Source: Nitrospira sp. (GTDB lineage Bacteria > Nitrospirota > Nitrospiria > Nitrospirales > Nitrospiraceae). From it: 64,000 nt of DNA. The translations under genes were made by a program, and so were the position numbers. Shown piece by piece: positions 1 through 64,000 of the stretch. The notes beneath the pieces are model-generated. The model was not told the DNA's origin, ran no database searches, and worked only from the letters and a program-made list of their open reading frames with translations. Location of the stretch: positions 47,367 to 111,366 of the forward strand of contig JAHBWT010000004.1 in assembly GCA_019636815.1 (NCBI GenBank), read 5' to 3'. Position 1 is the stretch's first letter; each line of letters opens with the position of its first letter.

Positions 1-296
1 ATAACGGCGGCACGGAAAATAGGAGCGATCCGCACGCGGCGATCGTCCGCGCGAAGACATCCTAGGAGCGAAACAAGGGAGGTGCAATTATGGCTCCGCT
101 CAATGATGACGATGTTCCTCCCATTCATCATGTCATTTTCCCAATGACACATGCCCTTCGCGCGTCGCGTCGCTCGCCGAGCTGGAAGCTGTTTCAAGGC
201 TGGCGATCGCAGAACAAAAACCGACAGGCAGGATTGCTGGGCAATGGTACAAGGAAGGCACAAGCATTGTGGCGCTGTTCGAGGACAGGTGGATAG
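1..296. other. 5' flank of mgtC with a weak small ORF
   Basis: No recognisable gene. A 68-codon ORF (90-296, +) has a good ribosome binding site (AGGGAGGTG, about 79-87) and ends in TAG at 294-296, directly before the TTG start of mgtC and in the same frame. Its predicted sequence is basic and matches no family I know. It could be a leader ORF coupled to mgtC or chance; I do not call it a gene. Confidence 0.4.
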
Positions 297-992
297 TTGA
301 ACGTGACCGCGGACGACGTGGAAATGGTGTTACGTTTGGTCACGGGGGTAATTGCAGGGGCCCTGATCGGATACGAGCGGTCGTATCACGGGAGGCCGGC
401 AGGCTTCCGTACACATGCACTGGTTTGTACCGCATCCAGTTTGCTGATGCTGGTTACCGTCTATGAGGCCCATTGGGTTCGTGTGACCGCAGAGCTCGTC
501 AGACTGGATCCGACTAGAATGGCTCAAGGAATAATGACTGGAATAGGCTTCTTGGGCGCGGGCGTCATCATGAAGGATGGGCCCTCGGTCCGGGGACTCA
601 CGACGGCTGCGTCAATCTGGATAACGGCCGCCATAGGCATTCTGGCCGGAATCGGATTCTACTTTCCGCTCGTCGTATCGGTCTTGCTCACGATCGGCAT
701 ACTCTCGATGCTTCGCTGGATTGAGGCACGCATGCCCACTCAGACCTATTACCACTTCGAAGTTCGGTTCGCGCGAGCTTCCAACATGACCGAAAGCACA
801 CTGCGCACATTGATAGAAAGCCATAGGTTCACCATCGCGAACTTCAGCTATCATCTCGACTCGGAAGGGCGCATGCGTCGTCACAGCATGGTCTTGCGCA
901 CCATTGACCGCTCGAGCGCATCGCGGCTGTCAGAAAAACTCGAGGCAACTGAATCCGTGCATGAGTTTCGCATTGCTCCGACAGGAGATTGA
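297..992 (+). CDS. MgtC/SapB family membrane protein
   Basis: A 231-residue inner-membrane protein of the MgtC/SapB family. The N-terminal half has hydrophobic helices and the family hallmark around residues 83-95 (GIGFLGAGVIMKDG, then GLTTAASIW). The C-terminal ~85 residues form a soluble ACT-like domain, as in long MgtC proteins. Family members are linked to magnesium limitation or acid adaptation, and MgtC is known to modulate the F-type ATPase; the role here is not shown. The start is a TTG preceded by GAGGACAGG; a GTG two codons later or an ATG at 324 is possible. No magnesium transporter gene is adjacent. Confidence 0.88.
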   Translation: MNVTADDVEMVLRLVTGVIAGALIGYERSYHGRPAGFRTHALVCTASSLLMLVTVYEAHWVRVTAELVRLDPTRMAQGIMTGIGFLGAGVIMKDGPSVRGLTTAASIWITAAIGILAGIGFYFPLVVSVLLTIGILSMLRWIEARMPTQTYYHFEVRFARASNMTESTLRTLIESHRFTIANFSYHLDSEGRMRRHSMVLRTIDRSSASRLSEKLEATESVHEFRIAPTGD

Positions 993-1319
993 TGAATGTA
1001 GGTCATTTTATCTATCGTTATCGCACACTAAAAGCACGCCCTGCTGATCAGTCAACAGCATCCACGCATCTTCTGCTGGCCGATCAACAGCAAATCGACT
1101 AAACGGTAAGAAACAAACCGGATACGCCAGGCATAACTTCTGCACTGCTCGTGTCATGGCGCTTTCTCATTTGAGTGCACGCCCTATTGCGTAAATATGA
1201 GTGGAAACTATCCTGTTGCTGATTTTATAACTCTATTCTCATTCTCGCTGTATACGTCTATGCCCATGAGGCACATCGGAACCTGTATCGCTTCCGATCA
1301 CATCGCGTACTGAACCCTT
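993..1319. other. Intergenic region, no gene recognised
   Basis: 327 bases between two + strand genes. I see no coding ORF, RNA gene or clear terminator. The antisense ORF that enters it from 1757 is a shadow of the next gene. Confidence 0.5.
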
Positions 1320-2336
1320 ATGATGAATGCTTATGATCGGAACAAATGGCCGGTGTTGGCTCTGCGCCATTTCAAGAAAGAATGGATGAGCGAAGAAGTG
1401 GAAAGAGAATCCTTCAGGGCCATGGCATTTGCGCGAATACAAACTCTTGTGAACGGCTTCGCTCAAATCGGATATCACCTCGCGGTGCTGTTCCTGAGTG
1501 CCGCCATCGCTCTCTCCCTGCCGGCGATAGCAGACAGATTTCTCGTGTACTGGGCGAGGATCGACGATGACAGGACATCTCTGTTGATGTTGGAAGCGAT
1601 CGTGGCAAGCCTCTTGATCCTCTTCGCGAACGTGATCCGCCTCAGCGTTCGTGACAAAGCACTGGCCAAAATGGCGATCGGCGCCGGCCTGGTGTCGTAT
1701 TATCCGAGTCATGAGCCCAGTGCGCGGAGACGGATCAAGCAACTCAAAGAGAAGCAAGGGACGGGGCGGACCGTCATGGCGATCGGATCGAGCGGGTATG
1801 GAACGTTGACCGATCAGGTCGGAGATTTGGCTTCCGTCCTGGAGCGGTGCACGGGAGCCAAGATCTTACTGGTCAATCCATACAGCCCGGAAGCGCGGGC
1901 CCGAATTTGCGCGATCGCCGATCCGGACTACTCTGTGGAGTTATTTCAAGAGGAGGTTCGGCGCAGCATCGAACTACTCAAACGGCTGCGCGCGATGGGA
2001 AAATCTGTCAGGCTCAAATTTTACTCCGAACCCCCGCTCGTCAAACTGGTCATCCTGGGAGACTATCTTTGGTTACAACATTACCATCCGGACTTGAATG
2101 TCCGCACGATGCCTGAATATGTGTTCAGGCACAACCCAAAGGATCACGGCTTGTACACGTTCTATTATCACTACTTCGTCCAACGCTGGAGCAGTTGCGA
2201 CGTAGGAGATTATGATTTCGACAGAGAGGAGTTGGTCTATCGAGATCCCCACGACAGGTCAGACCGGAGAGTTCCATTCGGCCAGGAGTCAGAAGCATAC
2301 CCTGGCACGATATCCGGATCCCTGCCTGCACGCTGA
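1320..2336 (+). CDS. Two-TM protein with a PLD-like/DUF5919-like C-terminal domain
   Basis: A 338-residue protein of unknown function. Two hydrophobic helices lie near residues 45-68 and 88-105. After a basic linker (ARRRIKQLKEKQ) comes a soluble domain with a Rossmann-like opening (RTVMAIGSSGYGTL) and a C-terminal stretch (VRLKFYSEPPLVKLVILGDYLWLQHYHP) that resembles the DUF5919/phospholipase-D-like domains found in some regulators. No complete HKD motif is visible, so catalysis is doubtful. The start is uncertain: ATG at 1320 has no obvious ribosome binding site, while ATG at 1386 follows an AAGAAAG stretch. It converges with the - strand sulfur array. Confidence 0.7.
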   Translation: MMNAYDRNKWPVLALRHFKKEWMSEEVERESFRAMAFARIQTLVNGFAQIGYHLAVLFLSAAIALSLPAIADRFLVYWARIDDDRTSLLMLEAIVASLLILFANVIRLSVRDKALAKMAIGAGLVSYYPSHEPSARRRIKQLKEKQGTGRTVMAIGSSGYGTLTDQVGDLASVLERCTGAKILLVNPYSPEARARICAIADPDYSVELFQEEVRRSIELLKRLRAMGKSVRLKFYSEPPLVKLVILGDYLWLQHYHPDLNVRTMPEYVFRHNPKDHGLYTFYYHYFVQRWSSCDVGDYDFDREELVYRDPHDRSDRRVPFGQESEAYPGTISGSLPAR

Positions 2337-2461
2337 TCGGTTCAGCACGGATCTCAGTCTTCTCTTCGGACAACCGGTATCACTCGAGCCGTTCTCATCT
2401 CCTCCACCGTCTCCTGATCTCACGTTCGTATGCTGTCAGGAAAGCGGCATCACCGCGATCG

Positions 2462-3544
2462 TTATTTCGTTCCTTGAGAACCGAGCATCCCGTACCGAAT
2501 CAAGCGATCGCGAACCACATTTCGACTGATGCCTAGAAGCCGAGCGGTGCGAAGCTGATTCTGCTCGCAATAGACGTACGCCATACGAATGACTGTCTCA
2601 TCAATCAGTCGATACAGATCCGGTGTCGTTGTCCTGTTCGCAAAAAGATGAGTCAGCGCCGTTTCGAGCGGCGGAAGCAGCGTCGCCGACGCCACTCTCG
2701 GTTCCTGTGGAGAAGACACGGGCAGGCGCAGGTCGTCAGGGCGTATGCTCGTTCCCGAGCAGACGAGGAGTGCATGGTGGATGGAATTTTCAAGCTCACG
2801 AATGTTGCCCGGCCATGGATACGAGAGAAGAGCCTGGACTGTTTCAGGAACAAGCTCGACTCGTTCGTAGCCGAGCCGCGCCCCGTAGAGATTCAAAAAA
2901 TGCCGAACCAGCGGCATGATATCCCCTGGACGTTCCCGCAACGGAGGAAGGTCAACGGATACCACCTTCAGCCGGTAATAGAGGTCTCCTCGAAACCGGC
3001 CGGCTGTGACGGCCTCATCAAGCTTCACATTTGTCGCGGCGATCAATCGCGCATCAATCGGAATAGGGCGGCGCGAACCGACCCGTACGACTTCCCGCTC
3101 CTGGATCACCCGAAGCAATTTCGCCTGCAAGAGAAGGGGAAGATCCCCGATCTCATCCAAAAATAACGATCCTCCCCGGGCGGTCTCAAACCATCCTGCT
3201 TTATCGCTGACGGCCCCCGTGAACGAACCACGCTCATGGCCGAATAATTCGCTTTCCATGAGTGATTCGTTTATGGCGGCGCAATTGAACGCCACGAACG
3301 GACCCGATCGACGATCGCTCAATTCATGAATATGGCGGGCGATCAACTCCTTGCCGGTACCGGTCTCACCGATGATGAGTACCGTCGCGTCGCTGGGCGC
3401 AATATGTCGGACTTCACCCAGAAGAGACCTGGAAGCCTGGTCCTCGAATACCAAACAAGTGGCACGAGCGGAAAGGTCCAGCGCATGCGAGTTGGGAGCC
3501 ATGCCGATCTGAATCGAAGAATCATATGTGATGGAGCTGCGCAT
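2462..3544 (-). CDS. Sigma-54-dependent activator, SfnR-like, without receiver domain
   Basis: A 360-residue bacterial enhancer-binding protein that drives sigma-54 promoters by ATP hydrolysis. The AAA+ core carries Walker A (GETGTGKE, residues 59-66), the sigma-54 contact loop as GSFTGA (106-111, a conservative variant of GAFTGA), Walker B (GGSLFLDEIGDL) and the PWPGNIRELEN helix. A Fis-type HTH ends the protein (RTARLLGISRNVVRDRL). Only ~30 residues precede the core, so there is no receiver, PAS or GAF domain. This layout and the sequence resemble SfnR, the sulfur-starvation activator of Pseudomonas. It is the last gene of the sulfur array, so it may control this array or a distant sulfur regulon. 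Confidence 0.88.
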   Translation of the reverse strand: MRSSITYDSSIQIGMAPNSHALDLSARATCLVFEDQASRSLLGEVRHIAPSDATVLIIGETGTGKELIARHIHELSDRRSGPFVAFNCAAINESLMESELFGHERGSFTGAVSDKAGWFETARGGSLFLDEIGDLPLLLQAKLLRVIQEREVVRVGSRRPIPIDARLIAATNVKLDEAVTAGRFRGDLYYRLKVVSVDLPPLRERPGDIMPLVRHFLNLYGARLGYERVELVPETVQALLSYPWPGNIRELENSIHHALLVCSGTSIRPDDLRLPVSSPQEPRVASATLLPPLETALTHLFANRTTTPDLYRLIDETVIRMAYVYCEQNQLRTARLLGISRNVVRDRLIRYGMLGSQGTK

Positions 3545-3562
3545 ACTACACTCAGGGAACGG

Positions 3563-4540
3563 CTAAATGGTCCATTGCCCGATTCGTTGCTCGAGCGCCT
3601 TTGGCTGGATGGTGGCCGACGTGCGCATTTGCGCCTGGACGACATCGCTGCCGGCCGGCACGCTCTGCGTCAGCCACACGTTGCCGCCGATGATCGACCC
3701 TCGGCCGATCGTGATGCGCCCCAAGATCGTGGCTCCGGCATAGACGACGACATCGTCCTCCACGATCGGATGGCGGGGTTCTCCTTTGACGAGCACGCCG
3801 TGCTCGCCTTCCGTGAAGCGCTTGGCGCCGAGAGTGACGGCCTGATAGAGACGGACGCGCCGGCCGATGACGGTCGTTTCACCGATGACGACGCCGGTCC
3901 CATGATCGATGAAAAAATGGCTGCCGATCTCGGCGGCCGGATGAATATCAATGCCGGTCGACGAATGAGCGATGTCCGAGATCAAGCGAGCGACCAACAG
4001 CGCGCCCAGGCCATACAAGGCGTGGGCGATGCGATAATAGATGACGGCGGTCATGCCGGGATAACAGAGCAGAATCTCCGACGCGCTGGTGGCCGCCGGA
4101 TCGCCTTGGTAGGCGGCCTGTAAGTCGGTGAAGAGCAGCGCCCGTATGGCCGGGAGCTGGCTGGCGAAGGCGCCGGTGATTTCCCCGGCCTTGCGGTCGA
4201 GGGTCGGCTGCCCCGGTTGGTCATCGGGCTGGGAGGCGAACAGCAATCCCCTGCGAACTTGATCCTGCAAGAGAGGCAACGTTTGGTTCAAGGTATGGCC
4301 GACGAAATAGTCGATGTTCGTCTCATTCAAATCAGCCCGGCCATAGTGCGTCGGAAACAAGGCGGCGCACAGGCCCTCCACGATGCCGAGCAATCTGTTC
4401 CGAGAGGGCAACTCGTGAATCCGTCCGTGATGTCTGATGTTGTGGGTCAGCTCGCGCGAGGCACGCAGCTCCGTCACAATCTGATCGAGACTCCAGGTGG
4501 ACGCCGCGGTTTCCTGCTGCCGCATCGTGTCGTCTTCCAT
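3563..4540 (-). CDS. epsC: Serine O-acetyltransferase, EpsC type
   Basis: A 325-residue enzyme that acetylates L-serine with acetyl-CoA to give O-acetylserine, the carbon acceptor for cysteine synthase. The N-terminal half is helical. The C-terminal half is a left-handed beta-helix with the canonical GIDIHPAAEIG, HGTGVVIGETTVIG and LYQAVTLGA segments, then further hexapeptide turns. It lies 5 bases after the desulfurase stop and 18 bases before the activator, so it is co-transcribed. Serine acetyltransferases are frequent partners of family 2A encapsulins, which supports the encapsulin assignment. An internal ATG at 4525 is an alternative start. Confidence 0.93.
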   Translation of the reverse strand: MEDDTMRQQETAASTWSLDQIVTELRASRELTHNIRHHGRIHELPSRNRLLGIVEGLCAALFPTHYGRADLNETNIDYFVGHTLNQTLPLLQDQVRRGLLFASQPDDQPGQPTLDRKAGEITGAFASQLPAIRALLFTDLQAAYQGDPAATSASEILLCYPGMTAVIYYRIAHALYGLGALLVARLISDIAHSSTGIDIHPAAEIGSHFFIDHGTGVVIGETTVIGRRVRLYQAVTLGAKRFTEGEHGVLVKGEPRHPIVEDDVVVYAGATILGRITIGRGSIIGGNVWLTQSVPAGSDVVQAQMRTSATIQPKALEQRIGQWTI

Positions 4541-4545
4541 GGCGG

Positions 4546-6312
4546 TCAGCGGCGCCGGAGGTCGTGCAGTGCCTGCACGAGAATATCGATTTCGTCGCGC
4601 GTGTTGTAGAACGCCAGCGACGGGCGGACGGTCCCTTCCAGCCCGAATCGACGCACAGTGGGCTGAGCGCAGTGGTGCCCGGCCCGCACCGCGATGCCGT
4701 GCCGATCCAAATGCCTGGCGATCTGCTCGTTCGGCATGCCGTCCATGACGAACGACAGCACACTGGCCTTGACGGCGGCCGTCCCGATGGGACGGAGCCC
4801 GCGAACGGATGAGAGCGCCTGTGTCGCGTACTCCAACAACTCGTGTTCATACGCGGCGATGACGGGCATGCCTATCCGGGTGAGATAGTCGATCGCTGCG
4901 CCGAGGCCCACCACTCCGGCGATATCCGGAGTGCCCGCCTCGAATTTTTGCGGAGCTCCCTGGTACGTCGTCTTCTCGAACGTCACGTCTTTGATCATGT
5001 TGCCGCCCCCTTGATAGGGCGGCATCTCTTCCAGCAAGGCGGCTTTGCCGTACAACACGCCGATGCCGGTCGGTCCGAATATTTTGTGTCCTGAAAACAC
5101 GAAGAAGTCGCAGCCCATGGCCTGCACGTTGATCGGGAGATGCGGCGCGGACTGTGCGCCGTCCACCAGGACCGGTATCCCTTGCGCATGGGCCATCCCA
5201 ATGATCGCTTCGACCGGATTGATCGTCCCCAAGGCGTTCGAGACCTGCGTCACCGCCACCAGCTTGGTGCGAGGGCCGAGCAGCGGAGCAAACTGTTCGA
5301 GGATCAATTCGCCGGCGTCGTTGATCGGCGCGACCCGCAGCAAGGCCCCGGTCTGCTCGGCCAGGATCTGCCAGGGCACGATGTTGGCATGATGTTCCAT
5401 CACGGTCAGGAGGATTTCGTCGCCTCGGCCGATATGGGCACGCCCATAAGTCTGGGCCACCAGATTGACGGCCTCCGTGGTGCCGCGGACAAAGACGATT
5501 TCCTTGGTGTCGGCCGCGCCGATGAACTGCCGCACTTTTTCACGCCCGCCCTCGTAGAGATCCGTTGCGCGGGCCGCCAAGGCGTGAGCAGCGCGGTGGA
5601 TGTTGGAATTATCGCGGCCGTAGAAACGAGACGTGGCGTCGATGACGCCCCGCGGCTTCTGCGTGGTGGCGGCGTTGTCGAACCAGATGAGCGGGCGACC
5701 GTGGACTCGTTGGTGAAGCACGGGAAAGTCCCGCCGGATCGCGTCCACCTCGACTATCGACAATGTGGGACCGGCAGCGGGCTCTCGTGCTGCCGAGCCG
5801 GCGCGTGACCCGGCTTCACGTAGAAAGTAGAACGCCGGAGCGGCGTCGACCGTATCGGCATACACCTCCCGCGCGCTGAAGCTGCCGTTGCAACGAGGTT
5901 CCCCGAATGGGTACACCTCGTCGGAGTCGGTCCTGTGCTCGCCGGAGCCAAGCTCTTTTCGTGCCGGTGACAGATCAGGAGGTTCTGTTTGCCCGGCATG
6001 GACCGGCGGATGAGTCGTTGTGGTCGCCAAGGGATAGCCGCCCGCTAGGCCCGGATTGTCCGGCCTGTCTATCGTCGGGACAGTGACGAATGAAGCCGGG
6101 AATGTCGAGGGCGTTCCGGCAATGCCCGGCACGCCTCCCGGTATTCCACCGAGGGCAGTCGGCGTAACCGGCAACACAGACGACGCTGCGGAAATCAGTG
6201 ATGATGATTGGGCAGTGATGGCGGAATCCCTGTACAACTCATTCGCTAATTGCGTGATCAACACCGTGTCGAACGAATCGGTGTCATGGTTGATCGGGTT
6301 GTGTGTGGTCAT
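4546..6312 (-). CDS. Encapsulin cargo cysteine desulfurase (SufS-like) with disordered N-terminal targeting domain
   Basis: 588 residues. Residues ~186-588 are a SufS-type class V aminotransferase fold that removes sulfur from cysteine to give alanine and an enzyme persulfide. The PLP lysine is Lys410 (FVFSGHK) and the persulfide cysteine is Cys548 (RAGHHCAQP). Residues 1-185 are low complexity, rich in Pro, Gly, Ser and Thr, and absent from ordinary SufS. Such extensions are known to direct family 2A desulfurases into their shell. I chose ATG 6312, 4 bases after the shell stop, with an AAAGG ribosome binding site inside the shell gene; the longer ORF to 6387 would overlap the shell. No SufE or SufU acceptor gene is in the window. 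Confidence 0.95.
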   Translation of the reverse strand: MTTHNPINHDTDSFDTVLITQLANELYRDSAITAQSSSLISAASSVLPVTPTALGGIPGGVPGIAGTPSTFPASFVTVPTIDRPDNPGLAGGYPLATTTTHPPVHAGQTEPPDLSPARKELGSGEHRTDSDEVYPFGEPRCNGSFSAREVYADTVDAAPAFYFLREAGSRAGSAAREPAAGPTLSIVEVDAIRRDFPVLHQRVHGRPLIWFDNAATTQKPRGVIDATSRFYGRDNSNIHRAAHALAARATDLYEGGREKVRQFIGAADTKEIVFVRGTTEAVNLVAQTYGRAHIGRGDEILLTVMEHHANIVPWQILAEQTGALLRVAPINDAGELILEQFAPLLGPRTKLVAVTQVSNALGTINPVEAIIGMAHAQGIPVLVDGAQSAPHLPINVQAMGCDFFVFSGHKIFGPTGIGVLYGKAALLEEMPPYQGGGNMIKDVTFEKTTYQGAPQKFEAGTPDIAGVVGLGAAIDYLTRIGMPVIAAYEHELLEYATQALSSVRGLRPIGTAAVKASVLSFVMDGMPNEQIARHLDRHGIAVRAGHHCAQPTVRRFGLEGTVRPSLAFYNTRDEIDILVQALHDLRRR

Positions 6313-6316
6313 CGTG

Positions 6317-7279
6317 TCAGCCTTTCGGATAGACATATTCGTGATAGAACTTGGTCGAGACATTATCGAGACGGGCGATCGCATCATCCGTCAGCACCGC
6401 CGTGGAGAAATAGCGTGTGATGAGATGCGAGGCGATCCCGTGATCGTTGGTGCCCATGTAGCGGACGGAGAGGCCGGGCTCAAGCTCGCCGGCGACCCCG
6501 GCCTTCTGCAGACCGACGACGCCTTGCTGCGATTCACCCACGCGCAGAAGTAGGAGACTCGTCTTGCCCTCCTTGTCGATCGCCAATTTATTGGTTGGAA
6601 CCAATGGAATGCCTCGCCAGGTAAGGAACGGCGAGCCGAAGAGGCTCACGGTGGGAGGCGGCACCCCTCTCCTGGTCGCTTCACGCCCGAATGCCGCGAT
6701 CGCTTTGGGATGACCGAGAAAGAAAGCCGGCTTCTTCCAGACCAGCGTCAACAGCTCGTCCAGATCATCCGGCGTGGGAGTCCCCTTGCGGGTCTCGATA
6801 CGCTGCTGAGCAACCACCTCTTTCAAGAGTCCGAATTCCGGGTGGTTCAGCAGTTCCCACTCCTCGCGCTCCTTCACCGCTTCAACCGTCAGACGCACCT
6901 GTTCGCGCAGCTGGTCGATACGATTACTGTACAGGTCGGTCACCCGCGTGTGCGTATGAATGACTGTTTGGATGGTACTCAGATGGTATTCACGCGGATG
7001 CAATTCATAATCGACGAACGTAGCCGGCAGTTGCGGCTCACCGGTATCGACCGTCAACAGTTCCACCTTCACGTCGCCGAATTCGTTGGCCGGTTTGCCT
7101 TTCGCGGCTTTGGCGACCCGATTGAGGCGGTACACGCCGCCATCGACGTCGACCCACGGCAACAACTTGTGGAGCCACCGCGGAGTGATTTCAGTCATCT
7201 GCACCGCGGTGACGGTGGCGGTGGCGAGGTTGCGCGCCGCTTGGGCGCTCAGGCTGGTTCTCGTGTCGTTCTGACTCAT
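6317..7279 (-). CDS. Family 2A encapsulin nanocompartment shell protein (SrpI-like)
   Basis: 320 residues, close to the ~310 of cyanobacterial SrpI. The HK97-type shell subunit is recognisable from its N-terminal arm (SLSAQAARNLATAT...ITPRWLHKLLPWVDVDGGVYRLNR), the family 2A YELHPREYHLSTIQTVIHTHTRV segment, the E-loop region, and the C-terminal SVRYMGTNDHGIASHLITRYFSTAVL stretch. Family 2A shells assemble into closed particles around a cysteine desulfurase; an Acinetobacter example stores elemental sulfur. I chose ATG 7279, where homologous sequence begins, with the ribosome binding site AGAAAGGA; the ORF extends upstream to 7390 without similarity. There is a 4-base gap to the cargo gene. 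Confidence 0.95.
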   Translation of the reverse strand: MSQNDTRTSLSAQAARNLATATVTAVQMTEITPRWLHKLLPWVDVDGGVYRLNRVAKAAKGKPANEFGDVKVELLTVDTGEPQLPATFVDYELHPREYHLSTIQTVIHTHTRVTDLYSNRIDQLREQVRLTVEAVKEREEWELLNHPEFGLLKEVVAQQRIETRKGTPTPDDLDELLTLVWKKPAFFLGHPKAIAAFGREATRRGVPPPTVSLFGSPFLTWRGIPLVPTNKLAIDKEGKTSLLLLRVGESQQGVVGLQKAGVAGELEPGLSVRYMGTNDHGIASHLITRYFSTAVLTDDAIARLDNVSTKFYHEYVYPKG

Positions 7280-7301
7280 TGCGTTGTCCTTTCTGCTGTG
7301 A

Positions 7302-7318
7302 GCGGGCATGATGCCCGC
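7302..7318 (-). promoter_or_regulatory. Hairpin in the leader of the encapsulin shell gene
   Basis: A perfect inverted repeat, GCGGGCA-TGA-TGCCCGC on the + strand, 23 bases upstream of the shell ATG inside a 91-base gap. There is no following T-run on the - strand, so it is not a typical terminator. It may stabilise or process the downstream shell-cargo mRNA. Confidence 0.45.
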
Positions 7319-7370
7319 AGGTGTAATGGATCTGTTACCTGTCGTCTCAAAGGCTCGTGGATATGCGGTC

Positions 7371-8204
7371 TCATCTTCTTCCTGAATCACCGGCAGGGGG
7401 AGTCCGTACTTGGCAGACCTCCTGTTCGTGGTCCGTGAGTTCGGTGATGGTCGGGTGCTCGCCGCAAAGCGGGCACCTGGGATTGCGCTTCACTCTGATC
7501 TCGCGGAACACGGTATGTCGAACGTCAAAATCAAGCAGCCGATCGGTCAAAGGCCGACCGATACCGAGAATTAATTTGAGCGCTTCGCTCGCCTGAATGG
7601 TTCCGATCACGCCCGCCAGTACTCCCAATACACCGGCTTCCTGGCAACTTGCCACTAAACCGGGCGGCGGCGGTTGCCCGAAGACGCACCGGTAGCAGGC
7701 CGATTGCCGCGGCACGATGGTGGTGACGCGCCCCTCGAACCTGAGAATGCCTCCATGCACGAGCGGCCTTCCTTCAAAGTGGCAGGCGTCATTGATGAGA
7801 AACTTGGCCGGGAAATTATCCACTCCGTCGAGGACGACATCATAGCCGCGGATCAATTCGAGCGCGTTTGCAGCCATCAGCCTCGTTTCATGCATGGCCA
7901 CCGCAACATCGGGGTTGAGAGCCTGTATTTTGTCTTTCGCCGAGAGCACCTTGAGGCGTCCGACGTCGGGAGTACGGTGAATCACTTGCCGCTGGAGATT
8001 GGACAAGTCCACGACATCGTCATCGATCAGGCCGATGGTGCCGACACCGGCTGCAGCCAGATATAACGCCGCCGGAGATCCCAGACCGCCCGCCCCTACG
8101 ATCAAGACGCGCGACCGGGCAATTTTCTTCTGGCCTTTCCCGCCGACCTCCGGCAGGAGAATATGGCGGCTGTATCGCGTGATCTGATCTTCCGTGAATC
8201 CCAT
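7371..8204 (-). CDS. HesA/MoeB/ThiF-family sulfur-carrier adenylyltransferase
   Basis: A 277-residue E1-like enzyme that activates the C-terminal glycine of a ubiquitin-like sulfur carrier as an acyl-adenylate, so that it can receive sulfur. Visible features are the nucleotide loop (VGAGGLGSP, ~36-44), the conserved D-DVVDLSNLQRQVIH segment, and two zinc-binding CxxC pairs (CYRC and CPLC). There is no C-terminal rhodanese domain as in MoeZ-type enzymes, so sulfur must come from another protein, for example a desulfurase. It lies 13 bases after the cysteine synthase gene, and its substrate is probably the ThiS-like protein at 9147-9347. Confidence 0.92.
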   Translation of the reverse strand: MGFTEDQITRYSRHILLPEVGGKGQKKIARSRVLIVGAGGLGSPAALYLAAAGVGTIGLIDDDVVDLSNLQRQVIHRTPDVGRLKVLSAKDKIQALNPDVAVAMHETRLMAANALELIRGYDVVLDGVDNFPAKFLINDACHFEGRPLVHGGILRFEGRVTTIVPRQSACYRCVFGQPPPPGLVASCQEAGVLGVLAGVIGTIQASEALKLILGIGRPLTDRLLDFDVRHTVFREIRVKRNPRCPLCGEHPTITELTDHEQEVCQVRTPPAGDSGRR

Positions 8205-8217
8205 GTGGTTACCACTA

Positions 8218-9150
8218 TCAGTTCGTAGAGAAATACTTTTCCATGCTGAGGTATCGCTCGCCGGTATCGCAGAGCACGGTGACTACCGTCTTGCCCGGAC
8301 CGAGCTCCACAGCCACCTGTTGAGCCGCCGCCACGTTCGCTCCTGAAGAAATTCCTCCGAGCAAACCCTCCCAGCTGGCCAGGCGCTTGGAGATGCGATA
8401 GGCCTCGTCGTCCGTGATCGTTATCACTCCATCCATGATTTTCCGATTCAAGATGACCGGCACAAACCCGGCTCCGATCCCCTGGATCTTGTGAGGGCCG
8501 GGAGGGCCTCCGGAAAGAACCGGAGATGCCGCCGGTTCTACGGCGATGACGCGAACCGCCGGGTTCCGTTCCTTGAACACTTCGCCGCAACCCGTGATCG
8601 TCCCGCCGGTGCCGACGCCGGCGACGAACGCGTCGATCCGGCCGTCCAGCGCGTTCCAAATTTCCACGGCCGTCGTGCTTCGATGCATCGCCGGGTTCGC
8701 GGGATTCGAGAATTGATCCGGCTTGAAGTATGACGGGTCCCGGCTCACGATACAGTCGGCTTCCCTGATCGAACCCAGCATCCCCTCCCAGCCGGGAGTG
8801 CGCACCAGTTCCGCTCCATACGAAGACAAGAGACTGACCCGTTCCAGACTCATGGTTTCCGGCATGACAAGGATCAATTTGTACCCGCGCACGGCCGCGA
8901 TGAGCGCCAGACCGATGCCGGTGTTTCCACTGGTCGGCTCGACGATCGTGGCGCCGGGCTTCAGTCTTCCGCTCCGCTCAGCCTCATTGATCATATTGAG
9001 ACAAATTCGGTCCTTCACGCTGCCGCCTGGGTTTGTGCTTTCCACCTTGGCATAGATGGTCGCACCACCCTCCGGCGAGAGCCGGTTCAGCCGAACCAGC
9101 GGAGTATTACCGATCAGTTCCGTAACATCGCGATGTCCGTGAACAGTCAC
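8218..9150 (-). CDS. Cysteine synthase, PLP-dependent (CysK/CysM family)
   Basis: A 310-residue fold-type II PLP enzyme that makes cysteine from O-acetylserine (or O-phosphoserine) and a sulfur donor. The PLP lysine is Lys46 in NPGGSVKDR; TSGNTGIGLA binds the substrate carboxylate, and GVGTGGTITG binds the PLP phosphate. The gene overlaps the sulfur-carrier gene by 4 bases (ATGA). That coupling recalls the CysO-CysM pairing in Mycobacterium, where a protein thiocarboxylate is the sulfur donor. Sequence alone does not tell whether free sulfide or a carrier is used here. EpsC in the same array would supply O-acetylserine. Confidence 0.94.
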   Translation of the reverse strand: MTVHGHRDVTELIGNTPLVRLNRLSPEGGATIYAKVESTNPGGSVKDRICLNMINEAERSGRLKPGATIVEPTSGNTGIGLALIAAVRGYKLILVMPETMSLERVSLLSSYGAELVRTPGWEGMLGSIREADCIVSRDPSYFKPDQFSNPANPAMHRSTTAVEIWNALDGRIDAFVAGVGTGGTITGCGEVFKERNPAVRVIAVEPAASPVLSGGPPGPHKIQGIGAGFVPVILNRKIMDGVITITDDEAYRISKRLASWEGLLGGISSGANVAAAQQVAVELGPGKTVVTVLCDTGERYLSMEKYFSTN

Positions 9151-9347
9151 CTGCCGCCTCCCATATAAAACAAGAACTCGACACGATCTCCCTCCTTCAG
9201 CGGCGTGCTGTCCAACCGATCCCGTTCGATCATGACGTCGTTCAGCTCCACGGCAACCATCTGTGGTTCAATCTGCTTGGCACGCAGAAGATCCAAGAGA
9301 ACCGACGCCTGAATGTCTTCGGGTTTTCCATTGACCGTGATAACCAT
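9147..9347 (-). CDS. ThiS/MoaD/CysO-like sulfur carrier with an extra C-terminal arginine
   Basis: A 66-residue beta-grasp protein with the ThiS-like pattern VNGKPEDI...LLRAKQIEPQMVAVELN...L.EGDRVEFLFYMGGG. Sulfur carriers need a free C-terminal Gly-Gly for adenylation and thiocarboxylation; here the reading frame ends GGGR. The last arginine would have to be trimmed, as in the QbsE/QbsD precedent with a JAMM peptidase, or the chain would be inactive. No peptidase of that type is in the window. Overlap with the cysteine synthase gene and the nearby adenylyltransferase argue for a role in cysteine synthesis rather than thiamine. Confidence 0.85.
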   Translation of the reverse strand: MVITVNGKPEDIQASVLLDLLRAKQIEPQMVAVELNDVMIERDRLDSTPLKEGDRVEFLFYMGGGR

Positions 9348-9374
9348 TGCCGGTGTTCTCTCCCGTTCCGGACG

Positions 9375-9794
9375 CTAGATAAACAATGTGGTTTCTGCGC
9401 CGGCGGTCAACGTCAGAATGGTCGGCAGCCCCATGACCGCATCCACCCGCGCCGTGACCGCTTGTTCTTCCACGCCCATGTACTCCAGTCCTGCGCTGCA
9501 GGCGATCAACTGGAATGTACCCACGAGTCTGGCGTCTTCGAACATCTCTGAAATCTTGGGAACCTTTTTCTCCTTTAACAGACGCGCGACCTCGTCGACC
9601 GAAGAAGCATATTCCGGCGGGAAATCCACTTCATCAATCCTCCCTTCCGCCAGTTTCTTGATCGTCCAGAAGAGCAGCACGACGATCACGTCTTTCCCCA
9701 TTGCAGCAGCCGTCATGCCGAGTGTCGCCACCTGGTGGAGCTTGTCATAGGTCGCATTGTGGGCAAACAGCACGAAACGAGGCTTCTGTGTCAT
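9375..9794 (-). CDS. DsrE/DsrF-like family protein
   Basis: 139 residues with the DsrE fold: KPRFVLFAHNATYDKLHQVATLGMTAAAMGKDVIVVLLFWTI opens the domain, and a conserved cysteine is at Cys99 (LIACSAGLEYMG). DsrE-family proteins bind or relay sulfane sulfur. Its place between the sulfate ABC genes and the sulfur carrier suggests a persulfide relay or sensor, but this is inference. The start at 9794 follows GAGGGAAC; an upstream in-frame ATG at 9815 lacks that support. Confidence 0.85.
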   Translation of the reverse strand: MTQKPRFVLFAHNATYDKLHQVATLGMTAAAMGKDVIVVLLFWTIKKLAEGRIDEVDFPPEYASSVDEVARLLKEKKVPKISEMFEDARLVGTFQLIACSAGLEYMGVEEQAVTARVDAVMGLPTILTLTAGAETTLFI

Positions 9795-9866
9795 GGATGT
9801 TCCCTCATGTATCAAGCATCTCTACCGGAAAGGCCGCCGCGTGCACGTCACGTCGTTACCAGAACG

Positions 9867-10934
9867 TTAGGAACTGGGCACCCTGAACACTTGCAGCTGC
9901 CTCGGGTGCACAAAGACCACGTCACCTTGCCGTAACTCCAACTCACGATAGCGCTCTTTGGTCAATTCGACCTCGATCGTTTGGGACGAGTGCACGGCGA
10001 GCAATTCGACCCGGACGCGCGACCCGGCGGTGAGCACATAACGCACGGACGCTTCGAGCTGCGAAGTGTTGGTGCGGTGCCGACTCAGTTCCAGGTCGTG
10101 GGGACGGACGAACGTGACTTCATGCTCGTCCTCCAAGTCCTCGGGGAGGGCGAATTCTCCGTTCGGATGCTCCTGAGCGGATCGGTCATGGGGAATCCGT
10201 CCATGGAACACGTTGACGTCTCCGAGAAAGTGGTATACGAACGGGGTGGCCGGTTGTTCATAGACTTCGTCCGGCGTGCCGATCTGCTCGATCTGCCCTT
10301 GATGCATGACGACGACTCGGTCGGACGCTTCCAGCGCCTCCTCTTGATCGTGAGTCACGAGAATGCTCGTAATGTGCAATTCGTCATGGAGCCGTCGAAG
10401 CCAGCGGCGCAGTTCTTTACGGACTTTGGCATCCAAGGCGCCGAAGGGCTCGTCGAGCAGCAGCAGTTTCGGTTCCACGGCCAACGCTCGGGCCAACGCG
10501 ACTCGTTGCCGCTGGCCTCCTGAAAGCTGGGTTGGATATCGATTCGCCATCGCTTGCAACTGCACCAGCGCGAGCAATTCGTGAACCTTTTTGTGGATGC
10601 GCTCGGCCGAGGGGCGTTGCGCGCGGGGCAGCACTTTCAAACCGAATGCGACGTTGTCCGCCACGGTCATGTGCCGGAACAGAGCGTAATGCTGGAACAC
10701 GAATCCCACGTGGCGCTCGGAGATGTGTCGATCCGTCACTTCGACGTCGTTGAGGACGATCCGCCCTTGGTCCGGCTGTTCCAGTCCGGCGAGGATTCTC
10801 AGCAGCGTGGTTTTGCCGCAGCCGGAAGGGCCGAGGAGCGCGATCAGCTCACCGGACGGAACGTCGAGGCTGACGTCGTTCAACACGGTGAAGGTGCCGA
10901 ATCGCTTGGTGATATGGTCGACCCGAATGCTCAT
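9867..10934 (-). CDS. cysA: Sulfate/thiosulfate ABC transporter ATP-binding protein
   Basis: 355 residues. The ATPase domain has Walker A (GPSGCGKTT, from residue 35), Q-loop ([11 protein letters not shown]), signature ([15 protein letters not shown]), Walker B ([12 protein letters not shown]) and H-loop ([10 protein letters not shown]). A C-terminal TOBE-like beta domain (~240-350) completes the CysA architecture. It powers sulfate import through CysU and CysW, whose genes lie directly upstream with 15- and 10-base gaps. Confidence 0.95.
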
Positions 10935-10949
10935 GGCGAGGCTCCTTGA

Positions 10950-11840
10950 TCAGTGCGTCTTGAGCGGCTCTTCGGCCGCCTCGACCGAGACATATTTGTG
11001 CTCGACGATGCTCTTGGCCGCCAGCGTCACGATGGCCAACAGCGTCAGGAGCGATGCCACCGCGAAGGCCGCCACGGCGTTGTACTCGTTATAGAGAATT
11101 TCGACGTGCAGCGGCATCGTATTGGTCAGCCCGCGGATATGACCGGAGACCACCGATACCGCACCGAACTCACCCATCGCCCGCGCATTGCACAAGATCA
11201 CCCCGTAGAGGAGACTCCATTTGATGTTGGGAAGCGTGACGCGGATGAACGTTTGCCATCCTGACGCGCCCAGCGTGATGGCGGCTTCCTCCTCCTCCCT
11301 TCCCTGAGACTGCATGAAGGGGATGAGCTCGCGAGCAACGAACGGAACGGTGACGAAGAGAGTGGCGAGCACGATGCCCGGCAAGGCGAAGATGATTTTG
11401 ATATCGTGCTCGGAGAGCCACGGTCCCAGCCACCCTTGCAAGCCGAAGAGAAGCACGTAGATCAACCCGGCAATGACGGGAGAGACGGCCAGCGGAATAT
11501 CGATGATCGTGATCAAGACCTGTTTGCCGACGAACTCGAACTTGGAAACGGCCCAGGCGATGGCGATGCCGAACGCGGTATTCAGGGGAACCGCCAAGGA
11601 CGCCGCCAACAGCGTCAGGCGGATGGCGGCCAGCGCATCCTCGTCCATGAACGACACCACATAGCCGGAAAGTCCGTTTTTCAAGGCCTCCGCAAAGACC
11701 GCGACGAGTGGGATGAACAGAAACAGGGTGAGATATCCCAGCGCCAGGGCGATGAATCCCCAGCGGACCAGCGGATGTTCCGTCGTCAACGAAACTTTCC
11801 AGGTCGTACCTTTGGCTCTTAGAGCGATATCCGCAGGCAT
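10950..11840 (-). CDS. cysW: Sulfate ABC transporter permease CysW
   Basis: 296 residues with six predicted membrane helices and the EAA loop ([23 protein letters not shown]) that docks on the ATPase. It pairs with CysU to form the sulfate channel. The start at 11840 is supported by a GAGGAAA ribosome binding site and by homology beginning there; the 42 upstream in-frame codons overlap the cysU gene and look like noise. Confidence 0.94.
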
Positions 11841-11850
11841 AGGCGTTTCC

Positions 11851-12687
11851 TCAGTGCGTCTCCCGCCGGTCGCTGCTCCACCATTGGAGCAAGTTGATGA
11901 GCAGCGACAACACGAACGATACGACGAGCATGACGACCCCCAGCGCAGTCGCTCCCGCATAATCATACTGCTCCAACTTGGTCATGATCAGCAACGGAGT
12001 GATCTCCGACTTGAGCGGCATGTTGCCGGCGATGAAGATGACCGACCCGTATTCTCCGACGGCGCGCGCGAACGCCATGGCCATGCCTGTGAAAATGGCG
12101 GGCCACAGCTCCGGAAGAATCACGGCGCGAACGGTTTGCCAGCGGTTGGCGCCCAGGGTGATGGCGGCTTCTTCGGCTTCCTTGTCCAGCGCCTGGAGAA
12201 CGGGTTGCACGGTGCGGACGACGAAGGGCAATCCGATGAAGGTCAGGGCCACCAAGACACCAAGCGGCGTAAAGGCCACCTTGATACCCAGCGGCTCCAG
12301 ATGACGGCCCAGCCAGCCGTTCGACGAATAGATGGCGGTCAGCGCGATGCCGGCGACGGCCGTCGGAAGCGCAAAGGGAAGGTCTACAAGGGCATCCACG
12401 AACGAGCGGCCGGGAAAACGGTACCGCACCAGGACCCAGGCCACGAGCGATCCGAACAAACCGTTGATCAGAGCGCCGATCAGCGAGGCGCCAAACGTCA
12501 ACTGGTAGGAGGCGATCGCGCGGGGCTGCGTGACGGTCTCCCAGAACTGCGCCCACGTCAGGGTGCTGGTCTTAATGAACATCCCGCTGAGAGGAATCAA
12601 CACGATGAGGCTGAGATAGAACAACGAGAACCCCAGCGTCAGGCCGAATCCCGGAAGAACGCTCGGTTGTTTCAACGCGAAAGACAT
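11851..12687 (-). CDS. cysU: Sulfate ABC transporter permease CysU/CysT
   Basis: 278 residues with six predicted membrane helices. The opening [28 protein letters not shown] is typical of CysT/CysU, and the EAA loop reads [24 protein letters not shown]. The start at 12687 has an AAAGGA site; an ATG at 12720, overlapping the preceding stop as ATGA, is the alternative and would add 11 residues. Confidence 0.93.
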
Positions 12688-12716
12688 ACGATTCCTTTGC
12701 GGTCGTTCGACGGCAT

Positions 12717-13781
12717 TCATTTCCGCTGCCGTGCGATCTCGTCATAGACTTGATCGAACGTTCCGCCGTCGGCAAAGTGCGTGTTGATCGCCTGTTTCCA
12801 TCCACCCAAGAGGTCGTCGACCGACCACAACGTGCTCGCAGGGAATCGCGCGGCGTACTTGTCCGCGATGCGGGCGAGGCTGGGGCGGTAATGATGTTTC
12901 GCAGCAAGCTCCTGCCCCTCGTCCGAATACAAATATTCGAGGTACGCTTCGGCGATCGTTCGCGTGCCGCGCTTGTCGACCACGGCATCCACGACGGCGA
13001 CGGGCGTTTCTGTGAGGACGCTGACGCTCGGGTAGACCACGTCGAACCGATCCGCGCCCAATTCTTTTTGGATCAGGGAGACTTCATTTTCGAACGTAAG
13101 CAGGGCGTCGCCGATCTCGCGCTGGGCGAACGTCGTCGTGGCCCCGCGTCCGCCTGTGTCGAAAACCGGGACGTTTTGCACGAACCGGCGGATGAAATCC
13201 CTGGCTTCCCTGTCGGTGCCACCCCGCTTCAGGACCTGGCCCCAGGCGGCCAGGAAGCTGTATCGACCGTTTCCGGAGGTTTTGGGGTTCGGCATGACGA
13301 TGGCGATACCCGGCTTGGCGAGGTCGTCCCAGTCGCGAATGTGCTTTGGATTTCCCTTGCGGACGAGAAACACGATGGTCGACGTGGAGGGGACGCTGCG
13401 ATGGGGAAACCGAAGCCGCCAGTCTTCCCGGACGAGCTTACCCTTCTCGGAAAGGACGGCGATGTCGCTTTCCTGGTTCATGGTGACGACGTCGGCCTCA
13501 AGCCCGCCGAGGACGGCCCGCGCCTGCGCCGACGAGCCGCCGTGGGATTGCTTGACGACCACTCGCTGACCGGTTTTCTCCCGCCAGTACTTGACGAAGG
13601 CGGCGTTGTAGTCCTTGTAAAACTCCCGCGACACGTCGTACGAGACGTTCAGGATCTCCTTGTCCTCGGTTTCAGCGAGGCCGAAGGCCGGCAACAGCAG
13701 GCCGATCCCCATCGTGGTTGCGAAGAAAACCACGTTGGTTCGCCACATACGTGACAGGCGTCGTCTTTTGAGGCTGTTCAT
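12717..13781 (-). CDS. Periplasmic sulfate-binding protein, copy 2
   Basis: 354 residues with a signal peptide (hydrophobic to [12 protein letters not shown]) and the Sbp/CysP fold. Recognisable blocks are [71 protein letters not shown] and the C-terminal [22 protein letters not shown]. It captures sulfate or thiosulfate for CysUWA. It overlaps the upstream paralogue by 4 bases (ATGA) and shares most blocks with it, so the pair is a tandem duplication. Confidence 0.94.
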
Positions 13782-14797
13782 CGACCGGCCTTTTCGCCTT
13801 GGAGGTAGATTTGATCGAAAGTCCCGCCATCGGCGAAGTGCGTCTTATTGGCGTTCTTCCAGTTCCCGAAAAACTCTTCCAGCGTGAACAGCTCGATTTT
13901 TGGGAATTTGGTCTGTTTGGCGGCGACGGACTGGAGGCTGGGACGATAGTAATGCTTGGCGGCGATGGTCTGCCCTTCCTCCGAATAGAGGTATTCGAGA
14001 TAGGCCTGTGCGACTTCTCGAGTACCCCGTTTGTCCACGATTTTGTCCACCAGACTGACCGTAGGCTCCGCCAGAATGCTGATCGGCGGCACGACGATGT
14101 CGAATTTGTCTTTTCCCAGACTTTCGCCGCTCAGGAGGATTTCGTTTTCCCAGTTGATCAGGACGTCGCCGATCCCGCGCTCCACGAACGTCGTCGTCGC
14201 ACCACGCGCGCCGGAGTCGAGCACCGGCACGTTCTTGAACAAACGGGCGATGAAGTCCTTGGCTTTGGCTTCGTCTCCACCGGATTGTTTCAGCGCATAG
14301 CCCCAGGCGGCCAAGTAGTTCCATCGGGCGACTCCGGAGGTTTTGGGGTTCGGTGTAATGACGGAGACGCCGGGTTTGACCAGATCGTCCCAATTCTTGA
14401 TGCCCTTGGGGTTGCCTTTGCGGACCAGAAAGGCGATCGTCGAAGAATACGGAGCGCTGTTATGCGGCAGTCGAGTCTGCCATTCGGCGGGAAGCAGAGA
14501 AGCTCTCTCCGCAATGGCGTCGATATCATAGGCCAGTGCCAAGGTGACGACGTCGGCTTCAAGGCCGTCGATGACGGCGCGCGCCTGCTTGCTGGAACCG
14601 CCGTGGGATTGCTTGATCGCGACGGACCGGCCGGTCTTGGCCAACCAATGTTTGGTGAAGGCCGCGTTGAATTCCTGGTAGAGCTCGCGCGTCGGGTCGT
14701 ACGAGACGTTGAGCAGGGTTATGTCGCCCGCGGCGAGCGCACGGCTTGCAAAGAAGAGTGAGAAGGCCACAAGAATGAATCCGGCGTATTGCTTCAT
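13778..14797 (-). CDS. Periplasmic sulfate-binding protein, copy 1
   Basis: 339 residues with a signal peptide ending near SRALAAGD. It has the same Sbp signature blocks as the next gene ([83 protein letters not shown]). The two paralogues differ in many surface positions. They could split sulfate and thiosulfate between them, as Sbp and CysP do in enterobacteria, but sequence alone does not assign which is which. Confidence 0.94.
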
Positions 14798-14809
14798 GAT
14801 GCTCCTTAT

Positions 14810-15574
14810 TTACGCGTGTGAGAGGTGGCTGGTCACGGTTGCAGGCCATGTCTGAGATCCGGGCGCGCGGCCGCCGATCTGTCGTATGGCGGCTTGTGCA
14901 AGCAGGCGCGTCGAATCCAGCAGCGGGAGAGCCGAATGGTCTTCCGCGAACAGCAGGGGGAGCTCCGTGCAACCCAAAATGACGGCTTCTGCGCCTGTAC
15001 TCGCCAGCCCGGCGATGATGTGCGACACGTCCGCGCGGGATACGTGTGTCCGCCGTCCCACAATCAATTCGGTTCTGATGATACGCTGAATGTGAATTCG
15101 CTCCTCTTTGCCCGGCACGAGCAATTCGATGCCGAGTTCCTCCAGCTTACCCGCATACATCGATCCTTCCATGACGGTTTGTGTGCCAAGCAATCCGACT
15201 CGACGGTATCCCAGACGGGCGGTCTCAGCTGCCACGATGTCCGCGATGTGGAGCCAGGGAGCCGGCGAGTCGACCAGTTTGAAGACTCGATGCAGGGTGT
15301 TGTTCGGGCAAACGATGAGGTCGGCTCCCGCTCGTGCCAAGATCGTCGCCGACCGCGACATCAGCGCCGCCACACCGTTCCAATCGTTCCCGTCTATCAA
15401 CGCCAGATAGGCCGATTGCGGAAAGGCATGGACGGTGAGTTGCGGGTGAACCTCAGGGGGAAGCAGCGTTTCCGCATACGCCGAGAGCATCCGATAGCAG
15501 AGTGCGGCTCCCTCGGCCGTTCCGGCCACGATACCGACGTGGGATGGTCTTCCGATCACACCGTCTGCCATCAT
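14810..15574 (-). CDS. Aspartate/glutamate racemase family protein
   Basis: 254 residues of the Asp/Glu/hydantoin racemase superfamily, which uses two cysteines for proton transfer. Both cysteine motifs are visible: CPNNTLH (~residues 88-94) and GCTELPLL (~200-207). The substrate cannot be read from sequence. The start ATGATG at 15574 has a GGGAGGA site. It lies 12 bases before the sulfate-binding protein and overlaps the DUF2325 gene by 4 bases, so it is co-expressed with sulfate uptake; a racemase in such an array is unexplained. Confidence 0.86.
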   Translation of the reverse strand: MMADGVIGRPSHVGIVAGTAEGAALCYRMLSAYAETLLPPEVHPQLTVHAFPQSAYLALIDGNDWNGVAALMSRSATILARAGADLIVCPNNTLHRVFKLVDSPAPWLHIADIVAAETARLGYRRVGLLGTQTVMEGSMYAGKLEELGIELLVPGKEERIHIQRIIRTELIVGRRTHVSRADVSHIIAGLASTGAEAVILGCTELPLLFAEDHSALPLLDSTRLLAQAAIRQIGGRAPGSQTWPATVTSHLSHA

Positions 15575-15879
15575 GGGTCCTCCCGATACCGGAGTGGGTC
15601 CAACCAGTCCGGTCCCGCCTGAGCACCGGCATCGACCTGGCGGCCTCGTTTCTGAAAGTAGACGGGAAGACCGCGGCGCACCGCTTCTCTCCGCACTCTC
15701 TTCGCCAGCGCATGACTCACCCGGTCAAGCACCACGACGATCGCATCGGTGGCTTTCGGGATCGACCGCACCAGATCGCGAGACTTGCGTCCGGTCCAAT
15801 GTTCCACGTGTCTCCTCGTGTCGGCAGCACACCGCCGGAACATTTTTGCAGAATCACCGCCCACAACAAGAATGGTCAT
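15571..15879 (-). CDS. DUF2325 domain protein
   Basis: A 102-residue DUF2325 protein that opens with the typical MTILVVGGDSAKMFRRCAAD and continues HVEHWTGRKSRDLVRSIPKATDAIVVVLDRVSHALAKRVRREA. The fold is a small Rossmann-like domain of unknown biochemistry. GAGGTGA precedes the ATG. It overlaps the racemase gene by 4 bases. Confidence 0.82.
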   Translation of the reverse strand: MTILVVGGDSAKMFRRCAADTRRHVEHWTGRKSRDLVRSIPKATDAIVVVLDRVSHALAKRVRREAVRRGLPVYFQKRGRQVDAGAQAGPDWLDPLRYREDP

Positions 15880-15947
15880 GACGTCACCTCATGATTCGAT
15901 GACCAGCGACGGAAATCTCCTCTGGCCGGTCGTGCCGGAAATTGTGT

Positions 15948-16646
15948 TCACGGCTGTGGCGTTTTTGTCAGCGCGTCCAACGCCTCTCGGTACCGAATCT
16001 GCAGCTCCTCTCGTTGATCGAGTGTGAACAGTCTCCATCCGGAACGGGCCTTGTACAGATGCTCTTCCGGTTCAAACGTCACATGAAAGCCCGGAGCCTG
16101 TTCCGGAACGTTCGGCATCTGACGGTCGTACTTGCTGATGTCCGGTCCGGGACTATGCCGGTCATGGACCTCGCTCAAGGTCAGATAGAGCAGATTTCCT
16201 CGAATGGACAGCCAACCGGATGTGGTTTCCTCTTCTCCGTACTCGGTCACGTGACCGAGGTGGAAATAGACACGCTGATCGGGTGAGGTCAGCTCCAAGG
16301 CTTTGGAGAGGGCCGGCGCGAGCACAGTCACCTCTTCATTGCGAAACGCTCTCGTCCGCTCGGCCTCTCCGGAATAGAGCCGGTGGACAAAATTCCGCTG
16401 TTTCCAGACACGCACTCCCCGCAGCAACGAACCGACCTCGCTCGGAGTCAACGTCACCGGATGGGTGTTCGAAACGGAATCCGGATCTTTCTCCAAGTAC
16501 ACCCGATTGAGTCCCGATTTATAAATGACCGTCTGTGGAATCGCTGACGCACCCGCGCAGCCAGTTACGAGGCCGATGCTTAGAATAAGCACGGTGCGGA
16601 CAAACCACGTAACGTTGCGATTGTTGCCGCCGTTCCATTTCCTCAT
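15948..16646 (-). CDS. Predicted lipoprotein of unknown function
   Basis: 232 residues. A signal peptide ends in the lipobox LVTGC, so the mature protein is probably lipid-anchored in the periplasm. The rest has no family I recognise: a mixed alpha/beta region with VYFHLGHVTEYGEEETTSGWLSIRGNLLYLTLSEVHDRHSPG, and a charged helical C-terminus. It overlaps the ModA-like gene by 4 bases, which implies translational coupling. Confidence 0.78.
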   Translation of the reverse strand: MRKWNGGNNRNVTWFVRTVLILSIGLVTGCAGASAIPQTVIYKSGLNRVYLEKDPDSVSNTHPVTLTPSEVGSLLRGVRVWKQRNFVHRLYSGEAERTRAFRNEEVTVLAPALSKALELTSPDQRVYFHLGHVTEYGEEETTSGWLSIRGNLLYLTLSEVHDRHSPGPDISKYDRQMPNVPEQAPGFHVTFEPEEHLYKARSGWRLFTLDQREELQIRYREALDALTKTPQP

Positions 16647-17464
16647 GGTTTGATCTCCTGCCGCTGCGTGAAGCTGACATCCGCGACAACCGGCTCGAAT
16701 CCGTATTGTTTGAGTTCTGCCTGGACGCTCTCCGTCAGCAGGAACGAAACAAAGTCGTGGGCTCCCGACACGTTATCCGCCGTCCAAGGCGAGGCGACTC
16801 CGTAAGTGATCGGCCTGTGACTCTCGGGCGGCGCCGTGTCGACGATGCGCACCTGTTTGAATTCGATTGCATCGGTCCGATACACGACGCCCAGCTCCGC
16901 CTCTCCCGTCGCGACAAGATCGAGCACGGCTCGGGAATGTTCTCCGTAGATGAATTGAGATTTCAGGCGCGATACGAGGTTCCGGGATTTCAGGAACTGA
17001 AGCGCGTCTTTGCCGACGGCCGACGTCGAGGGATCCCCGATTGCAATATGTCTCACCGGCTTCGTCTCAAGATCTTGAATGGAGCCGAAGTGCGCCGGGA
17101 ACGTCTTACTGGTGATCAAGACGAGCGCCGTCTGGGCGTAGACCTGTTTGGTCTCTTGAAGGATCAGCCCTTTCCGTTCCAGCTGGTCAATCTCTTCGGA
17201 CAGTGCAGGGAGAAAGACGTCGACCGGTGCGCCCTGTTCGATTTGCTTCAGGATGGTTTTGGACGGACCATAAATGACCCGCACGGTGACGCTGCGGTTT
17301 TGCGCTTCGAAGAGCGGCAGTATTTTTCGAAACACGTCTTTGAGGCTGCTGGCCGCCGCGACGGTGAGGATCTCGGATTGGGCATGCGCAGGGGGAATTA
17401 CCGATCCTGTGAAGACGATGATACCGATAAAGAAGAATGTGCGAAGGGTATGCGTGAATGCCAT
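16643..17464 (-). CDS. ModA-like periplasmic oxyanion-binding protein (orphan)
   Basis: 273 residues with a signal peptide (to PPAHAQSE) and the ModA family pattern: LTVAAASSLKDVFRKILPLFE, IEQGAPVDVFLPALSEEIDQLERKG, HIAIGDPSTSAVGKDALQFL, GEAELGVVYRTDAI and ESVQAELKQYGFEPV. No matching permease or ATPase is beside it. In this array it may bind molybdate, tungstate or another oxyanion. The start at 17464 follows AAGGAG; the longer ORF lacks such a site. Confidence 0.85.
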   Translation of the reverse strand: MAFTHTLRTFFFIGIIVFTGSVIPPAHAQSEILTVAAASSLKDVFRKILPLFEAQNRSVTVRVIYGPSKTILKQIEQGAPVDVFLPALSEEIDQLERKGLILQETKQVYAQTALVLITSKTFPAHFGSIQDLETKPVRHIAIGDPSTSAVGKDALQFLKSRNLVSRLKSQFIYGEHSRAVLDLVATGEAELGVVYRTDAIEFKQVRIVDTAPPESHRPITYGVASPWTADNVSGAHDFVSFLLTESVQAELKQYGFEPVVADVSFTQRQEIKP

Positions 17465-17499
17465 GGGAATCTCCTTGTGCCTATGCCGTTCCATGTGCG

Positions 17500-19137
17500 C
17501 TAGAAGTAAAACTGGTACTGGATGTTGAACCGGTTTTCGACGAGATCCAGGCCGAATCCCGGCAAGTTCTCGAACGGGAACCGATCCGGAGCGCGCCCAC
17601 CGCTTCCCATCGTGATGTGCGAGTAATCGAGAATGAGGCGATTATTGTAAGTGCCGTCAAAGCTGTAGCTGATGGCGACACCAAGTTCTTTGGTCAGGTC
17701 TTGTTTTTGCCTGATTGAAGGGTCAAGCACTCCGTATCGGACCGCGAGTTCGAGTTTGCGCGGGATGACGTACTTGCCCACCTGCACGTACCAGCCCCAA
17801 GCATCACCGAGTGCCACCGGAGGGCCGACGGCGAGCGGGCTTGTCGGGATTGTTCCGAGGTCGAAAGGCCTGCCTCCGCTATCCGCGTTCCGCACGTTTT
17901 GATCCCTGTAAAACCCCTCGGCTTGAATCGACCAACCCTGATACTTCGCGATGAAATCCAGCTCATAGGTGTGAAAATCGTAAATGCCTCCACCGAGCAA
18001 CCGGCCGTTGTAGGCCTTGGCCACCCGCTGACGAAAGGCCCGCTCGACGATGTCGGATCGGATCGAGCTCAGATAATTTTGAGCCGGATTGTAGGCATAG
18101 CCGAATGCGATGGCCGCTTGGGGAGTCCGGGAGTTGAGGATGTCTCCCTGACCGTATCCGGGATTCCCTGCGATCTTATAGAGCAGCCTCACTGTGTACA
18201 TCATTTCACCCGTCAGAAAACGAGTGTCATAGTTGTACGTTCTGGTCGTTCCCGCATTGGGCCCTCCGGCCCCGGTTTGGGGCAATACATTCTGACTGAC
18301 CGACGTGCCTTCCCGCGTGAGGTTTGCTCCGACTCCTCCCCAAATGCCGACGGCATAGTTGAACTTGTACCGGTCCTCGTCGCTTAAAATGTTGATCCCC
18401 ACGTCGCGGCTGCCTTGCAGGTTGGATGCAAACACACCTTGGACAATCATCGGATCGGCAAACGAATTCGTCGCGGCTGAGGCGATGAGCGCCCGATTGA
18501 ACCACACCCGCTGTTGACCCACTTGAACAGTGGCCCAGGGAATGTGCCAGGACGAGACGTAGGCATCGACCAGACCGGCTCGTCCGCTGCCCCCTTCTTG
18601 ATCCCACGCCGTCTGGTTCAGTGCCAGAGAAAAGTTATAGCGAATGTCGGGATCGAAGGCATGTCCCATGAATTGGAGCTGAAGACGGGGAACCGAAAAT
18701 AGATTCGAGTCACTCTGATAGCGGAATGCCCGATATTCGACTTGGCCGCCGAGGATCTCCGGATTTCTGGAGTCCCCGATCGTCCCCCAGGCTTCGTTGT
18801 ACATGCTGTGCGTGTAGCGAACTTGTGTCAGAAGCCGGAGTTTGAGCAGAAACTTCTCCCCGACACGGATGTTCAATCCGTTGTTCACATCGATCGTGAA
18901 GCTCGGCTTCGTGAGTCGCTCCTTGGTTTCGATGACCTTCAAGCCTTTGCTGTATTCTTCTCCGGTGATCAATCCTTTCAGGTAGAGGTATTTCAAGCCG
19001 GGGTCTTCGCCCGGATAGTACTCCCACTTGCCGTCCTTCTTGACGAATTGCCCTTCCTCTACCGCCATAACCGGCGAAACGCGTATAAAGGCGATCATCA
19101 TGATCACAAGCAAGATGATTGAACCAAAAACTCTCAT
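17500..19137 (-). CDS. Outer-membrane porin with N-terminal KDGKWE module
   Basis: 545 residues with a signal peptide (to VMAVEEGQ), then a short periplasmic module (EEGQFVKKDGKWEYYPGEDPGLKYLYLKGLITGEEYSKGL), then many amphipathic beta strands ending in a C-terminal phenylalanine (IQYQFYF). The layout fits an OprO/OprP-type porin. In a sulfate operon it probably admits an anion across the outer membrane. The same N-terminal module occurs on the porin at 20963-22528. It is 35 bases upstream of the ModA-like gene. Confidence 0.82.
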   Translation of the reverse strand: MRVFGSIILLVIMMIAFIRVSPVMAVEEGQFVKKDGKWEYYPGEDPGLKYLYLKGLITGEEYSKGLKVIETKERLTKPSFTIDVNNGLNIRVGEKFLLKLRLLTQVRYTHSMYNEAWGTIGDSRNPEILGGQVEYRAFRYQSDSNLFSVPRLQLQFMGHAFDPDIRYNFSLALNQTAWDQEGGSGRAGLVDAYVSSWHIPWATVQVGQQRVWFNRALIASAATNSFADPMIVQGVFASNLQGSRDVGINILSDEDRYKFNYAVGIWGGVGANLTREGTSVSQNVLPQTGAGGPNAGTTRTYNYDTRFLTGEMMYTVRLLYKIAGNPGYGQGDILNSRTPQAAIAFGYAYNPAQNYLSSIRSDIVERAFRQRVAKAYNGRLLGGGIYDFHTYELDFIAKYQGWSIQAEGFYRDQNVRNADSGGRPFDLGTIPTSPLAVGPPVALGDAWGWYVQVGKYVIPRKLELAVRYGVLDPSIRQKQDLTKELGVAISYSFDGTYNNRLILDYSHITMGSGGRAPDRFPFENLPGFGLDLVENRFNIQYQFYF

Positions 19138-19221
19138 GTCGCGTTCCTCTATGACGCAGGAACTTCCGGTAGTCCGGTCAGTCCGCCTAGCAATGAAACG
19201 AATGTACGGCGTGGGCTCCAG

Positions 19222-19479
19222 TTATCTGGATGGCCGAATCTGCCGTATGGTTTGCTCCTCTGTGAATGACGTTGGATCGTCATTGGTCGATCGTGAAATC
19301 GATCGAGCAGCTGGACGATCAAACCGCGTCTTTTCCTTCCGTTCAATCTGAACCACTTTGAAATCATGAACGATGATCTCAACGGACCCAAACTGAATCC
19401 CTTTCAATGCGAGCAAGATTGCTTGCTCGACGGCCCGATCTGAGTATGGATTCGCTACGCTTTGATCCGATGCAGACAC
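19222..19479 (-). CDS. YezD-family (DUF2292) small protein
   Basis: 85 residues; the core AILLALKGIQFGSVEIIVHDFKVVQIERKEKTRFD matches the YezD family. YezD proteins recur next to sulfate assimilation genes in many bacteria, but their biochemistry is unknown. The C-terminal ~35 residues are polar and not part of the family core. The start is GTG with AGGAG nine bases upstream. It is the first gene behind the promoter at 19547-19576 and thus leads the sulfur array. Confidence 0.82.
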   Translation of the reverse strand: MSASDQSVANPYSDRAVEQAILLALKGIQFGSVEIIVHDFKVVQIERKEKTRFDRPAARSISRSTNDDPTSFTEEQTIRQIRPSR

Positions 19480-19682
19480 GGTTTCTGACTCCTGTTTCGC
19501 GATGACTCAATAATCTTTACATTACCGATCATGATTGACGGTTTTTCTTATATCTAAACTAATGTATCTTTGTCAACAATATAAATAATTAACATTTCAT
19601 TATATAAAAATTGATTTAAATCGAACGTGATCACACTGTTTTCCATCTAAATATGAAAAAATGAGTACATAATGATTGACAC
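19480..19682. promoter_or_regulatory. AT-rich divergent promoter region between sulfur and molybdate units
   Basis: A 203-base spacer, much richer in A and T than its surroundings, separates the yezD-led - strand array from the + strand regulator. It contains the promoter at 19547-19576 and the start of a + strand promoter near 19676. Regulators of both units probably bind here. Confidence 0.6.
19547..19576 (-). promoter_or_regulatory. Predicted sigma-70 promoter of the sulfur array
   Basis: On the - strand TTGACA (19576-19571) and TATAAG (19552-19547) are separated by 18 bases. The predicted start site is near 19540, about 60 bases before the yezD-like GTG. Confidence 0.6.
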
Positions 19683-19705
19683 ATGACAAATATAATTGAT
19701 ATACC
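19676..19705 (+). promoter_or_regulatory. Candidate + strand promoter overlapping the annotated start of the PBP-domain regulator
   Basis: TTGACA (19676-19681), 18 bases, then TATACC (19700-19705); a perfect TATAAT also lies at 19691-19696. If it is used, the transcript would begin about 19702-19712, just before the in-frame ATG at 19716, giving a nearly leaderless mRNA. Confidence 0.4.
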
Positions 19706-20897
19706 CCCCATCACTATGCGGACTCGGAAACAATCGAAAAACATCGTTCGATTTTTCAATCACCTCAAATCTATCCGCATAAAGCGAGGCTTCTCTCAAG
19801 TCGAACTCGCCAGGCGAGCGGGAATTACGCGCCAGGCCGTGTCCTCCATCGAGTCAAACCTCTATTTGCCGACAACCGCTGTTGCTCTCCAGTTGGCTTC
19901 AGTACTGGTTTGCCGTGTTGAAGATCTGTTCAGCCTGATCCCGTCAGAAGAATTCATGGACGGCACGTTGATCGGCAATCTTCCCCCTCAAGAAAGAACA
20001 CAATCTCGTTCTATCCGCGTGAAAGTCTCCACGGTTGGAAAGCGAACGGTTGTGCGACCCGTCACCGATTTGGGCGAGCAACTGGCCTTCGCCGTCCCTG
20101 CCGACGGGTACGTCACCGGGACGGACAGAACGCTGCCCGGCAGCACGATCCGCGTCACACTCTCACGCGATCGAGACGCAATCGCACAAGAAATCTCTGT
20201 AGCCGGTTGCGATCCGGCGATTTTTTTGATCGGTGAGCACATGCGACGTCTGAAAGATCAGACATCGGTGATCGGATGGACCATGGGCAGCACGGCGGCC
20301 CTCCAAACGTTGCAACGAGGCGAAGTGCATGTCGCCGGCATGCATCTCTTCGATCCAGTGACCGGCGAATCGAATCTTCCGTTTCTTAATCAAGCACTGA
20401 AAGGATCCGGCTACGACGTCGTGACATTCGCCGCGTGGGAAGAAGGATTTCTTGTTCGCCGGGGCAATCCAAAGTCCATTCACACTGCCGCGGATCTTGT
20501 GGAACCGATGGTGGCACTCGTGAATCGAGAAGAGGGTTCCGGGGCGAGATTGTTGCTCGATCAGCGGCTGCGATCGTCCAGGATAGAACCGACGCACGTT
20601 CACGGGTACGACCGGATCGTGTTTTCTCATTTTGACGTGGCCAGAGTCATTGCCGGACATCAGGCGGATGTCGGAATCGGAGTTCGATCCGCCGCTCAAC
20701 ACTTCGGGCTGGACTTCGTGCCACTCCAGACAGCGCGCTACGACCTTGTGGTACCAAAGCCCTACTTACAATCCCATCCGACGTTAGCCCACTTGTTTGA
20801 AACCATCGTGAGCCGACCGTTTCGAAACGAGATCGAAGCGTTGGGGGGATACGATACCAGCGAAACCGGGAAAGTCCGTGCCTTGCGGGTCGCCTGA
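19683..20897 (+). CDS. XRE regulator with C-terminal molybdate-binding-like (PBP) domain
   Basis: 404 residues. The N-terminal XRE HTH (LKSIRIKRGFSQVELARRAGITRQAVSSIESN, ~28-60) is followed by a middle beta region and a C-terminal periplasmic-binding-protein-like domain (~190-395: GWTMGSTAALQTLQRGEVHVAGMHLFDPVTGE, RRGNPKSI, NREEGSGARLLLDQ). This HTH-PBP design is known as an intracellular oxyanion or molybdate-sensing repressor. It heads a + strand unit with a porin and ModABC, so molybdate (or tungstate) is the likely ligand. The real start may be ATG 19716, which loses 11 residues before the HTH. Confidence 0.88.
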   Translation: MTNIIDIPPITMRTRKQSKNIVRFFNHLKSIRIKRGFSQVELARRAGITRQAVSSIESNLYLPTTAVALQLASVLVCRVEDLFSLIPSEEFMDGTLIGNLPPQERTQSRSIRVKVSTVGKRTVVRPVTDLGEQLAFAVPADGYVTGTDRTLPGSTIRVTLSRDRDAIAQEISVAGCDPAIFLIGEHMRRLKDQTSVIGWTMGSTAALQTLQRGEVHVAGMHLFDPVTGESNLPFLNQALKGSGYDVVTFAAWEEGFLVRRGNPKSIHTAADLVEPMVALVNREEGSGARLLLDQRLRSSRIEPTHVHGYDRIVFSHFDVARVIAGHQADVGIGVRSAAQHFGLDFVPLQTARYDLVVPKPYLQSHPTLAHLFETIVSRPFRNEIEALGGYDTSETGKVRALRVA

Positions 20898-20962
20898 CTC
20901 CTTTTTCGCCAGGTTTGGAACGAACATTCCAACAACCGGACAAGAAAGTAAGAAGAGAATCC

Positions 20963-22528
20963 ATGTCGAAGAGATCGTTATGGTGGGTCTTGCCAAGTGT
21001 GCCGCTCGTTCTTCTCGCGCCTATGGGAACGAACACATCGAAGGCCGTCGAATATGGTGAGCTCGTTGAGAAAGACGGAGAATGGGAGTTTAAGGAGACG
21101 GAAGACCCGATCCTTAAGCTCATGCGCGACAAACACGTGATCACCGATGAGGGTTATTTCAAAGCGATGGATCAAACCGGGAAAAACTGGATTGAACCGG
21201 CCGATGCGGTGCTCAATCAACGGCGGGAGATCGACTGGCTTCGATATGAGAAAACTGCCCTACACTTGCCGAACTGGATGGATCTCGGACTCGAAAACCG
21301 GACTCGATTTGAGTCGCATGATCATCCTTGGCGCGCAAATCAGCAAACAGGAAACGGAAGTACGGATGCACAAATCGCTCTCCGCTCTCGGGTTCGTTTC
21401 GGATTAGGCGGGAATGGTCCATTCCGATTTCTCTTTGAAGGGCAGGATTCGCGGGCCTTGTCAGCCGATGAGCCGGGGGATTTCAGGAATGTCACGACGG
21501 TCAATGAATTTGACATTTTGCAGCTGCTTGGGTCGTTGACCATAAACAATATTGCAGGGACCGGATTGCGAACAGACCTGCATTTCGGTCGTATGACACT
21601 GGATTTCGGGAAGCGCCGGTACGTCGCCAGAAATGATTTCCGAAATACCACGAATGCCTTCGACGGAGTCCATTGGCAAATTGGCCAAGGCAAAACCTGG
21701 CGCTTCAGGGCTTTCCTGGTGGAACCGGTTATTCGAGATCAAGAGAAGTTGGACGAGCAGACTGCAAAGAGTATGTTTTGGGGGACCTACGCGGAAAGCG
21801 AGCACTTTCCCTGGTTCAACATGAACGCGTATTATTTCGGGCTAAACGATCAACAACTTCAAAATAAGAATCTTCACCGTACCTATAGCACATTCGGCCT
21901 TCGCCTCTTCAAGGCTCCTGCGATCAACGAATTCGATTATGAATTCGAGGGGGCCGTTCAAACAGGACACTTAGGCAACGTCGATCATTTTGCCTACAAC
22001 CCAAACGTTGAAGCCGGATATACGTTTAATTTGCCGTGGACGCCTCGGTTTATGGCGCAGTATACCTACGCCAGCGGCACTCAAACCCCCGGAAGAGACG
22101 AGAGTGGAACCTTTGATCCCCTGTTCGGCGCCCGTCGATTTGATTTGAACCCCACGGGAATTTGGGGGCCGTTTTTTCGGTCCAACATCAGTTCTCCCGG
22201 TTGGAGGCTGATCCTGACACCTAATGAAAATTGGATCCTAACAATCAAGCATCGGTTCTGGTATCTGGCGGAAGCGACCGCAGTATATTCGGGTGGTCTG
22301 GTACAAGACTCCACAGGTGCGTCAGGAAGCTATTTAGGGCACGATGTGGAACTTCGTGCACAATGGGCCCCGCTATGGACCATGAGACAAAACCTGGACT
22401 TTGATGCCGGATATGTGCATTGGTTTAAGGGCTCGTATTTCGACGCCCCCACCATCCTTGCCCAATTACCGGCTGGAGGAAACAAAGACAGTGATTATTT
22501 TTATGCCGCGGTACGAGTCAGGATGTAG
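20963..22528 (+). CDS. Alginate-export-type outer-membrane porin with N-terminal KDGEWE module
   Basis: 521 residues from the ATG at 20963, which follows AGAAGAGAATCC; the longer ORF to 20915 lacks support. The signal peptide is followed by VEYGELVEKDGEWEFKETEDPILKLMRDKHVITDEGYFKAM, then an AlgE/alginate-export-like beta-barrel (RTRFESHDHPWRANQQ, GRMTLDFGKRRYVARNDFRNTTNAFDG, FWYLAEATAVYSGGLVQDSTGASGSYLGHDVELRAQW). In this unit it probably passes molybdate or a chelate rather than alginate. The N-terminal module is shared with the porin at 17500-19137. Confidence 0.82.
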   Translation: MSKRSLWWVLPSVPLVLLAPMGTNTSKAVEYGELVEKDGEWEFKETEDPILKLMRDKHVITDEGYFKAMDQTGKNWIEPADAVLNQRREIDWLRYEKTALHLPNWMDLGLENRTRFESHDHPWRANQQTGNGSTDAQIALRSRVRFGLGGNGPFRFLFEGQDSRALSADEPGDFRNVTTVNEFDILQLLGSLTINNIAGTGLRTDLHFGRMTLDFGKRRYVARNDFRNTTNAFDGVHWQIGQGKTWRFRAFLVEPVIRDQEKLDEQTAKSMFWGTYAESEHFPWFNMNAYYFGLNDQQLQNKNLHRTYSTFGLRLFKAPAINEFDYEFEGAVQTGHLGNVDHFAYNPNVEAGYTFNLPWTPRFMAQYTYASGTQTPGRDESGTFDPLFGARRFDLNPTGIWGPFFRSNISSPGWRLILTPNENWILTIKHRFWYLAEATAVYSGGLVQDSTGASGSYLGHDVELRAQWAPLWTMRQNLDFDAGYVHWFKGSYFDAPTILAQLPAGGNKDSDYFYAAVRVRM

Positions 22529-22540
22529 AACGGATCGACC

Positions 22541-23296
22541 ATGAAACTGAAACTTCTCGCATGGTGCTTGTTTGTCTCCGTCATAACGGCGGTCACACCG
22601 GTTTTCGCTGAGTCGGTCTTGGTCGCCGTGGCCGCCAACTTTGTGCCGCCGTTCCGCGAAATCGCGAACGAATTCGAAACCGCTACCGGCCACAACGTCC
22701 GCGTCGTCGCCGGTGCTTCCGGAAATTTTTATTCGCAGATCAAGAACGGCGCGCCGTTCGATGTATTTTTCTCTGCCGATATGGAGCGCCCCAAGCTGTT
22801 GGAGAACGAGGGGCTAGGAGTCAAGGACTCCCGCTTCACCTATGCCATTGGGCGTCTTGTATTATGGAGTCCAAGTCCAGATCTTATAAAGGGGGAGGAA
22901 ACCTTGCGATCTCAAAAGTTTAAACGCCTGGCCATCGCGAACCCCAAGACTGCCCCCTATGGCCTCGCGGCGATGCAGACTCTGCTAACGCTGGATCTCT
23001 GGGAGAGCCTACAGTCTCACATCGTCATGGGAGAAAATCTCGGCCAGACCATAGGGTTCATCGAATCCGGCAATGCTCAGTTAGGATTTGTGGCCTTATC
23101 TCAGGCCCTAGATCCGAAGATCAGGGGGCAGGGAAGTCGCTGGGATGTCCCTGCCACCCTGCATGAACCGATCAATCAGGATGTGATTTTGTTGACCAAG
23201 GGAAAGGATAATCCGGCGGCGAAAGCTCTCATGGAGTTCATGAGCACCCCGCAAGCAAAGACCATCATTGAACGATATGGCTATGGGCTGAAGTAA
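22541..23296 (+). CDS. modA: Molybdate ABC transporter substrate-binding protein ModA
   Basis: 251 residues with a signal peptide ending near VFAESV. Typical ModA blocks are VLVAVAANFVPPFREIANEFE, SGNFYSQIKNGAPFDVFFSADMERPKLLENEG, ANPKTAPYGLAAMQTL and GQTIGFIESGNAQLGFVALSQ. It captures molybdate in the periplasm for ModB and ModC, which follow directly. Confidence 0.95.
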   Translation: MKLKLLAWCLFVSVITAVTPVFAESVLVAVAANFVPPFREIANEFETATGHNVRVVAGASGNFYSQIKNGAPFDVFFSADMERPKLLENEGLGVKDSRFTYAIGRLVLWSPSPDLIKGEETLRSQKFKRLAIANPKTAPYGLAAMQTLLTLDLWESLQSHIVMGENLGQTIGFIESGNAQLGFVALSQALDPKIRGQGSRWDVPATLHEPINQDVILLTKGKDNPAAKALMEFMSTPQAKTIIERYGYGLK

Positions 23297-23319
23297 CCTG
23301 ATACCGCGGGAGTGCGTAT

Positions 23320-23994
23320 ATGGGAACCCTGACAGACCTGGACCTGAGCGCGCTGTGGGTCAGCGTTCGACTCGCAACGATGACCGTCATCGTGCTGCTC
23401 ATCGTGGGCACGCCCCTCGCTTGGTGGCTAGCTCATACGAAATCCCGGATGAGGCCCATCGTGGAAGCCGCAGTCGCGCTCCCGATCGTGCTGCCTCCCA
23501 CTGTCCTGGGGTTCTATATCCTTGTCGCCCTCGGTCCTTACGGACCGCTAGGCCGTATCGCCCATGTCTCACTCGCATTCACCTTTACCGGCCTGGTAAT
23601 CGCCTCGGTCTTCTATTCGATGCCATTTGTAATACAGCCGTTGCAAAGCGCCTTTGAAGCGGCCGGAAACGCTCCGTTGGAGGCCGCGTGGTCGCTCCGC
23701 GCCTCGAAAGTGGATGCTTTCCTGACTGTGATTTCTCCAATCGCCTTGCGGGGATATATCAGCGCGATTGTGCTCGGTTTCGCCCATACGATGGGAGAAT
23801 TCGGGGTCGTCCTCATGGTCGGCGGATCGATTCCCGGAGAAACGCGCGTCCTCTCCACGACGATCTTCGAGCATGTGGAAGTGATGGAATACGCCCAGGC
23901 CCATACAATTTCCGCCTTCATGTTGGCGTTCTCGTTTTTCGTATTGTTGGCCGTGTACATCGCCAACCGCCGATTTCCCATTCATGTGTCATGA
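23320..23994 (+). CDS. modB: Molybdate ABC transporter permease ModB
   Basis: 224 residues with about five membrane helices. The ModB EAA region reads GNAPLEAAWSLRASKVDAFLTVISPIALRGYISAIVLGFAHTMGEFG. It forms the molybdate channel. The stop overlaps the modC start by 4 bases (ATGA). Confidence 0.95.
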   Translation: MGTLTDLDLSALWVSVRLATMTVIVLLIVGTPLAWWLAHTKSRMRPIVEAAVALPIVLPPTVLGFYILVALGPYGPLGRIAHVSLAFTFTGLVIASVFYSMPFVIQPLQSAFEAAGNAPLEAAWSLRASKVDAFLTVISPIALRGYISAIVLGFAHTMGEFGVVLMVGGSIPGETRVLSTTIFEHVEVMEYAQAHTISAFMLAFSFFVLLAVYIANRRFPIHVS

Positions 23995-25082
23995 GCCGTT
24001 TGCTGGCACGCTTTGATCTGCAATTTCCGGCCTTTCATCTGGATGTCGAACTGGATGTTCCCATGTCCGGCATTACCGCCGTCTTCGGACCATCCGGCTC
24101 TGGAAAGACAACTCTTTTGAGATGTCTGGCCGGACTTGAACGTGCTCCGCATGGCTTCATGAAGTTCGGCGACGAGGTGTGGCAGAACGAGCGTGTCGGA
24201 TGCTGCCTACCACTCTACAAACGTCCGATCGGGTACGTCTTTCAAGAACCACGCCTGTTCCCCCATTACGACGTACGCGCGAATCTCCTGTACGGCTACA
24301 AGCGAATTCCTGTTGAGGAACGCCGCATTGCGATTGAGCAGGTCGTCGAGATTTTAGGGATCCGTCATCTGCTTGATCGCCGCATTCATAAACTCTCCGG
24401 CGGTGAGCAACAGCGGGTGGCGATCGGTCGCGCGCTGCTGACGAGCCCCAAGCTGCTGCTCCTGGATGAACCGCTCGCCTCGCTCGACATTCAACGCAAG
24501 CAAGAACTCCTTCCCTTCATCCGTCAACTCCACGAGCAACTGCATATCCCGGTGCTCTATGTGAGTCATGGGCTGACGGAAATCCTTCAACTCGCGGACC
24601 GCGTCGTGCTCCTGAAAGAAGGCCGCGTCGTCAGCATCGGCGCACTCAATGAAGTGTTCACGGCCTTGGATTTCAGAGGAACGCTAGGGCCCCATCGAAT
24701 CGGCGCCATCTTGGACGCTCGCGTGACAAGCCACGACCCTCCGTACGGGTTGACTCAGTTGGAATTCATGGGCCAATCGCTGTTTGTGTCGCTTCAGCCC
24801 ATCGCGATCGGACAGCCCATGCGCGTGCACATCCTGTCCAGCGATGTCACCCTCGTCGTCGAGCGGGTCAATTCGCCCACCAGCGTGCTGAATATTCTTG
24901 AAGCGACAATTGTTGAGATACGAGAGATCGATCACGCGTCGGTAGACGTCCTGCTGGATATCGGAGCACCGCTGGTCGCCAGCATCACGAAAAAATCGCT
25001 TGTGACCTTAGGATTGAAAAGCGGGCAGCGAGTCTTCGCCCACATCAAAGCGGTGGCGGTAAACGAAGAGTTCTCGGAGTAG
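23991..25082 (+). CDS. modC: Molybdate ABC transporter ATP-binding protein ModC
   Basis: 363 residues from the ATG at 23991; the ORF reaching back to 23688 is a shadow of modB. Walker A (GPSGSGKTT), signature (LSGGEQQRVAIGRALL), Walker B (LLLLDEPLASLD) and H-loop (YVSHGLTEI) are present. A C-terminal TOBE/Mop domain (~270-363) may regulate by binding molybdate. This gene ends the molybdate unit. Confidence 0.95.
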   Translation: MSRLLARFDLQFPAFHLDVELDVPMSGITAVFGPSGSGKTTLLRCLAGLERAPHGFMKFGDEVWQNERVGCCLPLYKRPIGYVFQEPRLFPHYDVRANLLYGYKRIPVEERRIAIEQVVEILGIRHLLDRRIHKLSGGEQQRVAIGRALLTSPKLLLLDEPLASLDIQRKQELLPFIRQLHEQLHIPVLYVSHGLTEILQLADRVVLLKEGRVVSIGALNEVFTALDFRGTLGPHRIGAILDARVTSHDPPYGLTQLEFMGQSLFVSLQPIAIGQPMRVHILSSDVTLVVERVNSPTSVLNILEATIVEIREIDHASVDVLLDIGAPLVASITKKSLVTLGLKSGQRVFAHIKAVAVNEEFSE

Positions 25083-25331
25083 CCAGCTCAATCGACTTGC
25101 CAACGACTACGGACCATAACGATTAAGCCGATGCACGGCGTGTGAGCCTCCTGAAAGTGGCATACCTCCTCACCAATGCGCGTCGATGGCTTGTGTAATG
25201 GGATTTCGGGCACAGCTGTCTCCTTCAACTCGCGTTTTCTGCAGCCTGCTGGTCGCAGACAATAATTTATGGTGATTTTTACAGCATCGCCGACCGACCA
25301 TTTTCCGATTGATCCATATTATTTATCCTCA
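25083..25331. other. Intergenic region between modC and a lipoprotein
   Basis: 249 bases between convergent genes. A short tandem TTATTTATCCTCA occurs near 25319-25343. No confident terminator. Confidence 0.4.
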
Positions 25332-26099
25332 TTATTTATCCTCAGCCTTCTGTTCTTTTGGAATGGCTTCTTCAATAAGATGGTTGAGAAATTGGTTGAC
25401 GGGAGTGTACTGGGAGGATGTTCGCCTGTTCATGAAATCCGATATTATACTTCCCAATGCAACGCGGGAGATATCCTGTAAATATACGGGATCTTGCGAA
25501 ACGCCCTCCTTTTGCATCGTCGCTTCGGCAAGGGAGCCCCAAATCAATTCACCGGTTTCTGCATCCCACAGTTGCAAAACAAGCCGCATGATGCTCGAAC
25601 GGGTTTGAGACAGGCGCACATCGAACAACGGCGCAGACGAACGATCGGTCATCGTCTGTGTGAACTCCACCAAGCGTGGCTGAAATATATATCTCACCTC
25701 GATCGCAGCGGCGAGCTTGCGCAGTATCTCGCGATCGAGGATATTGCTGTTCCCATACTCGCTTCTCATGATTGCGTACGACGCCGTCAACCCTGCTCGA
25801 TTGACACGCGCCACGACCTCCTGAGGACCCACGATCTTCCAATCCAGCGCCAGCCTTTGGAGAATCGACTCGAGATAGTACGACAACGCGACTTCATTGC
25901 CGCCTTTCCCGGAAGATGCCACCGCTTCGAACAAAGCGACAGGTTCTTGCCCCAGATTGACTGGGGAGAATGACGAAGCCATCGGGGTTGAACTTGTTCG
26001 AACTTGCCACCCATAGATCGAGCTCGCGCAACCAGAGACGATGAACAAAAGGACGATTGCCGTTCCGCACAACATGATGGGCTTCAGTGGTTGCGTCAT
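25332..26099 (-). CDS. Predicted lipoprotein of unknown function
   Basis: 255 residues from the ATG at 26099 (MTQPLKPIMLCG). The signal peptide ends in the lipobox FIVSGC. The mature part is alpha/beta, with MRSEYGNSNILDREILRKLAAAIEVRYIFQPRLVEF and LQLWDAETGELIWGSLAEATMQKEG; this reads like the family of lipoproteins that measure or report cell-envelope state, but I cannot name it. It resembles, in layout only, the lipoprotein at 36704-37264. No partner gene is adjacent. Confidence 0.72.
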   Translation of the reverse strand: MTQPLKPIMLCGTAIVLLFIVSGCASSIYGWQVRTSSTPMASSFSPVNLGQEPVALFEAVASSGKGGNEVALSYYLESILQRLALDWKIVGPQEVVARVNRAGLTASYAIMRSEYGNSNILDREILRKLAAAIEVRYIFQPRLVEFTQTMTDRSSAPLFDVRLSQTRSSIMRLVLQLWDAETGELIWGSLAEATMQKEGVSQDPVYLQDISRVALGSIISDFMNRRTSSQYTPVNQFLNHLIEEAIPKEQKAEDK

Positions 26100-26211
26100 G
26101 CCACTTCGTATACCCGATCGAACATAACCTTGCAACTCGTCAGAGGCCGCAGGGCTGCACCTCGCAGATTCCCATGCGAACGGGACCTATCGAACGACGA
26201 GGGGAAAGAAG

Positions 26212-26301
26212 TCAGGACGGCTTGGTATACCCAATGAAGAGCAAGGCTGCCAGCGCGACGAGCACCGCTGCGACCGAAATTCGTACAGGATGTGCGTGCA
26301 T
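26212..26301 (-). CDS. Possible 29-residue small membrane protein
   Basis: An ORF of 29 codons, MHAHPVRISVAAVLVALAAL and further to GYTKPS, is a single hydrophobic helix with basic N-terminus. There is no clear ribosome binding site, so it is only a candidate. It lies in the gap between a lipoprotein and a HAD hydrolase on the same strand. Confidence 0.3.
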   Translation of the reverse strand: MHAHPVRISVAAVLVALAALLFIGYTKPS

Positions 26302-26351
26302 CGAAGTCTGACGATGCGTCGCATGATTCTACCCACGGCCACCACCCTTCA

Positions 26352-27335
26352 TCACTGATCGAACGGGAACACTCTGTTCCAATCGCGTTTCATGTCAACG
26401 ACGGTCCAGTCCTTCGTATTCGCCTCATCAAGCGCCCAATCGAGCTTGCCGATGTGTGAGACACGGTCGTACGCCCATTCACGTTCGGAGTCAGTATGGT
26501 GGACGAGGAGCGCAAATCGCGCTCCATCTCCAGCCATGGTCCACTGCAGCATCTGCAAGTCGCCGTCCGAATTGCCGAACGCCGCGATCGGACGCCGGCC
26601 GATGAAACGCTGGATGCCGACGGGCTTGCCGGCCTTGTCATCTATCAGCGCGATCTTCGGTTCACGGATCAACACCGGCTTGCCGTTTCGCAGTTCGAAT
26701 TTGAGTTCGTTGTGGCTGCCGATCACCTGCTCAGGCGGGATTCCATACACGCGCTCGGCCCAGGGTCGCATGAATTCTTGGCCGCCACCGGAGACAATAA
26801 ACGTCTTGAATCCGTTGTCCCGCAGGTACGACAACAACTCCAGCATCGGCTGGTAGACCATCTCGGTGTAGAGGCGTTTGGTCTTCGGGTGTCGTGCCGT
26901 GTCCACCCAGTCTTTCACGATCCGCTCGAACTCCTCGCTGGTCATTCCCACGTGCGTGGCCATCACAATCTGGACGATCGCCCGCTCACCGCCTGCGAGG
27001 GCACCTTTGAGGTTGCCCTTCAGCAGCGATGCGAACGGCTCTTTGGTCTTCCACTCCGGATGCTGCGGGGCAAGCGCTTTGACTCGATCCAGAGCAAAGG
27101 CAAGTTGAAAATAAAACGGCTGCTCCGCCCACAGAGTCCCGTCGTTGTCGAACACGGCGATGCGTTCGGGAGATGGAACGAATTCCGGCCTACCGGCCGT
27201 TGTCACGCGACCAACAAATTCAACGACGGCCTGCTTCGCGCTTCCTTCGTTCCACGATGGAAGCGGATCGTCCATGGCTCTTGCCAAGGTAGTGGGTAAA
27301 ATCGCCAGAGAGAAACAACACAAAAGGTGCTTCAT
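26352..27335 (-). CDS. Exported HAD-family phosphatase
   Basis: 327 residues from the ATG at 27335, which starts a signal peptide (MKHLLCCFSLAILPTTLARA). HAD motif I is FDNDGTLWAEQ (DxDGT), motif II is IVSGGG, and the C-terminal motif is FGNSDGDLQML. The long cap (~60-190) resembles the PhoB-type or non-specific acid phosphatase-like HAD proteins of Gram-negative bacteria. It probably hydrolyses a phosphoester in the periplasm; the substrate is unknown. Confidence 0.85.
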   Translation of the reverse strand: MKHLLCCFSLAILPTTLARAMDDPLPSWNEGSAKQAVVEFVGRVTTAGRPEFVPSPERIAVFDNDGTLWAEQPFYFQLAFALDRVKALAPQHPEWKTKEPFASLLKGNLKGALAGGERAIVQIVMATHVGMTSEEFERIVKDWVDTARHPKTKRLYTEMVYQPMLELLSYLRDNGFKTFIVSGGGQEFMRPWAERVYGIPPEQVIGSHNELKFELRNGKPVLIREPKIALIDDKAGKPVGIQRFIGRRPIAAFGNSDGDLQMLQWTMAGDGARFALLVHHTDSEREWAYDRVSHIGKLDWALDEANTKDWTVVDMKRDWNRVFPFDQ

Positions 27336-27786
27336 AGCTATGCTCACAGGGGTCCTCCTCTCGGAACTGGGCACATCACTTCGGAAACAAGAATGAGATC
27401 TGTAACCGCAGTTACCAATCGGTTGCTGACATAACATCAGTTTTGACCGCGTTGTAATAGACCTGGGCCGACGCGTTCATAGGTTGACTGCCGATCTTTG
27501 AACCTTTCCCAAGCCCAACACCGACGGGAACTGTCCGTCGATCTCCGCTGTCGGCCTTCCAGTTTACGATCATGATGGGGACCATCAGTCAAGAGCCAGG
27601 CATCCGGCAAGGTGTAGGTGATGCGTTGTTCGATGTCGAAGGCACGACGCCGCCGCTGTTAGCGAGGATACCGGGATACGCAAGCACCGAGACAATCGTC
27701 CGTGTCACCAAGAGTCCAGTCACGTCCCAACTTGAACGAGACGACCGACTGGAGGGCACCCGGCATCCAGAGCATGAATTCATCGA
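27336..27786. other. Intergenic region, no gene recognised
   Basis: 451 bases between two - strand genes. ORFs of 64 and 72 codons on opposite strands at 27572-27790 overlap each other and have no family features. I see no clear terminator or RNA. Confidence 0.4.
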
Positions 27787-28254
27787 CTAACTGACCGTGT
27801 ACCCTCGCCCGACCATACAGGCAGAAAAGGCCCGCTTGTACCCATCGAGGCTGGCACTGTATTGCTGCTGCGCTTTTTGCTGAGCCGCTTCATAATTTCG
27901 TGCCTGACGTCCACGACTCATCATCCCCCCTGCCCCACCGACGGCAGCCCCGATAGCCGCACCTTTTGCCGCATTCCCGCCGATCGCCCCGCCGATGGCC
28001 CCGAGCGCGGCGAACCTAGCCGCGCCACCGATGACTTGGCCGTGTGGCGGGGGAGGAGCCACTTGCTGCACCGTTTGAGTCGGATCGAATCCGGTCTGTT
28101 CCTTGCCCCATTTATAGCAGGCAAATTCGTCCAGCTCTTGTTGATCCTTGGTCTGCCCCTTGCTGGGATAGACGAAGACGTCCAGACCCGCCATCGTGTG
28201 GCTCGTCATAAACGTCACTCCAAGCAGTGTCGCTATCAGAACTGTGTATCGCAT
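27787..28254 (-). CDS. YMGG-like glycine-zipper protein
   Basis: 155 residues from ATG 28254, which follows GGAGGACACG. A signal peptide (to TMAGLD) precedes a soluble part with paired cysteines (CYKW and the C-terminal CMVGRGY). A glycine-zipper helix, AALGAIGGAIGGNAAKGAAI, is the hallmark of proteins that insert into or stabilise membranes. The cysteine near each end may form a disulfide. It is the last gene of the unit led by the response regulator at 30581-31102. Confidence 0.8.
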   Translation of the reverse strand: MRYTVLIATLLGVTFMTSHTMAGLDVFVYPSKGQTKDQQELDEFACYKWGKEQTGFDPTQTVQQVAPPPPHGQVIGGAARFAALGAIGGAIGGNAAKGAAIGAAVGGAGGMMSRGRQARNYEAAQQKAQQQYSASLDGYKRAFSACMVGRGYTVS

Positions 28255-28298
28255 CGTGTCCTCCACCCAACCGATTCAAACACAGACTGGATGCTTCG

Positions 28299-28859
28299 CT
28301 ATTCACGAGCGTCCGGCAATGCCGGTTGCGCCGGCTCTGCCTGTGGCTCAGTCTCATCCGATACGTCGGTGATAAGTTGAATATTTCCCAGGATGGCGAG
28401 TCGCACAACCATTCCGACGATATCATCAATTTGAGCAAACCGAGCGGCGGCAACCGGAGTCAGTTTCTTGCTCAAAATCGTGAAATATTTTTGCCGCAGA
28501 GCCAGGTCTGCTTGCTGATTTTCTACGGACGCCTTGATCAGCTTCGCCGCGTCATCACCCGTCAGTGCCGCATGCTTACTGACATAGGTGCCGAGCAGGC
28601 GAAGGCGTTTCGCATCCAACTGTTCTTTTTCCTTTTCATAGTCGTCATACACACGCCAGAACACCTGCCATTGCTTCGAATCCAGTGCCATCCCCCGTTC
28701 GAAGACTTCTTCACGCTGATGAGACAGGATGTATTGCGCCTGAGCCAGGTCCAGAGACGGAGTCACGCGAACCACCGTGATCTCCGTATCCGCGGCATAG
28801 ACAAAGCCCGCCAACAGCAAACCCATCAGCCATGTGACGAGCCACCCCATCGATTTCAT
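28299..28859 (-). CDS. Exported helical protein, paralogue of 43522-44004
   Basis: 186 residues with a signal peptide (to FVYAADT) and a mostly helical mature part: DSKQWQVFWRVYDDYEKEKEQLDAKRLRLL, then LTGDDAAKLIKASVENQQADLALRQKYFTILSKKLTPVAAARFAQID. The pattern resembles Spy/CpxP-type periplasmic chaperone or metal-sensing helical proteins (a helical segment with W.VY..Y..E, then two coil segments). A paralogue lies at 43522-44004. Function unknown. Confidence 0.72.
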   Translation of the reverse strand: MKSMGWLVTWLMGLLLAGFVYAADTEITVVRVTPSLDLAQAQYILSHQREEVFERGMALDSKQWQVFWRVYDDYEKEKEQLDAKRLRLLGTYVSKHAALTGDDAAKLIKASVENQQADLALRQKYFTILSKKLTPVAAARFAQIDDIVGMVVRLAILGNIQLITDVSDETEPQAEPAQPALPDARE

Positions 28860-28949
28860 GGTATCTCCTTCCTAACATTCACGTATCGAACGCGGAACAA
28901 GAGTGCGCGGGGACGACCTTGCCCCCACGCATCCTGCTCGATCAAGTGC

Positions 28950-30551
28950 CTATCGGGCTCCCCTCAACTGTTCCTCGATCTTGCTCAAGTTGAAGGCTCC
29001 GGGAGTCTGGCTCGGCGGGTACTCCTTCATCGTCTGGAGAAACTGAGCCGCCATTCCCTGGATCGGAACGAGAACGAAAACACGATCGAGGAACCAGTCG
29101 TTGTACGTATTCGAGTTGTGCTGGGCGCGCTCGAACGGATCCCGGCGGAGGTTAAACAGCAGCGGCACGCGCAGCTCCGTGAACGGCTCGCGCCAAACAC
29201 CGAAAGCCTGGCCGCGATTCTCAAGGAACACCGCCTTCCAGGGGCCAAAGCGCGCGGCGACGATCTGCCCGTCGTCATTGACATACCAGAACTCCTTGCG
29301 CGGGGACTCTTTCACTTTGCCGCTGAGATAGTCCAGTTGGTTGTGGCCGTCGATATAGTTCCGATACTTTCGTCCGTTGAGTTCCACGCCAGCCTTGATC
29401 TTCTCGGGCATGTCGGGAGCGCCGGCAGCAGCGGCAAATGTCGGCAACCAGTCTTCGTGCGAGACGATCCCGTTGAGCGTGACGCCGGCGGGGAAATGGC
29501 CGGGCCAGCGCACGAAGGCTGGAACTCTATAGGCTCCCTCCCAGTTGGTATTTTTCTCGCTGCGGAATTGCGTGGTTCCGGCATCAGGCCAAGCGTTGTA
29601 GTGCGGTCCGTTGTCGGTCGAGTACAAAACGATCGTGTCGTTCGCGATACCCAATTCGTCCAGAAGCGCCAGCAACACCCCGACGTGTTGATCGTGCTCG
29701 ACCATGCCGTCGTGATACTCATCGCCGGACGGCCCGGCAAGGCCGCGATGCTCTGCCTTCACATGCGTCCGGAAATGCATCCGCGTGGCATTCCACCAAG
29801 TGAAGAACGGCTTGCCGGCCCTATGCTGGCGCTGAATGAACTCCTTGGCGGCGGCAAGCGTTTCTTCATCCACGGTTTCCATGCGTTTCTTTGTCAGCGG
29901 ACCGGTGTTCTCGCAGGTTTGTCTGCCTTTACCGTCGGCTTTGCACTTGAGCACGCCGCGCGGCCCGAATTGCTCGAGGAAGGTCTTGCCGTTCGGCAAC
30001 TTGAGATTGCGCGGGTAGTCCTCATTCTCCGGCTCTTCCTCGGCATTAAGGTGGTAGAGATTGCCGAAGAACTCGTCGAAGCCGTGCATCGTCGGTAAAT
30101 GCTCGTCGCGGTCTCCCTGATGGTTCTTCCCAAATTGGCCGCTTGCATACCCGAGACTCTTCAGCACCGTCGCCATCGTGACATCGGTCTTTTGCCAGCC
30201 TTCCTTGGCGCCCGGCAGACCCACCTTGGTCATGCCCGTGCGCACCGGCACGTTGCCGCCAATGAAAGCGGCGCGACCGGCGGTGCAACTTTGCTGTCCG
30301 TAATAGTCGGTGAAGGCCACGCCTTCCTTAGCAATCCGATCGATGTTGGGGGTCATGTACCCCATCATGCCTCGGCTGTTGTGGCTGATGTTCCAGGTAC
30401 CGATGTCGTCACCCCAGATTACGAGAATGTTGGGTTTGTCTTTGGCCGCCAAGGCTGACCCGTCTGAGAAGGGACACAGGACAAGCAGCAATGCAGCGCT
30501 GACCAGCGACCCCATCCACTTCAGCTCCGAGACATTCGTAAATCGACGCAT
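28950..30551 (-). CDS. Exported sulfatase with FGly motif
   Basis: 533 residues with a signal peptide and the type I sulfatase fold (NILVIWGDDIGTWN; TDNGPHYNAWPDAGTT). The formylglycine site is Cys89 in CTAGR, which fits C-x-(A/P)-x-R. Type I sulfatases hydrolyse sulfate esters and need a formylglycine-generating enzyme; one with both catalytic cysteines is encoded at 42412-43512. The enzyme probably acts in the periplasm or outside on an unidentified sulfated compound. It lies 30 bases after the receiver gene, 90 bases before the helical protein. Confidence 0.92.
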   Translation of the reverse strand: MRRFTNVSELKWMGSLVSAALLLVLCPFSDGSALAAKDKPNILVIWGDDIGTWNISHNSRGMMGYMTPNIDRIAKEGVAFTDYYGQQSCTAGRAAFIGGNVPVRTGMTKVGLPGAKEGWQKTDVTMATVLKSLGYASGQFGKNHQGDRDEHLPTMHGFDEFFGNLYHLNAEEEPENEDYPRNLKLPNGKTFLEQFGPRGVLKCKADGKGRQTCENTGPLTKKRMETVDEETLAAAKEFIQRQHRAGKPFFTWWNATRMHFRTHVKAEHRGLAGPSGDEYHDGMVEHDQHVGVLLALLDELGIANDTIVLYSTDNGPHYNAWPDAGTTQFRSEKNTNWEGAYRVPAFVRWPGHFPAGVTLNGIVSHEDWLPTFAAAAGAPDMPEKIKAGVELNGRKYRNYIDGHNQLDYLSGKVKESPRKEFWYVNDDGQIVAARFGPWKAVFLENRGQAFGVWREPFTELRVPLLFNLRRDPFERAQHNSNTYNDWFLDRVFVLVPIQGMAAQFLQTMKEYPPSQTPGAFNLSKIEEQLRGAR

Positions 30552-30580
30552 ACGTCCTCCCTCTCTTCTGTTATCAATTG

Positions 30581-31102
30581 TTATCCATGTGTCGTCAGTC
30601 CACCACCTGAATCGGGTCCCTTGCTCTCCTCTTCTGCGGAAGCCCGGAGCCTTGGCGTGGAGGATACGAACCGATGCCCGGCCGCCAGATTGCGCAGCGC
30701 CCGCGGCAGATCGGATACGACTTGACTCTTGACCACATATCCCATCGCTCCAACAGCCAGCGCCTCACGCAAGAAATCGGCATCCTCGTGCACGGTGAGA
30801 AAGAGGATCCGAGTCTGAGATCCATCGGCTCGCAACCGTCGCGCCACTTCCAGGCCATCGAGGCACGGCATAGTGATATCCAGGGTCACAACATCGGGGG
30901 CAAGCCGTTCTACCAGCTCGACCGCGCTGAGCCCGTTGACGGCGATACCGACCACGTCGCATTCCATAGCGCACTTCTTCGCCAAAAGCTCCATCGTGTG
31001 ATCGATAAAGTCCGTATTGTCATCCGCCAAGACCACTCGAAACCGCGGAACTGGTCCTCGGGTTTCTTCTTGACGCGCGCCAGTACCAGATTGAACGACC
31101 AT
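30581..31102 (-). CDS. Single-domain response regulator (receiver only)
   Basis: 173 residues. The receiver has the acidic pocket (VLADDN), phospho-acceptor Asp75 (TLDITMP), the T (FLTVHEDAD) and K (VVKSQ). The ~35-residue C-terminal tail is polar and carries no DNA-binding domain, so it must act through protein contacts or as a phosphate relay. It leads the unit with the sulfatase, helical protein and Gly-zipper protein. A decayed copy with the same promoter lies at 46200-46520. Confidence 0.88.
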   Translation of the reverse strand: MVVQSGTGARQEETRGPVPRFRVVLADDNTDFIDHTMELLAKKCAMECDVVGIAVNGLSAVELVERLAPDVVTLDITMPCLDGLEVARRLRADGSQTRILFLTVHEDADFLREALAVGAMGYVVKSQVVSDLPRALRNLAAGHRFVSSTPRLRASAEEESKGPDSGGGLTTHG

Positions 31103-31191
31103 ATTCGCAACTTCTGGTTAATCCCATAAAGTCGCGGCTCAAGCGAAACTCACGGGAGCTTTCATGTATCAGGCCCCCTGCTCCCCCGCTA

Positions 31192-31207
31192 CTGTCAAAA
31201 CTGACAG
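31192..31207. promoter_or_regulatory. CTGTCA-N4-TGACAG palindrome, site 1
   Basis: CTGTCAAAACTGACAG, a perfect 6-base dyad with a 4-base spacer, upstream of the receiver/sulfatase unit. A -10-like TGATACAT follows 20 bases downstream on the - strand. Confidence 0.7.
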
Positions 31208-31321
31208 AACCCGAAACGCGATCCTTCGGGTCTTGCGCATCGCCGATTGCGTCAAAGCGGCCGATGTTGTGTCCAAATCGTTCGCGCATCAACCGACCTC
31301 ATATTGTGGTCATCCCATGAC

Positions 31322-32413
31322 TCACTGCGCAGGGATGGTGATTAACGGCAACGCCCGTTTCTCGCCGGTATCGGCCAATGCAAAGATCAGCAGAAGGAAT
31401 GCGAATGCCTGTTTGGATTTGAGGTCGCGATCGTCGATCCAGAACCAGTGGTCGCGATACCGCACGGTTAGATACGCATCCTTGGCCTTGTCGGTAGAAC
31501 TGTGAATGCCGAAAAAACGAATGGTTTTTTTCTCACCTGTGTATTGAGCCAACCCCGGCGTAGCACGGCCTTCTGTGATATGCAATTCGGGAATATCGGC
31601 TTGTCCTCCGACCTCACTCATGATCTGGATGAGCGAGCGGGTCTGAACCGCGATCTCCCGCCTTGATGATGCGGTCGGCCCAAAGACCAGATGAAAGTCG
31701 TGCTCGGCTGGATCCAGATTCAACAATTCCCGGGCTTCCCGGGCGAGTTCCGCATCCTCTTCCGAAAGACCATGCTGTCGAAAGAACACAACATTCGTCA
31801 TCTGCTTCTCTTTGTTTTCTTTGATTCGGAAACCCAACGCTCCGGAGAGTTGAAGCTTGCGGAGAATCTCCAGGATGCGAATGAATTTGGGATCCGCCGC
31901 TCGATACACCACCCTGCCGAAGCTCTGATTGGTCAGGCCGTTGAGCGAATCCACACTGGAGAACAGAATCACGTCGGCCGGCCAACCCGCGAGGATCGAA
32001 GAAAAAATCTGTTCCGGTCTGATCGGAGTCATGATCCCACGGATGTACTGATCGCCGGTCAAGGGGGTATAGGTAATGGTCGGACGATCGATGTACGTCG
32101 CCTGGGCACCGGCATTGAAAAAGGAACCCATTGTGGGAAGGCTCGAAGGGTCTGCAGAGACAGTGCCACCGGCCTGAAGAGTCGTTTGCAGTTGGTACCC
32201 ACTGACGATATTGGCCACATCGACAAAGATGGGCGGATCCATGTACCGCAACTTCACGATGTTCAATAACGCCTGATGTTTCCAGGATTCTGCGATCGCT
32301 GAGCTGTAATCGAACCGGTCCCGGGGAAGTGTTGCCGGGCCGATACTGGAGCATGCGGTTAAGAATACCGACGCCGACACCACCACCCCTAAACACGCCC
32401 CGCGCATCCGCAT
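31322..32413 (-). CDS. Predicted lipoprotein of unknown function
   Basis: 363 residues with a signal peptide and lipobox (FLTACSS). Recurrent blocks are YSSAIAESWKHQALLNIVKLRYMDPPIFVDVANIVSGYQLQTT, RPTITYTPLTGDQYIRGIMTPIRPEQIFSSILAGWPADVILFSSVDSLNG, and YLTVRYRDHWFWIDDRDLKSKQAFAFLLLIFALADTGEKRALPLITIPAQ. I have seen this architecture in hypothetical lipoproteins of Gram-negative genomes, but no function is known to me. The divergent site at 32584-32599 probably controls it together with the kinase gene. Confidence 0.78.
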   Translation of the reverse strand: MRMRGACLGVVVSASVFLTACSSIGPATLPRDRFDYSSAIAESWKHQALLNIVKLRYMDPPIFVDVANIVSGYQLQTTLQAGGTVSADPSSLPTMGSFFNAGAQATYIDRPTITYTPLTGDQYIRGIMTPIRPEQIFSSILAGWPADVILFSSVDSLNGLTNQSFGRVVYRAADPKFIRILEILRKLQLSGALGFRIKENKEKQMTNVVFFRQHGLSEEDAELAREARELLNLDPAEHDFHLVFGPTASSRREIAVQTRSLIQIMSEVGGQADIPELHITEGRATPGLAQYTGEKKTIRFFGIHSSTDKAKDAYLTVRYRDHWFWIDDRDLKSKQAFAFLLLIFALADTGEKRALPLITIPAQ

Positions 32414-32583
32414 TGCCTTCCTCCCGTTTGGCTTGTCGCGATACCCGCTTTCAGAAGCGAGAACCCGTAGCCGGACGATCCCAATAGCCCCACCGCCATC
32501 GTCGTAATTGCGCTCAACCCAGGTATCCGGGCACTGCCTTTTCGTGTTACGGACAAGGTAGAGTCGCCTCGATACAGGCTCAA

Positions 32584-32599
32584 CTGTCAGTTCTTACAG
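32584..32599. promoter_or_regulatory. CTGTCA-N4-TGACAG-type palindrome, site 2
   Basis: CTGTCAGTTCTTACAG, with one mismatch between the arms. It lies between the divergent lipoprotein and the histidine kinase, so one site may serve both directions. Confidence 0.65.
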
Positions 32600-32783
32600 T
32601 CCGATCAGCCGTCGCGACGATGGTTGAACAAACCAGGGGAGAAGAAGCTCTCGGGCAGGCTGTTTACGTAAGCCTGTCGCACCATAAGAAGGGTGGTTCT
32701 GCGATTCAAGAGAGGGAATTTAACAGATTACTAACTTGCGTTCGTGCATTTGACAAGGATATAGAACTTCCCTATATTTCCCA

Positions 32784-32844
32784 CTCAATGGGGGGCCAAA
32801 TTCCCTCAATGGGGGAGGGCCGAATTCCCCCCCACTCAATGGGG
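32784..32844. repeat. Three direct repeats CTCAATGGGG before the kinase gene
   Basis: Copies at 32784-32793, 32805-32814 and 32835-32844. The first two units extend further as GG..GGCC(A/G)AATTCCC. They end about 24 bases before the likely GTG start and may be binding sites for a regulator. Confidence 0.6.
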
Positions 32845-32867
32845 TACCCAACGGGGAGGTGCTCCCA

Positions 32868-34547
32868 GTGGTTCAAAAGTCAGTCTCATCCTCACCAGCC
32901 AAATTCGATCCGAAAAAACGCCTCACCCGGTCCCATCGATCAACTCGCACCGGTATTTCGACCCCAGCGCATTATAATCATCAGCTTGACAAATTGTTGA
33001 TTGAACTCTCCGGCACCATGGCAAGCCTGTCGGATGAGAGAGTGGACCATGTCCTGATCGACACCCTGCGGCGTCTTGTTGAGGATCTCGGTGCTGATCG
33101 ATCGGTATTCGGCTTCTTCAGGCTCGCCAGCAGCGAACTGACAATGACGCATTGCTACGCGCGGCCGGACATTCCCCACATTCCAGTATCGGCCATGACC
33201 CAGCAATTTCCATGGTTGCTTAAAGAACTCGGTTGGGGAGAAGTCCTGCGATTTTCCAGACCGGACGACCTTCCGCCTACCGCAGCGGCCCTGCGCGAGT
33301 ATTGCCGGCAGCAAGGTCTCCTGTCAGGCGTGGTTCTTCCGCTGTGCACTCATGGCCCATCCCGGTTTACCCTTGCCGTCAGCTCATTGACCAAGAACCT
33401 TTTGTGGCCGAACTCGATCGTCCGTCCCATGTGGCTGATCGGAAATTTGCTGGCCAGCTCGGTGATCCACCGGAGGCAAGAGACGGATCGGCTGAATGAA
33501 GCCGGGGTGACGTCGGTGGAAGAGCACCAGTTTGTTGACAGCGTGATGGAAAGTATGCCAGGAAATTTCTTCGTCATGGATGACCACGGCCGGCTGGTCC
33601 GCTGGAATCACAACCTGGAGCGTGTCTATGGCTTTTCCGCGCAGGAGCTGTCCGGAATGGACGGTGCGGAGCGACTCACGCCGAAAGATCGAGCGAAGCA
33701 CGAGACCATGATCAAGGCCTGTCTGCTCACAGGGTCTGCCGTTTGTGCGTATGAAGGCAGGACAAAGGACGGGCAACGCATCCCCTTCCAGACACGCGCC
33801 GTTCGAACTCGAATCGGGAACGGAATCTACATTGTCTGCGTGGAGTCAGACATGTCGGAACAACGGCGGACGGAGGATCAGCTGCGTCAGCTAAGCGGCT
33901 GCCTGATCGGCAATCAAGAGAAGGAACGCCATCGTCTCGCGCAAGAGTTGCACGACGATATCAGCCAACGCCTCGCACTGCTGGCAGCTCAATTTGACCT
34001 CTTCTCACAAACGTCCAGAGACGGTGGCGAGAACGCGCCCGACCTCGACAGCATGGTCAACCGCCTCTTGGACAATATTCGAGGCTTGGCCTCGGACGTT
34101 CAAAAAATGGCTTATGGTCTGCACCCGGCAAAACTCGATCAATTAGGGTTACCAGCGGCTCTCAGGTCACTGTGCAGGGACATCGGCAATCTGAAACGGT
34201 TTCGAATACGATGTTTCGTGGAAGACATCACGAGAGGGATACCTCCTCAGATCGCACTCTGCTTCTATCGCCTGGCTCAAGAATCGTTGCATAATGTCGT
34301 CAAGCACAGCGCGGCGACAGAGGTATCGGTGAAACTGGACATACAGGGCTCCGAACTCTGCCTGATCATCAGCGATAACGGCGTCGGGTTCGACCCTGAG
34401 TCGGAATCGATCCGAAACGGACTGGGCATCGTCAGCATGAAGGAGCGGTTGCGACAAGTATCCGGTGAATTCCTCCTACAATCCAAGTCGGGTTGTGGAA
34501 CCAGAATCGAAGCGCGCGTGCCGTGGGCCGGAGCTTCTAAAGTATAA
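32868..34547 (+). CDS. NarX/DegS-type sensor histidine kinase with PAS domain
   Basis: About 559 residues. An N-terminal GAF-like region is followed by a PAS domain (~residues 225-330: FVDSVMESMPGNFFVMDDHGRLVRWNHNLERVYGFS), a HisKA_3 dimerisation domain with the phospho-acceptor in ERHRLAQELHDDISQRLALL, and an ATPase domain (SLHNVVKHSAATEVSV, DNGVGFDP, GLGIVSMKERL). No membrane helix is evident, so it senses a cytoplasmic signal. GTG at 32868, nine bases after GGGGAGG, is the most likely start; GTG at 32859 overlaps that site. The downstream NarL-type regulator is the obvious partner. Confidence 0.9.
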   Translation: MVQKSVSSSPAKFDPKKRLTRSHRSTRTGISTPAHYNHQLDKLLIELSGTMASLSDERVDHVLIDTLRRLVEDLGADRSVFGFFRLASSELTMTHCYARPDIPHIPVSAMTQQFPWLLKELGWGEVLRFSRPDDLPPTAAALREYCRQQGLLSGVVLPLCTHGPSRFTLAVSSLTKNLLWPNSIVRPMWLIGNLLASSVIHRRQETDRLNEAGVTSVEEHQFVDSVMESMPGNFFVMDDHGRLVRWNHNLERVYGFSAQELSGMDGAERLTPKDRAKHETMIKACLLTGSAVCAYEGRTKDGQRIPFQTRAVRTRIGNGIYIVCVESDMSEQRRTEDQLRQLSGCLIGNQEKERHRLAQELHDDISQRLALLAAQFDLFSQTSRDGGENAPDLDSMVNRLLDNIRGLASDVQKMAYGLHPAKLDQLGLPAALRSLCRDIGNLKRFRIRCFVEDITRGIPPQIALCFYRLAQESLHNVVKHSAATEVSVKLDIQGSELCLIISDNGVGFDPESESIRNGLGIVSMKERLRQVSGEFLLQSKSGCGTRIEARVPWAGASKV

Positions 34548-34584
34548 CGATACAGCGCGCGACAACATCGTTCGAAGGGAGCAT

Positions 34585-35274
34585 GTGTCGAAACCAACGG
34601 TCTTTCTCGCCGACGACCATACCATGTTTGTGGACGCGCTCCACACCATGCTGGCCGGGGTGTTCGATGTGGTTGGTGTCGCCGCCGATGGCCGCGAGGT
34701 GCTGGCGTCGTTGCCCGCAACGAAGCCCGATGTCGTGGTCTTGGACATGGGGATGCCTCTTCTGAACGGCCTGGATACCGCCCGCCAGATACGACGGCTC
34801 TATCCCCATATAAAGCTGATCATGCTGACCGTAGACGACGATCCTGACCTCGCAACAGAAGCGCTTGAAGCGGGAATCTCCGGTTACCTCCTCAAGACTT
34901 CCGTCGGCGTGGAGCTTGCCACCGCCATCGCCGTCGTCCTCAAGGGTGGCCGCTACGTCACGCCGAAAATGCAGAGTCGGATGGAAGAAGTGTTTGTGCG
35001 TTGGGGCACAGCATTGAACCGCAAACGACCACTCACTGCGAGACAACGTGAAGTGCTGCAACTACTGGCCGAAGGGCGTACGATGAAAGAGGCAGCCGAG
35101 ATCCTCAAACTGACCTCGCGCACCATCGCCTTTCACAAATACAGAATCATGGAGCTTCATGCGCTTAAGACAACGGCGGACTTGATCAAATTCGCTCGAG
35201 ACCAAAAAATGCTCGGAGCTTACGACAACGCTCCGCATCCCCACCCGTCGTCACGCGACTCCCATCAAGCTTGA
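34585..35274 (+). CDS. NarL/LuxR-type response regulator
   Basis: 229 residues. The receiver has Asp10-Asp11, phospho-acceptor Asp54 (VVVLDMGMP), T in MLTVDDD and K in LLKTS. The GerE HTH (~163-225: PLTARQREVLQLLAEGRTMKEAAEILKLTSRTIAFHKYRIM) binds DNA. The GTG at 34585, with a GAAGGGA site, is preferred over the ORF start at 34465, which overlaps the kinase gene. It forms a two-component system with the kinase 37 bases upstream. As the only GerE-type DNA-binding protein I see in this region, it is a candidate for binding the CTG-N10-CAG palindromes. Confidence 0.92.
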   Translation: MSKPTVFLADDHTMFVDALHTMLAGVFDVVGVAADGREVLASLPATKPDVVVLDMGMPLLNGLDTARQIRRLYPHIKLIMLTVDDDPDLATEALEAGISGYLLKTSVGVELATAIAVVLKGGRYVTPKMQSRMEEVFVRWGTALNRKRPLTARQREVLQLLAEGRTMKEAAEILKLTSRTIAFHKYRIMELHALKTTADLIKFARDQKMLGAYDNAPHPHPSSRDSHQA

Positions 35275-35334
35275 CCGGAAGAGGCTCCGACTCCTTCTTC
35301 ATGCCGGCAGACACCATACCCGGGTGGAACGCCT

Positions 35335-35907
35335 CTACTCGGTCTTATCTATCTTGCTGAACTTCGAGCCTTCCAACGTCAAGTTATACATCAGCCCCTT
35401 CTGGCCGAAGACGAAGCCAATAATCGGATCGCTGAGTTTTGTCGTGTCGATCGAACCGCCGGCTCCCAGAGTCACCAGCGCGACGGAGCCGTCCACCCCG
35501 GCTTTCCAGCCGTTACTCTCCTGAAATTTCTTCAGTGCCCCGTCTTGCATAAATACGAGAAGCACCGTCTTCATTTGCCCACCGAATTGAAACCCGAAAG
35601 AGGCCGAGACGATGTTGTAGTAGTCCACGGTCTTCCCGTCGATGCGCAGCGCCCCTTCGCCATACTCACCACCGAAGCCGACACCGGCCTTGATGACCTT
35701 CGGAAGGACCAGGACCCCTTTGCCGCTCGCCAGAAATTCCTTGCCGCCCGTGACCTCTTTGACAAATTGTTCCAATGCGACATCGACGCTGACGTCGATT
35801 TCCTTGGCGGTAGCTGCGTAGACTGAACCGACGGACCAACTCGCGACCGCCAGAGTCAAACTCATAGTAACGGCTACAATCGACCAGATGCGTTTTACAT
35901 TCTGCAT
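35335..35907 (-). CDS. SYLF (Ysc84-like) lipid-binding domain protein
   Basis: 190 residues with a signal peptide (to VYAATAKE). The SYLF/Ysc84 signature covers ASGKGVLVLPKVIKAGVGFGGEYGEGALRIDGKTVDYYNIVSASFGFQFGGQ and GSVALVTLGAGGSIDTTKLSDPIIGFVFGQKGLM. SYLF domains bind phosphoinositides in eukaryotes; bacterial ones are exported and of unknown role. Palindrome site 3 sits 106 bases upstream. Confidence 0.88.
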   Translation of the reverse strand: MQNVKRIWSIVAVTMSLTLAVASWSVGSVYAATAKEIDVSVDVALEQFVKEVTGGKEFLASGKGVLVLPKVIKAGVGFGGEYGEGALRIDGKTVDYYNIVSASFGFQFGGQMKTVLLVFMQDGALKKFQESNGWKAGVDGSVALVTLGAGGSIDTTKLSDPIIGFVFGQKGLMYNLTLEGSKFSKIDKTE

Positions 35908-36012
35908 TGCTCCTCTCCCTTCTTCCTATGTTGCGCACGACATGGGTCTTCACGTCATGGCTCAGCGCTGTCGATGAGGGAGGATGATACGGACAAATAC
36001 ATCAGGCAGATA

Positions 36013-36028
36013 CTGTCAATAATGACAG
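36013..36028. promoter_or_regulatory. CTGTCA-N4-TGACAG palindrome, site 3
   Basis: CTGTCAATAATGACAG, a perfect dyad upstream of the SYLF gene. A -10-like GTATCAT lies 22 bases downstream on the - strand (35990-35984). Confidence 0.72.
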
Positions 36029-36199
36029 CCTCAGGTCGCTCGCTCTCGTGTTGATTCGGTAAAGAGTAGAATCAGCTGACGTCACGCGGTCGTCGACGTG
36101 GAGAAATGGTGGATGGACGAACACCTCCGAAGACTGCGGGGCAGGAACGATCCTGAGGTGCGTTAGGCCCCTCGAACCCGGCGATTCGCCCGCATATGG

Positions 36200-36637
36200 C
36201 TACGGTTGTTTTGGTGTCAGCTGTGCACGATACGTAAGCCCGTCACCGGTAGTCCCCTCAGCTTTGAGGACGTGATCGTCTTGCCCGACATGGCGATGAA
36301 GTTGCGCTGTAACCATTCCCCTTGCGGATCGTGCAACCAGTTTTCCATCCTCCAAAATGAACTGTCCGCTACCGCTGAAGACGCCGATGGTCCGAACAGA
36401 TTCAAACTGATACATCCCATCCTCCTGTATCCTGAGCGTGACCCAATCGTCTGAACGGGTGGCTGGAGACCGCACCATGATCCCTTCCCACGTCCCTGCC
36501 GCAGCCTTGATGTCGGTCACAGGGATGTGTTCAAGCGGCAGTGACGGAGGGCGACCCAACAAACTGCAGGCACTCATGCTGCAACAGAGCACCGCCACAA
36601 TCATCATAAAGCGGATCGTTCGCGAGGGTCGTCTCAT
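36200..36637 (-). CDS. Small predicted lipoprotein
   Basis: 145 residues from ATG 36637, which follows GGAGGCTGAA. The signal peptide has a lipobox (MSACSLL). The mature part is probably a beta-sandwich (AAAGTWEGIMVR...WVTLRIQEDGMYQFESV...GSGQFILEDGKLVARSARG). I do not recognise a family. The next gene upstream (36704) is 66 bases away on the same strand. Confidence 0.75.
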   Translation of the reverse strand: MRRPSRTIRFMMIVAVLCCSMSACSLLGRPPSLPLEHIPVTDIKAAAGTWEGIMVRSPATRSDDWVTLRIQEDGMYQFESVRTIGVFSGSGQFILEDGKLVARSARGMVTAQLHRHVGQDDHVLKAEGTTGDGLTYRAQLTPKQP

Positions 36638-36703
36638 TTCAGCCTCCTCCATTCATTCCTTCGTGTCCGTCTGTGCCTGCGCAAACGGGAGTTCTCTCCC
36701 CCG

Positions 36704-37264
36704 CTAGAGGACATTGGTGTCCTGTAACGCTTGCATAAATCGTTGCATGCAGTCCGCCGTCCCCCGCCGAATGAGAATGCTGTCCTGAGTGAGTAGGTTG
36801 GGCCCGTGCTGAACTGAGGAGCAATTCCACGTGAACACCGTTCGATTACCGGATCGGACGTGGTACGTCGCTCGCAATTCAAACCATCTCTTCGTTTCGT
36901 CCGTCCAATCGACGTAGAAACGTGCGAGGGAACCAGAAATTGAGAGCGGGCCGGATTCCACTACCGTATATCCGGAATGAGCTAACTCCTTTCGCAGAGC
37001 CTCCGTAAAAAACACGCTGATCTCTTGCGAAAGAAAAAGCTCCGTTCGTGCAGCTTGATTCCTTTCTACTTCGTGTGCCCGCACATGGCCCGATTCGGCC
37101 GCTTCGTACCGAAAGGGCACGATTGCCAGATCCCCCTGGCCCTTCGAAGAATTGGCCGGCTCATAATCAACCGTAATCATGCTGGCACATCCCGCCATGA
37201 TCACGCCCAATGCGCAGAAGATTACGGTTTGGGACCACGTTGTCGGAGAGCGTGCATCAGCCAT
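36704..37264 (-). CDS. Predicted lipoprotein, YajG-like layout
   Basis: 186 residues from the ATG at 37264. The signal peptide ends in VIMAGCAS. The mature part (ITVDYEPANSS...DLAIVPFRY..., SQEISVFFTEALRKELAHSGYTVV, LSISGSLARFYVDWTDETKRWFELRATYHV) follows the order of YajG-type lipoproteins: an N-terminal strand pair, then an amphipathic helix, then beta strands. The assignment is weak. Confidence 0.68.
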   Translation of the reverse strand: MADARSPTTWSQTVIFCALGVIMAGCASMITVDYEPANSSKGQGDLAIVPFRYEAAESGHVRAHEVERNQAARTELFLSQEISVFFTEALRKELAHSGYTVVESGPLSISGSLARFYVDWTDETKRWFELRATYHVRSGNRTVFTWNCSSVQHGPNLLTQDSILIRRGTADCMQRFMQALQDTNVL

Positions 37265-37430
37265 CCTCGTTACACCTGGACCGTCTAGGGATACCATACA
37301 GCTTTTGGAGACTCAATCAGATGTACGGCCTCCGTCAGTGTGGAAGAGGCTCGAAGGCCATGGCACGACGTTCGTTCTCACATCGTTGCCTGAACCGGAT
37401 ATAGCAACACGAGCTTTGTCGGCTCGGGTT

Positions 37431-40400
37431 TCAAGTCCCTTCGCGGACGGATGTGGTGGTAGGTTCTCCCAAAAAGAAGTTGGCGACCGATGACCCGGCT
37501 CCGCGCAGGAGGTCAACGAGCCATTCGAACCCGGTTCTCACCACCTTAGCCGTAGAGAGCGTTCCTTTACCGTCCTTTTTCAAGGCCATTATGCACGGAT
37601 TGTCGCCTGTGGAGACGGTCCCGGGCTTCCTTTCCCAACGAACGATGTCAGGCACACGCAGTGTCGCTCCAATAGGATCCGCGACCTCAAGTATTTGCCA
37701 TGCCTTACTGGAGGCGATTGAGGCGGCGTTCGCGGACACATTCGGGGCGGCCAACGGTCCCGTCAGGTGAATCGGCACCGCAAGGCTGAGCAGCGCCAAA
37801 TCTTTCGGCCTGGGAGTCGCCACCACGTCCAGGTCTTCGGTTCCAAGATCCAATTTTCCGGCCGCCGCCACCGAATGGTCACTGGCGTCGAGCAAGAACG
37901 CATCGGTCTTCATCTCGCCATCCTGAATGTCGAAAAAGGCCGCTGCACAACGATATCGGGTGACATTTTCCCGACGCCACGCTTGCGACAACATGGCCGT
38001 CATGAGATTGGACGCCCATAGCTCCATGTATCGATTTGCGACCGTTGCCGGGCCCGCAACGACGTCGAGTCGGCCGCCCGCGGACGCTAGCAGATCTTTC
38101 AAAGATCGTCCATTACCCTCCGCAGTCAACGTGATATCGACGTTGCCCTCGACCATATCCGTAACCTTGAAGGCCTTGAACAGCCCGCCGTAATCCAGAT
38201 TGACCGTCGTGATCTCAACCGCAGCATGAGGGAGTGGATGGGCCCCGTCCACGATCACACGCCCGGTCGTCGTGCCCCCTTCTTGAGTGAATGCCACCGG
38301 ACCTGCGGTCAGCAGTCCTTCCTTCAGGGTCACCATCGCGATGATGTCGTCCATCAATACGGGTGGTGCGGACACTTGTTTCACCGTCCACAACAAATCC
38401 AGATCTGCCAACTTTAAAGACTGAACGGGCAGCAACCAATCCGGGATGACCTTGATGTGTGCCTCCGCGTTCGAGCCAAGCCCGCGTTGCAGAGGGTCGA
38501 TGAATTTCACCACCCCCTCGCCGATCGATCGTGCTGAGGCGGCTGTCTCTTTTGCTTGCCGGCCAATACGGCGCTGGAACGACTCTTCTTGCCTGGATGT
38601 GACCACTGCTGACGACGAAGCGCGTTCAGGGATGTGCATTTCAACAAACTCCGACGAGAAGACTCCGAGGAGTCGTGGCCGTGGTCCATTCCACCATGCC
38701 TGCATCCGTCCGGCGATGTCGCTCTTCCCCGCGTGCCCATGAACATTTGACAACGTCAACATTTGACGTCCGATTGCCACATCAGCTTCAAGTCCGTACG
38801 AGCCGAGATCGGGGAGTTTCTTCCCGAAGAAGTCGTCCAGGTTCCTCATCGAGGAGCCATTGACCCTGACGTGGAAGTCGGCCGTACCCCTCGCCGTTTG
38901 ATATCCGGCTCGTCCTTTGGCCTCCAGAGCGACATCTCGACTCTGGAATGTGAGTGTCCATGGCACATACGACGGAGCTCCAAGTAGTTCCTCAAATGGA
39001 ATGCCGACCAGCGTCAGCGTCATCGGATACGCTCCGAGTTTGCCGTGGAGGAGTAGGGATACCGGATCGCGCCATCGCCCAGAAATGGTCGCCTTCGACA
39101 CGGTAAACAGGCTCGTCTGCTCTCCATCGGCCCTGGAAATGTGCATCGAGCGCGGCTCGACCGCGACATGAAACACGGCATGGCTCAACATCTCCTCAGC
39201 CGTACGGCCGTGGCTAGTAAGATCGAATGCAAGGTCGGTCGTGCCGGAGACTCTGTCGGTCACCCCCAGTTCAAGAAGTATCGTTCCGTAGTCGACATCC
39301 CGCGAACCGGCCTGAACACTCAGCTTCGGCATGACGTCGCCGGAGTCGAGTCTAAGTGACGCCTTCAGGTTGCCAACCCGGTGCCTGCCGGAACATGCAG
39401 CATCCAATCGACCACGATCGGCCGACACCTGCAGGATCAGCTCTTTCAATTCTAAACGACCGGTCTGAAAGCGATCGACTCGCCATTCTAGATTCGCCAT
39501 GAGCTGCGGCGGAGCTGTCGAAATCTCAAGGCCTTCATGAGTGGGCCCTGCGTTCTCCGCGAACGCGGTATGAGTCACGCGATCTACAAAATCCTCCGCG
39601 CGCAAACGTCGCGACTTCATCCACGCCGTGACGGCAAACTGATCGTTTTGTGTCGCAATATCGACTTGCCCCGCCACGTCGCTCTTTCCCATCCGCCAAG
39701 CTACGTCCGCCTTCCAAGTCCCCCAATGCTCGCTCGTCACCTTGCCGACAACGTGAAATGGGCCCAAGGCCGGTAGCCAAGGCGCAAGTTCGTCCAGGCT
39801 TGTTCCCTCCCCGCGAACCACCAACGTCGCGCCTTCGAGGCTCAGAGGTCGGCGAATCGTACCCTCCATATCTATATGGGCCTGAGCACTCCGAAGTGTC
39901 ACACGAATCGGCCAGGCTTGATCCGACATAAAAGTGGAAAGCGACCCGGTTTTCGCATCGAGGTTGAACAATCTCTGTCCATATCGGCCGCTTATGACGA
40001 TCTCTCCGAAACCTGTGGCATTCAGCGATCCGTGTCCCTTATTCACCCGCAGCTCGATCACGCGTTTCGATACGGGATCTCGCGCGAGAAACGTTGAACC
40101 GTCCATTCTCAGCGAAACAACAGAGGACCCTAACATCGACTGCCAGGTTCTTCCTCGGCCTTCTGCATGGAGCGTAACGTTGGACATCCCCAAGAGTTTA
40201 TCGGAAAGTGAACCATCACCGAGCAACCCCGAGTCAAGTCCCCACCCGGAGAACGCCAGCGAGAACACGGGCTCCTTCCCGCGAACATCGATGTCTGCCT
40301 GGCCATCTATTTGCGCACCCAGCACATCCGCCATCGGCACGGAGACGCGCAACAATCCCGCGTCCAGTGTCGCTCGCGCATGAAACGATCCGAGTACTCG

Positions 40401-41546
40401 CTCCCCAAGCATCAGCGACTGAACGGTCATCGCAACAGAAAGGTCCCATGCCTTCAACCATTCGTCGAAGCGGGCACTTTGATCTGTACGAGCACCATGC
40501 CCGATTGATCCCGAGATGCTGTCCGTGCCTGTGAAATCGCGCAGGTCAATTTTTTGCGAGAGGAGATTGCCAGACACATGCGGTCGTCCCTGGAAGTGCT
40601 GGAAATCCACATGCCCAGTCAGGTTGCTCATCCCGAGCTTCGCATTCAGATCGCTTACGGACACGTCATCGCCGACCAGCGACACCTGTGCGGAAAAAGC
40701 GTACGGACCAACCGTGGGCCATTGCACTGCCAACAGTCGGTTCAGACCGTCTAAATGTTCACCTGCGAAACCAATGTGGACATCCAGCTGCCGTCCTAGA
40801 GGAGACCCGAGATGCCCTTCGACGGTGAGACTCGCGTCGGGCACTCGGACTGTCACGCTCAATGGCCATGGCTCACCATTCGCGCTGATTAGATTCGAAA
40901 GGCTGCCGCCGGCCGCATCAACCATGAAAGGAACTTGCCGAAACTCTCCCTGCGCTGCCATCCTGGCGGATCCAGCGTCCACTCGAACTTCGTGAAGAAT
41001 GAGGCGTTCCACCGTCGCCGAGGCTGTCGGGTGAAATGTCACGGCAGCGCGCTGGATGAGGATCGTACCGATCTGCGGGGCAGGCGGAGCGTTCCTCGGC
41101 TCGGCAAGGTGCTCCTCAATTGACGGCTCTGCGGCAACCGCATGCTCTGTGGATTCTTTCTTTAGATTGACTTCGAGGTCTGCGATCGTGAGATTCGGAA
41201 TGATGATCGACCCGCGCACCAACGGCAACAACGCAACCGACACCTGTATGGTACCCACCTCAGCCGCTACGGCAGTGTGCCGGTCTGATGGTTCACCGAT
41301 GGTCACCCGGTGAAGAATGATCGTCGGTTCCAGGGACAGGGTCCAAGTCACTGGGCCGGCGATCGTGACTGTTTGTCCGATTTTTTCGCTGAGCTGCTCC
41401 GCGAGCCATGTCCAAACGTGGGGCGAGTCGAACCGGAACCACACGGCTGCCGCTATAACCACCGAACAAAGGGCAAGTCCAATCCCCCACAGCACGGTTT
41501 GCACCAATGATCGTGGTATCGACTTCAAATTCCTCGTTCGGTACAC
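37431..41546 (-). CDS. AsmA-family protein, 1371 residues
   Basis: A very long AsmA/DUF748-type protein. One N-terminal membrane helix (~17-37) is followed by the AsmA start (WTWLAEQLSEKIGQTVTIAGPVTW), then over 1200 residues of repeating beta strands, and the AsmA C-terminal region (FKVTDMVEGNVDITLTAEGNGRSLKDLLASAGGRLDVVAGPATV). Large AsmA-like proteins form periplasmic grooves that carry phospholipids to the outer membrane. The start is a GTG without a strong ribosome binding site. It stands alone, with lipoproteins on either side. Confidence 0.9.
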   Translation of the reverse strand: MYRTRNLKSIPRSLVQTVLWGIGLALCSVVIAAAVWFRFDSPHVWTWLAEQLSEKIGQTVTIAGPVTWTLSLEPTIILHRVTIGEPSDRHTAVAAEVGTIQVSVALLPLVRGSIIIPNLTIADLEVNLKKESTEHAVAAEPSIEEHLAEPRNAPPAPQIGTILIQRAAVTFHPTASATVERLILHEVRVDAGSARMAAQGEFRQVPFMVDAAGGSLSNLISANGEPWPLSVTVRVPDASLTVEGHLGSPLGRQLDVHIGFAGEHLDGLNRLLAVQWPTVGPYAFSAQVSLVGDDVSVSDLNAKLGMSNLTGHVDFQHFQGRPHVSGNLLSQKIDLRDFTGTDSISGSIGHGARTDQSARFDEWLKAWDLSVAMTVQSLMLGERVLGSFHARATLDAGLLRVSVPMADVLGAQIDGQADIDVRGKEPVFSLAFSGWGLDSGLLGDGSLSDKLLGMSNVTLHAEGRGRTWQSMLGSSVVSLRMDGSTFLARDPVSKRVIELRVNKGHGSLNATGFGEIVISGRYGQRLFNLDAKTGSLSTFMSDQAWPIRVTLRSAQAHIDMEGTIRRPLSLEGATLVVRGEGTSLDELAPWLPALGPFHVVGKVTSEHWGTWKADVAWRMGKSDVAGQVDIATQNDQFAVTAWMKSRRLRAEDFVDRVTHTAFAENAGPTHEGLEISTAPPQLMANLEWRVDRFQTGRLELKELILQVSADRGRLDAACSGRHRVGNLKASLRLDSGDVMPKLSVQAGSRDVDYGTILLELGVTDRVSGTTDLAFDLTSHGRTAEEMLSHAVFHVAVEPRSMHISRADGEQTSLFTVSKATISGRWRDPVSLLLHGKLGAYPMTLTLVGIPFEELLGAPSYVPWTLTFQSRDVALEAKGRAGYQTARGTADFHVRVNGSSMRNLDDFFGKKLPDLGSYGLEADVAIGRQMLTLSNVHGHAGKSDIAGRMQAWWNGPRPRLLGVFSSEFVEMHIPERASSSAVVTSRQEESFQRRIGRQAKETAASARSIGEGVVKFIDPLQRGLGSNAEAHIKVIPDWLLPVQSLKLADLDLLWTVKQVSAPPVLMDDIIAMVTLKEGLLTAGPVAFTQEGGTTTGRVIVDGAHPLPHAAVEITTVNLDYGGLFKAFKVTDMVEGNVDITLTAEGNGRSLKDLLASAGGRLDVVAGPATVANRYMELWASNLMTAMLSQAWRRENVTRYRCAAAFFDIQDGEMKTDAFLLDASDHSVAAAGKLDLGTEDLDVVATPRPKDLALLSLAVPIHLTGPLAAPNVSANAASIASSKAWQILEVADPIGATLRVPDIVRWERKPGTVSTGDNPCIMALKKDGKGTLSTAKVVRTGFEWLVDLLRGAGSSVANFFLGEPTTTSVREGT

Positions 41547-41601
41547 CGTCGCCGGTTACTTGCTGTCCGCGGGCGAAGAGCACCACTGCAAAGAGTCGCC
41601 G

Positions 41602-42162
41602 CTATTTCGTCTTGGATGGCGGATAATTTTCGAACGCTTTTTTGAGCGCCTTCTCGGTCAGTGCGACGTTCTCTTTAGCACTATCTTCCAAGTCTGCGAC
41701 CATTGTGGCTCGCCATACCAGTCCCTTTTTTGTCGGCTCGACCAAATCAGTGATTAATGTACCTTCCTTGTACTCATACGTCGTCACCCCGCCATAGCCA
41801 GCACCCCAGGCATACCCGCCTCTCCAACTGTACGCCCCAACGGCGGGACCCGTGCTTTGCACCTGCTGCTTGTGCTTCACACCCACCCAATAATGCACCA
41901 GCAAATCAGGGTTCTGATCGAGGCTGGCTTGCGTCAACCCTTTTTGCTGAAGTTCCCTCCCGATCATGGTTTCGAGTCGATGACGTACCAGAGAGTTGTC
42001 CAGAACCCCGCCTTGATTCAGGTCCGTTATTCCGGTAAAGGCGAATGTCTTGAACCGGCTGAAATCGATCGTCTGATCGAAGTCGGTCTTGACATCAATC
42101 GAGGTACAACCCACGACACAGGCCACAATTATGGCCACCACTCCGCTCAACCATCGCCGCAT
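41602..42162 (-). CDS. DUF4136 domain lipoprotein
   Basis: 186 residues with a signal peptide and lipobox (CVVGC). The DUF4136 signature is DFSRFKTFAFTG, LVRHRLETMIGRELQQKGLTQASLDQNPDLLVHYWVGVKHK and a Gly/Tyr-rich stretch (AYSWRGGYAWGAGYGGVTTYEYKEGTLITDL). The family is widespread in Gram-negative bacteria and functionally uncharacterised. Palindrome site 4 lies 84 bases upstream. Confidence 0.9.
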   Translation of the reverse strand: MRRWLSGVVAIIVACVVGCTSIDVKTDFDQTIDFSRFKTFAFTGITDLNQGGVLDNSLVRHRLETMIGRELQQKGLTQASLDQNPDLLVHYWVGVKHKQQVQSTGPAVGAYSWRGGYAWGAGYGGVTTYEYKEGTLITDLVEPTKKGLVWRATMVADLEDSAKENVALTEKALKKAFENYPPSKTK

Positions 42163-42245
42163 CGCGCAACTCCTTTCTCAAACTCGTGACCGGTCTCCCC
42201 CTCGAACACTATCGGGATCTTACCGAGCGTCCTCCATGGCGCACA

Positions 42246-42261
42246 CTGTCAAAAGTGACAG
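42246..42261. promoter_or_regulatory. CTGTCA-N4-TGACAG palindrome, site 4
   Basis: CTGTCAAAAGTGACAG, a perfect dyad upstream of the DUF4136 lipoprotein gene. Confidence 0.72.
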
Positions 42262-42411
42262 GCCGGCTTGGACACCACTCAGCCCATGACGAATGTCTTC
42301 GTACAGGCTGGAATCCTCGAGAGTCAACTGCGAGTGGGGGATGCATCTGAGGAATTACCGTGGAATGTCGATTCGAGAACCTGCGCAGCGGGCCCCTACT
42401 CGGTCCTTCAA

Positions 42412-43512
42412 TCATCCAGCACCGCGCACTAAACGAAAGCCGAGATGGTTCGTACCCGTATCGGGCGTACCCTTGCCTCTCCCACCTGGCATATAGCGCG
42501 CGCAATACTGGTCGGTGCAGAGAAACGACCCCCCCTTCTGCACCCGTTTGGCCACACCTGGCTCCGACGGATCGAAGCTCTCATCGGCGCTCGGCCCCTT
42601 CGGGTTATACGATATGTTGCCGGTCTTCGCCCGATTTTGGTAGATATCATGACGATACCAATCCGACGTCCATTCCCATACGTTCCCGGCCATTCCCCAT
42701 AACCCGAACCCGTTCGAGGGGAATGCTTTGACGGGTGAGGTTGAGATGTACCCATCTTCACCTGTGTTGTGATCGGGGAAATGCCCTTGAAAGGTATTGG
42801 CCATCGGTTGCCCATCGGACAAGAATGAATCGCCCCACACGAATTTTTTCCCTTCTAGCCCGCCGCGTGCCGCATACTCCCATTCCGCCTCGGTAGGCAG
42901 GCGTTTACCGACCCAGCGGGCGTACGCTTCGGCATCCTCAAAGGCAATGTGCACGACAGGATGCTCCATTCGCTTCTCGATCGAGCTACCGACGCCTTCC
43001 GGATGGCGCCAATCCGCGCCTTTGACGTAGTTCCACCATTGGAAATGATCGTGCAAGGACACAGCATGGCCCGGAGGCGAAAAGACGACGGATCCGGCGA
43101 CGAGCATTTCCGGTTTTGCCCCAGGATAGTCCGACTCTTTCGGGACTCGTTCCGCCACCGTGACATACCCGGTAGCCCGTACGAACTCGGCGAACTGGGC
43201 GTTCGTGACCTCCGTTTCGTCGATCCAGAAACCGTCGACCGCGACACGATGGACCGGTTGTGCGTCGCGGAACATCGGTTCATCGGATCCCATAAAGAAC
43301 TCACCACCGGCGATCCATTTCATTCCAACTGGGGGGGTCAAGTAAGACATCACCTCCCCGTACTTGGCATACGCGGCCCAGCTGGCAGCCGCCACCAGCA
43401 CACACCCAAGCAAGAGCCTCACAGCAATCCGGCGTTTTTGCGACCCCATTGCTCTCACGCCGCCAGCATACTGCGCACCGGGGTGCCCAGAAACTTGTGG
43501 TTTTTTTGCCAC
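42412..43512 (-). CDS. Membrane-anchored formylglycine-generating enzyme (sulfatase maturation)
   Basis: 366 residues. A membrane helix lies at ~29-47, followed by a SUMF1/FGE domain (WIAGGEFFMGSDEP, DETEVTNAQFAEFVRATGYVT, PVVHIAFEDAEAYARWVGKRLPTEAEWEYAARGG, GNVWEWTSDWY). The end carries the two catalytic cysteines in C-x4-C spacing (Cys332, Cys337: GGSFLCTDQYCARYMPGGRG), which many SUMF-domain proteins lack. It can therefore be expected to convert sulfatase cysteines, such as the one at 28950-30551, to formylglycine. It follows the helical-protein gene with a 9-base gap. Confidence 0.9.
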   Translation of the reverse strand: MAKKPQVSGHPGAQYAGGVRAMGSQKRRIAVRLLLGCVLVAAASWAAYAKYGEVMSYLTPPVGMKWIAGGEFFMGSDEPMFRDAQPVHRVAVDGFWIDETEVTNAQFAEFVRATGYVTVAERVPKESDYPGAKPEMLVAGSVVFSPPGHAVSLHDHFQWWNYVKGADWRHPEGVGSSIEKRMEHPVVHIAFEDAEAYARWVGKRLPTEAEWEYAARGGLEGKKFVWGDSFLSDGQPMANTFQGHFPDHNTGEDGYISTSPVKAFPSNGFGLWGMAGNVWEWTSDWYRHDIYQNRAKTGNISYNPKGPSADESFDPSEPGVAKRVQKGGSFLCTDQYCARYMPGGRGKGTPDTGTNHLGFRLVRGAG

Positions 43513-43521
43513 CTCAGTCTC

Positions 43522-44004
43522 TCAATATACGAGCGGGATGCTCTGGGCCAGTTCAGCTCGCAGGATGGCTCGAATCTTCGTTTCAATTTGTATGTACCGA
43601 GCGGTCTTTGCCGCCGACAGGATTTTTCCGACCTTGTCGGCGTAAGCGCGTTTCACCTTTGCTTCCGCCTCTTCAACCGATAACACATCGTTGAGCAACT
43701 TCTTCGCGGTCTCGTTCGGAATCGGTCCTTTGTTGAATGCATCCGCGTATTCCATGATGGCTTTGCCGAGCTGTTGGTTGTTTTGCTCGAGTTCTTTCTG
43801 ATAGCCGTCGTACAGCGGCCAAAACTGTTTACCTTCGGCGTCGCTGAGATCCAGGTTGCCAGCTACGAGCAATTTCTTGTCCGCTTTGATTTTTTGGATC
43901 AGGATCTCTACATTCGTATCGGCCACGGGACTTGCCGCGTCCTGGGCCATCGCCGGGACAACCAATAATACGCCACCCAGTACCAGTCGGATCACGAGTT
44001 TCAT
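43522..44004 (-). CDS. Exported helical protein, paralogue of 28299-28859
   Basis: 160 residues with a signal peptide (to VVPAMAQ). The mature part is helical (AEGKQFWPLYDGYQKELEQNNQQLGKAIMEYADAF, then KLLNDVLSVEEAEAKVKRAYADKVGKILSAAKTARYIQIETKIRAILR). It shares the FWPLYDGY-type motif, length and helix order with 28299-28859. It may be a Spy/CpxP-like periplasmic protein. In the operon it precedes the FGE gene; palindrome site 5 is 170 bases upstream. Confidence 0.75.
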   Translation of the reverse strand: MKLVIRLVLGGVLLVVPAMAQDAASPVADTNVEILIQKIKADKKLLVAGNLDLSDAEGKQFWPLYDGYQKELEQNNQQLGKAIMEYADAFNKGPIPNETAKKLLNDVLSVEEAEAKVKRAYADKVGKILSAAKTARYIQIETKIRAILRAELAQSIPLVY

Positions 44005-44173
44005 AGTAAGTCGCTCCTTGTGTTGTAGTAGATCGAGGATCTATCCTCCGCTCTCCAAAACCTGATGTCCCTGAATTGAGAACGGCCTGCGTCATCTCTT
44101 CTGTGGCGTCGAGATTCCCTCAAGACACCTCAGTTGGCTGGGACAGCATAAGCGGAGGGGGGGCCCCACGATA

Positions 44174-44189
44174 CTGTCAATACTGACAG
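44174..44189. promoter_or_regulatory. CTGTCA-N4-TGACAG palindrome, site 5
   Basis: CTGTCAATACTGACAG, a perfect dyad upstream of the helical-protein/FGE unit. Confidence 0.72.
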
Positions 44190-44209
44190 GCAGGCTCTTA
44201 CACCCGCCG

Positions 44210-44911
44210 CTACGAACCCTTTTCCAAATCGGTCATCAGCCGCTGGAATTCCGGATCTCTGCGGATCAAACGTGAGGCGTCAGAAAGCAACTGTTCGATC
44301 TGCTCATCCGTCAAATAGAGCGTCGTCGGAATTTTCATCAGCTTCAGCTGTTCAACCGGATCAGCAATCCTGCCCAAGCTCGCATCAATAAAATAGATTT
44401 CCGCGTCTCTCGTGAGAACAGACTCCGCACCGGCAGGTAACTTACGCAGATCGTCGCGCCACTTCTCGACGATCAGGCGGGTGAGGAGGAGGGTGTCTGC
44501 GAAATACCGATTGATTGGGATATCCACCAACGAACTCAGCACGCGGGACAGAACGGGAATCTCATCACTCCGAAAATCGTTGACGTCCGGACTGGTCTCT
44601 GCATTGACTGAGAGAATCACAAGCCTCCTGACCTGCTTGATACCGGCGTTTTTCAAGCTCGAGCCGAGGCCTCCAGCGACTCCCACTCCCTCCAATATCC
44701 CCCTCAAGGCCAGGTTATCCGACAATCCGCCGTCGAGGAGATGGATATGGGGTCGCTTCTCCACATCGAGAAAAGAGAGGAGTTTTCGAGCCCGTTGCCG
44801 TTGAAACAAATTTGCCTCCTTGCTCGCCGTCACCAACCACACGGGCGGTTCGTATCCGCACTGAGGATATTGCTTCAGGCTCGCCTCGAATTCCTCCACA
44901 ATCTTGATCAT
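44210..44911 (-). pseudogene. Truncated patatin-like phospholipase (C-terminal part)
   Basis: 233 residues that keep the patatin catalytic aspartate loop (HLLDGGLSDNLALRG) but lack the N-terminal part with the GxSxG serine and the oxyanion glycines. It therefore cannot be an active lipase. Just upstream lies a decayed sulfatase fragment, so the 5' half was probably lost in a rearrangement. Other decayed sequences follow to 47.3 kb. Confidence 0.8.
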
Positions 44912-44939
44912 GAGAATAGTGATCCATCCGTTCTGGGTC

Positions 44940-45430
44940 GCTGTGGCTGGGTATTCCTACTTCGGATCGTTAATGAAGTCAAAGACCTTCGGGACGCCGA
45001 GCTTGGTTGGCGGGCTCCACCAATCGTGTTGGTGGTCATAGACGTGGTCTTCCAACTGCCCCACTTCACGGCTTTCAGACGGTCTGCCACGAACACGAGG
45101 AACCCTGCATGCACGGATTGCTGGGACTTGCCGACGATCGCATGGTCCTGGGGAACCTGTGCGCCCGCGATCCTGGCAAATGTCGAAAGGTATCGACTTC
45201 GTGCACAATCTCATTGCTCACTCGCCCTGCGGGAATGCGCCCTGGCCAGCGAATGATGAACGGTGTGCGCAGCAAGCCTTCCATGTGAGTGAAGTAGTAG
45301 CCGCACCACAAGCCGGACGTTCCCTGCCACGGAAAGTTCGGATCCGGCCCGTATGTCGAGGCCGCGAAGGGCGGGCTTTTTCGCCTGATCGTGCGAAGCT
45401 CGCGGCTAAGCTAGGCGGCAGCAGCGTATC
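44940..45430 (-). pseudogene. Sulfatase C-terminal fragment, multiply frameshifted
   Basis: Fragments in several - strand frames together read as the C-terminal part of an arylsulfatase: a segment YYFTHMEGLLRTPFIIRWPG with PAGRVSNEIVHEVDTF, then GFLVFVADRLKAVKWGSW, then SPPTKLGVPKVFDFINDPK in another frame. The N-terminal catalytic half is missing. It is a decayed gene, not closely linked to the intact sulfatase at 28950. Confidence 0.75.
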
Positions 45431-45539
45431 AGCGATTTTCCGTTGAAGTGCTCACGAATAGTGAAGGTTAGCCATCAGCGCGACGCTATCATGCTGGAGA
45501 TACAACTGGTCACGGATGGAAGGATCTTGTGGAAATTAG

Positions 45540-46109
45540 CTATTGGGTCAGTTGCTTCTGTTCCGGAAGTCCTGGCGGAGTAGAAAACAGGTAATTCGGA
45601 TCGATCCGGTTTTCCCAGGCACCATCATGATTTGAGCTTAATCCCCATCCTCGTACATACATCAAGCCCAAAACCGGTTCACGCGATCCGCTGGTTGGTT
45701 TATCCTTCCATCCGATCACCCGCCCCACGACTGTCATACGCGCCCAATGTTGATAATGCAGAGGAAATTCCGAGCGCCTTGCGACGGTCACCCAATAGGC
45801 GCCGCCTTCATGACTGCCCGGATCACGAGGCAAATGCGGCTTATAGTCTTTATCCAGCGGACGATTCCGGAGGTACAGCCAAACATGTCCATCGTGCTCT
45901 TCTTCATCGAGCCTGGTGCCGCCAAGAACGACGACTTTCCCCTGATACTGATCAGGATCGTTGGTGATCTTGGTCAGGGTGATGCCGGGGTCGACTTGGT
46001 TGAGGTATTTAAGAGGCAAGGGGCTGCATCCTATCAGGAAACTCATCATGCCTATCAGCACCAACACTCTACTTCTCCATACCCGGTGTATGAGATGTAT
46101 CACGCTCAC
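45540..46109 (-). CDS. Slp-family outer-membrane lipoprotein
   Basis: 190 residues from GTG 46109, which follows AAAGG; an ATG at 46166 would add 19. The signal peptide ends in the lipobox FLIGCSPL. The Slp signature is ITNDPDQYQGKVVVLGGTRLDEEEHDGHVWLYLRNRPLDKDYKPHL, with FPLHYQHWARMTVVGRVIG and a C-terminal GLMYVRGWGL. Slp lipoproteins are induced by starvation or acid in E. coli. It sits between two pseudogenes but itself looks intact. Confidence 0.83.
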   Translation of the reverse strand: MSVIHLIHRVWRSRVLVLIGMMSFLIGCSPLPLKYLNQVDPGITLTKITNDPDQYQGKVVVLGGTRLDEEEHDGHVWLYLRNRPLDKDYKPHLPRDPGSHEGGAYWVTVARRSEFPLHYQHWARMTVVGRVIGWKDKPTSGSREPVLGLMYVRGWGLSSNHDGAWENRIDPNYLFSTPPGLPEQKQLTQ

Positions 46110-46199
46110 TATCGCCTTTAAGATTGCAGCAGATCTCTCAGTCCGGTCGCCCAGCCGTGCTCTCACTCTACAGAGAGCAGAACTACATCAAGATTGTTG

Positions 46200-46520
46200 G
46201 TGCCCCGTGAATCGGTCTTGCCATCCTTCCAGTTTCTTAGCCTTGGACTGCCTGGCCTTCTGCCGGCAACCTTCGTGCCACTTCCAGGCCGCAGCATGGT
46301 GATATCAGAGACACAGTTACTAGGCATCAAACCGTTCCATCAGCTCGACCGCCTGAGTCTCTCGGCTACAATATCGACCACTTCGCACCCCCCATCTCTC
46401 ACGGCGTTCTCTCACATCATTGTTAAGCGCTCCATCGGGTGCTCGACACAGTCCGTATGGCCCTTGAACGATGCCTCGGCGTTCCTCTTAACTTGCGTCA
46501 GTACCAGATACAACAACCAT
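46200..46520 (-). pseudogene. Decayed copy of the single-domain response regulator
   Basis: The DNA matches long runs of 30780-31102, for example the region around the ATG and the segment equivalent to residues ~20-110. A stop (TAA) comes after ten codons (MVVVSGTDAS) and several indels follow. Only the 5' part of the gene remains. The upstream region, including palindrome site 6 and a TGATACAT -10-like element, is also copied. Confidence 0.82.
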
Positions 46521-46607
46521 GTTCACAACTTCTAATGATCGCATAAAGTCACAGCCCAAGTGGAGCTCACAGAGGTACATGTATCATGGCTTTCGATACC
46601 CCCGCTA

Positions 46608-46623
46608 CTGTTCAAATTGACAG
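46608..46623. promoter_or_regulatory. Diverged copy of the palindrome, site 6
   Basis: CTGTTCAAATTGACAG, upstream of the response-regulator pseudogene. Flanking bases (TACCCCCGCTACTG) match those of site 1, so the whole promoter was duplicated with the gene. It may now serve the Slp gene. Confidence 0.6.
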
Positions 46624-46807
46624 GGCTTGAGAGCGAGCGTTCTTCCAGTGCGACAAAGATAAAGATCGTCTTATACCAGATGACGGAACAAGTTGATGGG
46701 CAGAACACGCAACGGCAACGCAGCGTCAATTGAGAAAGGAGCTGATGTAGCTAAGCGAGCCCAGAGGGAGTTATGTTTAGCAAATGCTCTTCCCCAGAAA
46801 GAGCCGG

Positions 46808-47296
46808 ATGCCTGTCCAGGTGCAGCAGCGGTTGCTGGAACATTTTGTGGCTGGCACAACGGCGCGAGCTGCCGCACAGTTGGTCGGTGTGCAGGGACGG
46901 GCTGCCGTTGTCTTTTTCCAGCGGCTCCGTCAGGTCATAACCAGCAAGTAAGAGAGCGTTCTTCTGTCCGGCGAAATCGAAGTCGACGAGAGCTACTTCG
47001 GCGGGGTGCATAAAGGCCAGCACGGGCGAGGTGCTGCAGGAAAAGTGCCTGTCTTTGGGGTATTAACGCGAGGCGGCAAGGGCTAGACGGCAATCATCCC
47101 AGATGCCAAAGCCACGACATTGATCCCCATCATTCGAGAGAAAGTGACTCCAGACAGTATCGTCTACACCAATCACGTTCAGGTGTACGATGTGCTGGAT
47201 GTCTCGGAGTTCCATCACAAGCGCGTCAAGCATGGCAAGACCTTCGTGTCGAAACGCGGCCACCACATCAATGGCATATGGCATCGCGAAGGGTAG
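46808..47296 (+). pseudogene. IS1595/ISXO2-type transposase remnant
   Basis: In one frame the sequence reads MPVQVQQRLLEHFVAGTTAR..., a TAA, then GEIEVDESYFGGVHKGQHG, GKVPVFGVLTRGGKG, a TAG, TAIIPDAKATTLIPIIREKV... and SEFHHKRVKHGKTFV before a stop at 47294-47296. The DESYFGG motif is typical of ISXO2-like (IS1595 family) transposases. Two in-frame stops and a missing 3' end show it is dead. The 3' end abuts the truncated nuclease gene. Confidence 0.82.
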
Positions 47297-48257
47297 AAGG
47301 CACTTCTCGTACCCCTTGACGAGCGATCACATTGTGTTCAGGATCAAAAGAGTATATGTCGCTATGAGCACTCGTGATCGTATAGGTGTCTCTCAGACCG
47401 GCGTGTTCGAGTTCGCGATACTCCGGGTCGTCGGGTTCGAAATTGAAATCTCCTCCGACAATGGCTCCAAGATAGTTTCCCTCGGCTTGCAGTTTCTGTA
47501 TTTCTTTAACGAGTACGCGGATCTCATGGAGCCGTCGTTCCTGATCTTGTTCCATCGCCGAGACAATGCCCGCGAAATCCTCACGCCGAATTCTGCCCTG
47601 GTCCACGGCTTCGTTGATCCTTTGAATGAAAAACGCGTTGCGTTCGATCCCGGAGTGCAAATGGAAACTTACTGCGAGCAATTTCCTCCCGGTATCCGGG
47701 TTTTCAACTTCGGCAATCAGCGCGTATCGAAGCTCGCCCGTTTGTATCCCTATGAAGTCACCACAGCCTCCCAATCCTCCGCTGAGCTTGAGCCCTTTCA
47801 CCTTCCTCAGCCGCAGCGGCGCCTTGGCAAGAATAGCGAGACCGTTGTTCAAACCGGGAACTACCGCGACGCCGGGCCCGAGCCGCACTCCGCAGGCATC
47901 GACCTGATGCACCTGGCTGTACTGCAACCCGAAGCGCTTCATGGCCTCGACATACGTGACGGCCATCTTCGGAAGCGGGTTTACTTCCTGAAGCAGCATC
48001 ACATCCGGCCAGACCACGGAGAGTTGCTCAAATTGGCGATCAAGCCTCGCCTGTCGTACGTCTTTTGACTCGCTCGCTTTGACCGTCAGTCCGCTGGGCT
48101 TCAGCCCATGCAGGGTGTTGTAGGTCAACACCGTGAACTGGTGCATCGGCTGATCACTTGGGGTGGAGGTCAGTCGAGGGGAACCGGCGCAGCCTGGCAT
48201 AACACTCAAGAGTACTGTGGCGGCAACACACCAAGTATGGAACGGCTTCTTCGACAC
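47268..48257 (-). pseudogene. 3'-truncated endonuclease/exonuclease/phosphatase family gene (copy 1)
   Basis: 329 residues with a lipoprotein-type signal (SVMPGC) and the DNase I-like fold: LTYNTLHG, LLQEVNPLPKM and IVGGDFNFEPDD are intact. The intact paralogue at 53938-55161 is 407 residues and ends with catalytic GSDHFGVL. Here homology stops after VREVPSTLRDAI and the ORF runs a few codons into the IS1595 remnant. The catalytic His-Asp end is lost, so it is probably inactive. It follows the outer-membrane protein gene by 30 bases. Confidence 0.82.
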
Positions 48258-48287
48258 GGTGTGACTTTCTACAATGTTTTCTCTGAA

Positions 48288-49088
48288 TCAAAACCGAATC
48301 GCCAGACCAACAAGGGGGCCATGCTCAACGACATCGAAGGTGAACCCGCTGGGTCTGTAGTCGACGCCTAAGGCCCGGTACCCGACGATCAGAGAGCAGG
48401 CTTGGCCGAACTCGTAGTCGAGTCCTCCAAAACCCTGCCACGTCAAATGGGATGACACCCCGAACCCTCCAATATCGCCGAACGCCCTGACGAACCATTT
48501 CTGCCAGATTTTCGCGCGTAGCCGCCCTCCCACGACCGGATCGGCCCAGGCATTCGTATCCGACAATTCGACGGACTGCGTCCCGCTGAGCTTGAGCTTT
48601 GTGCCAACGACCCAAATCCTGGCTCCCACCGTGGCATCGAAGGAGAGCCGCTCACTGTCCCACAGACGGTATCCGACAACAGGATTAAGAATCCCCGTCG
48701 TGGAAATGACTTCAGCGTGATTGAAGGAGGCAGTTTGTATCGCGCCATCGCCGGAAATCCGTGTGTACATTCCATCAAATAGCAACAACCACCGACCTCG
48801 CCGCGCCTCAAACGTGCCCATCGCGCCAAAATCAAAATTTTTGATGATGTCAGTAAAGTCGGCATTGACCGAGGCGGTAGGAGAGTTTCCGATCCCAACG
48901 TCACCTGAAAGACTCGCAGCCCACAGGTAGGGGGTCACCTCGAATTGCCAACCGGTCGTTTCAGCCGAGGACTCTTGGGAGGCCACGAGCAAGCATGTAG
49001 CCAGCGCGGCGCCGAGCAACGCTCTCGTTCCTATTTTCTCACTCGGACCCGTGTCCCTATTCAGAATCTCCATGCTCATGGCTTTCAT
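48288..49088 (-). CDS. Outer-membrane beta-barrel protein
   Basis: 266 residues with a signal peptide (to QESSAETT) and an even run of amphipathic strands ending in a C-terminal phenylalanine (GPLVGLAIRF). The opening (WQFEVTPYLWAASLSGDVGIG) is common in uncharacterised Gram-negative outer-membrane proteins. The start has a GAGGAAAG site. Palindrome site 7 is 218 bases upstream. Confidence 0.8.
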   Translation of the reverse strand: MKAMSMEILNRDTGPSEKIGTRALLGAALATCLLVASQESSAETTGWQFEVTPYLWAASLSGDVGIGNSPTASVNADFTDIIKNFDFGAMGTFEARRGRWLLLFDGMYTRISGDGAIQTASFNHAEVISTTGILNPVVGYRLWDSERLSFDATVGARIWVVGTKLKLSGTQSVELSDTNAWADPVVGGRLRAKIWQKWFVRAFGDIGGFGVSSHLTWQGFGGLDYEFGQACSLIVGYRALGVDYRPSGFTFDVVEHGPLVGLAIRF

Positions 49089-49395
49089 CTTTCCTCAGAC
49101 CGGAGCACGACTCCAACTCTACGTCAGCGGGCAACACGAACTGTTCCACTCGATGTTTCCTATCGACCGTGATATACGACCATGACCCTCGACAATGACG
49201 TTGCAAAGCGCACCGTGGCGTTCAAAGAGCCGTATCGTCAGCGAGTCTGTTTGCTCAGATCAAGGCGACAGAGGATCGGATACCATATTCCGGAACATGC
49301 CGAGACTGTCAAATCTTACAGACCGATGATACCTACGTAAGAGATGGCGATGCCGTTTTAGTCGCAGGAGTGATCGAAGGAAGTATGGGTCTGTC
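49089..49395. other. Intergenic region with palindrome site 7
   Basis: 307 bases without a gene. It holds palindrome site 7 and no other feature I can support. Confidence 0.5.
49306..49321. promoter_or_regulatory. CTGTCA-N4-TGACAG-type palindrome, site 7
   Basis: CTGTCAAATCTTACAG, with one arm mismatch. A -10-like GGTATCC lies downstream on the - strand. It drives the outer-membrane protein and the truncated nuclease. Confidence 0.65.
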
Positions 49396-50183
49396 TCAAC
49401 TATCGGTCGGCCCTGCGTATTGGGGGACAAGGATTGAAAAGCAGGAACCTTGGCCATACAAGCTCTCGCAAGAGACCTTGCCGCCCATCTTTTCGATCAA
49501 TTGCTTGACCACGGCCAGACCATAGCCCGTGGAAGGCTCTCCACCTGTCGGTTGCGGGGTGAGCCGAACACCTTCTTGAAAGAGTTTGGCCTGATCCTGC
49601 TGGCTGAGTCCCGGTCCCTGATCCTGCACATCACAGCGAACCCAGCCGTTCTCATCTCGCACGCGCACCTCGATCTGCGTTCCCGGCGGCGAATACTTCA
49701 CCGCATTCGAAAGCAAGTTGCCCAAAACGGTCGCGAGAATGACGCGGTCCGCACGGACGAGCGGGATGCTGCTCGACACATCCTGAACCACTCGGATGCC
49801 TTTTTATCCGCCTCCCGTTGGTAGTACTGGCAGACTCGTTGGAGCAGCAGCGGCAGTTCCACTTTCTCGAACCGAAGTATCGGTTCGGTCGCGGCCGGGG
49901 CGTTCATCGCTAATTGACCCACCGTCCGGTGCATCAGATTGGTCACATGCTGCAACGCCTCAAGCCACGTCGTCACCTGCTGATCGCCATACGCCGCCAG
50001 GTGTTTCTGAAGCAAATCAACCGTTCCGCCGGTGACGGTGAGATAGTTGTTGAGCAGGTGGGCAGCAAGCGCCACCGCACGGGAATCCAGCGCGGGCATG
50101 GCATCGAGTTCCGCCAGGGCCTCTTCAAGCTCCAGTTGAGCCCTGGCTATCGCGGCCGCGGCCCGCTCTCTTTCCTCGACCAT
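49396..50183 (-). pseudogene. Small histidine kinase split by a frameshift
   Basis: Two overlapping frames form one kinase. The first frame gives the dimerisation part (AVALAAHLLNNYLTVTGGTVDLL ... LLLQRVCQYYQREADKK) and the second gives the ATPase domain (VLGNLLSNAVKYSPPGTQIEV, DQGPGLSQQD, GYGLAVVKQLIEKMGG). They are separated by a one-base shift at the run of five T at 49801-49805 (+ strand). A sequencing error, a real mutation or programmed shifting are possible. The start at 50183 has an AAAGGAGGGA site. Palindrome site 8 lies upstream. Confidence 0.78.
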
Positions 50184-50556
50184 GGTCCCTCCTTTCGGTG
50201 TGGCACCGACCTTCATTCCCCCAGAAGATGACGGGGACGGATATTTTCAGAAAACAACACTCAGCGGAGCATCACTGCCAAGCCCAGCAACATCATCTCC
50301 TTTTCGGAGGTCATCTCGTCCTAACCCTTCTCGACATGGCCTTCAGGCCTTAGCGCGGTGTGACGCGCTGGTCCGGTCCGATCTCGGCTCCCGCCCGCCG
50401 AGACCCGGTTCACTGCCGACTACAGCATGAACATCCGGTCCAATGGAGGTCGCATTTGGATAGCAGACCCCTACTCTGCCGATCCTGTAACCATCGTGGC
50501 ACTGTCAATAGTGACAGTGCCTTGCATGTTTTCTCAGTTATGACTCGTAGTGAGTA
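50184..50556. other. Intergenic region with extended palindrome site 8
   Basis: 373 bases upstream of the split kinase. It contains palindrome site 8 in its most symmetrical form and no gene. Confidence 0.5.
50498..50521. promoter_or_regulatory. Extended 24-bp palindrome, site 8
   Basis: A perfect inverted repeat with ten-base arms, GGCACTGTCA and TGACAGTGCC, around ATAG. The core at 50502-50517 is the same 16-bp motif as the other sites. Confidence 0.75.
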
Positions 50557-52098
50557 CTACCGCCACTCCACCGCGCCGAATCCCGAGTCTCCCAGGAACA
50601 CATACATGACGCTCACCGTGCCGACTGTTTGATCCTTGTATTCGATACCCGGATAGCTCGCATTCCGGGACGCGTGGGAATATCGCACCGCCACTCCATG
50701 ACGGTCGAAGAGCCGTACCGTCACCGACGAATTCGCGTGGAGAATGTTTTCCCATCCATCCTCGGTGGCCAGCGCCTTGCTGACGTAGTATTCGCGGCCG
50801 GTGAAGTCCAACATCACCCGATCGCCGAAGATAACGCGAAGGGAAAGCAGACCGTGAGGGGTCACCCCATAGTGATAGTCTCGCTCTCCGGTTGCTTCGA
50901 TATTCCCGGCCGCTCCATAGCCTGCCCCGGCAAGAGCGGTCCCCTGGAGCGCCACGGTCTGTGACAACCATGACTGCCATGTCGTTCCGAGAGAGAGAGC
51001 CGTGTTGGAAACGCGAAATACTTGGGGCGAGATGTAGTCGTAGTTTCCGTAGAGCCCCCATATTCCCCGCGTCGAATCCCCGGCATCATAGGACATGCCC
51101 CAGAGCATCCCGCGGCTGTTGAGGCTTTCCAAGGCATTGGCTGAGACGGCGGTGACATGAAAGTCAAAGTAGTCGAATGGGTGGCTGTAACGGTAGCCGG
51201 GCTTGCCGGGAAGACCATAACTGAACGTGAAATCCGCCACGGCGCCTTTCGCCTCAACGGCGGACGAAACATTTCTGCTGCTCGATGAGAGCGTGCCGCC
51301 GACGTGGAGGCTCAGAAACGTAGTCGGCTTACGGCTCGAGAACACAGTGTCGAACTTATCGCCGAAGACCAGGCGATTGAAGCCCGTCGGCGGCGAAATG
51401 ACCGCGGCGCCGAGTTCCCGCCAGAAGCCGGGCTTGCCGTCGCTGCCCTCGAGCAACAGGCTGGCCATGCGGAAAAACGGCTCGCCCAGGAAGGTTCCGC
51501 CGATCGGAGTCGCAATCATGTCGTTGATGGACGGATTGGTCGTCTCCCCGGCGATTTCCCAGAGGAAACTGCCGCCGACACTGTACAGCATGGATTCCCA
51601 AAAATTTAGACCGGTGGATCGTGCGAGTCCGTAGTAGACACTACCACCATAGGGATGGAGAAATTGATTGATCCTGAATGGATCGTTATCAACGACCCAT
51701 TGGGGATCCGTGATGTGATTCCAGATCGTACTGCCATTTGACTGGTAATCAGCCGTGGGGTCAACAAAGTGCCGGTCAAACATGTTGAGCAGAAACTCGT
51801 ACAGCAGAATCTCGCCGATCGGAAGGACATAACTGCGACCGGCTCCAGTTTCCCAATTCAACGTATCGCCTTGCCAGTCTCGAATGCGACCGCTGAATGC
51901 CCCGATCCCAGGTCCGGCAGACGATTGACCGGATGACGGCGAGCTGTACGGTGACGGTGGACCCTGGACTCCAGGGGACACTTCTTCCGCAAAACTCATC
52001 TCGATTGGCAGAAAGGAAACAGATAGGACAGCGATGCCGACGAGAAGACCCGATTGTCGTACGCGACGGCTTGTCCGGATTCCGAGCAAGTCACCCAT
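50557..52098 (-). CDS. DUF3943 domain outer-membrane protein
   Basis: 513 residues with a signal peptide (to MSFAEEVS), a Pro/Ser-rich linker, and the DUF3943 region (DPFRINQFLHPYGGSVYYGLARSTGLNFWESMLYSVGGSFLWEIAGETTNPSINDMIATPIGGTFLGEP). The remaining ~280 residues are beta strands, consistent with a barrel. Function is unknown. Palindrome site 9 is 95 bases upstream. Confidence 0.88.
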   Translation of the reverse strand: MGDLLGIRTSRRVRQSGLLVGIAVLSVSFLPIEMSFAEEVSPGVQGPPSPYSSPSSGQSSAGPGIGAFSGRIRDWQGDTLNWETGAGRSYVLPIGEILLYEFLLNMFDRHFVDPTADYQSNGSTIWNHITDPQWVVDNDPFRINQFLHPYGGSVYYGLARSTGLNFWESMLYSVGGSFLWEIAGETTNPSINDMIATPIGGTFLGEPFFRMASLLLEGSDGKPGFWRELGAAVISPPTGFNRLVFGDKFDTVFSSRKPTTFLSLHVGGTLSSSSRNVSSAVEAKGAVADFTFSYGLPGKPGYRYSHPFDYFDFHVTAVSANALESLNSRGMLWGMSYDAGDSTRGIWGLYGNYDYISPQVFRVSNTALSLGTTWQSWLSQTVALQGTALAGAGYGAAGNIEATGERDYHYGVTPHGLLSLRVIFGDRVMLDFTGREYYVSKALATEDGWENILHANSSVTVRLFDRHGVAVRYSHASRNASYPGIEYKDQTVGTVSVMYVFLGDSGFGAVEWR

Positions 52099-52192
52099 GC
52101 GGGCCGTTATCTGTCGGGGAGAGCACGATGAGATACGCCGGGGGGCATGAGCTCCCCATCGGCGAGATCCTCCACATCAGTACGGAGGATCA

Positions 52193-52208
52193 CTGTCAAA
52201 ACTAACAT
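52193..52208. promoter_or_regulatory. Palindrome, site 9 (degenerate)
   Basis: CTGTCAAAACTAACAT, two mismatches to the dyad. It lies upstream of the DUF3943 gene at a position like that of the other sites. Confidence 0.55.
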
Positions 52209-52359
52209 AGGACCGGTCGCGTGTTCGAAGATCGGTAATCCACGCGCCCTCGCATCGCTGAGTGTCCCGTGTCCCTGTTGGCGAACCGATGTCCCGTTCC
52301 GAATCCTCACGTATCGTCGACTTCAGTGCGAGCCCAAGGTTCCTCAGTGCGGACATCCG

Positions 52360-52926
52360 TTATGGTTTACGCACGGCGATCGCCAGGGCGTGGGTATGCC
52401 GCACGACAACCTCGTCACCCACATTCACATGACGAAAATTCGAGACACTGCTGTCCACACCCAACGTTTTCACATTTCCCCGTGGACCCTTTACCGTGAT
52501 GCGACGGTCGTCATAGTCAATGCCTATCACCGTTGCTCGTATCTCCTGTGTCGTGACGGCGATGGCCGACGGCTTCTCACCGGGTTCGGCCCGATCCATG
52601 GAATACGACTGGGAGATCCCTGCGCCATGCTCGGGTTTCTCCACAAACACGGCGATGGCATCCACATACTCCGCCACCACTTCGTCTCCCACACGCACCT
52701 GATCGAGATTCCGCACTTCATTTCCCGCCGTCACCGTCAAGGATTGTCCATCCTTGTCTTTCAGCGTCACCTGTCGAGTCACATAATCGATTTCCGTGAC
52801 GGTCGATGTGACCGTTGTCACATGAGCTATTCCCTGCTGAGGTTTCGGTGGCTCCTTTTGCAATGAGGAACAGGCCTGCAGGCAGGCGCATACAAGACAC
52901 AATAGAGCGATCCTTATCGTATGCAT
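52360..52926 (-). CDS. Lipoprotein with an internally duplicated domain
   Basis: 188 residues; the signal peptide has a lipobox (LQACSS). Two ~55-residue repeats share VTEIDYVTRQVTLKDKDG...VRNLDQVRVGDEVVAEYVDAIAVFVEKP and VIGIDYDDRRITVKGPRG...VSNFRHVNVGDEVVVRHTHALAIAVRKP. Each looks like a small OB-like or SH3-like beta barrel. ATG follows AAAGGAG. Palindrome site 10 is 107 bases upstream. Function unknown. Confidence 0.8.
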   Translation of the reverse strand: MHTIRIALLCLVCACLQACSSLQKEPPKPQQGIAHVTTVTSTVTEIDYVTRQVTLKDKDGQSLTVTAGNEVRNLDQVRVGDEVVAEYVDAIAVFVEKPEHGAGISQSYSMDRAEPGEKPSAIAVTTQEIRATVIGIDYDDRRITVKGPRGNVKTLGVDSSVSNFRHVNVGDEVVVRHTHALAIAVRKP

Positions 52927-53032
52927 CGGTCTAGCTCCTTTGTCAGATCCATATCATCAGCAATCTTGACATGAGGATGCTTCCTACGATGTCGTCCCCC
53001 CAAACGGTAGCACCCTCGATCACGACGAAGAA

Positions 53033-53048
53033 TTGTCAAAAATAACAG
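53033..53048. promoter_or_regulatory. Palindrome, site 10 (degenerate)
   Basis: TTGTCAAAAATAACAG, one arm intact and one degenerate. It lies upstream of the duplicated-domain lipoprotein. Confidence 0.5.
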
Positions 53049-53130
53049 AGGTGACTCTGAGCCTTGCAACGGGCGATGTAGCGCGCTACTCTGCCTTTCC
53101 TCCATTTGTTATTTTGCCACGCGCCACTCT

Positions 53131-53856
53131 TCAAAATATCATCCCGATATCGAACTTAAACGTCGTGAAACCGGTGGGGCCTGAAGAGGAGAAATCGATC
53201 CATTGCTGCCTGACGCCTGCGCGGAGAAGCAGCACGTCAGTGGCATCCCATCGCAGACCTCCGCCAACTCCGTAGCTTAGGAAGACCCCGTTCTTGGTCG
53301 GCTGTGAGACCCCACACACATACCCAAACCACGGATCCCAAAAACATCCGCCGACCGGTGGACCATCGGCGATATCCGTGACGATATACGTCCCGCTGAC
53401 ATTCGCGTCCATGTAGGGGGTGAGAGGACTTTTGAGAACGTGGTACGTCCCCACAAGGCCGAATGTTCCGGATTCAACGGTTCCGGTTTGAGTGCTAGGC
53501 GGCGAGGAATTTGCAGGACTTGGTTGGATGACTGCCTGGTAATCGGGCCTGCTCCAGGAAAACATGCCTCCGAGATTCACGTGCTCGTTGAAGTTGTACC
53601 CGAGCTGAAAGCCAAACCCCACGGTATCGTCGATGTTCGCCGTGGTCCCTCCCTCGAGTTTAAGATTTCTTTCAAACGTGTATTGCGGGCTAAGCATGAT
53701 TTCCCAGCGTCCACTTCGATAAGACTCGCCCAATCCGGCCGCCTCCGCATCAGCCGGAAGCGCGGCGATTCCCAGGCATAGTGCGACACCTCCTGCCGCC
53801 GCTGCAATCGCGACACACCATCTCCGATTCGAAATTCTGTCGATTACCCGTGTCAT
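53131..53856 (-). CDS. Outer-membrane beta-barrel protein
   Basis: 241 residues from ATG 53856, preceded by GGAGGACTAC. A signal peptide (to DAEAAGLGE) is followed by barrel strands (WEIMLSPQYTFERNLKLEGG, VGFGFQLGYNFNEHVNLGGMFSWSRPDYQA) and a terminal GFTTFKFDIGMIF. It resembles OmpW-like or porin-like small barrels. The nuclease gene lies 81 bases upstream, so the two may be one unit. Confidence 0.8.
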   Translation of the reverse strand: MTRVIDRISNRRWCVAIAAAAGGVALCLGIAALPADAEAAGLGESYRSGRWEIMLSPQYTFERNLKLEGGTTANIDDTVGFGFQLGYNFNEHVNLGGMFSWSRPDYQAVIQPSPANSSPPSTQTGTVESGTFGLVGTYHVLKSPLTPYMDANVSGTYIVTDIADGPPVGGCFWDPWFGYVCGVSQPTKNGVFLSYGVGGGLRWDATDVLLLRAGVRQQWIDFSSSGPTGFTTFKFDIGMIF

Positions 53857-53937
53857 GTAGTCCTCCGTGAAAAGATCCGTGGTACAAACCGCTCGGCTGT
53901 TCCAGCCGCTCGAGGGCCTGCGTGAAACATACAACCA

Positions 53938-55161
53938 TCAACACTCAGAGGAGTCGGCAATGTACGTGTCGAGTACGCCGAAGTGATCCGATCCCGGTAA
54001 GGTCGAGACCGTCTTCGGCCGTCCGATCAATTCCTGTCTCAAACATCCTCCTGAACTGCCCGCTGCATTTGCCATCAAGAACAGAAAATCGACCCGCCTC
54101 GCCTGACTGATGCCCTTCTGATACCCATCCAGAATTTCCTGCCGTCGGCTTTCCGGAAGTCGCGCCATCGCCGAGCGAAGCGCAGACGGCACCTCCCGCA
54201 CTCCGTGGCCGGCGATCGCATTTTGGTGTGGATCGAGGCTGTAGATGTCGCTGCTGCGCCTCGCAATCGCATAGGTGTCCCGAAGGCCCGCGCGTTCAAG
54301 CTCACGATATTCCGGATCGTCCGGCTCAAAGTTAAAATCCCCCCCCACGATGACTCCGAGATAGTTTCCGACCCCGTTCAGTTTCTGTATTTCGTTGATC
54401 AGCAGGCGAATCTCACCGAGTCTCCTTTCCTGGTCCTCTTCCATCGCGGCAACGATGGGCTCAAAGTCCTCACGACGCACACTGCCCTGTTCGACGGCTT
54501 CGTTTATTTTCTGAATGAAAAAGGCGTCGCGCTCGATGCCGGAATGCAGATGGAGACTCACCGCGAGGAATCTGCGACCGGTATCCGGATTCTCAATCTC
54601 GGCAATGAGCGCATAGCGAAGCTCTCCTGTCTGCACCCCGAAAAAATCTCCACATCCTCCAAATCCTCCGCTCAGTTTGACTCCTCGCAATTTCCTCAAT
54701 CTGAGCGGCGATTTCGCCAGAACCGCGAGACCGTTGTTCAACCCCGGAGCCACCGCCAGCCCCGGCGCGAGCCGAATACCGCAGGCATCGACCTGATGCA
54801 CTTGCGAATACGTCAGACCGAATTCCCTCATGGCCGCGACATAAGCTTCGGCCATCTCGGGAAGCGGGTTCACTTCCTGGAGGAGCATCACATCCGGCTG
54901 GATAACGGACAATTGCTGAAATTGGAGATCGAGCCGGGTCTGATGAGCTTCTTTCGATTCACCGGGCTTGACAATGAGTCCGCTGGGCTCGAGCCCGTGC
55001 AACGTGTTGTAGGTCAATACTTTGAACCCCGGCATCGGTCGACCGCTTGGAACACGCGGCTGCTCAACAGCGTGGCTGCAGCTGGCCAGAACAACACACC
55101 ACGCCAGTAACATGACCCCGCTCCTGATCCGCAAATGAGCGTTGATTTTCCGAGCTTGCAT
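53938..55161 (-). CDS. Endonuclease/exonuclease/phosphatase family lipoprotein (intact copy 2)
   Basis: 407 residues with a lipobox (VLASCSH) and the complete DNase I-like set: LTYNTLHG (Asn), LQEVNPLP (Glu), GGDFNFEPDD (Asp/Asn) and the C-terminal GSDHFGVL (His). It could cut DNA, a phosphoinositide or a sphingolipid-like phosphodiester outside the cytoplasm; sequence does not decide. It is the intact relative of 47268-48257, with GVREVPSALRSAM continuing beyond the truncation point of that copy. Confidence 0.9.
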   Translation of the reverse strand: MQARKINAHLRIRSGVMLLAWCVVLASCSHAVEQPRVPSGRPMPGFKVLTYNTLHGLEPSGLIVKPGESKEAHQTRLDLQFQQLSVIQPDVMLLQEVNPLPEMAEAYVAAMREFGLTYSQVHQVDACGIRLAPGLAVAPGLNNGLAVLAKSPLRLRKLRGVKLSGGFGGCGDFFGVQTGELRYALIAEIENPDTGRRFLAVSLHLHSGIERDAFFIQKINEAVEQGSVRREDFEPIVAAMEEDQERRLGEIRLLINEIQKLNGVGNYLGVIVGGDFNFEPDDPEYRELERAGLRDTYAIARRSSDIYSLDPHQNAIAGHGVREVPSALRSAMARLPESRRQEILDGYQKGISQARRVDFLFLMANAAGSSGGCLRQELIGRPKTVSTLPGSDHFGVLDTYIADSSEC

Positions 55162-55380
55162 ATTCGTACTATCCTCGCGCAGTTTCCGTAAGCGTGGCTT
55201 CGATCACCGTGAAAACAAAAATCCGATTTGAATTCGCAATTACCGGTCCGCAGCCGGAACCAGCTCCGATCGGATGCCGAAATCGGTATTGTTCCAAAAC
55301 ACGCTCATAGCTAGGGCCTTGAAGAGCTGCCGAGCACCACCGCGTGGAGATTGCTCTCGTCGTAATCTCCCCGCGCAACC

Positions 55381-56385
55381 TCAGAACTGGTAAAACATCC
55401 CGGTGAATACGTTGGTGTTGTGCACGACCTCCGACTCAAAGCTTTGCCGCCGCTGCGAACGTTGAAATCCTGCCAGCGCCCCCAGTCGTTCGGTGAGCCG
55501 ATACCGGAGGGTGATTTCCCCCTGGAACACGGTCTCGTGTCCGCCGTTACGTTCATCCCCGGAGATTCCACTCGTCCAGTTGTTGCGCTCATAGTGGAAT
55601 CCCGCCTCCATCGAGAGGCGCTCGGTCAATTCACCTTCCAGTCCAGCGGTCACATAATGATTGACGTAGGAGGTGTCATCTTCGAGCTGCCGCTGTTTAC
55701 GTCCATCGGCCAACCCGCGCTCGTAGTGATACCCGACTACCAGCGCAAAACGTTCCGTAAAATGCCACACGATATGCGGGCCGACGGTCCAGAATGTGGT
55801 ATCGCGCTGAGCAAAGGCGTCGTTATACGTTCGCGATCCAAAGCGCCCCAGCAGTCGTACTTCCCATTCATCGGACAAGCGGCGCTCCAGGCGTAGCGAC
55901 CCGATATGACTTGTCACTCGCTCTTCCTGAATGGAGCCCGTCTGCCTACTCTCATTGTCCCCCAATAACACGTCGGGGGTGGTGTAGTATCGCAGCCGGA
56001 TCTTCGTGTCCTTGGCAACATCTTGGAGCAGTTGGACGCCGATATTCGCCTGATTGAACCTGGGGTTGACCGCATAAATAAACCCTTGGCCCCGGACCGA
56101 CACCTCTGTTCGCCCCCACTGTGAAATGAAGGTTTTCGTGGCTGTGAGGTCCGGCTCGAAGACCATATCCGAACCTTTTCCCGTCAAGATCGTATCAAGG
56201 GCCGGCTGGGTCGGATCGCCGTTAAGCATCAGACGCCGAGTCGCGGAGAAGAGGGCCACATCGTCTGTGTAGTACAGGTTGCCAGCGGCGGTGAACGACC
56301 AGTCCGCCATGGCCGGTGAGACGAGCGCTAACGATGCCACCAGAGACCATCCCACCAGTCTATGTGTCTTCTTCCGTTTGGCCAT
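55381..56385 (-). CDS. Outer-membrane beta-barrel protein
   Basis: 334 residues with a signal peptide (to SPAMADW) and long barrel strands: WSFTAAGNLYYTDDVALFSATRRL, TEVSVRGQGFIYAVNPRFNQANIGVQLLQD, and a final TNVFTGMFYQF. It is of the large outer-membrane beta-barrel families found in many environmental bacteria. Palindrome site 11 is about 154 bases upstream. No partner is evident. Confidence 0.8.
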   Translation of the reverse strand: MAKRKKTHRLVGWSLVASLALVSPAMADWSFTAAGNLYYTDDVALFSATRRLMLNGDPTQPALDTILTGKGSDMVFEPDLTATKTFISQWGRTEVSVRGQGFIYAVNPRFNQANIGVQLLQDVAKDTKIRLRYYTTPDVLLGDNESRQTGSIQEERVTSHIGSLRLERRLSDEWEVRLLGRFGSRTYNDAFAQRDTTFWTVGPHIVWHFTERFALVVGYHYERGLADGRKQRQLEDDTSYVNHYVTAGLEGELTERLSMEAGFHYERNNWTSGISGDERNGGHETVFQGEITLRYRLTERLGALAGFQRSQRRQSFESEVVHNTNVFTGMFYQF

Positions 56386-56538
56386 TTTATCTCAGTTATT
56401 GACGAATGCCGGTTCGACAACTGAACTGCTCAATAGTTATCTCTCGATCCGCGTCGCTCAAACGGTATTCGAATCCATGACGACGGAGATTCCGGCGCTC
56501 AGAGTGATGCATGATACGCATACTCGCTCTCATGAGTA

Positions 56539-56554
56539 CTGTTAGTTCTAACAG
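56539..56554. promoter_or_regulatory. Palindrome, site 11 (variant arms)
   Basis: CTGTTAGTTCTAACAG, a perfect dyad with CTGTTA arms instead of CTGTCA. A -10-like GTATCATG lies downstream on the - strand. It precedes the outer-membrane barrel gene at 55381-56385. Confidence 0.55.
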
Positions 56555-57278
56555 GGGCTGTTTCAAGGAATGTGGTCGTAATCAAGACAACCGGCCGGTG
56601 CTGGGATCATGCACGGAACATCGCGGACTGCTTGAGCAGTCTCAATCCTGTTTCGGCGATGTGGCTCACACGATCCCACAATGAGAAGGGGGGAATGGAT
56701 CAGTTTAACGATGAAGATCCATCACACAGACCTGTCGAATGCAAACTGACCTACTCCCCCTGGAGATCGAGGGCTCCTGGACGAGCCTATCGAGGGAGCC
56801 GAAGCGGGGACCGGGAAGCGGTTGAAGGCAGCCTGATCAGAGGTCATTCCTTGTGAGAGTGGATGGCATCGGGGATACTGCGATTGCCTGAATCAAAGCG
56901 ACCTAAGTCGTGATTGTGAAAGGCCACCTCTCTCGATTCGATTGTCTCGCGCCGACTGTCTCTGCTTTCTCATGAAGCCGATTGAGATTCTCCGGACTAG
57001 CGAGAAATTCTCACTTGAAGTACATCACTTTCTCACTTGACGATGTTACGATCCCAAGAAGCCTGAATATTTTCTACCTATGTAGTTTTTTACCGCTCTC
57101 GGCTCGCAGTCCGCACCTAGCGTGCCAGCCATTGGCTGGCGACGTACAGGCAACTTCAAAGCCTGCCGCCTTCGTGCCACGACGACGCACTCATTCTCCC
57201 CAGTTTCTGTGCGTAAGCCTGTGAACAAGTATCCCCTTACCTTACCGAACGAGCGAACTACGCATACAACGAACTTCT

Positions 57279-57295
57279 TGCCTAATTTTTAGGCA
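57279..57295. promoter_or_regulatory. Dyad upstream of the S24-type repressor
   Basis: TGCCTAA-TTT-TTAGGCA, perfect seven-base arms. A second dyad, CGAGA-ATTA-TCTCG (57378-57391), lies nearer the gene. Either may be an autoregulatory operator. Confidence 0.4.
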
Positions 57296-57445
57296 GCTCG
57301 CTGATCATACGTGAAGTCCATGCGTCGCTCACTAACTATAATTTATAAATTCTTTCAATATGTTATACGGTCTCAGCCGAGAATTATCTCGCTCATCGGA
57401 GTCTTCTTGACGAGAGGACAACAATGTGTTACCAATGGATACATT

Positions 57446-57991
57446 GTGAAGCCGCAGGATCTGAAACGCCATCGAGAAGAATTAGGCCTCACGCAACAAC
57501 AGCTCGCCAAGGTGTTGCACACCACTCGGGTCTCCGTGGCACGCTATGAATCCGGCATGCGGAGAATCCCCGGTGTTGTAGCGGTCGTGCTCGATCAATT
57601 ACGACACAAGCCGGAGATTCCTATGGCCGGTCTGGTGGCAGCCGGTTTCCCCATCGATCCAGTTCCGCAATCTGAACTCGTGGACGTCCCACCGAGCATG
57701 TTCCGTGGGGGAGAGACCTTCGCCCTCAAGGTGAAGGGAGAATCCATGAAAGACGAAGGGATCTTGCCCGGAGATCTGGTCGTGGTGCGCAAACAGGAGA
57801 CGGCCAAGAACGGCCAAACCGTCGTCGCATTGGTCAATCGCGAAGCGACGATCAAGACATATTTCAAGAAAAGCACGCATATCGAACTTCGTCCGGCCAA
57901 CGAGGCGATGCAGCCAATTATCGTCCACCCGTCGGATGAGTTTCATATCGAAGGGCTCGTCATCGGCGTCATTCGACATTGCGCCGTCTAA
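57446..57991 (+). CDS. LexA-like XRE/S24 repressor
   Basis: 181 residues from GTG 57446. An XRE HTH (residues ~3-38: KRHREELGLTQQQLAKVLHTTRVSVARYESG) is joined to an S24 peptidase domain with an Ala-Gly cleavage site (66-67, AAG), catalytic Ser100 (GESM) and Lys137 (NREATIK). The protease core is that of LexA and phage CI-like repressors that cleave themselves on RecA activation. Its HTH is XRE, not the LexA winged helix, so it resembles Xre-S24 phage-type repressors. The ORF continues upstream, and the start is uncertain. Confidence 0.85.
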   Translation: MKPQDLKRHREELGLTQQQLAKVLHTTRVSVARYESGMRRIPGVVAVVLDQLRHKPEIPMAGLVAAGFPIDPVPQSELVDVPPSMFRGGETFALKVKGESMKDEGILPGDLVVVRKQETAKNGQTVVALVNREATIKTYFKKSTHIELRPANEAMQPIIVHPSDEFHIEGLVIGVIRHCAV

Positions 57992-58010
57992 GCTATCGAA
58001 GGAGGAAGAC

Positions 58011-58259
58011 ATGATCTCACCCGAACAACCAGTCGTCACAAACGATCGATTGACGGATTTGGAACGAACAGTCGCTGCGTTGGACAGCCGACTGCGGACG
58101 GTCCAGTGGGGACTACAACGAACCCATCGCGGTTCATTGAAAAAGCGCTTTTGGAGTTTCGTGCGATCCAAACCAAACGCTGAGTTTATGTCAGCCGTCT
58201 GCAATCAACGGGCACGCTCCAATACAAAGCTGGTGACCCATGATCGTTCAGGAGCATAA
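58011..58259 (+). CDS. Small basic coiled-coil-like protein
   Basis: 82 residues with a very strong ribosome binding site (AAGGAGGAAGAC before ATG 58011), 19 bases after the repressor stop. Residues ~13-34 (RLTDLERTVAALDSRLRTVQWGL) form a heptad-like helix, and the C-terminal half is basic. I do not recognise it. Expression with the S24 repressor suggests a DNA-damage or stress response. Confidence 0.6.
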   Translation: MISPEQPVVTNDRLTDLERTVAALDSRLRTVQWGLQRTHRGSLKKRFWSFVRSKPNAEFMSAVCNQRARSNTKLVTHDRSGA

Positions 58260-58422
58260 GCCACCATCAGTAACGACCGGTCCCTGCTCCGATTGTGGAA
58301 TGGTCGTCGAACAGCGGATGGAATCGATCGACGGATTGACCCATTCCACAGTCCATCTCTGTGCCACCTGCTGGCATGCCTATCGGCAGCGACAAGTCTT
58401 CGCCGGAGGATGTTGCGGGTAG
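58240..58422 (+). CDS. Small two-CxxC protein
   Basis: 60 residues. Two CxxC pairs (CSDC and CATC), plus a terminal GGCCG, suggest a zinc-binding ribbon. It overlaps the previous gene by 20 bases in another frame. No strong ribosome binding site is seen, so it is uncertain. I do not recognise a family. Confidence 0.45.
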   Translation: MIVQEHKPPSVTTGPCSDCGMVVEQRMESIDGLTHSTVHLCATCWHAYRQRQVFAGGCCG

Positions 58423-58633
58423 CTATCTTATGACCGATACGGAAGTAAGAGACAGCGCCCCAACGCCGCTCTCGAACATAAAGCGCTTCAGACCCCAGCC
58501 CGCCTCACGGCGGTGAAGAAAGGGAAGAATGAGCCGCCATTGCGCTCAGGTCACCCCCGCCCCTTCCAATTCCCCGCCATGCGCCAGCCTGATCCCTGAA
58601 CGATCGGAGAAAATCGCAGCGGTTGGACGACTT

Positions 58634-61357
58634 TTATCGCGTAGTCGATTTCCGATCGGGGAGAGATTTCACTGCCGATTGGATGGCTTGATACAACTCT
58701 TCAACTGGCGCTTCTTTAGTGAGCAGGGTTGCAGCACCAGCTTGGATCATAGCTTCCCGACTTCCCCTGTCAGCATTCACAGACAGTCCCACAATGGCCA
58801 TATCACGAAAGTACCGCTTGATCACGGCTGTTGCCTCAATGCCGTTCCGTTTTGGCATGTTAATGTCCATCAGCACGACATCGGGCTGAATTGTATGCGC
58901 CAGCGTGATCGCTTCATCGCCATTCGCCGCCTCGCCGGTGACTTGGATATCCTTATACGCCTCCAGCATCATGCGAAGCCCTTGGCGAATCATGGCATGA
59001 TCATCGACGAGCAACACGCGAATCGTAGATGGATCGACGGGGACGGTATCCGCGTGCGAACGACGAGAGATAAATGGCGAATCACAGATTGCCGCCCCTT
59101 GGTCCGCCACCCTTCCGGTCAGCGGCAACACGAGGATAACGCTGGTTCCCTTGTCGGGCGCCGATTGAATCTCAAACGAGCCTCCCAGGGCCCGCATGCG
59201 TTCTTGAATACTATATAACCCGAACTTGGATGAAATCTCGCCACTAGACGCTCCCGCTGCTGCTGCGACAGTAACATCGAACCCCTTCCCCTCGTCCTTC
59301 ACGGTGATGCGGAGGTGGTCCATTCGTTTTTCCATCGTGAGTGTGGCCAGTCCTGTTCCGGCATATTTGGCCGAATTGATCAGAAGCTCTCGCACCGATT
59401 GAAAGAGTAACACGCGTTGATCTTCCGGCAGGTTGAGACCTTGGTCGTCGAGCACGATCACGGTCACGGTTTGCTCATGCTTTTTCTTCATGTACTCGGC
59501 GAGCCACGTGAAGCTGGCGGTCAAGCCATGATCACGGAGAACCGGCGGGCTGAGTTCTGCTATCAATGTGCGGCTATAGGTCAATGCATCGGACAAGATG
59601 TCATCGACTTTCTTCAGGACGGTTTCACAGGCAGGCGCGCCGCTTGCGCTCCGCATGCCCTGTCCGATCGTCAACTTGCCGACGATCAACATCTGCTGTA
59701 GATGGTCGTGCAGTTCAGTAGCAAAGCGTTTCCGTTCCCGCTGCTCAGCCAGGCTCAATTCACTCGTCAGCGCGCGGAGGCGTTCCTGAGACTGCACAAG
59801 ATCCCGCGTGCGGTCCTCGACTTGTGCTTCAAGTTCCTGGGCAAATCGCTCCAGGCGCAACTGCGCTTCCTTCCGATCCGTGATGTCGAGATTGACTCCC
59901 ACCATGCGGATAGCCCGGCCATCCGAATCGCACAGCGTTTTCGCTTTGGCGTAGATCCATCGTATGGCACCATCCGGTTGCACGATGCGATACTCGAATT
60001 CAGAGGCCGTCGCAGGATTTTCCAACGAACGTTGGATACCCATGTCAGCTGAGTCAAAATCGTCCGGGTGGACGAGACGTCGCCAGGCCTCAGCCGTGCC
60101 GTCAAAACCGCCGACCGGCAGACCCCAGATGCGTTCCAGCTCAGGTGACCAGACGCCTTTTTGTACGGCGATATCCCAATCGAAAACCCCTATATTGGCC
60201 ACTGATTGGGCCAACTGCAGCCGTGCTTCACTCGCCTGGATGGCCGCCTCAAGCTTCAAACGGTGAGTGATGTCCAGCGCAATCCCACTCAGGGCATAGG
60301 GTCGGCCCTGCTCATCCCGCAACAAGAACTTTTTGACCAGAGAGGTATGGACCCCGTCCGCTTGAGGCACCAGTTCCTCCACGGTCAGCAACTTTTCCAA
60401 TTCCCACACCCGTTGATCGTTGGCGATAAATTGGGCGGCCAGATCAGACGAGAGAAGGTCGCGGTCGGTATGGCCAAGAGACGTGTCGCGATTCACGCCC
60501 AACACCCGTGCGCACTCGTCGTTCATGAAGAGATACTGTCCGGCAGGGTCCTTGATGAAGATGGCCGCCGGCGCGCGGTTCAAGATCGAGCTCAATCGCG
60601 CCTCGCTCTCGCGCAGCTTGGCTTCAACCTGCTTGCGATCGGTGATATCCACACAGGCGCCGATATAGCCGCGAAATTCACGGTCGTCCCCCCACAGAGG
60701 CACTCCTTGATTGACAATCCAGCCGTATCGGCCATCGGCTCGGCGCAAGCGGTATTCCATTGTGAACCGCTCGCGGTGATCAAACGCCTCGACATACGTC
60801 TTGAGACATCGTTCGTAATCATCCGGGTGGGCGCCTTCGGCCCATCCGGCACCGATCTCCTGCTCCATAGTCCGACCGGTAAAGTCGAGCCAGCCTTGAT
60901 TGAAGTACGTGCAGCGTTTGTCGGTACCTGCTATCCAAATAAAAACAGGCGCAGCATCCGCTATGAGTCGGAATCGCGTTCCGCTCTCGCGCAGGGTGCC
61001 TTGGGTTCGCTTCATCCGTTCGGTCATCATCGTAATGGACACTGCTTCCACGACAAAGACACTGAGACTGACCCAGTAATAGCCAGCAGTGAGATGAAAT
61101 TCATAGATCGGCTCAATGAGGAGCAGGTCAGCGGCGAGTGTTGAAAGTACGGAAGCTAAGAGGCCCGGCCCCAACCCTCCGCGCCAGGCCGCAAGCAAGA
61201 CGGCCAGAAAGAATGTGAGGAAGGGAAACCCCGTCGGGATGATCGGTCGAAGTGCGATTCGGATACCAGTCGCGAGTGCCACCAGCAGAACAGCGAACCC
61301 GTATCGAACTAGCCAGCTATCGCCAGGCCGGTTGGAGGGGAACACGCTCGGCTGCAT
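58634..61357 (-). CDS. Membrane PAS hybrid histidine kinase/response regulator
   Basis: 907 residues from ATG 61357, which has a GAAGG site; a TTG at 61369 would add four. N-terminal helices (four hydrophobic segments within ~110 residues) resemble a DUF4118/KdpD-like sensor. Then come at least three PAS/PAC units (~130-245, ~255-370, ~380-495), a HisKA_3 domain with phospho-acceptor in RKRFATELHDHLQQML, an ATPase domain (LLINSAKYAGTGLATL, DEGKGFDVT, SKFGLYSIQERM) and a C-terminal receiver (VLLVDDHAMIRQG, VVLMDINMP, LLTKEAPVE). The signal is unknown. Confidence 0.9.
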   Translation of the reverse strand: MQPSVFPSNRPGDSWLVRYGFAVLLVALATGIRIALRPIIPTGFPFLTFFLAVLLAAWRGGLGPGLLASVLSTLAADLLLIEPIYEFHLTAGYYWVSLSVFVVEAVSITMMTERMKRTQGTLRESGTRFRLIADAAPVFIWIAGTDKRCTYFNQGWLDFTGRTMEQEIGAGWAEGAHPDDYERCLKTYVEAFDHRERFTMEYRLRRADGRYGWIVNQGVPLWGDDREFRGYIGACVDITDRKQVEAKLRESEARLSSILNRAPAAIFIKDPAGQYLFMNDECARVLGVNRDTSLGHTDRDLLSSDLAAQFIANDQRVWELEKLLTVEELVPQADGVHTSLVKKFLLRDEQGRPYALSGIALDITHRLKLEAAIQASEARLQLAQSVANIGVFDWDIAVQKGVWSPELERIWGLPVGGFDGTAEAWRRLVHPDDFDSADMGIQRSLENPATASEFEYRIVQPDGAIRWIYAKAKTLCDSDGRAIRMVGVNLDITDRKEAQLRLERFAQELEAQVEDRTRDLVQSQERLRALTSELSLAEQRERKRFATELHDHLQQMLIVGKLTIGQGMRSASGAPACETVLKKVDDILSDALTYSRTLIAELSPPVLRDHGLTASFTWLAEYMKKKHEQTVTVIVLDDQGLNLPEDQRVLLFQSVRELLINSAKYAGTGLATLTMEKRMDHLRITVKDEGKGFDVTVAAAAGASSGEISSKFGLYSIQERMRALGGSFEIQSAPDKGTSVILVLPLTGRVADQGAAICDSPFISRRSHADTVPVDPSTIRVLLVDDHAMIRQGLRMMLEAYKDIQVTGEAANGDEAITLAHTIQPDVVLMDINMPKRNGIEATAVIKRYFRDMAIVGLSVNADRGSREAMIQAGAATLLTKEAPVEELYQAIQSAVKSLPDRKSTTR

Positions 61358-61680
61358 GTGAGCCTTCAATCAGAAAGTGAAGAACAGGTAGTGTGCGGTA
61401 TGATAAGACGATCATGCTCAGGAGTCCAGCCGACTTCCGATGACCGAGTCGTTGACCAAGATGACACAAAAGGTAGATTCAAGTCCGACAAAACCAAGGT
61501 CGCTTCGTAGTAAGGACACTTTGTCATAACGGTCTCGTCACTCAGTTGGCTGAAGCAGCGGTTTTATAAGCCTTTCAGATACTTCCAGAGAAGTCCCTGC
61601 CAGCGAAGTGGAACACCTCTGCAGCAACTGAGTTTTGCTGTTTTGCTGGGTGAGTTGTGCTTAGGTTTCGTGAGGGAAGG
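61358..61680. other. Intergenic region, no gene recognised
   Basis: About 320 bases between the hybrid kinase and the membrane protein, both on the - strand. It probably holds the kinase promoter. No RNA gene or repeat was recognised. Confidence 0.45.
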
Positions 61681-62322
61681 TCACGGTCGATTGTCCACTG
61701 AGGGTGAGTCATTTCTGATGAGAGGTTCTTGTTTGGCGATAAGTCGGAGTGTCTTGCTGGCAAACCAGGCCCTCCAGTCTAGTTTCGCAAAGAGCACGAC
61801 CAACGCAAGCAGGGAAGCTTGCGTCAAGACAAAATACCCCCCGAAATAGGCCATGACCGATTCTTGATCGAGCACGACCTTATGCGCAACGTCCATCGCG
61901 ATGACCATCCAAACACTATAGGTCACAAACCGTCCTATGAAGGCTGCAACAGCCACCGGTGCCAGGGGCAACGACGTGAGCCCATAGGCAATAAACAGCG
62001 AGTTCGATGGAAAGGGGCTACAGGTATAGGCGAGAAAGACACCGAAGGTCATCGCGCGTTGTGTTCCCAGGCGGTCTTTCACAAGATCAATATTCTCTTT
62101 GGTGCGCGTGCTCAACCAGCGTTGCCTGACAATGATATACGCCAGCTTCGCAAGGACAAGTCTCCCGGCGGTGGCCGCCGTGGCGGCAACCAACGCGGTG
62201 AGCCACGGATTCGCATCCTGGCTGGACAGTCCAACCGCAGACAACACCATCCACGTCGGTGGTGCGAATGCGGGTAGGCTATTGAGCACAAAGATGATCG
62301 CAAAGAGTCCCAGGGTATTCAT
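61681..62322 (-). CDS. Polytopic membrane protein of unknown function
   Basis: 213 residues from ATG 62322; the ORF extends to a TTG at 62361. About five hydrophobic helices (LGLFAIIFVLNSLPAFAPPTWMVLSAVGL, WLTALVAATAATAGRLVLAKLAYIIV, AMTFGVFLAYTCSPFPSNSLFIAYGL, APVAVAAFIGRFVTYSVWMVIAMDV). The SPFPSNSLFIAYGL loop resembles membrane-trafficking proteins of the VTT/DedA type, but this is weak. No partner gene. Confidence 0.7.
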   Translation of the reverse strand: MNTLGLFAIIFVLNSLPAFAPPTWMVLSAVGLSSQDANPWLTALVAATAATAGRLVLAKLAYIIVRQRWLSTRTKENIDLVKDRLGTQRAMTFGVFLAYTCSPFPSNSLFIAYGLTSLPLAPVAVAAFIGRFVTYSVWMVIAMDVAHKVVLDQESVMAYFGGYFVLTQASLLALVVLFAKLDWRAWFASKTLRLIAKQEPLIRNDSPSVDNRP

Positions 62323-62445
62323 CGTGGCATGAACGCGCAACCCCTTCCTGCGCGTGCACAATTATGGCATTGTAGGAAGCGCGTCGCCAAACCTAATCAC
62401 CCCTCCCCTTCCAATCCGGACTCTAGTGCGCTACAGTTCAGGCAT

Positions 62446-62522
62446 GCCCCCGTAGCTCAGTTGGATAGAGCAGCGGTTTCCTAAACCGCGGGTCGTACGT
62501 TCAATTCGTATCGGGGGCACCA
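62446..62522 (+). tRNA. tRNA-Arg(CCT)
   Basis: A full cloverleaf: acceptor arms GCCCCCG and CGGGGGC, D-arm GCTC..GAGC, anticodon stem GCGGT/ACCGC around the loop TTCCTAA with anticodon CCT, and T-arm GTACG TTCAATT CGTAT. The encoded 3' end reads ACCA. It is the usual kind of target site for integrative elements, and the DNA changes character directly after it. Confidence 0.95.
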
Positions 62523-62867
62523 AACCAATGCCTGCTCGTACGGGCGCTGCATCAGGCACAGCCTTCTTCCTTGCAGTGCCACTTGAGCTCTCATGTCAAA
62601 AAGGTGTCAGCACGATACAAAATCTGACCCTACTGTTTTTCTGCAGCCCTAATAAGACTCTGTCCTCTACGGCCACTCTATAGAAATGGCCGTAGAACGA
62701 TGTTCTCCGTAAAGAGAATATGTCAACACTTTGATAGTATTATTTATGATTTATGGCTATGAATCTGCCATATTATATGTTAAAATATATAAAGTTATAT
62801 TTTTTATTATAATATAATTATATAAATAATTGACTATTTTATATAATAAAGAATATATTTCGATATC
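62523..62867. other. AT-rich region after tRNA-Arg
   Basis: No gene. Bases 62740-62867 are extremely AT-rich compared with the rest. Bases 62590-62630 hold GTGTCAGCACGATACAAAAT, followed by a CTGACCC-type sequence I associate with the flanks of some insertion sequences; this is tentative. The composition shift suggests foreign DNA. Confidence 0.5.
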
Positions 62868-63335
62868 ATGAAAAGAAAATACTGGAATATAGTTGATGAG
62901 ATTGCTCTTCAACGACTTGAGGAAGCGCCACGAGCGGAGCATACCGTCTTGTCGTATGGACAATGGATCCGTATGTTACGAAATTATCTACGGATCACAC
63001 AGCAGGAACTAGCCCAGCGTTCACACATCTCACAGTCTCATCTTGCCCTAATCGAGTCCGGCAAAATTGATCCCCAAATTGGAACGCTCCAACGAATATT
63101 TGACGGCCTTTCTTGTGATCTGGTGATTGAACCACTGCCTCGCAGACCTTTATCAGAGATACTACGGGGCCGAGCCCGCAGCATTGCTCTCAAAAGGCTC
63201 AAACACGCAATGGGAACTATGGCACTGGAAGACCAGGCACCAGAGAGAGCGACCTTCAAGCAGCTCTTGGAAAAACGCACGGATGATATCCTCAGCGACA
63301 GTCGCGAGCGGTTGTGGCACAAAAAAGATGAGTGA
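62868..63335 (+). CDS. Mobile mystery protein A (XRE regulator)
   Basis: 155 residues with an XRE HTH (RMLRNYLRITQQELAQRSHISQSHLALIESGKIDPQIGTLQRI) and the family C-terminus (ALKRLKHAMGTMALEDQAPERATF, ending RERLWHKKDE), as in mobile mystery protein A. These genes travel with a Fic-domain mobile mystery protein B on islands, in the manner of an antitoxin-toxin pair; biochemistry is unproven. Its stop overlaps the next ATG by 8 bases. Confidence 0.82.
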   Translation: MKRKYWNIVDEIALQRLEEAPRAEHTVLSYGQWIRMLRNYLRITQQELAQRSHISQSHLALIESGKIDPQIGTLQRIFDGLSCDLVIEPLPRRPLSEILRGRARSIALKRLKHAMGTMALEDQAPERATFKQLLEKRTDDILSDSRERLWHKKDE

Positions 63336-63944
63336 CGAAACCAAACCGGTCGGTGCAACACCTGGGGATGAATCTCGGGTCTGCTCATTGCCAACCTGAC
63401 TACGAAAGCCGTTCGCAATGCCGCTGAAACCGAAAGCATCAGTCGAGCCTACGACAGATACGTATTCCGAGCGCGTAGGAAAAAGCGGGCCTCAAAGTGG
63501 CTCACAGATGAGCTCCTCCGACAAGTCCATTATGACATGTTTGGATCGATCTGGGATTGGGCGGGGAAGTATCGTACAAGTCCTGTGAACTTGGGTGTAG
63601 ACCCTCATCTTATTCGAGATCTCGTACAAGCACTCTGCGGGGATTTTGCTTACTGGGATTCGAATGAATCTTCTATGCCGACACTAGAAATCGCCGCGCG
63701 GCTTCAGCACAGGGTGACATGGATCCATCCTTTTCAGAACGGGAATGGACGGCACGCCAGGTTGATCACGGATATCTTCCTGTACTCACGGGGATTCCCA
63801 TTACCCCAATGGCCACAAATCCACCTCATAACTCATGGAGACTTAGTTCGAAATGACTACATAACGGCGATGAAAAAAGCTGATGAGGGAGATTTTACTG
63901 ATCTGGCCAGATTTATTGGAGATTGTCTTCCCCAGCGCACTTGA
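63328..63944 (+). pseudogene. Mobile mystery protein B (Fic domain), frameshifted
   Basis: The ATG at 63328 opens MSDETKPVGATPGDES, then the frame must shift near 63370-63378 for LLIANLTTKAVRNAAETESI and the rest to read through. The main frame carries the Fic motif in HPFQNGNGRHAR (active-site His plus the GNGR loop) and ends at 63944. Without the shift the protein stops early (VCSLPT). Fic enzymes AMPylate or otherwise modify targets. Downstream initiation, a sequencing error or real decay are all possible. Confidence 0.8.
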
Positions 63945-64000
63945 CAGATGGACTGCCCCCCTAGATTGAAACAGGATGAATGGGCACACTCGGCACACGT

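What the first reader, a model, noticed from the sequence alone, without database searches (positions are those of the whole stretch)
4546..7279. Family 2A encapsulin nanocompartment with cysteine desulfurase cargo inside a full sulfate-to-cysteine array
The sequence shows an SrpI-like shell (320 aa) and, 4 bases later, a SufS-like desulfurase with a 185-residue Pro/Gly/Ser-rich extension and intact Lys410 and Cys548. Family knowledge: such desulfurases are packaged in the shell, and one Acinetobacter particle stores elemental sulfur. What is unusual is the setting: sulfate ABC transport, EpsC, cysteine synthase, a sulfur carrier and its adenylyltransferase in the same run. Inference: cells may bank sulfane sulfur when sulfate is plentiful and re-mobilise it through the carrier.
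Basis: partly seen in the sequence, partly recalled or inferred. Interest (0 to 1): 0.95.

Follow-up and report, generated by a model that had tools for sequence, protein, structure and literature searches.

The report
Sulfur-storing nanocompartment wired to carrier relay
A few Nitrospira bacteria carry, directly behind their sulfate-uptake genes, one gene block encoding the protein of a virus-like shell, a sulfur-extracting enzyme predicted to be packed inside it, and a duplicated small sulfur-carrier system that would likely turn the shell's sulfur back into cysteine, giving a testable answer to how such compartments might return what they store.

Summary
Window 6317-7279 encodes a Family 2 encapsulin shell; 4 bases on, 4546-6312 encodes its SufS-type desulfurase cargo with a 190-residue extension, both published cargo motifs, Lys410 and Cys548. 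Shell, desulfurase and EpsC beside cysteine genes are already in print, so that core is ordinary. "Full" is wrong: sulfate-reduction genes lie on another contig. "Banking when sulfate is plentiful" is untested; the published relative is induced by sulfate starvation. Three things look new. (1) The shell is 2A by architecture but branches inside 2B: monophyly of all cNMP-bearing shells is rejected (AU p 0.0005), and it keeps a linker remnant where 2B has its cNMP domain. (2) ThiS-CysK-ThiF, with a DsrE gene in front, is a second copy of a carrier-cysteine module that 75 of 79 genus genomes hold at least in part; a second CysK occurs in exactly the 5 genomes with this shell. Aliarcobacter shows a similar pairing. 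(3) In 16 of 16 genus genomes with the same sulfate transporter but not this shell, the block was not found beside it. No ThiG was found, against a thiamin role. Return of stored sulfur through DsrE and the carrier is inferred, not shown.

The parts
6317..7279 (-). Family 2 encapsulin shell (SrpI-like, 320 aa), no cNMP domain
   Evidence: tree
7073..7117 (-). shell residues 55-69 (VAKAAKGKPANEFGD): linker remnant at the place where Family 2B shells carry the cNMP domain
4546..6312 (-). SufS-type cysteine desulfurase cargo (588 aa)
6232..6249 (-). cargo motif 1, LANELY (published motif LARLANEFFS)
5821..5832 (-). cargo motif 2, FYFL (published motif AASPYYFLDG)
5083..5085 (-). Lys410 codon (PLP lysine by family knowledge)
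4669..4671 (-). Cys548 codon (persulfide cysteine by family knowledge)
3563..4540 (-). serine O-acetyltransferase EpsC (325 aa)
   Evidence: NF041874 160.8 bits, cut-off 150
2462..3544 (-). sigma-54 activator (AAA+, no receiver domain found), last gene of the run; in L008, L010 and L012 its homologue lies between cysA and dsrE
7371..8204 (-). ThiF/MoeB-type E1 adenylyltransferase (277 aa, no rhodanese domain), 81% identical to core copy on contig C56
8218..9150 (-). cysteine synthase CysK, 79% identical to core copy
   Evidence: TIGR01139 438 bits, cut-off 351
9147..9347 (-). ThiS-like ubiquitin-fold sulfur carrier (66 aa), ends GGG plus one residue; 4-base overlap with cysK; 67% identical to core copy
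9375..9815 (-). DsrE/F-like sulfurtransferase-fold protein; Cys106 invariant in the 23 sequences aligned; true start probably the internal ATG at residue 8
9867..10934 (-). CysA-type sulfate ABC ATPase
   Evidence: TIGR00968 392.2 bits, cut-off 342.75
10950..11966 (-). CysW sulfate permease (start as listed overlaps cysT by 116 bases; true start probably internal)
11851..12720 (-). CysT-type permease (named by Pfam permease match and position)
12717..13781 (-). sulfate-binding protein 1
13778..14797 (-). sulfate-binding protein 2

Best explanation
This is a Family 2 encapsulin gene run whose shell is predicted to enclose a cysteine desulfurase and likely hold the sulfur it frees, joined in one block to a duplicated ubiquitin-like sulfur-carrier module that would pass that sulfur back into cysteine. 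Shown by sequence and comparison: shell and cargo belong to the families of solved or tested relatives; the shell branches inside cNMP-bearing Family 2B shells; the block DsrE-ThiS-CysK-ThiF-shell-desulfurase-EpsC(-sigma-54 activator) follows cysA of a sulfate-transport run that also exists without it; its ThiS-CysK-ThiF part repeats a module found in most Nitrospira genomes searched, whose other copy lies near a JAMM peptidase gene. Inferred: (1) cargo is loaded by its N-terminal motifs; (2) it converts cysteine to alanine and sulfane sulfur that stays in the shell; (3) DsrE, in the role that a rhodanese may have in other such operons, takes the sulfur as a persulfide; (4) ThiF adenylates the carrier and sulfur makes it a thiocarboxylate; (5) CysK joins it to O-acetylserine from EpsC; (6) the JAMM peptidase encoded on contig C56 trims the carrier tail and releases cysteine. 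Expression is expected under sulfur limitation, not excess.
For: Shell and cargo; cargo loading by the N-terminal domain was shown experimentally for S. elongatus (PMC8049743, passages). Carrier part: the 5 of 79 genus genomes with this shell are exactly the genomes with a second CysK match over 500 bits; 75 of 79 have a core copy, whole or partial, over 200 bits (counted from its listing); two ThiS matches over 75 bits occur in 4 of 59 genomes, the 4 of those 59 with this shell. Core locus ThiS-CysK-ThiF-PALP-ThiS2-NIL-ThiF2-JAMM in 5 of 5 core regions read; JAMM motif HxHx7SxxD seen by eye in the own copy (sequence; motif recalled). No ThiG match in the genome while 14 of 14 controls ring, 13 over the cut-off. 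Transporter without block: 16 of 16 genus genomes that have the transporter but not this shell. Aliarcobacter cibarius plasmid: cysteine synthase, JAMM, carrier, E1, rhodanese, shell, cargo, cysE and cysK in order, with two IS elements in between. Rhodanese matches (E 1e-4 or better, anywhere in the DNA held, some weak) in 24 of 29 loci with cNMP-less verrucomicrobial shells (L013-L041), in Nitrospira arrays 0 of 7. IscS, IscU and HscA over their cut-offs elsewhere in the genome can serve Fe-S assembly.
Against: No assembly, loading, sulfur content or thiocarboxylate was tested. The five genomes may descend from one acquisition, so the pattern is not five independent events. Two genomes (G057 in L142; G076, the same stretch as L009 and L165) lack thiF in the array, so it is dispensable there, perhaps covered by the core copy. 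No JAMM in the array. The synthase is CysK-type, and in three genomes without this shell (G042, G021, G046) the core CysK lies beside a carrier all the same, so the module's function does not depend on the shell. DsrE has no match in the 5 core regions, so it is not part of the core module there and may serve another step; it has many relatives in Nitrospira. In 74 of 74 non-Nitrospira loci no carrier, E1, JAMM or DsrE match was found in the DNA held (many loci are cut by contig ends), so the carrier is not a general part of such operons. The cargo scores just under its NCBIfam cut-off (792.4 of 800). Of the 7 Nitrospira-array cargos, 5 (L007, L008, L010, L011, L012) fail even the loose motif-1 pattern. 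Desulfurase and cysteine synthesis in one run would be a futile cycle if both ran at once.
Confidence: 0.45

Rival explanations
1. Supply only: the carrier module makes cysteine from newly reduced sulfide when sulfate is scarce, and the shell is a one-way sink or detoxifier of excess cysteine; the two parts are merely co-expressed as a sulfur-limitation operon with the importer.
For: The core CysK is held without this shell by 70 of the 75 genomes that have it (counted from listings); sulfate importer in the same run; SrpI is induced by sulfate starvation.
Against: A second copy of the module is kept only with the shell; Aliarcobacter pairs carrier, E1, JAMM and shell in another clade.
Confidence: 0.35
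2. The carrier is an ordinary ThiS for thiamin (or a MoaD for molybdopterin) and the desulfurase feeds cofactor synthesis.
For: The carrier passes the TIGR01683 ThiS cut-off (63.5 against 37.45 bits).
Against: No ThiG match in the genome, controls 14 of 14 (genome 95% complete); a carrier fused to what reads by eye like MoaE is on C51; thiS overlaps cysK by 4 bases; both copies sit beside CysK.
Confidence: 0.06
3. The cNMP-less shell state is ancestral and the cNMP domain entered shells twice, or was moved by recombination, so nothing was lost in the Nitrospira/Verrucomicrobia shells.
For: The tree needs two changes and cannot tell gain from loss; two cNMP-less Verrucomicrobia rows (L039, L040) branch first with weak support (82/65); 14 of 35 cNMP-less shells lack the linker motif.
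Against: Inserts of both 2B groups are homologous (28-38% in the 30 best pairs printed, best E 6.6e-21) and at the same site; the post-insert linker motif is kept in 21 of 35 cNMP-less shells and 10 of 10 Methylobacterium/Verrucomicrobia 2B shells, 3 of 7 other 2B shells, 0 of 7 classic 2A (pattern written).
Confidence: 0.25
4. Fe-S cluster assembly: the enclosed desulfurase is the cell's SufS.
For: SufS family by NCBIfam.
Against: The genome has IscS, IscU, HscA and an HscB-like gene together on C66; no Suf scaffold gene is in the run (SufBCD not searched genome-wide).
Confidence: 0.04

Closest known systems
SrpI-CyD encapsulin of Synechococcus elongatus PCC 7942 (pANL)
   Same: Shell, desulfurase with disordered N-terminal domain and two motifs, EpsC and CysK next door; window shell 55.5% identical.
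   Different: pANL has a rhodanese and, in the 17 kb read, no carrier, E1 or DsrE match and no annotated sulfate transporter; SrpI is in the classic 2A clade, the window shell is not.
Acinetobacter Family 2A sulfur-storing encapsulin (Benisch et al. 2024, Sci Adv; only its title was seen, in the reference list of PMC10960027; content and organism recalled)
   Same: Same shell-cargo pair; a fetched A. baumannii shell is 58% identical.
   Different: Rhodanese and EpsC matches nearby, no carrier module found in the 11 kb read.
Family 2B encapsulins of Methylobacterium and Verrucomicrobia
   Same: Nearest cNMP-bearing relatives, 73-76% identical in the shell core, also with desulfurase genes nearby.
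   Different: They carry a 144-158 residue insert (cNMP_binding in L048) that the window shell lacks.
CysO-CysM-Mec+ cysteine pathway of Mycobacterium (PMC3227635, passages)
   Same: Ubiquitin-like carrier, E1, PLP cysteine synthase; a JAMM peptidase elsewhere in the genome.
   Different: CysK-type synthase rather than CysM; E1 lacks the rhodanese domain; carrier ends GGG plus one residue; paired with an encapsulin. That 2011 paper called the sulfur source unknown.
Aliarcobacter cibarius pACIB sulfur locus
   Same: Carrier, E1, JAMM, cysteine synthase, 2A shell, cargo, cysE and cysK within about 11 kb.
   Different: Shell is in the classic 2A clade, 50% identical; rhodanese instead of DsrE; two IS elements inside the run.

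Membership tests
Family 2A encapsulin (definition by architecture, PMC8346489) | SrpI-like HK97 shell sequence | tested here: met
   Pfam PF19307 356 bits; solved homologues
Family 2A encapsulin (definition by architecture, PMC8346489) | no internal cNMP-binding domain | tested here: met
   alignment
Family 2A encapsulin (definition by phylogenetic clustering, PMC8049743) | shell groups with SrpI-type 2A shells | tested here: not met
   Groups with 2B shells 100/99; 7 classic 2A shells form one side of a branch 100/99
Family 2B encapsulin | cNMP-binding domain inserted in the E-loop | tested here: not met
   absent; linker remnant only
Family 2 cysteine desulfurase cargo | SufS-type domain with Lys and Cys plus N-terminal extension with the two published motifs | tested here: met
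   family-model score 792.4 lies just under its 800 cut-off; disorder itself not predicted here
Encapsulin (any) | self-assembly into an icosahedral shell and cargo loading | not testable with these tools
   AlphaFold monomer model was poor (mean pLDDT 48.3) and was not used
CysO-type carrier cysteine pathway | ubiquitin-fold carrier with C-terminal GG and cognate E1 | tested here: inconclusive
   PF02597 and PF00899 met; GG is not terminal: GGG is followed by one residue
CysO-type carrier cysteine pathway | CysM (O-phosphoserine) synthase | tested here: not met
   CysK model 438 bits over its cut-off, CysM model 292 bits under 394.2
CysO-type carrier cysteine pathway | Mec+-like JAMM peptidase | tested here: met
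   In the genome, on C56 near the core copy, not in the array
CysO-type carrier cysteine pathway | thiocarboxylate on the carrier used for cysteine | not testable with these tools
   none

The most novel reading that the evidence does not exclude
A Family 2B encapsulin lineage shed its cNMP domain and was rewired to a ubiquitin-like protein relay: sulfur banked in the shell leaves as a DsrE persulfide, becomes a carrier thiocarboxylate, and is built straight into cysteine, so the nanocompartment and an E1/ubiquitin-like system form one reversible cysteine bank, reached independently in Nitrospira and Aliarcobacter.
Probability: 0.28. Interest if true: 0.85.

Novelty: new variant of a known kind. 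Interest (0 to 1): 0.6.

Why it matters
In the passages I read, how sulfur leaves a desulfurase encapsulin is only proposed (a rhodanese acceptor, PMC8346489), and a 2011 paper called the sulfur source of the CysO carrier unknown (PMC3227635). This block would answer both with one testable relay. It also suggests that the 2A/2B split by domain content does not follow descent, so cNMP-less shells may include both original and stripped forms. And the array marks a minority of a genus known for nitrification (recalled) as possible sulfur bankers.

Tried and rejected
Thiamin role of the carrier: set aside because no ThiG match was found. Sigma-54 promoter: my own strict scan (9 of 11 consensus letters with GG and GC fixed; consensus recalled) found none in the window's first 20 kb or in L007-L010 and L012; sigma-70-like and terminator-like sites are not clearly above shuffles (3 against mean 6.0; 19 against 16.0, sd 3.5). 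Shell structure prediction failed (mean pLDDT 48.3) and no fold search was run on it. First motif count (49 and 37 of 87) used a faulty domain boundary; (52 and 74 of 87; shuffles 3.4% and 0.09%) used looser patterns written. By these, 5 of 7 Nitrospira cargos miss motif 1 (L007, L008, L010, L011, L012); by eye they show LANESY, LANEAY or LTQEFF/LTQEFL at that place. The extra residue at the carrier tail may be forced by the GTGA overlap with cysK, so it is weak evidence for a cleaved cap. The AU test group was named after a first tree had been seen. That first tree (LG+I+G4) gave the node joining cNMP-less and Methylobacterium/Verrucomicrobia shells only 15.3/75; with L039 and L040 apart, the second tree counts the cNMP-less group as two changes. 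The linker pattern was written. Rows: of the 80 loci, 51 gave shells for the trees; L041 (partial) and six Methylobacterium shells were dropped before the first tree (59 rows of 66) and 14 more before the second (45 rows). The ThiF tree has no starred set that holds the window copy, so array ThiFs are unresolved there. HMMs were seeded with window, own-genome, L147, L150 and L151 proteins, so hits there are partly self-matches. The tblastn part printed nothing because its file was not yet laid; one search replaced it.
Full report
What is there. On the minus strand the window encodes, in order of transcription from 14797 to 2462 with gaps of at most 91 bases: two sulfate-binding proteins, CysT- and CysW-type permeases, a CysA-type ATPase, a DsrE-like protein, a ThiS-like carrier, CysK, a ThiF/MoeB-type E1, a Family 2 encapsulin shell, a SufS-type desulfurase, EpsC and a sigma-54 activator. 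Shell and cargo have strong matches to named families and solved structures. The cargo keeps Lys410 and Cys548. Its 190-residue N-terminal extension contains LANELY and FYFL, matching the two published motifs LARLANEFFS and AASPYYFLDG (PMC8049743, passages). Over 87 cargo proteins, extracted from 94 loci, such motifs occur in 52 and 74, against 3.4% and 0.09% of 8700 shuffled extensions (patterns loosened after a first count).

What is known about that core. Family 2A shells with desulfurase cargo, serine acetyltransferase and rhodaneses are published (PMC8346489, passages), and pANL carries cysK-epsC-srpI-cyd-rhodanese. Sulfate-transport genes also lie within 10 kb of several verrucomicrobial shells (for example L029, L036, L038, L040). 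The unusual part is therefore the carrier, its E1 and DsrE. A full-text search for 'encapsulin' with 'sulfur carrier protein' found 0 papers, and 'encapsulin' with 'Nitrospira' listed 4, seen as a listing only. That library holds only open-licence papers, and supplementary tables were not read, so this does not prove absence from print.

The shell's descent. The shell passes both the 2A and the 2B NCBIfam cut-offs (468 over 380; 462.5 over 400). It is 73-76% identical in its core to cNMP-bearing shells of Methylobacterium and Verrucomicrobia, but only 50-58% to seven classic 2A shells. In a tree of 45 shells with the insert region left out, the window shell sits with 2B shells (100/99), away from the classic 2A group (100/99), and holding all 2B shells together is rejected (AU p 0.00054; group named after the first tree). 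The inserts of the two 2B groups are homologous and at the same place. Where 2B shells carry the cNMP domain, the window shell keeps VAKAAKGKPANEFGD, matching the linker that follows the domain (for example AAAAAQANEFGE in L048). A linker motif of this kind is found in 21 of 35 cNMP-less shells, 10 of 10 Methylobacterium/Verrucomicrobia 2B shells, 3 of 7 other 2B shells and 0 of 7 classic 2A shells (pattern written). Loss of the domain is the simplest reading. Two gains or recombination are not excluded; the count of changes alone cannot tell, and the first tree supported the key node weakly (15.3/75). Nichols et al. already wrote that the domain is 'predominantly' in 2b, so exceptions were hinted at. 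A search for 'encapsulin', 'family 2B' and 'Verrucomicrob' found 0 papers.

The carrier module is a duplicate. The own genome has on contig C56 a core locus ThiS-CysK-ThiF-PALP-ThiS2-NIL-ThiF2-JAMM. The same order was found in 5 of 5 core regions read (L139, L140, L141, L143, L146). DsrE has no match in those regions, so it is an addition to the module, though it has many relatives in Nitrospira (1408 matches, 120 best listed). Array copies are 67% (ThiS), 79% (CysK) and 81% (ThiF) identical to the core copies. The array CysKs form their own group inside the Nitrospira CysKs (90/84 within 97/96), while the ThiF tree does not resolve the array copies. In 79 genus genomes the shell search rang in 6: 5 with this cNMP-less shell and G001 with an insert-bearing one. 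A core CysK, whole or partial, over 200 bits is in 75 of 79; a second copy over 500 bits is in exactly the 5 (counted from its listing). Two ThiS matches over 75 bits occur in 4 of 59 genomes, the 4 of those with this shell. If genomes were independent the CysK pattern would have a chance of 4e-8, but they may share one acquisition. In the 36 rows printed (some loci twice) the carriers end in GGG plus one residue (R, L, Q or C); because thiS overlaps cysK at GTGA, that last codon may be forced.

Where the block sits. CysT over 500 bits is found in 21 of 79 genus genomes: the 5 with this shell and 16 without (counted from its listing; one of the 16, G001, has its insert-bearing shell on another contig). 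I read the transporter region in all 16: no DsrE, ThiS, CysK, ThiF, shell, cargo, EpsC or sigma-54 match in the stretch. About 5 kb or more after cysA was read in 14 of them; in L195 and L197 the contig ends about 2 and 0.7 kb after it. So the block was added behind cysA in one or more steps, or lost elsewhere.

Wider occurrence. Of 80 loci fetched from named genomes, 6 are Nitrospira; 5 of these 6 have the carrier (the sixth contig begins inside cysK). By their contig places three of the six (L007, L008, L009) are the stretches of G005, G006 and G076. Of the other 74, none has a carrier, E1, JAMM or DsrE match at E 1e-4 or better in the DNA held. Of 13 plasmid loci read (of 32 records), one does: Aliarcobacter cibarius pACIB with cysteine synthase, JAMM, carrier ending AGGI, E1, rhodanese, 2A shell, cargo, cysE and cysK, with two IS elements between. 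Its shell is in the other clade, so the pairing looks independent (inference). Rhodanese matches occur in 24 of 29 loci with cNMP-less verrucomicrobial shells (L013-L041; anywhere in the DNA held, some weak) and in 0 of 7 Nitrospira arrays. I read DsrE as the stand-in (inference): its model is confident (mean pLDDT 91.2), its nearest solved fold is a DsrE/F-like protein (2qs7), and Cys106 is invariant in the 23 sequences I aligned.

Mechanism. I commit to storage with return: cargo makes sulfane sulfur inside the shell; DsrE carries it out; ThiF and the carrier make a thiocarboxylate; CysK with O-acetylserine from EpsC makes carrier-bound cysteine; the C56 JAMM peptidase frees it. Only the gene content, the descent and the co-occurrence are shown. 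Loading rests on the S. elongatus experiments, storage on the title of Benisch et al. (content recalled), carrier chemistry on the mycobacterial pathway (PMC3227635, passages). The main rival is that the carrier module is only the supply line and the shell a sink. The genome has sulfate-reduction genes on C35 and Isc assembly genes on C66, so neither a missing reduction route nor Fe-S assembly explains the block. S. elongatus SrpI is induced on sulfate starvation, so I expect this array to be made under limitation.

Verdict. Observation confirmed with corrections; interpretation partly supported. New variant of a known kind; interest 0.6.

Noticed in passing
L151 (Aliarcobacter cibarius pACIB) 25-10539: Family 2A encapsulin in one run with carrier, E1, JAMM peptidase and two cysteine synthases; two IS elements inside the run.
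   Followed up: partly
L005 (G001:C87): One genus genome carries a shell with a cNMP-sized insert (466 aa), 50% identical, and only one strong CysK copy.
   Followed up: no
L009 (= L165, G076) between cysK and shell; L142 (G057): thiF is missing between cysK and the shell in these two array copies; the core copy may serve.
   Followed up: partly
window 15948-19137: Genes upstream of the sulfate transporter that recur with and without the shell: a 545-aa protein without Pfam match, a ModA-like binding protein and a 232-aa protein; other genomes show an HTH/alginate-export set in the stretch instead.
   Followed up: partly
L010-L012 cargo N-terminal extension: A stretch like EAYPFGEPRCNG, seen in the Nitrospira cargos printed, appears a second time as EAYAFGGPHYQGNG or similar in L010-L012: a possible extra shell-binding repeat.
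   Followed up: no
L163 10610-13093 (G000:C35): 827-aa sulfite/nitrite-reductase-like protein beside CysH, TrpD-like, CysD and CysN/C genes; no NCBIfam model over its cut-off.
   Followed up: no
window 297-992 and L147 1248-1796: An MgtC/SapB family gene lies near the encapsulin block in both the window and pANL; may be coincidence.
   Followed up: no
window 2462-3544; L008, L010, L012 near 6.2-6.4 kb: The sigma-54 activator changes place (end of run, or between cysA and dsrE) yet stays with the array, suggesting a dedicated regulator; no consensus sigma-54 promoter was found by a strict scan.
   Followed up: partly
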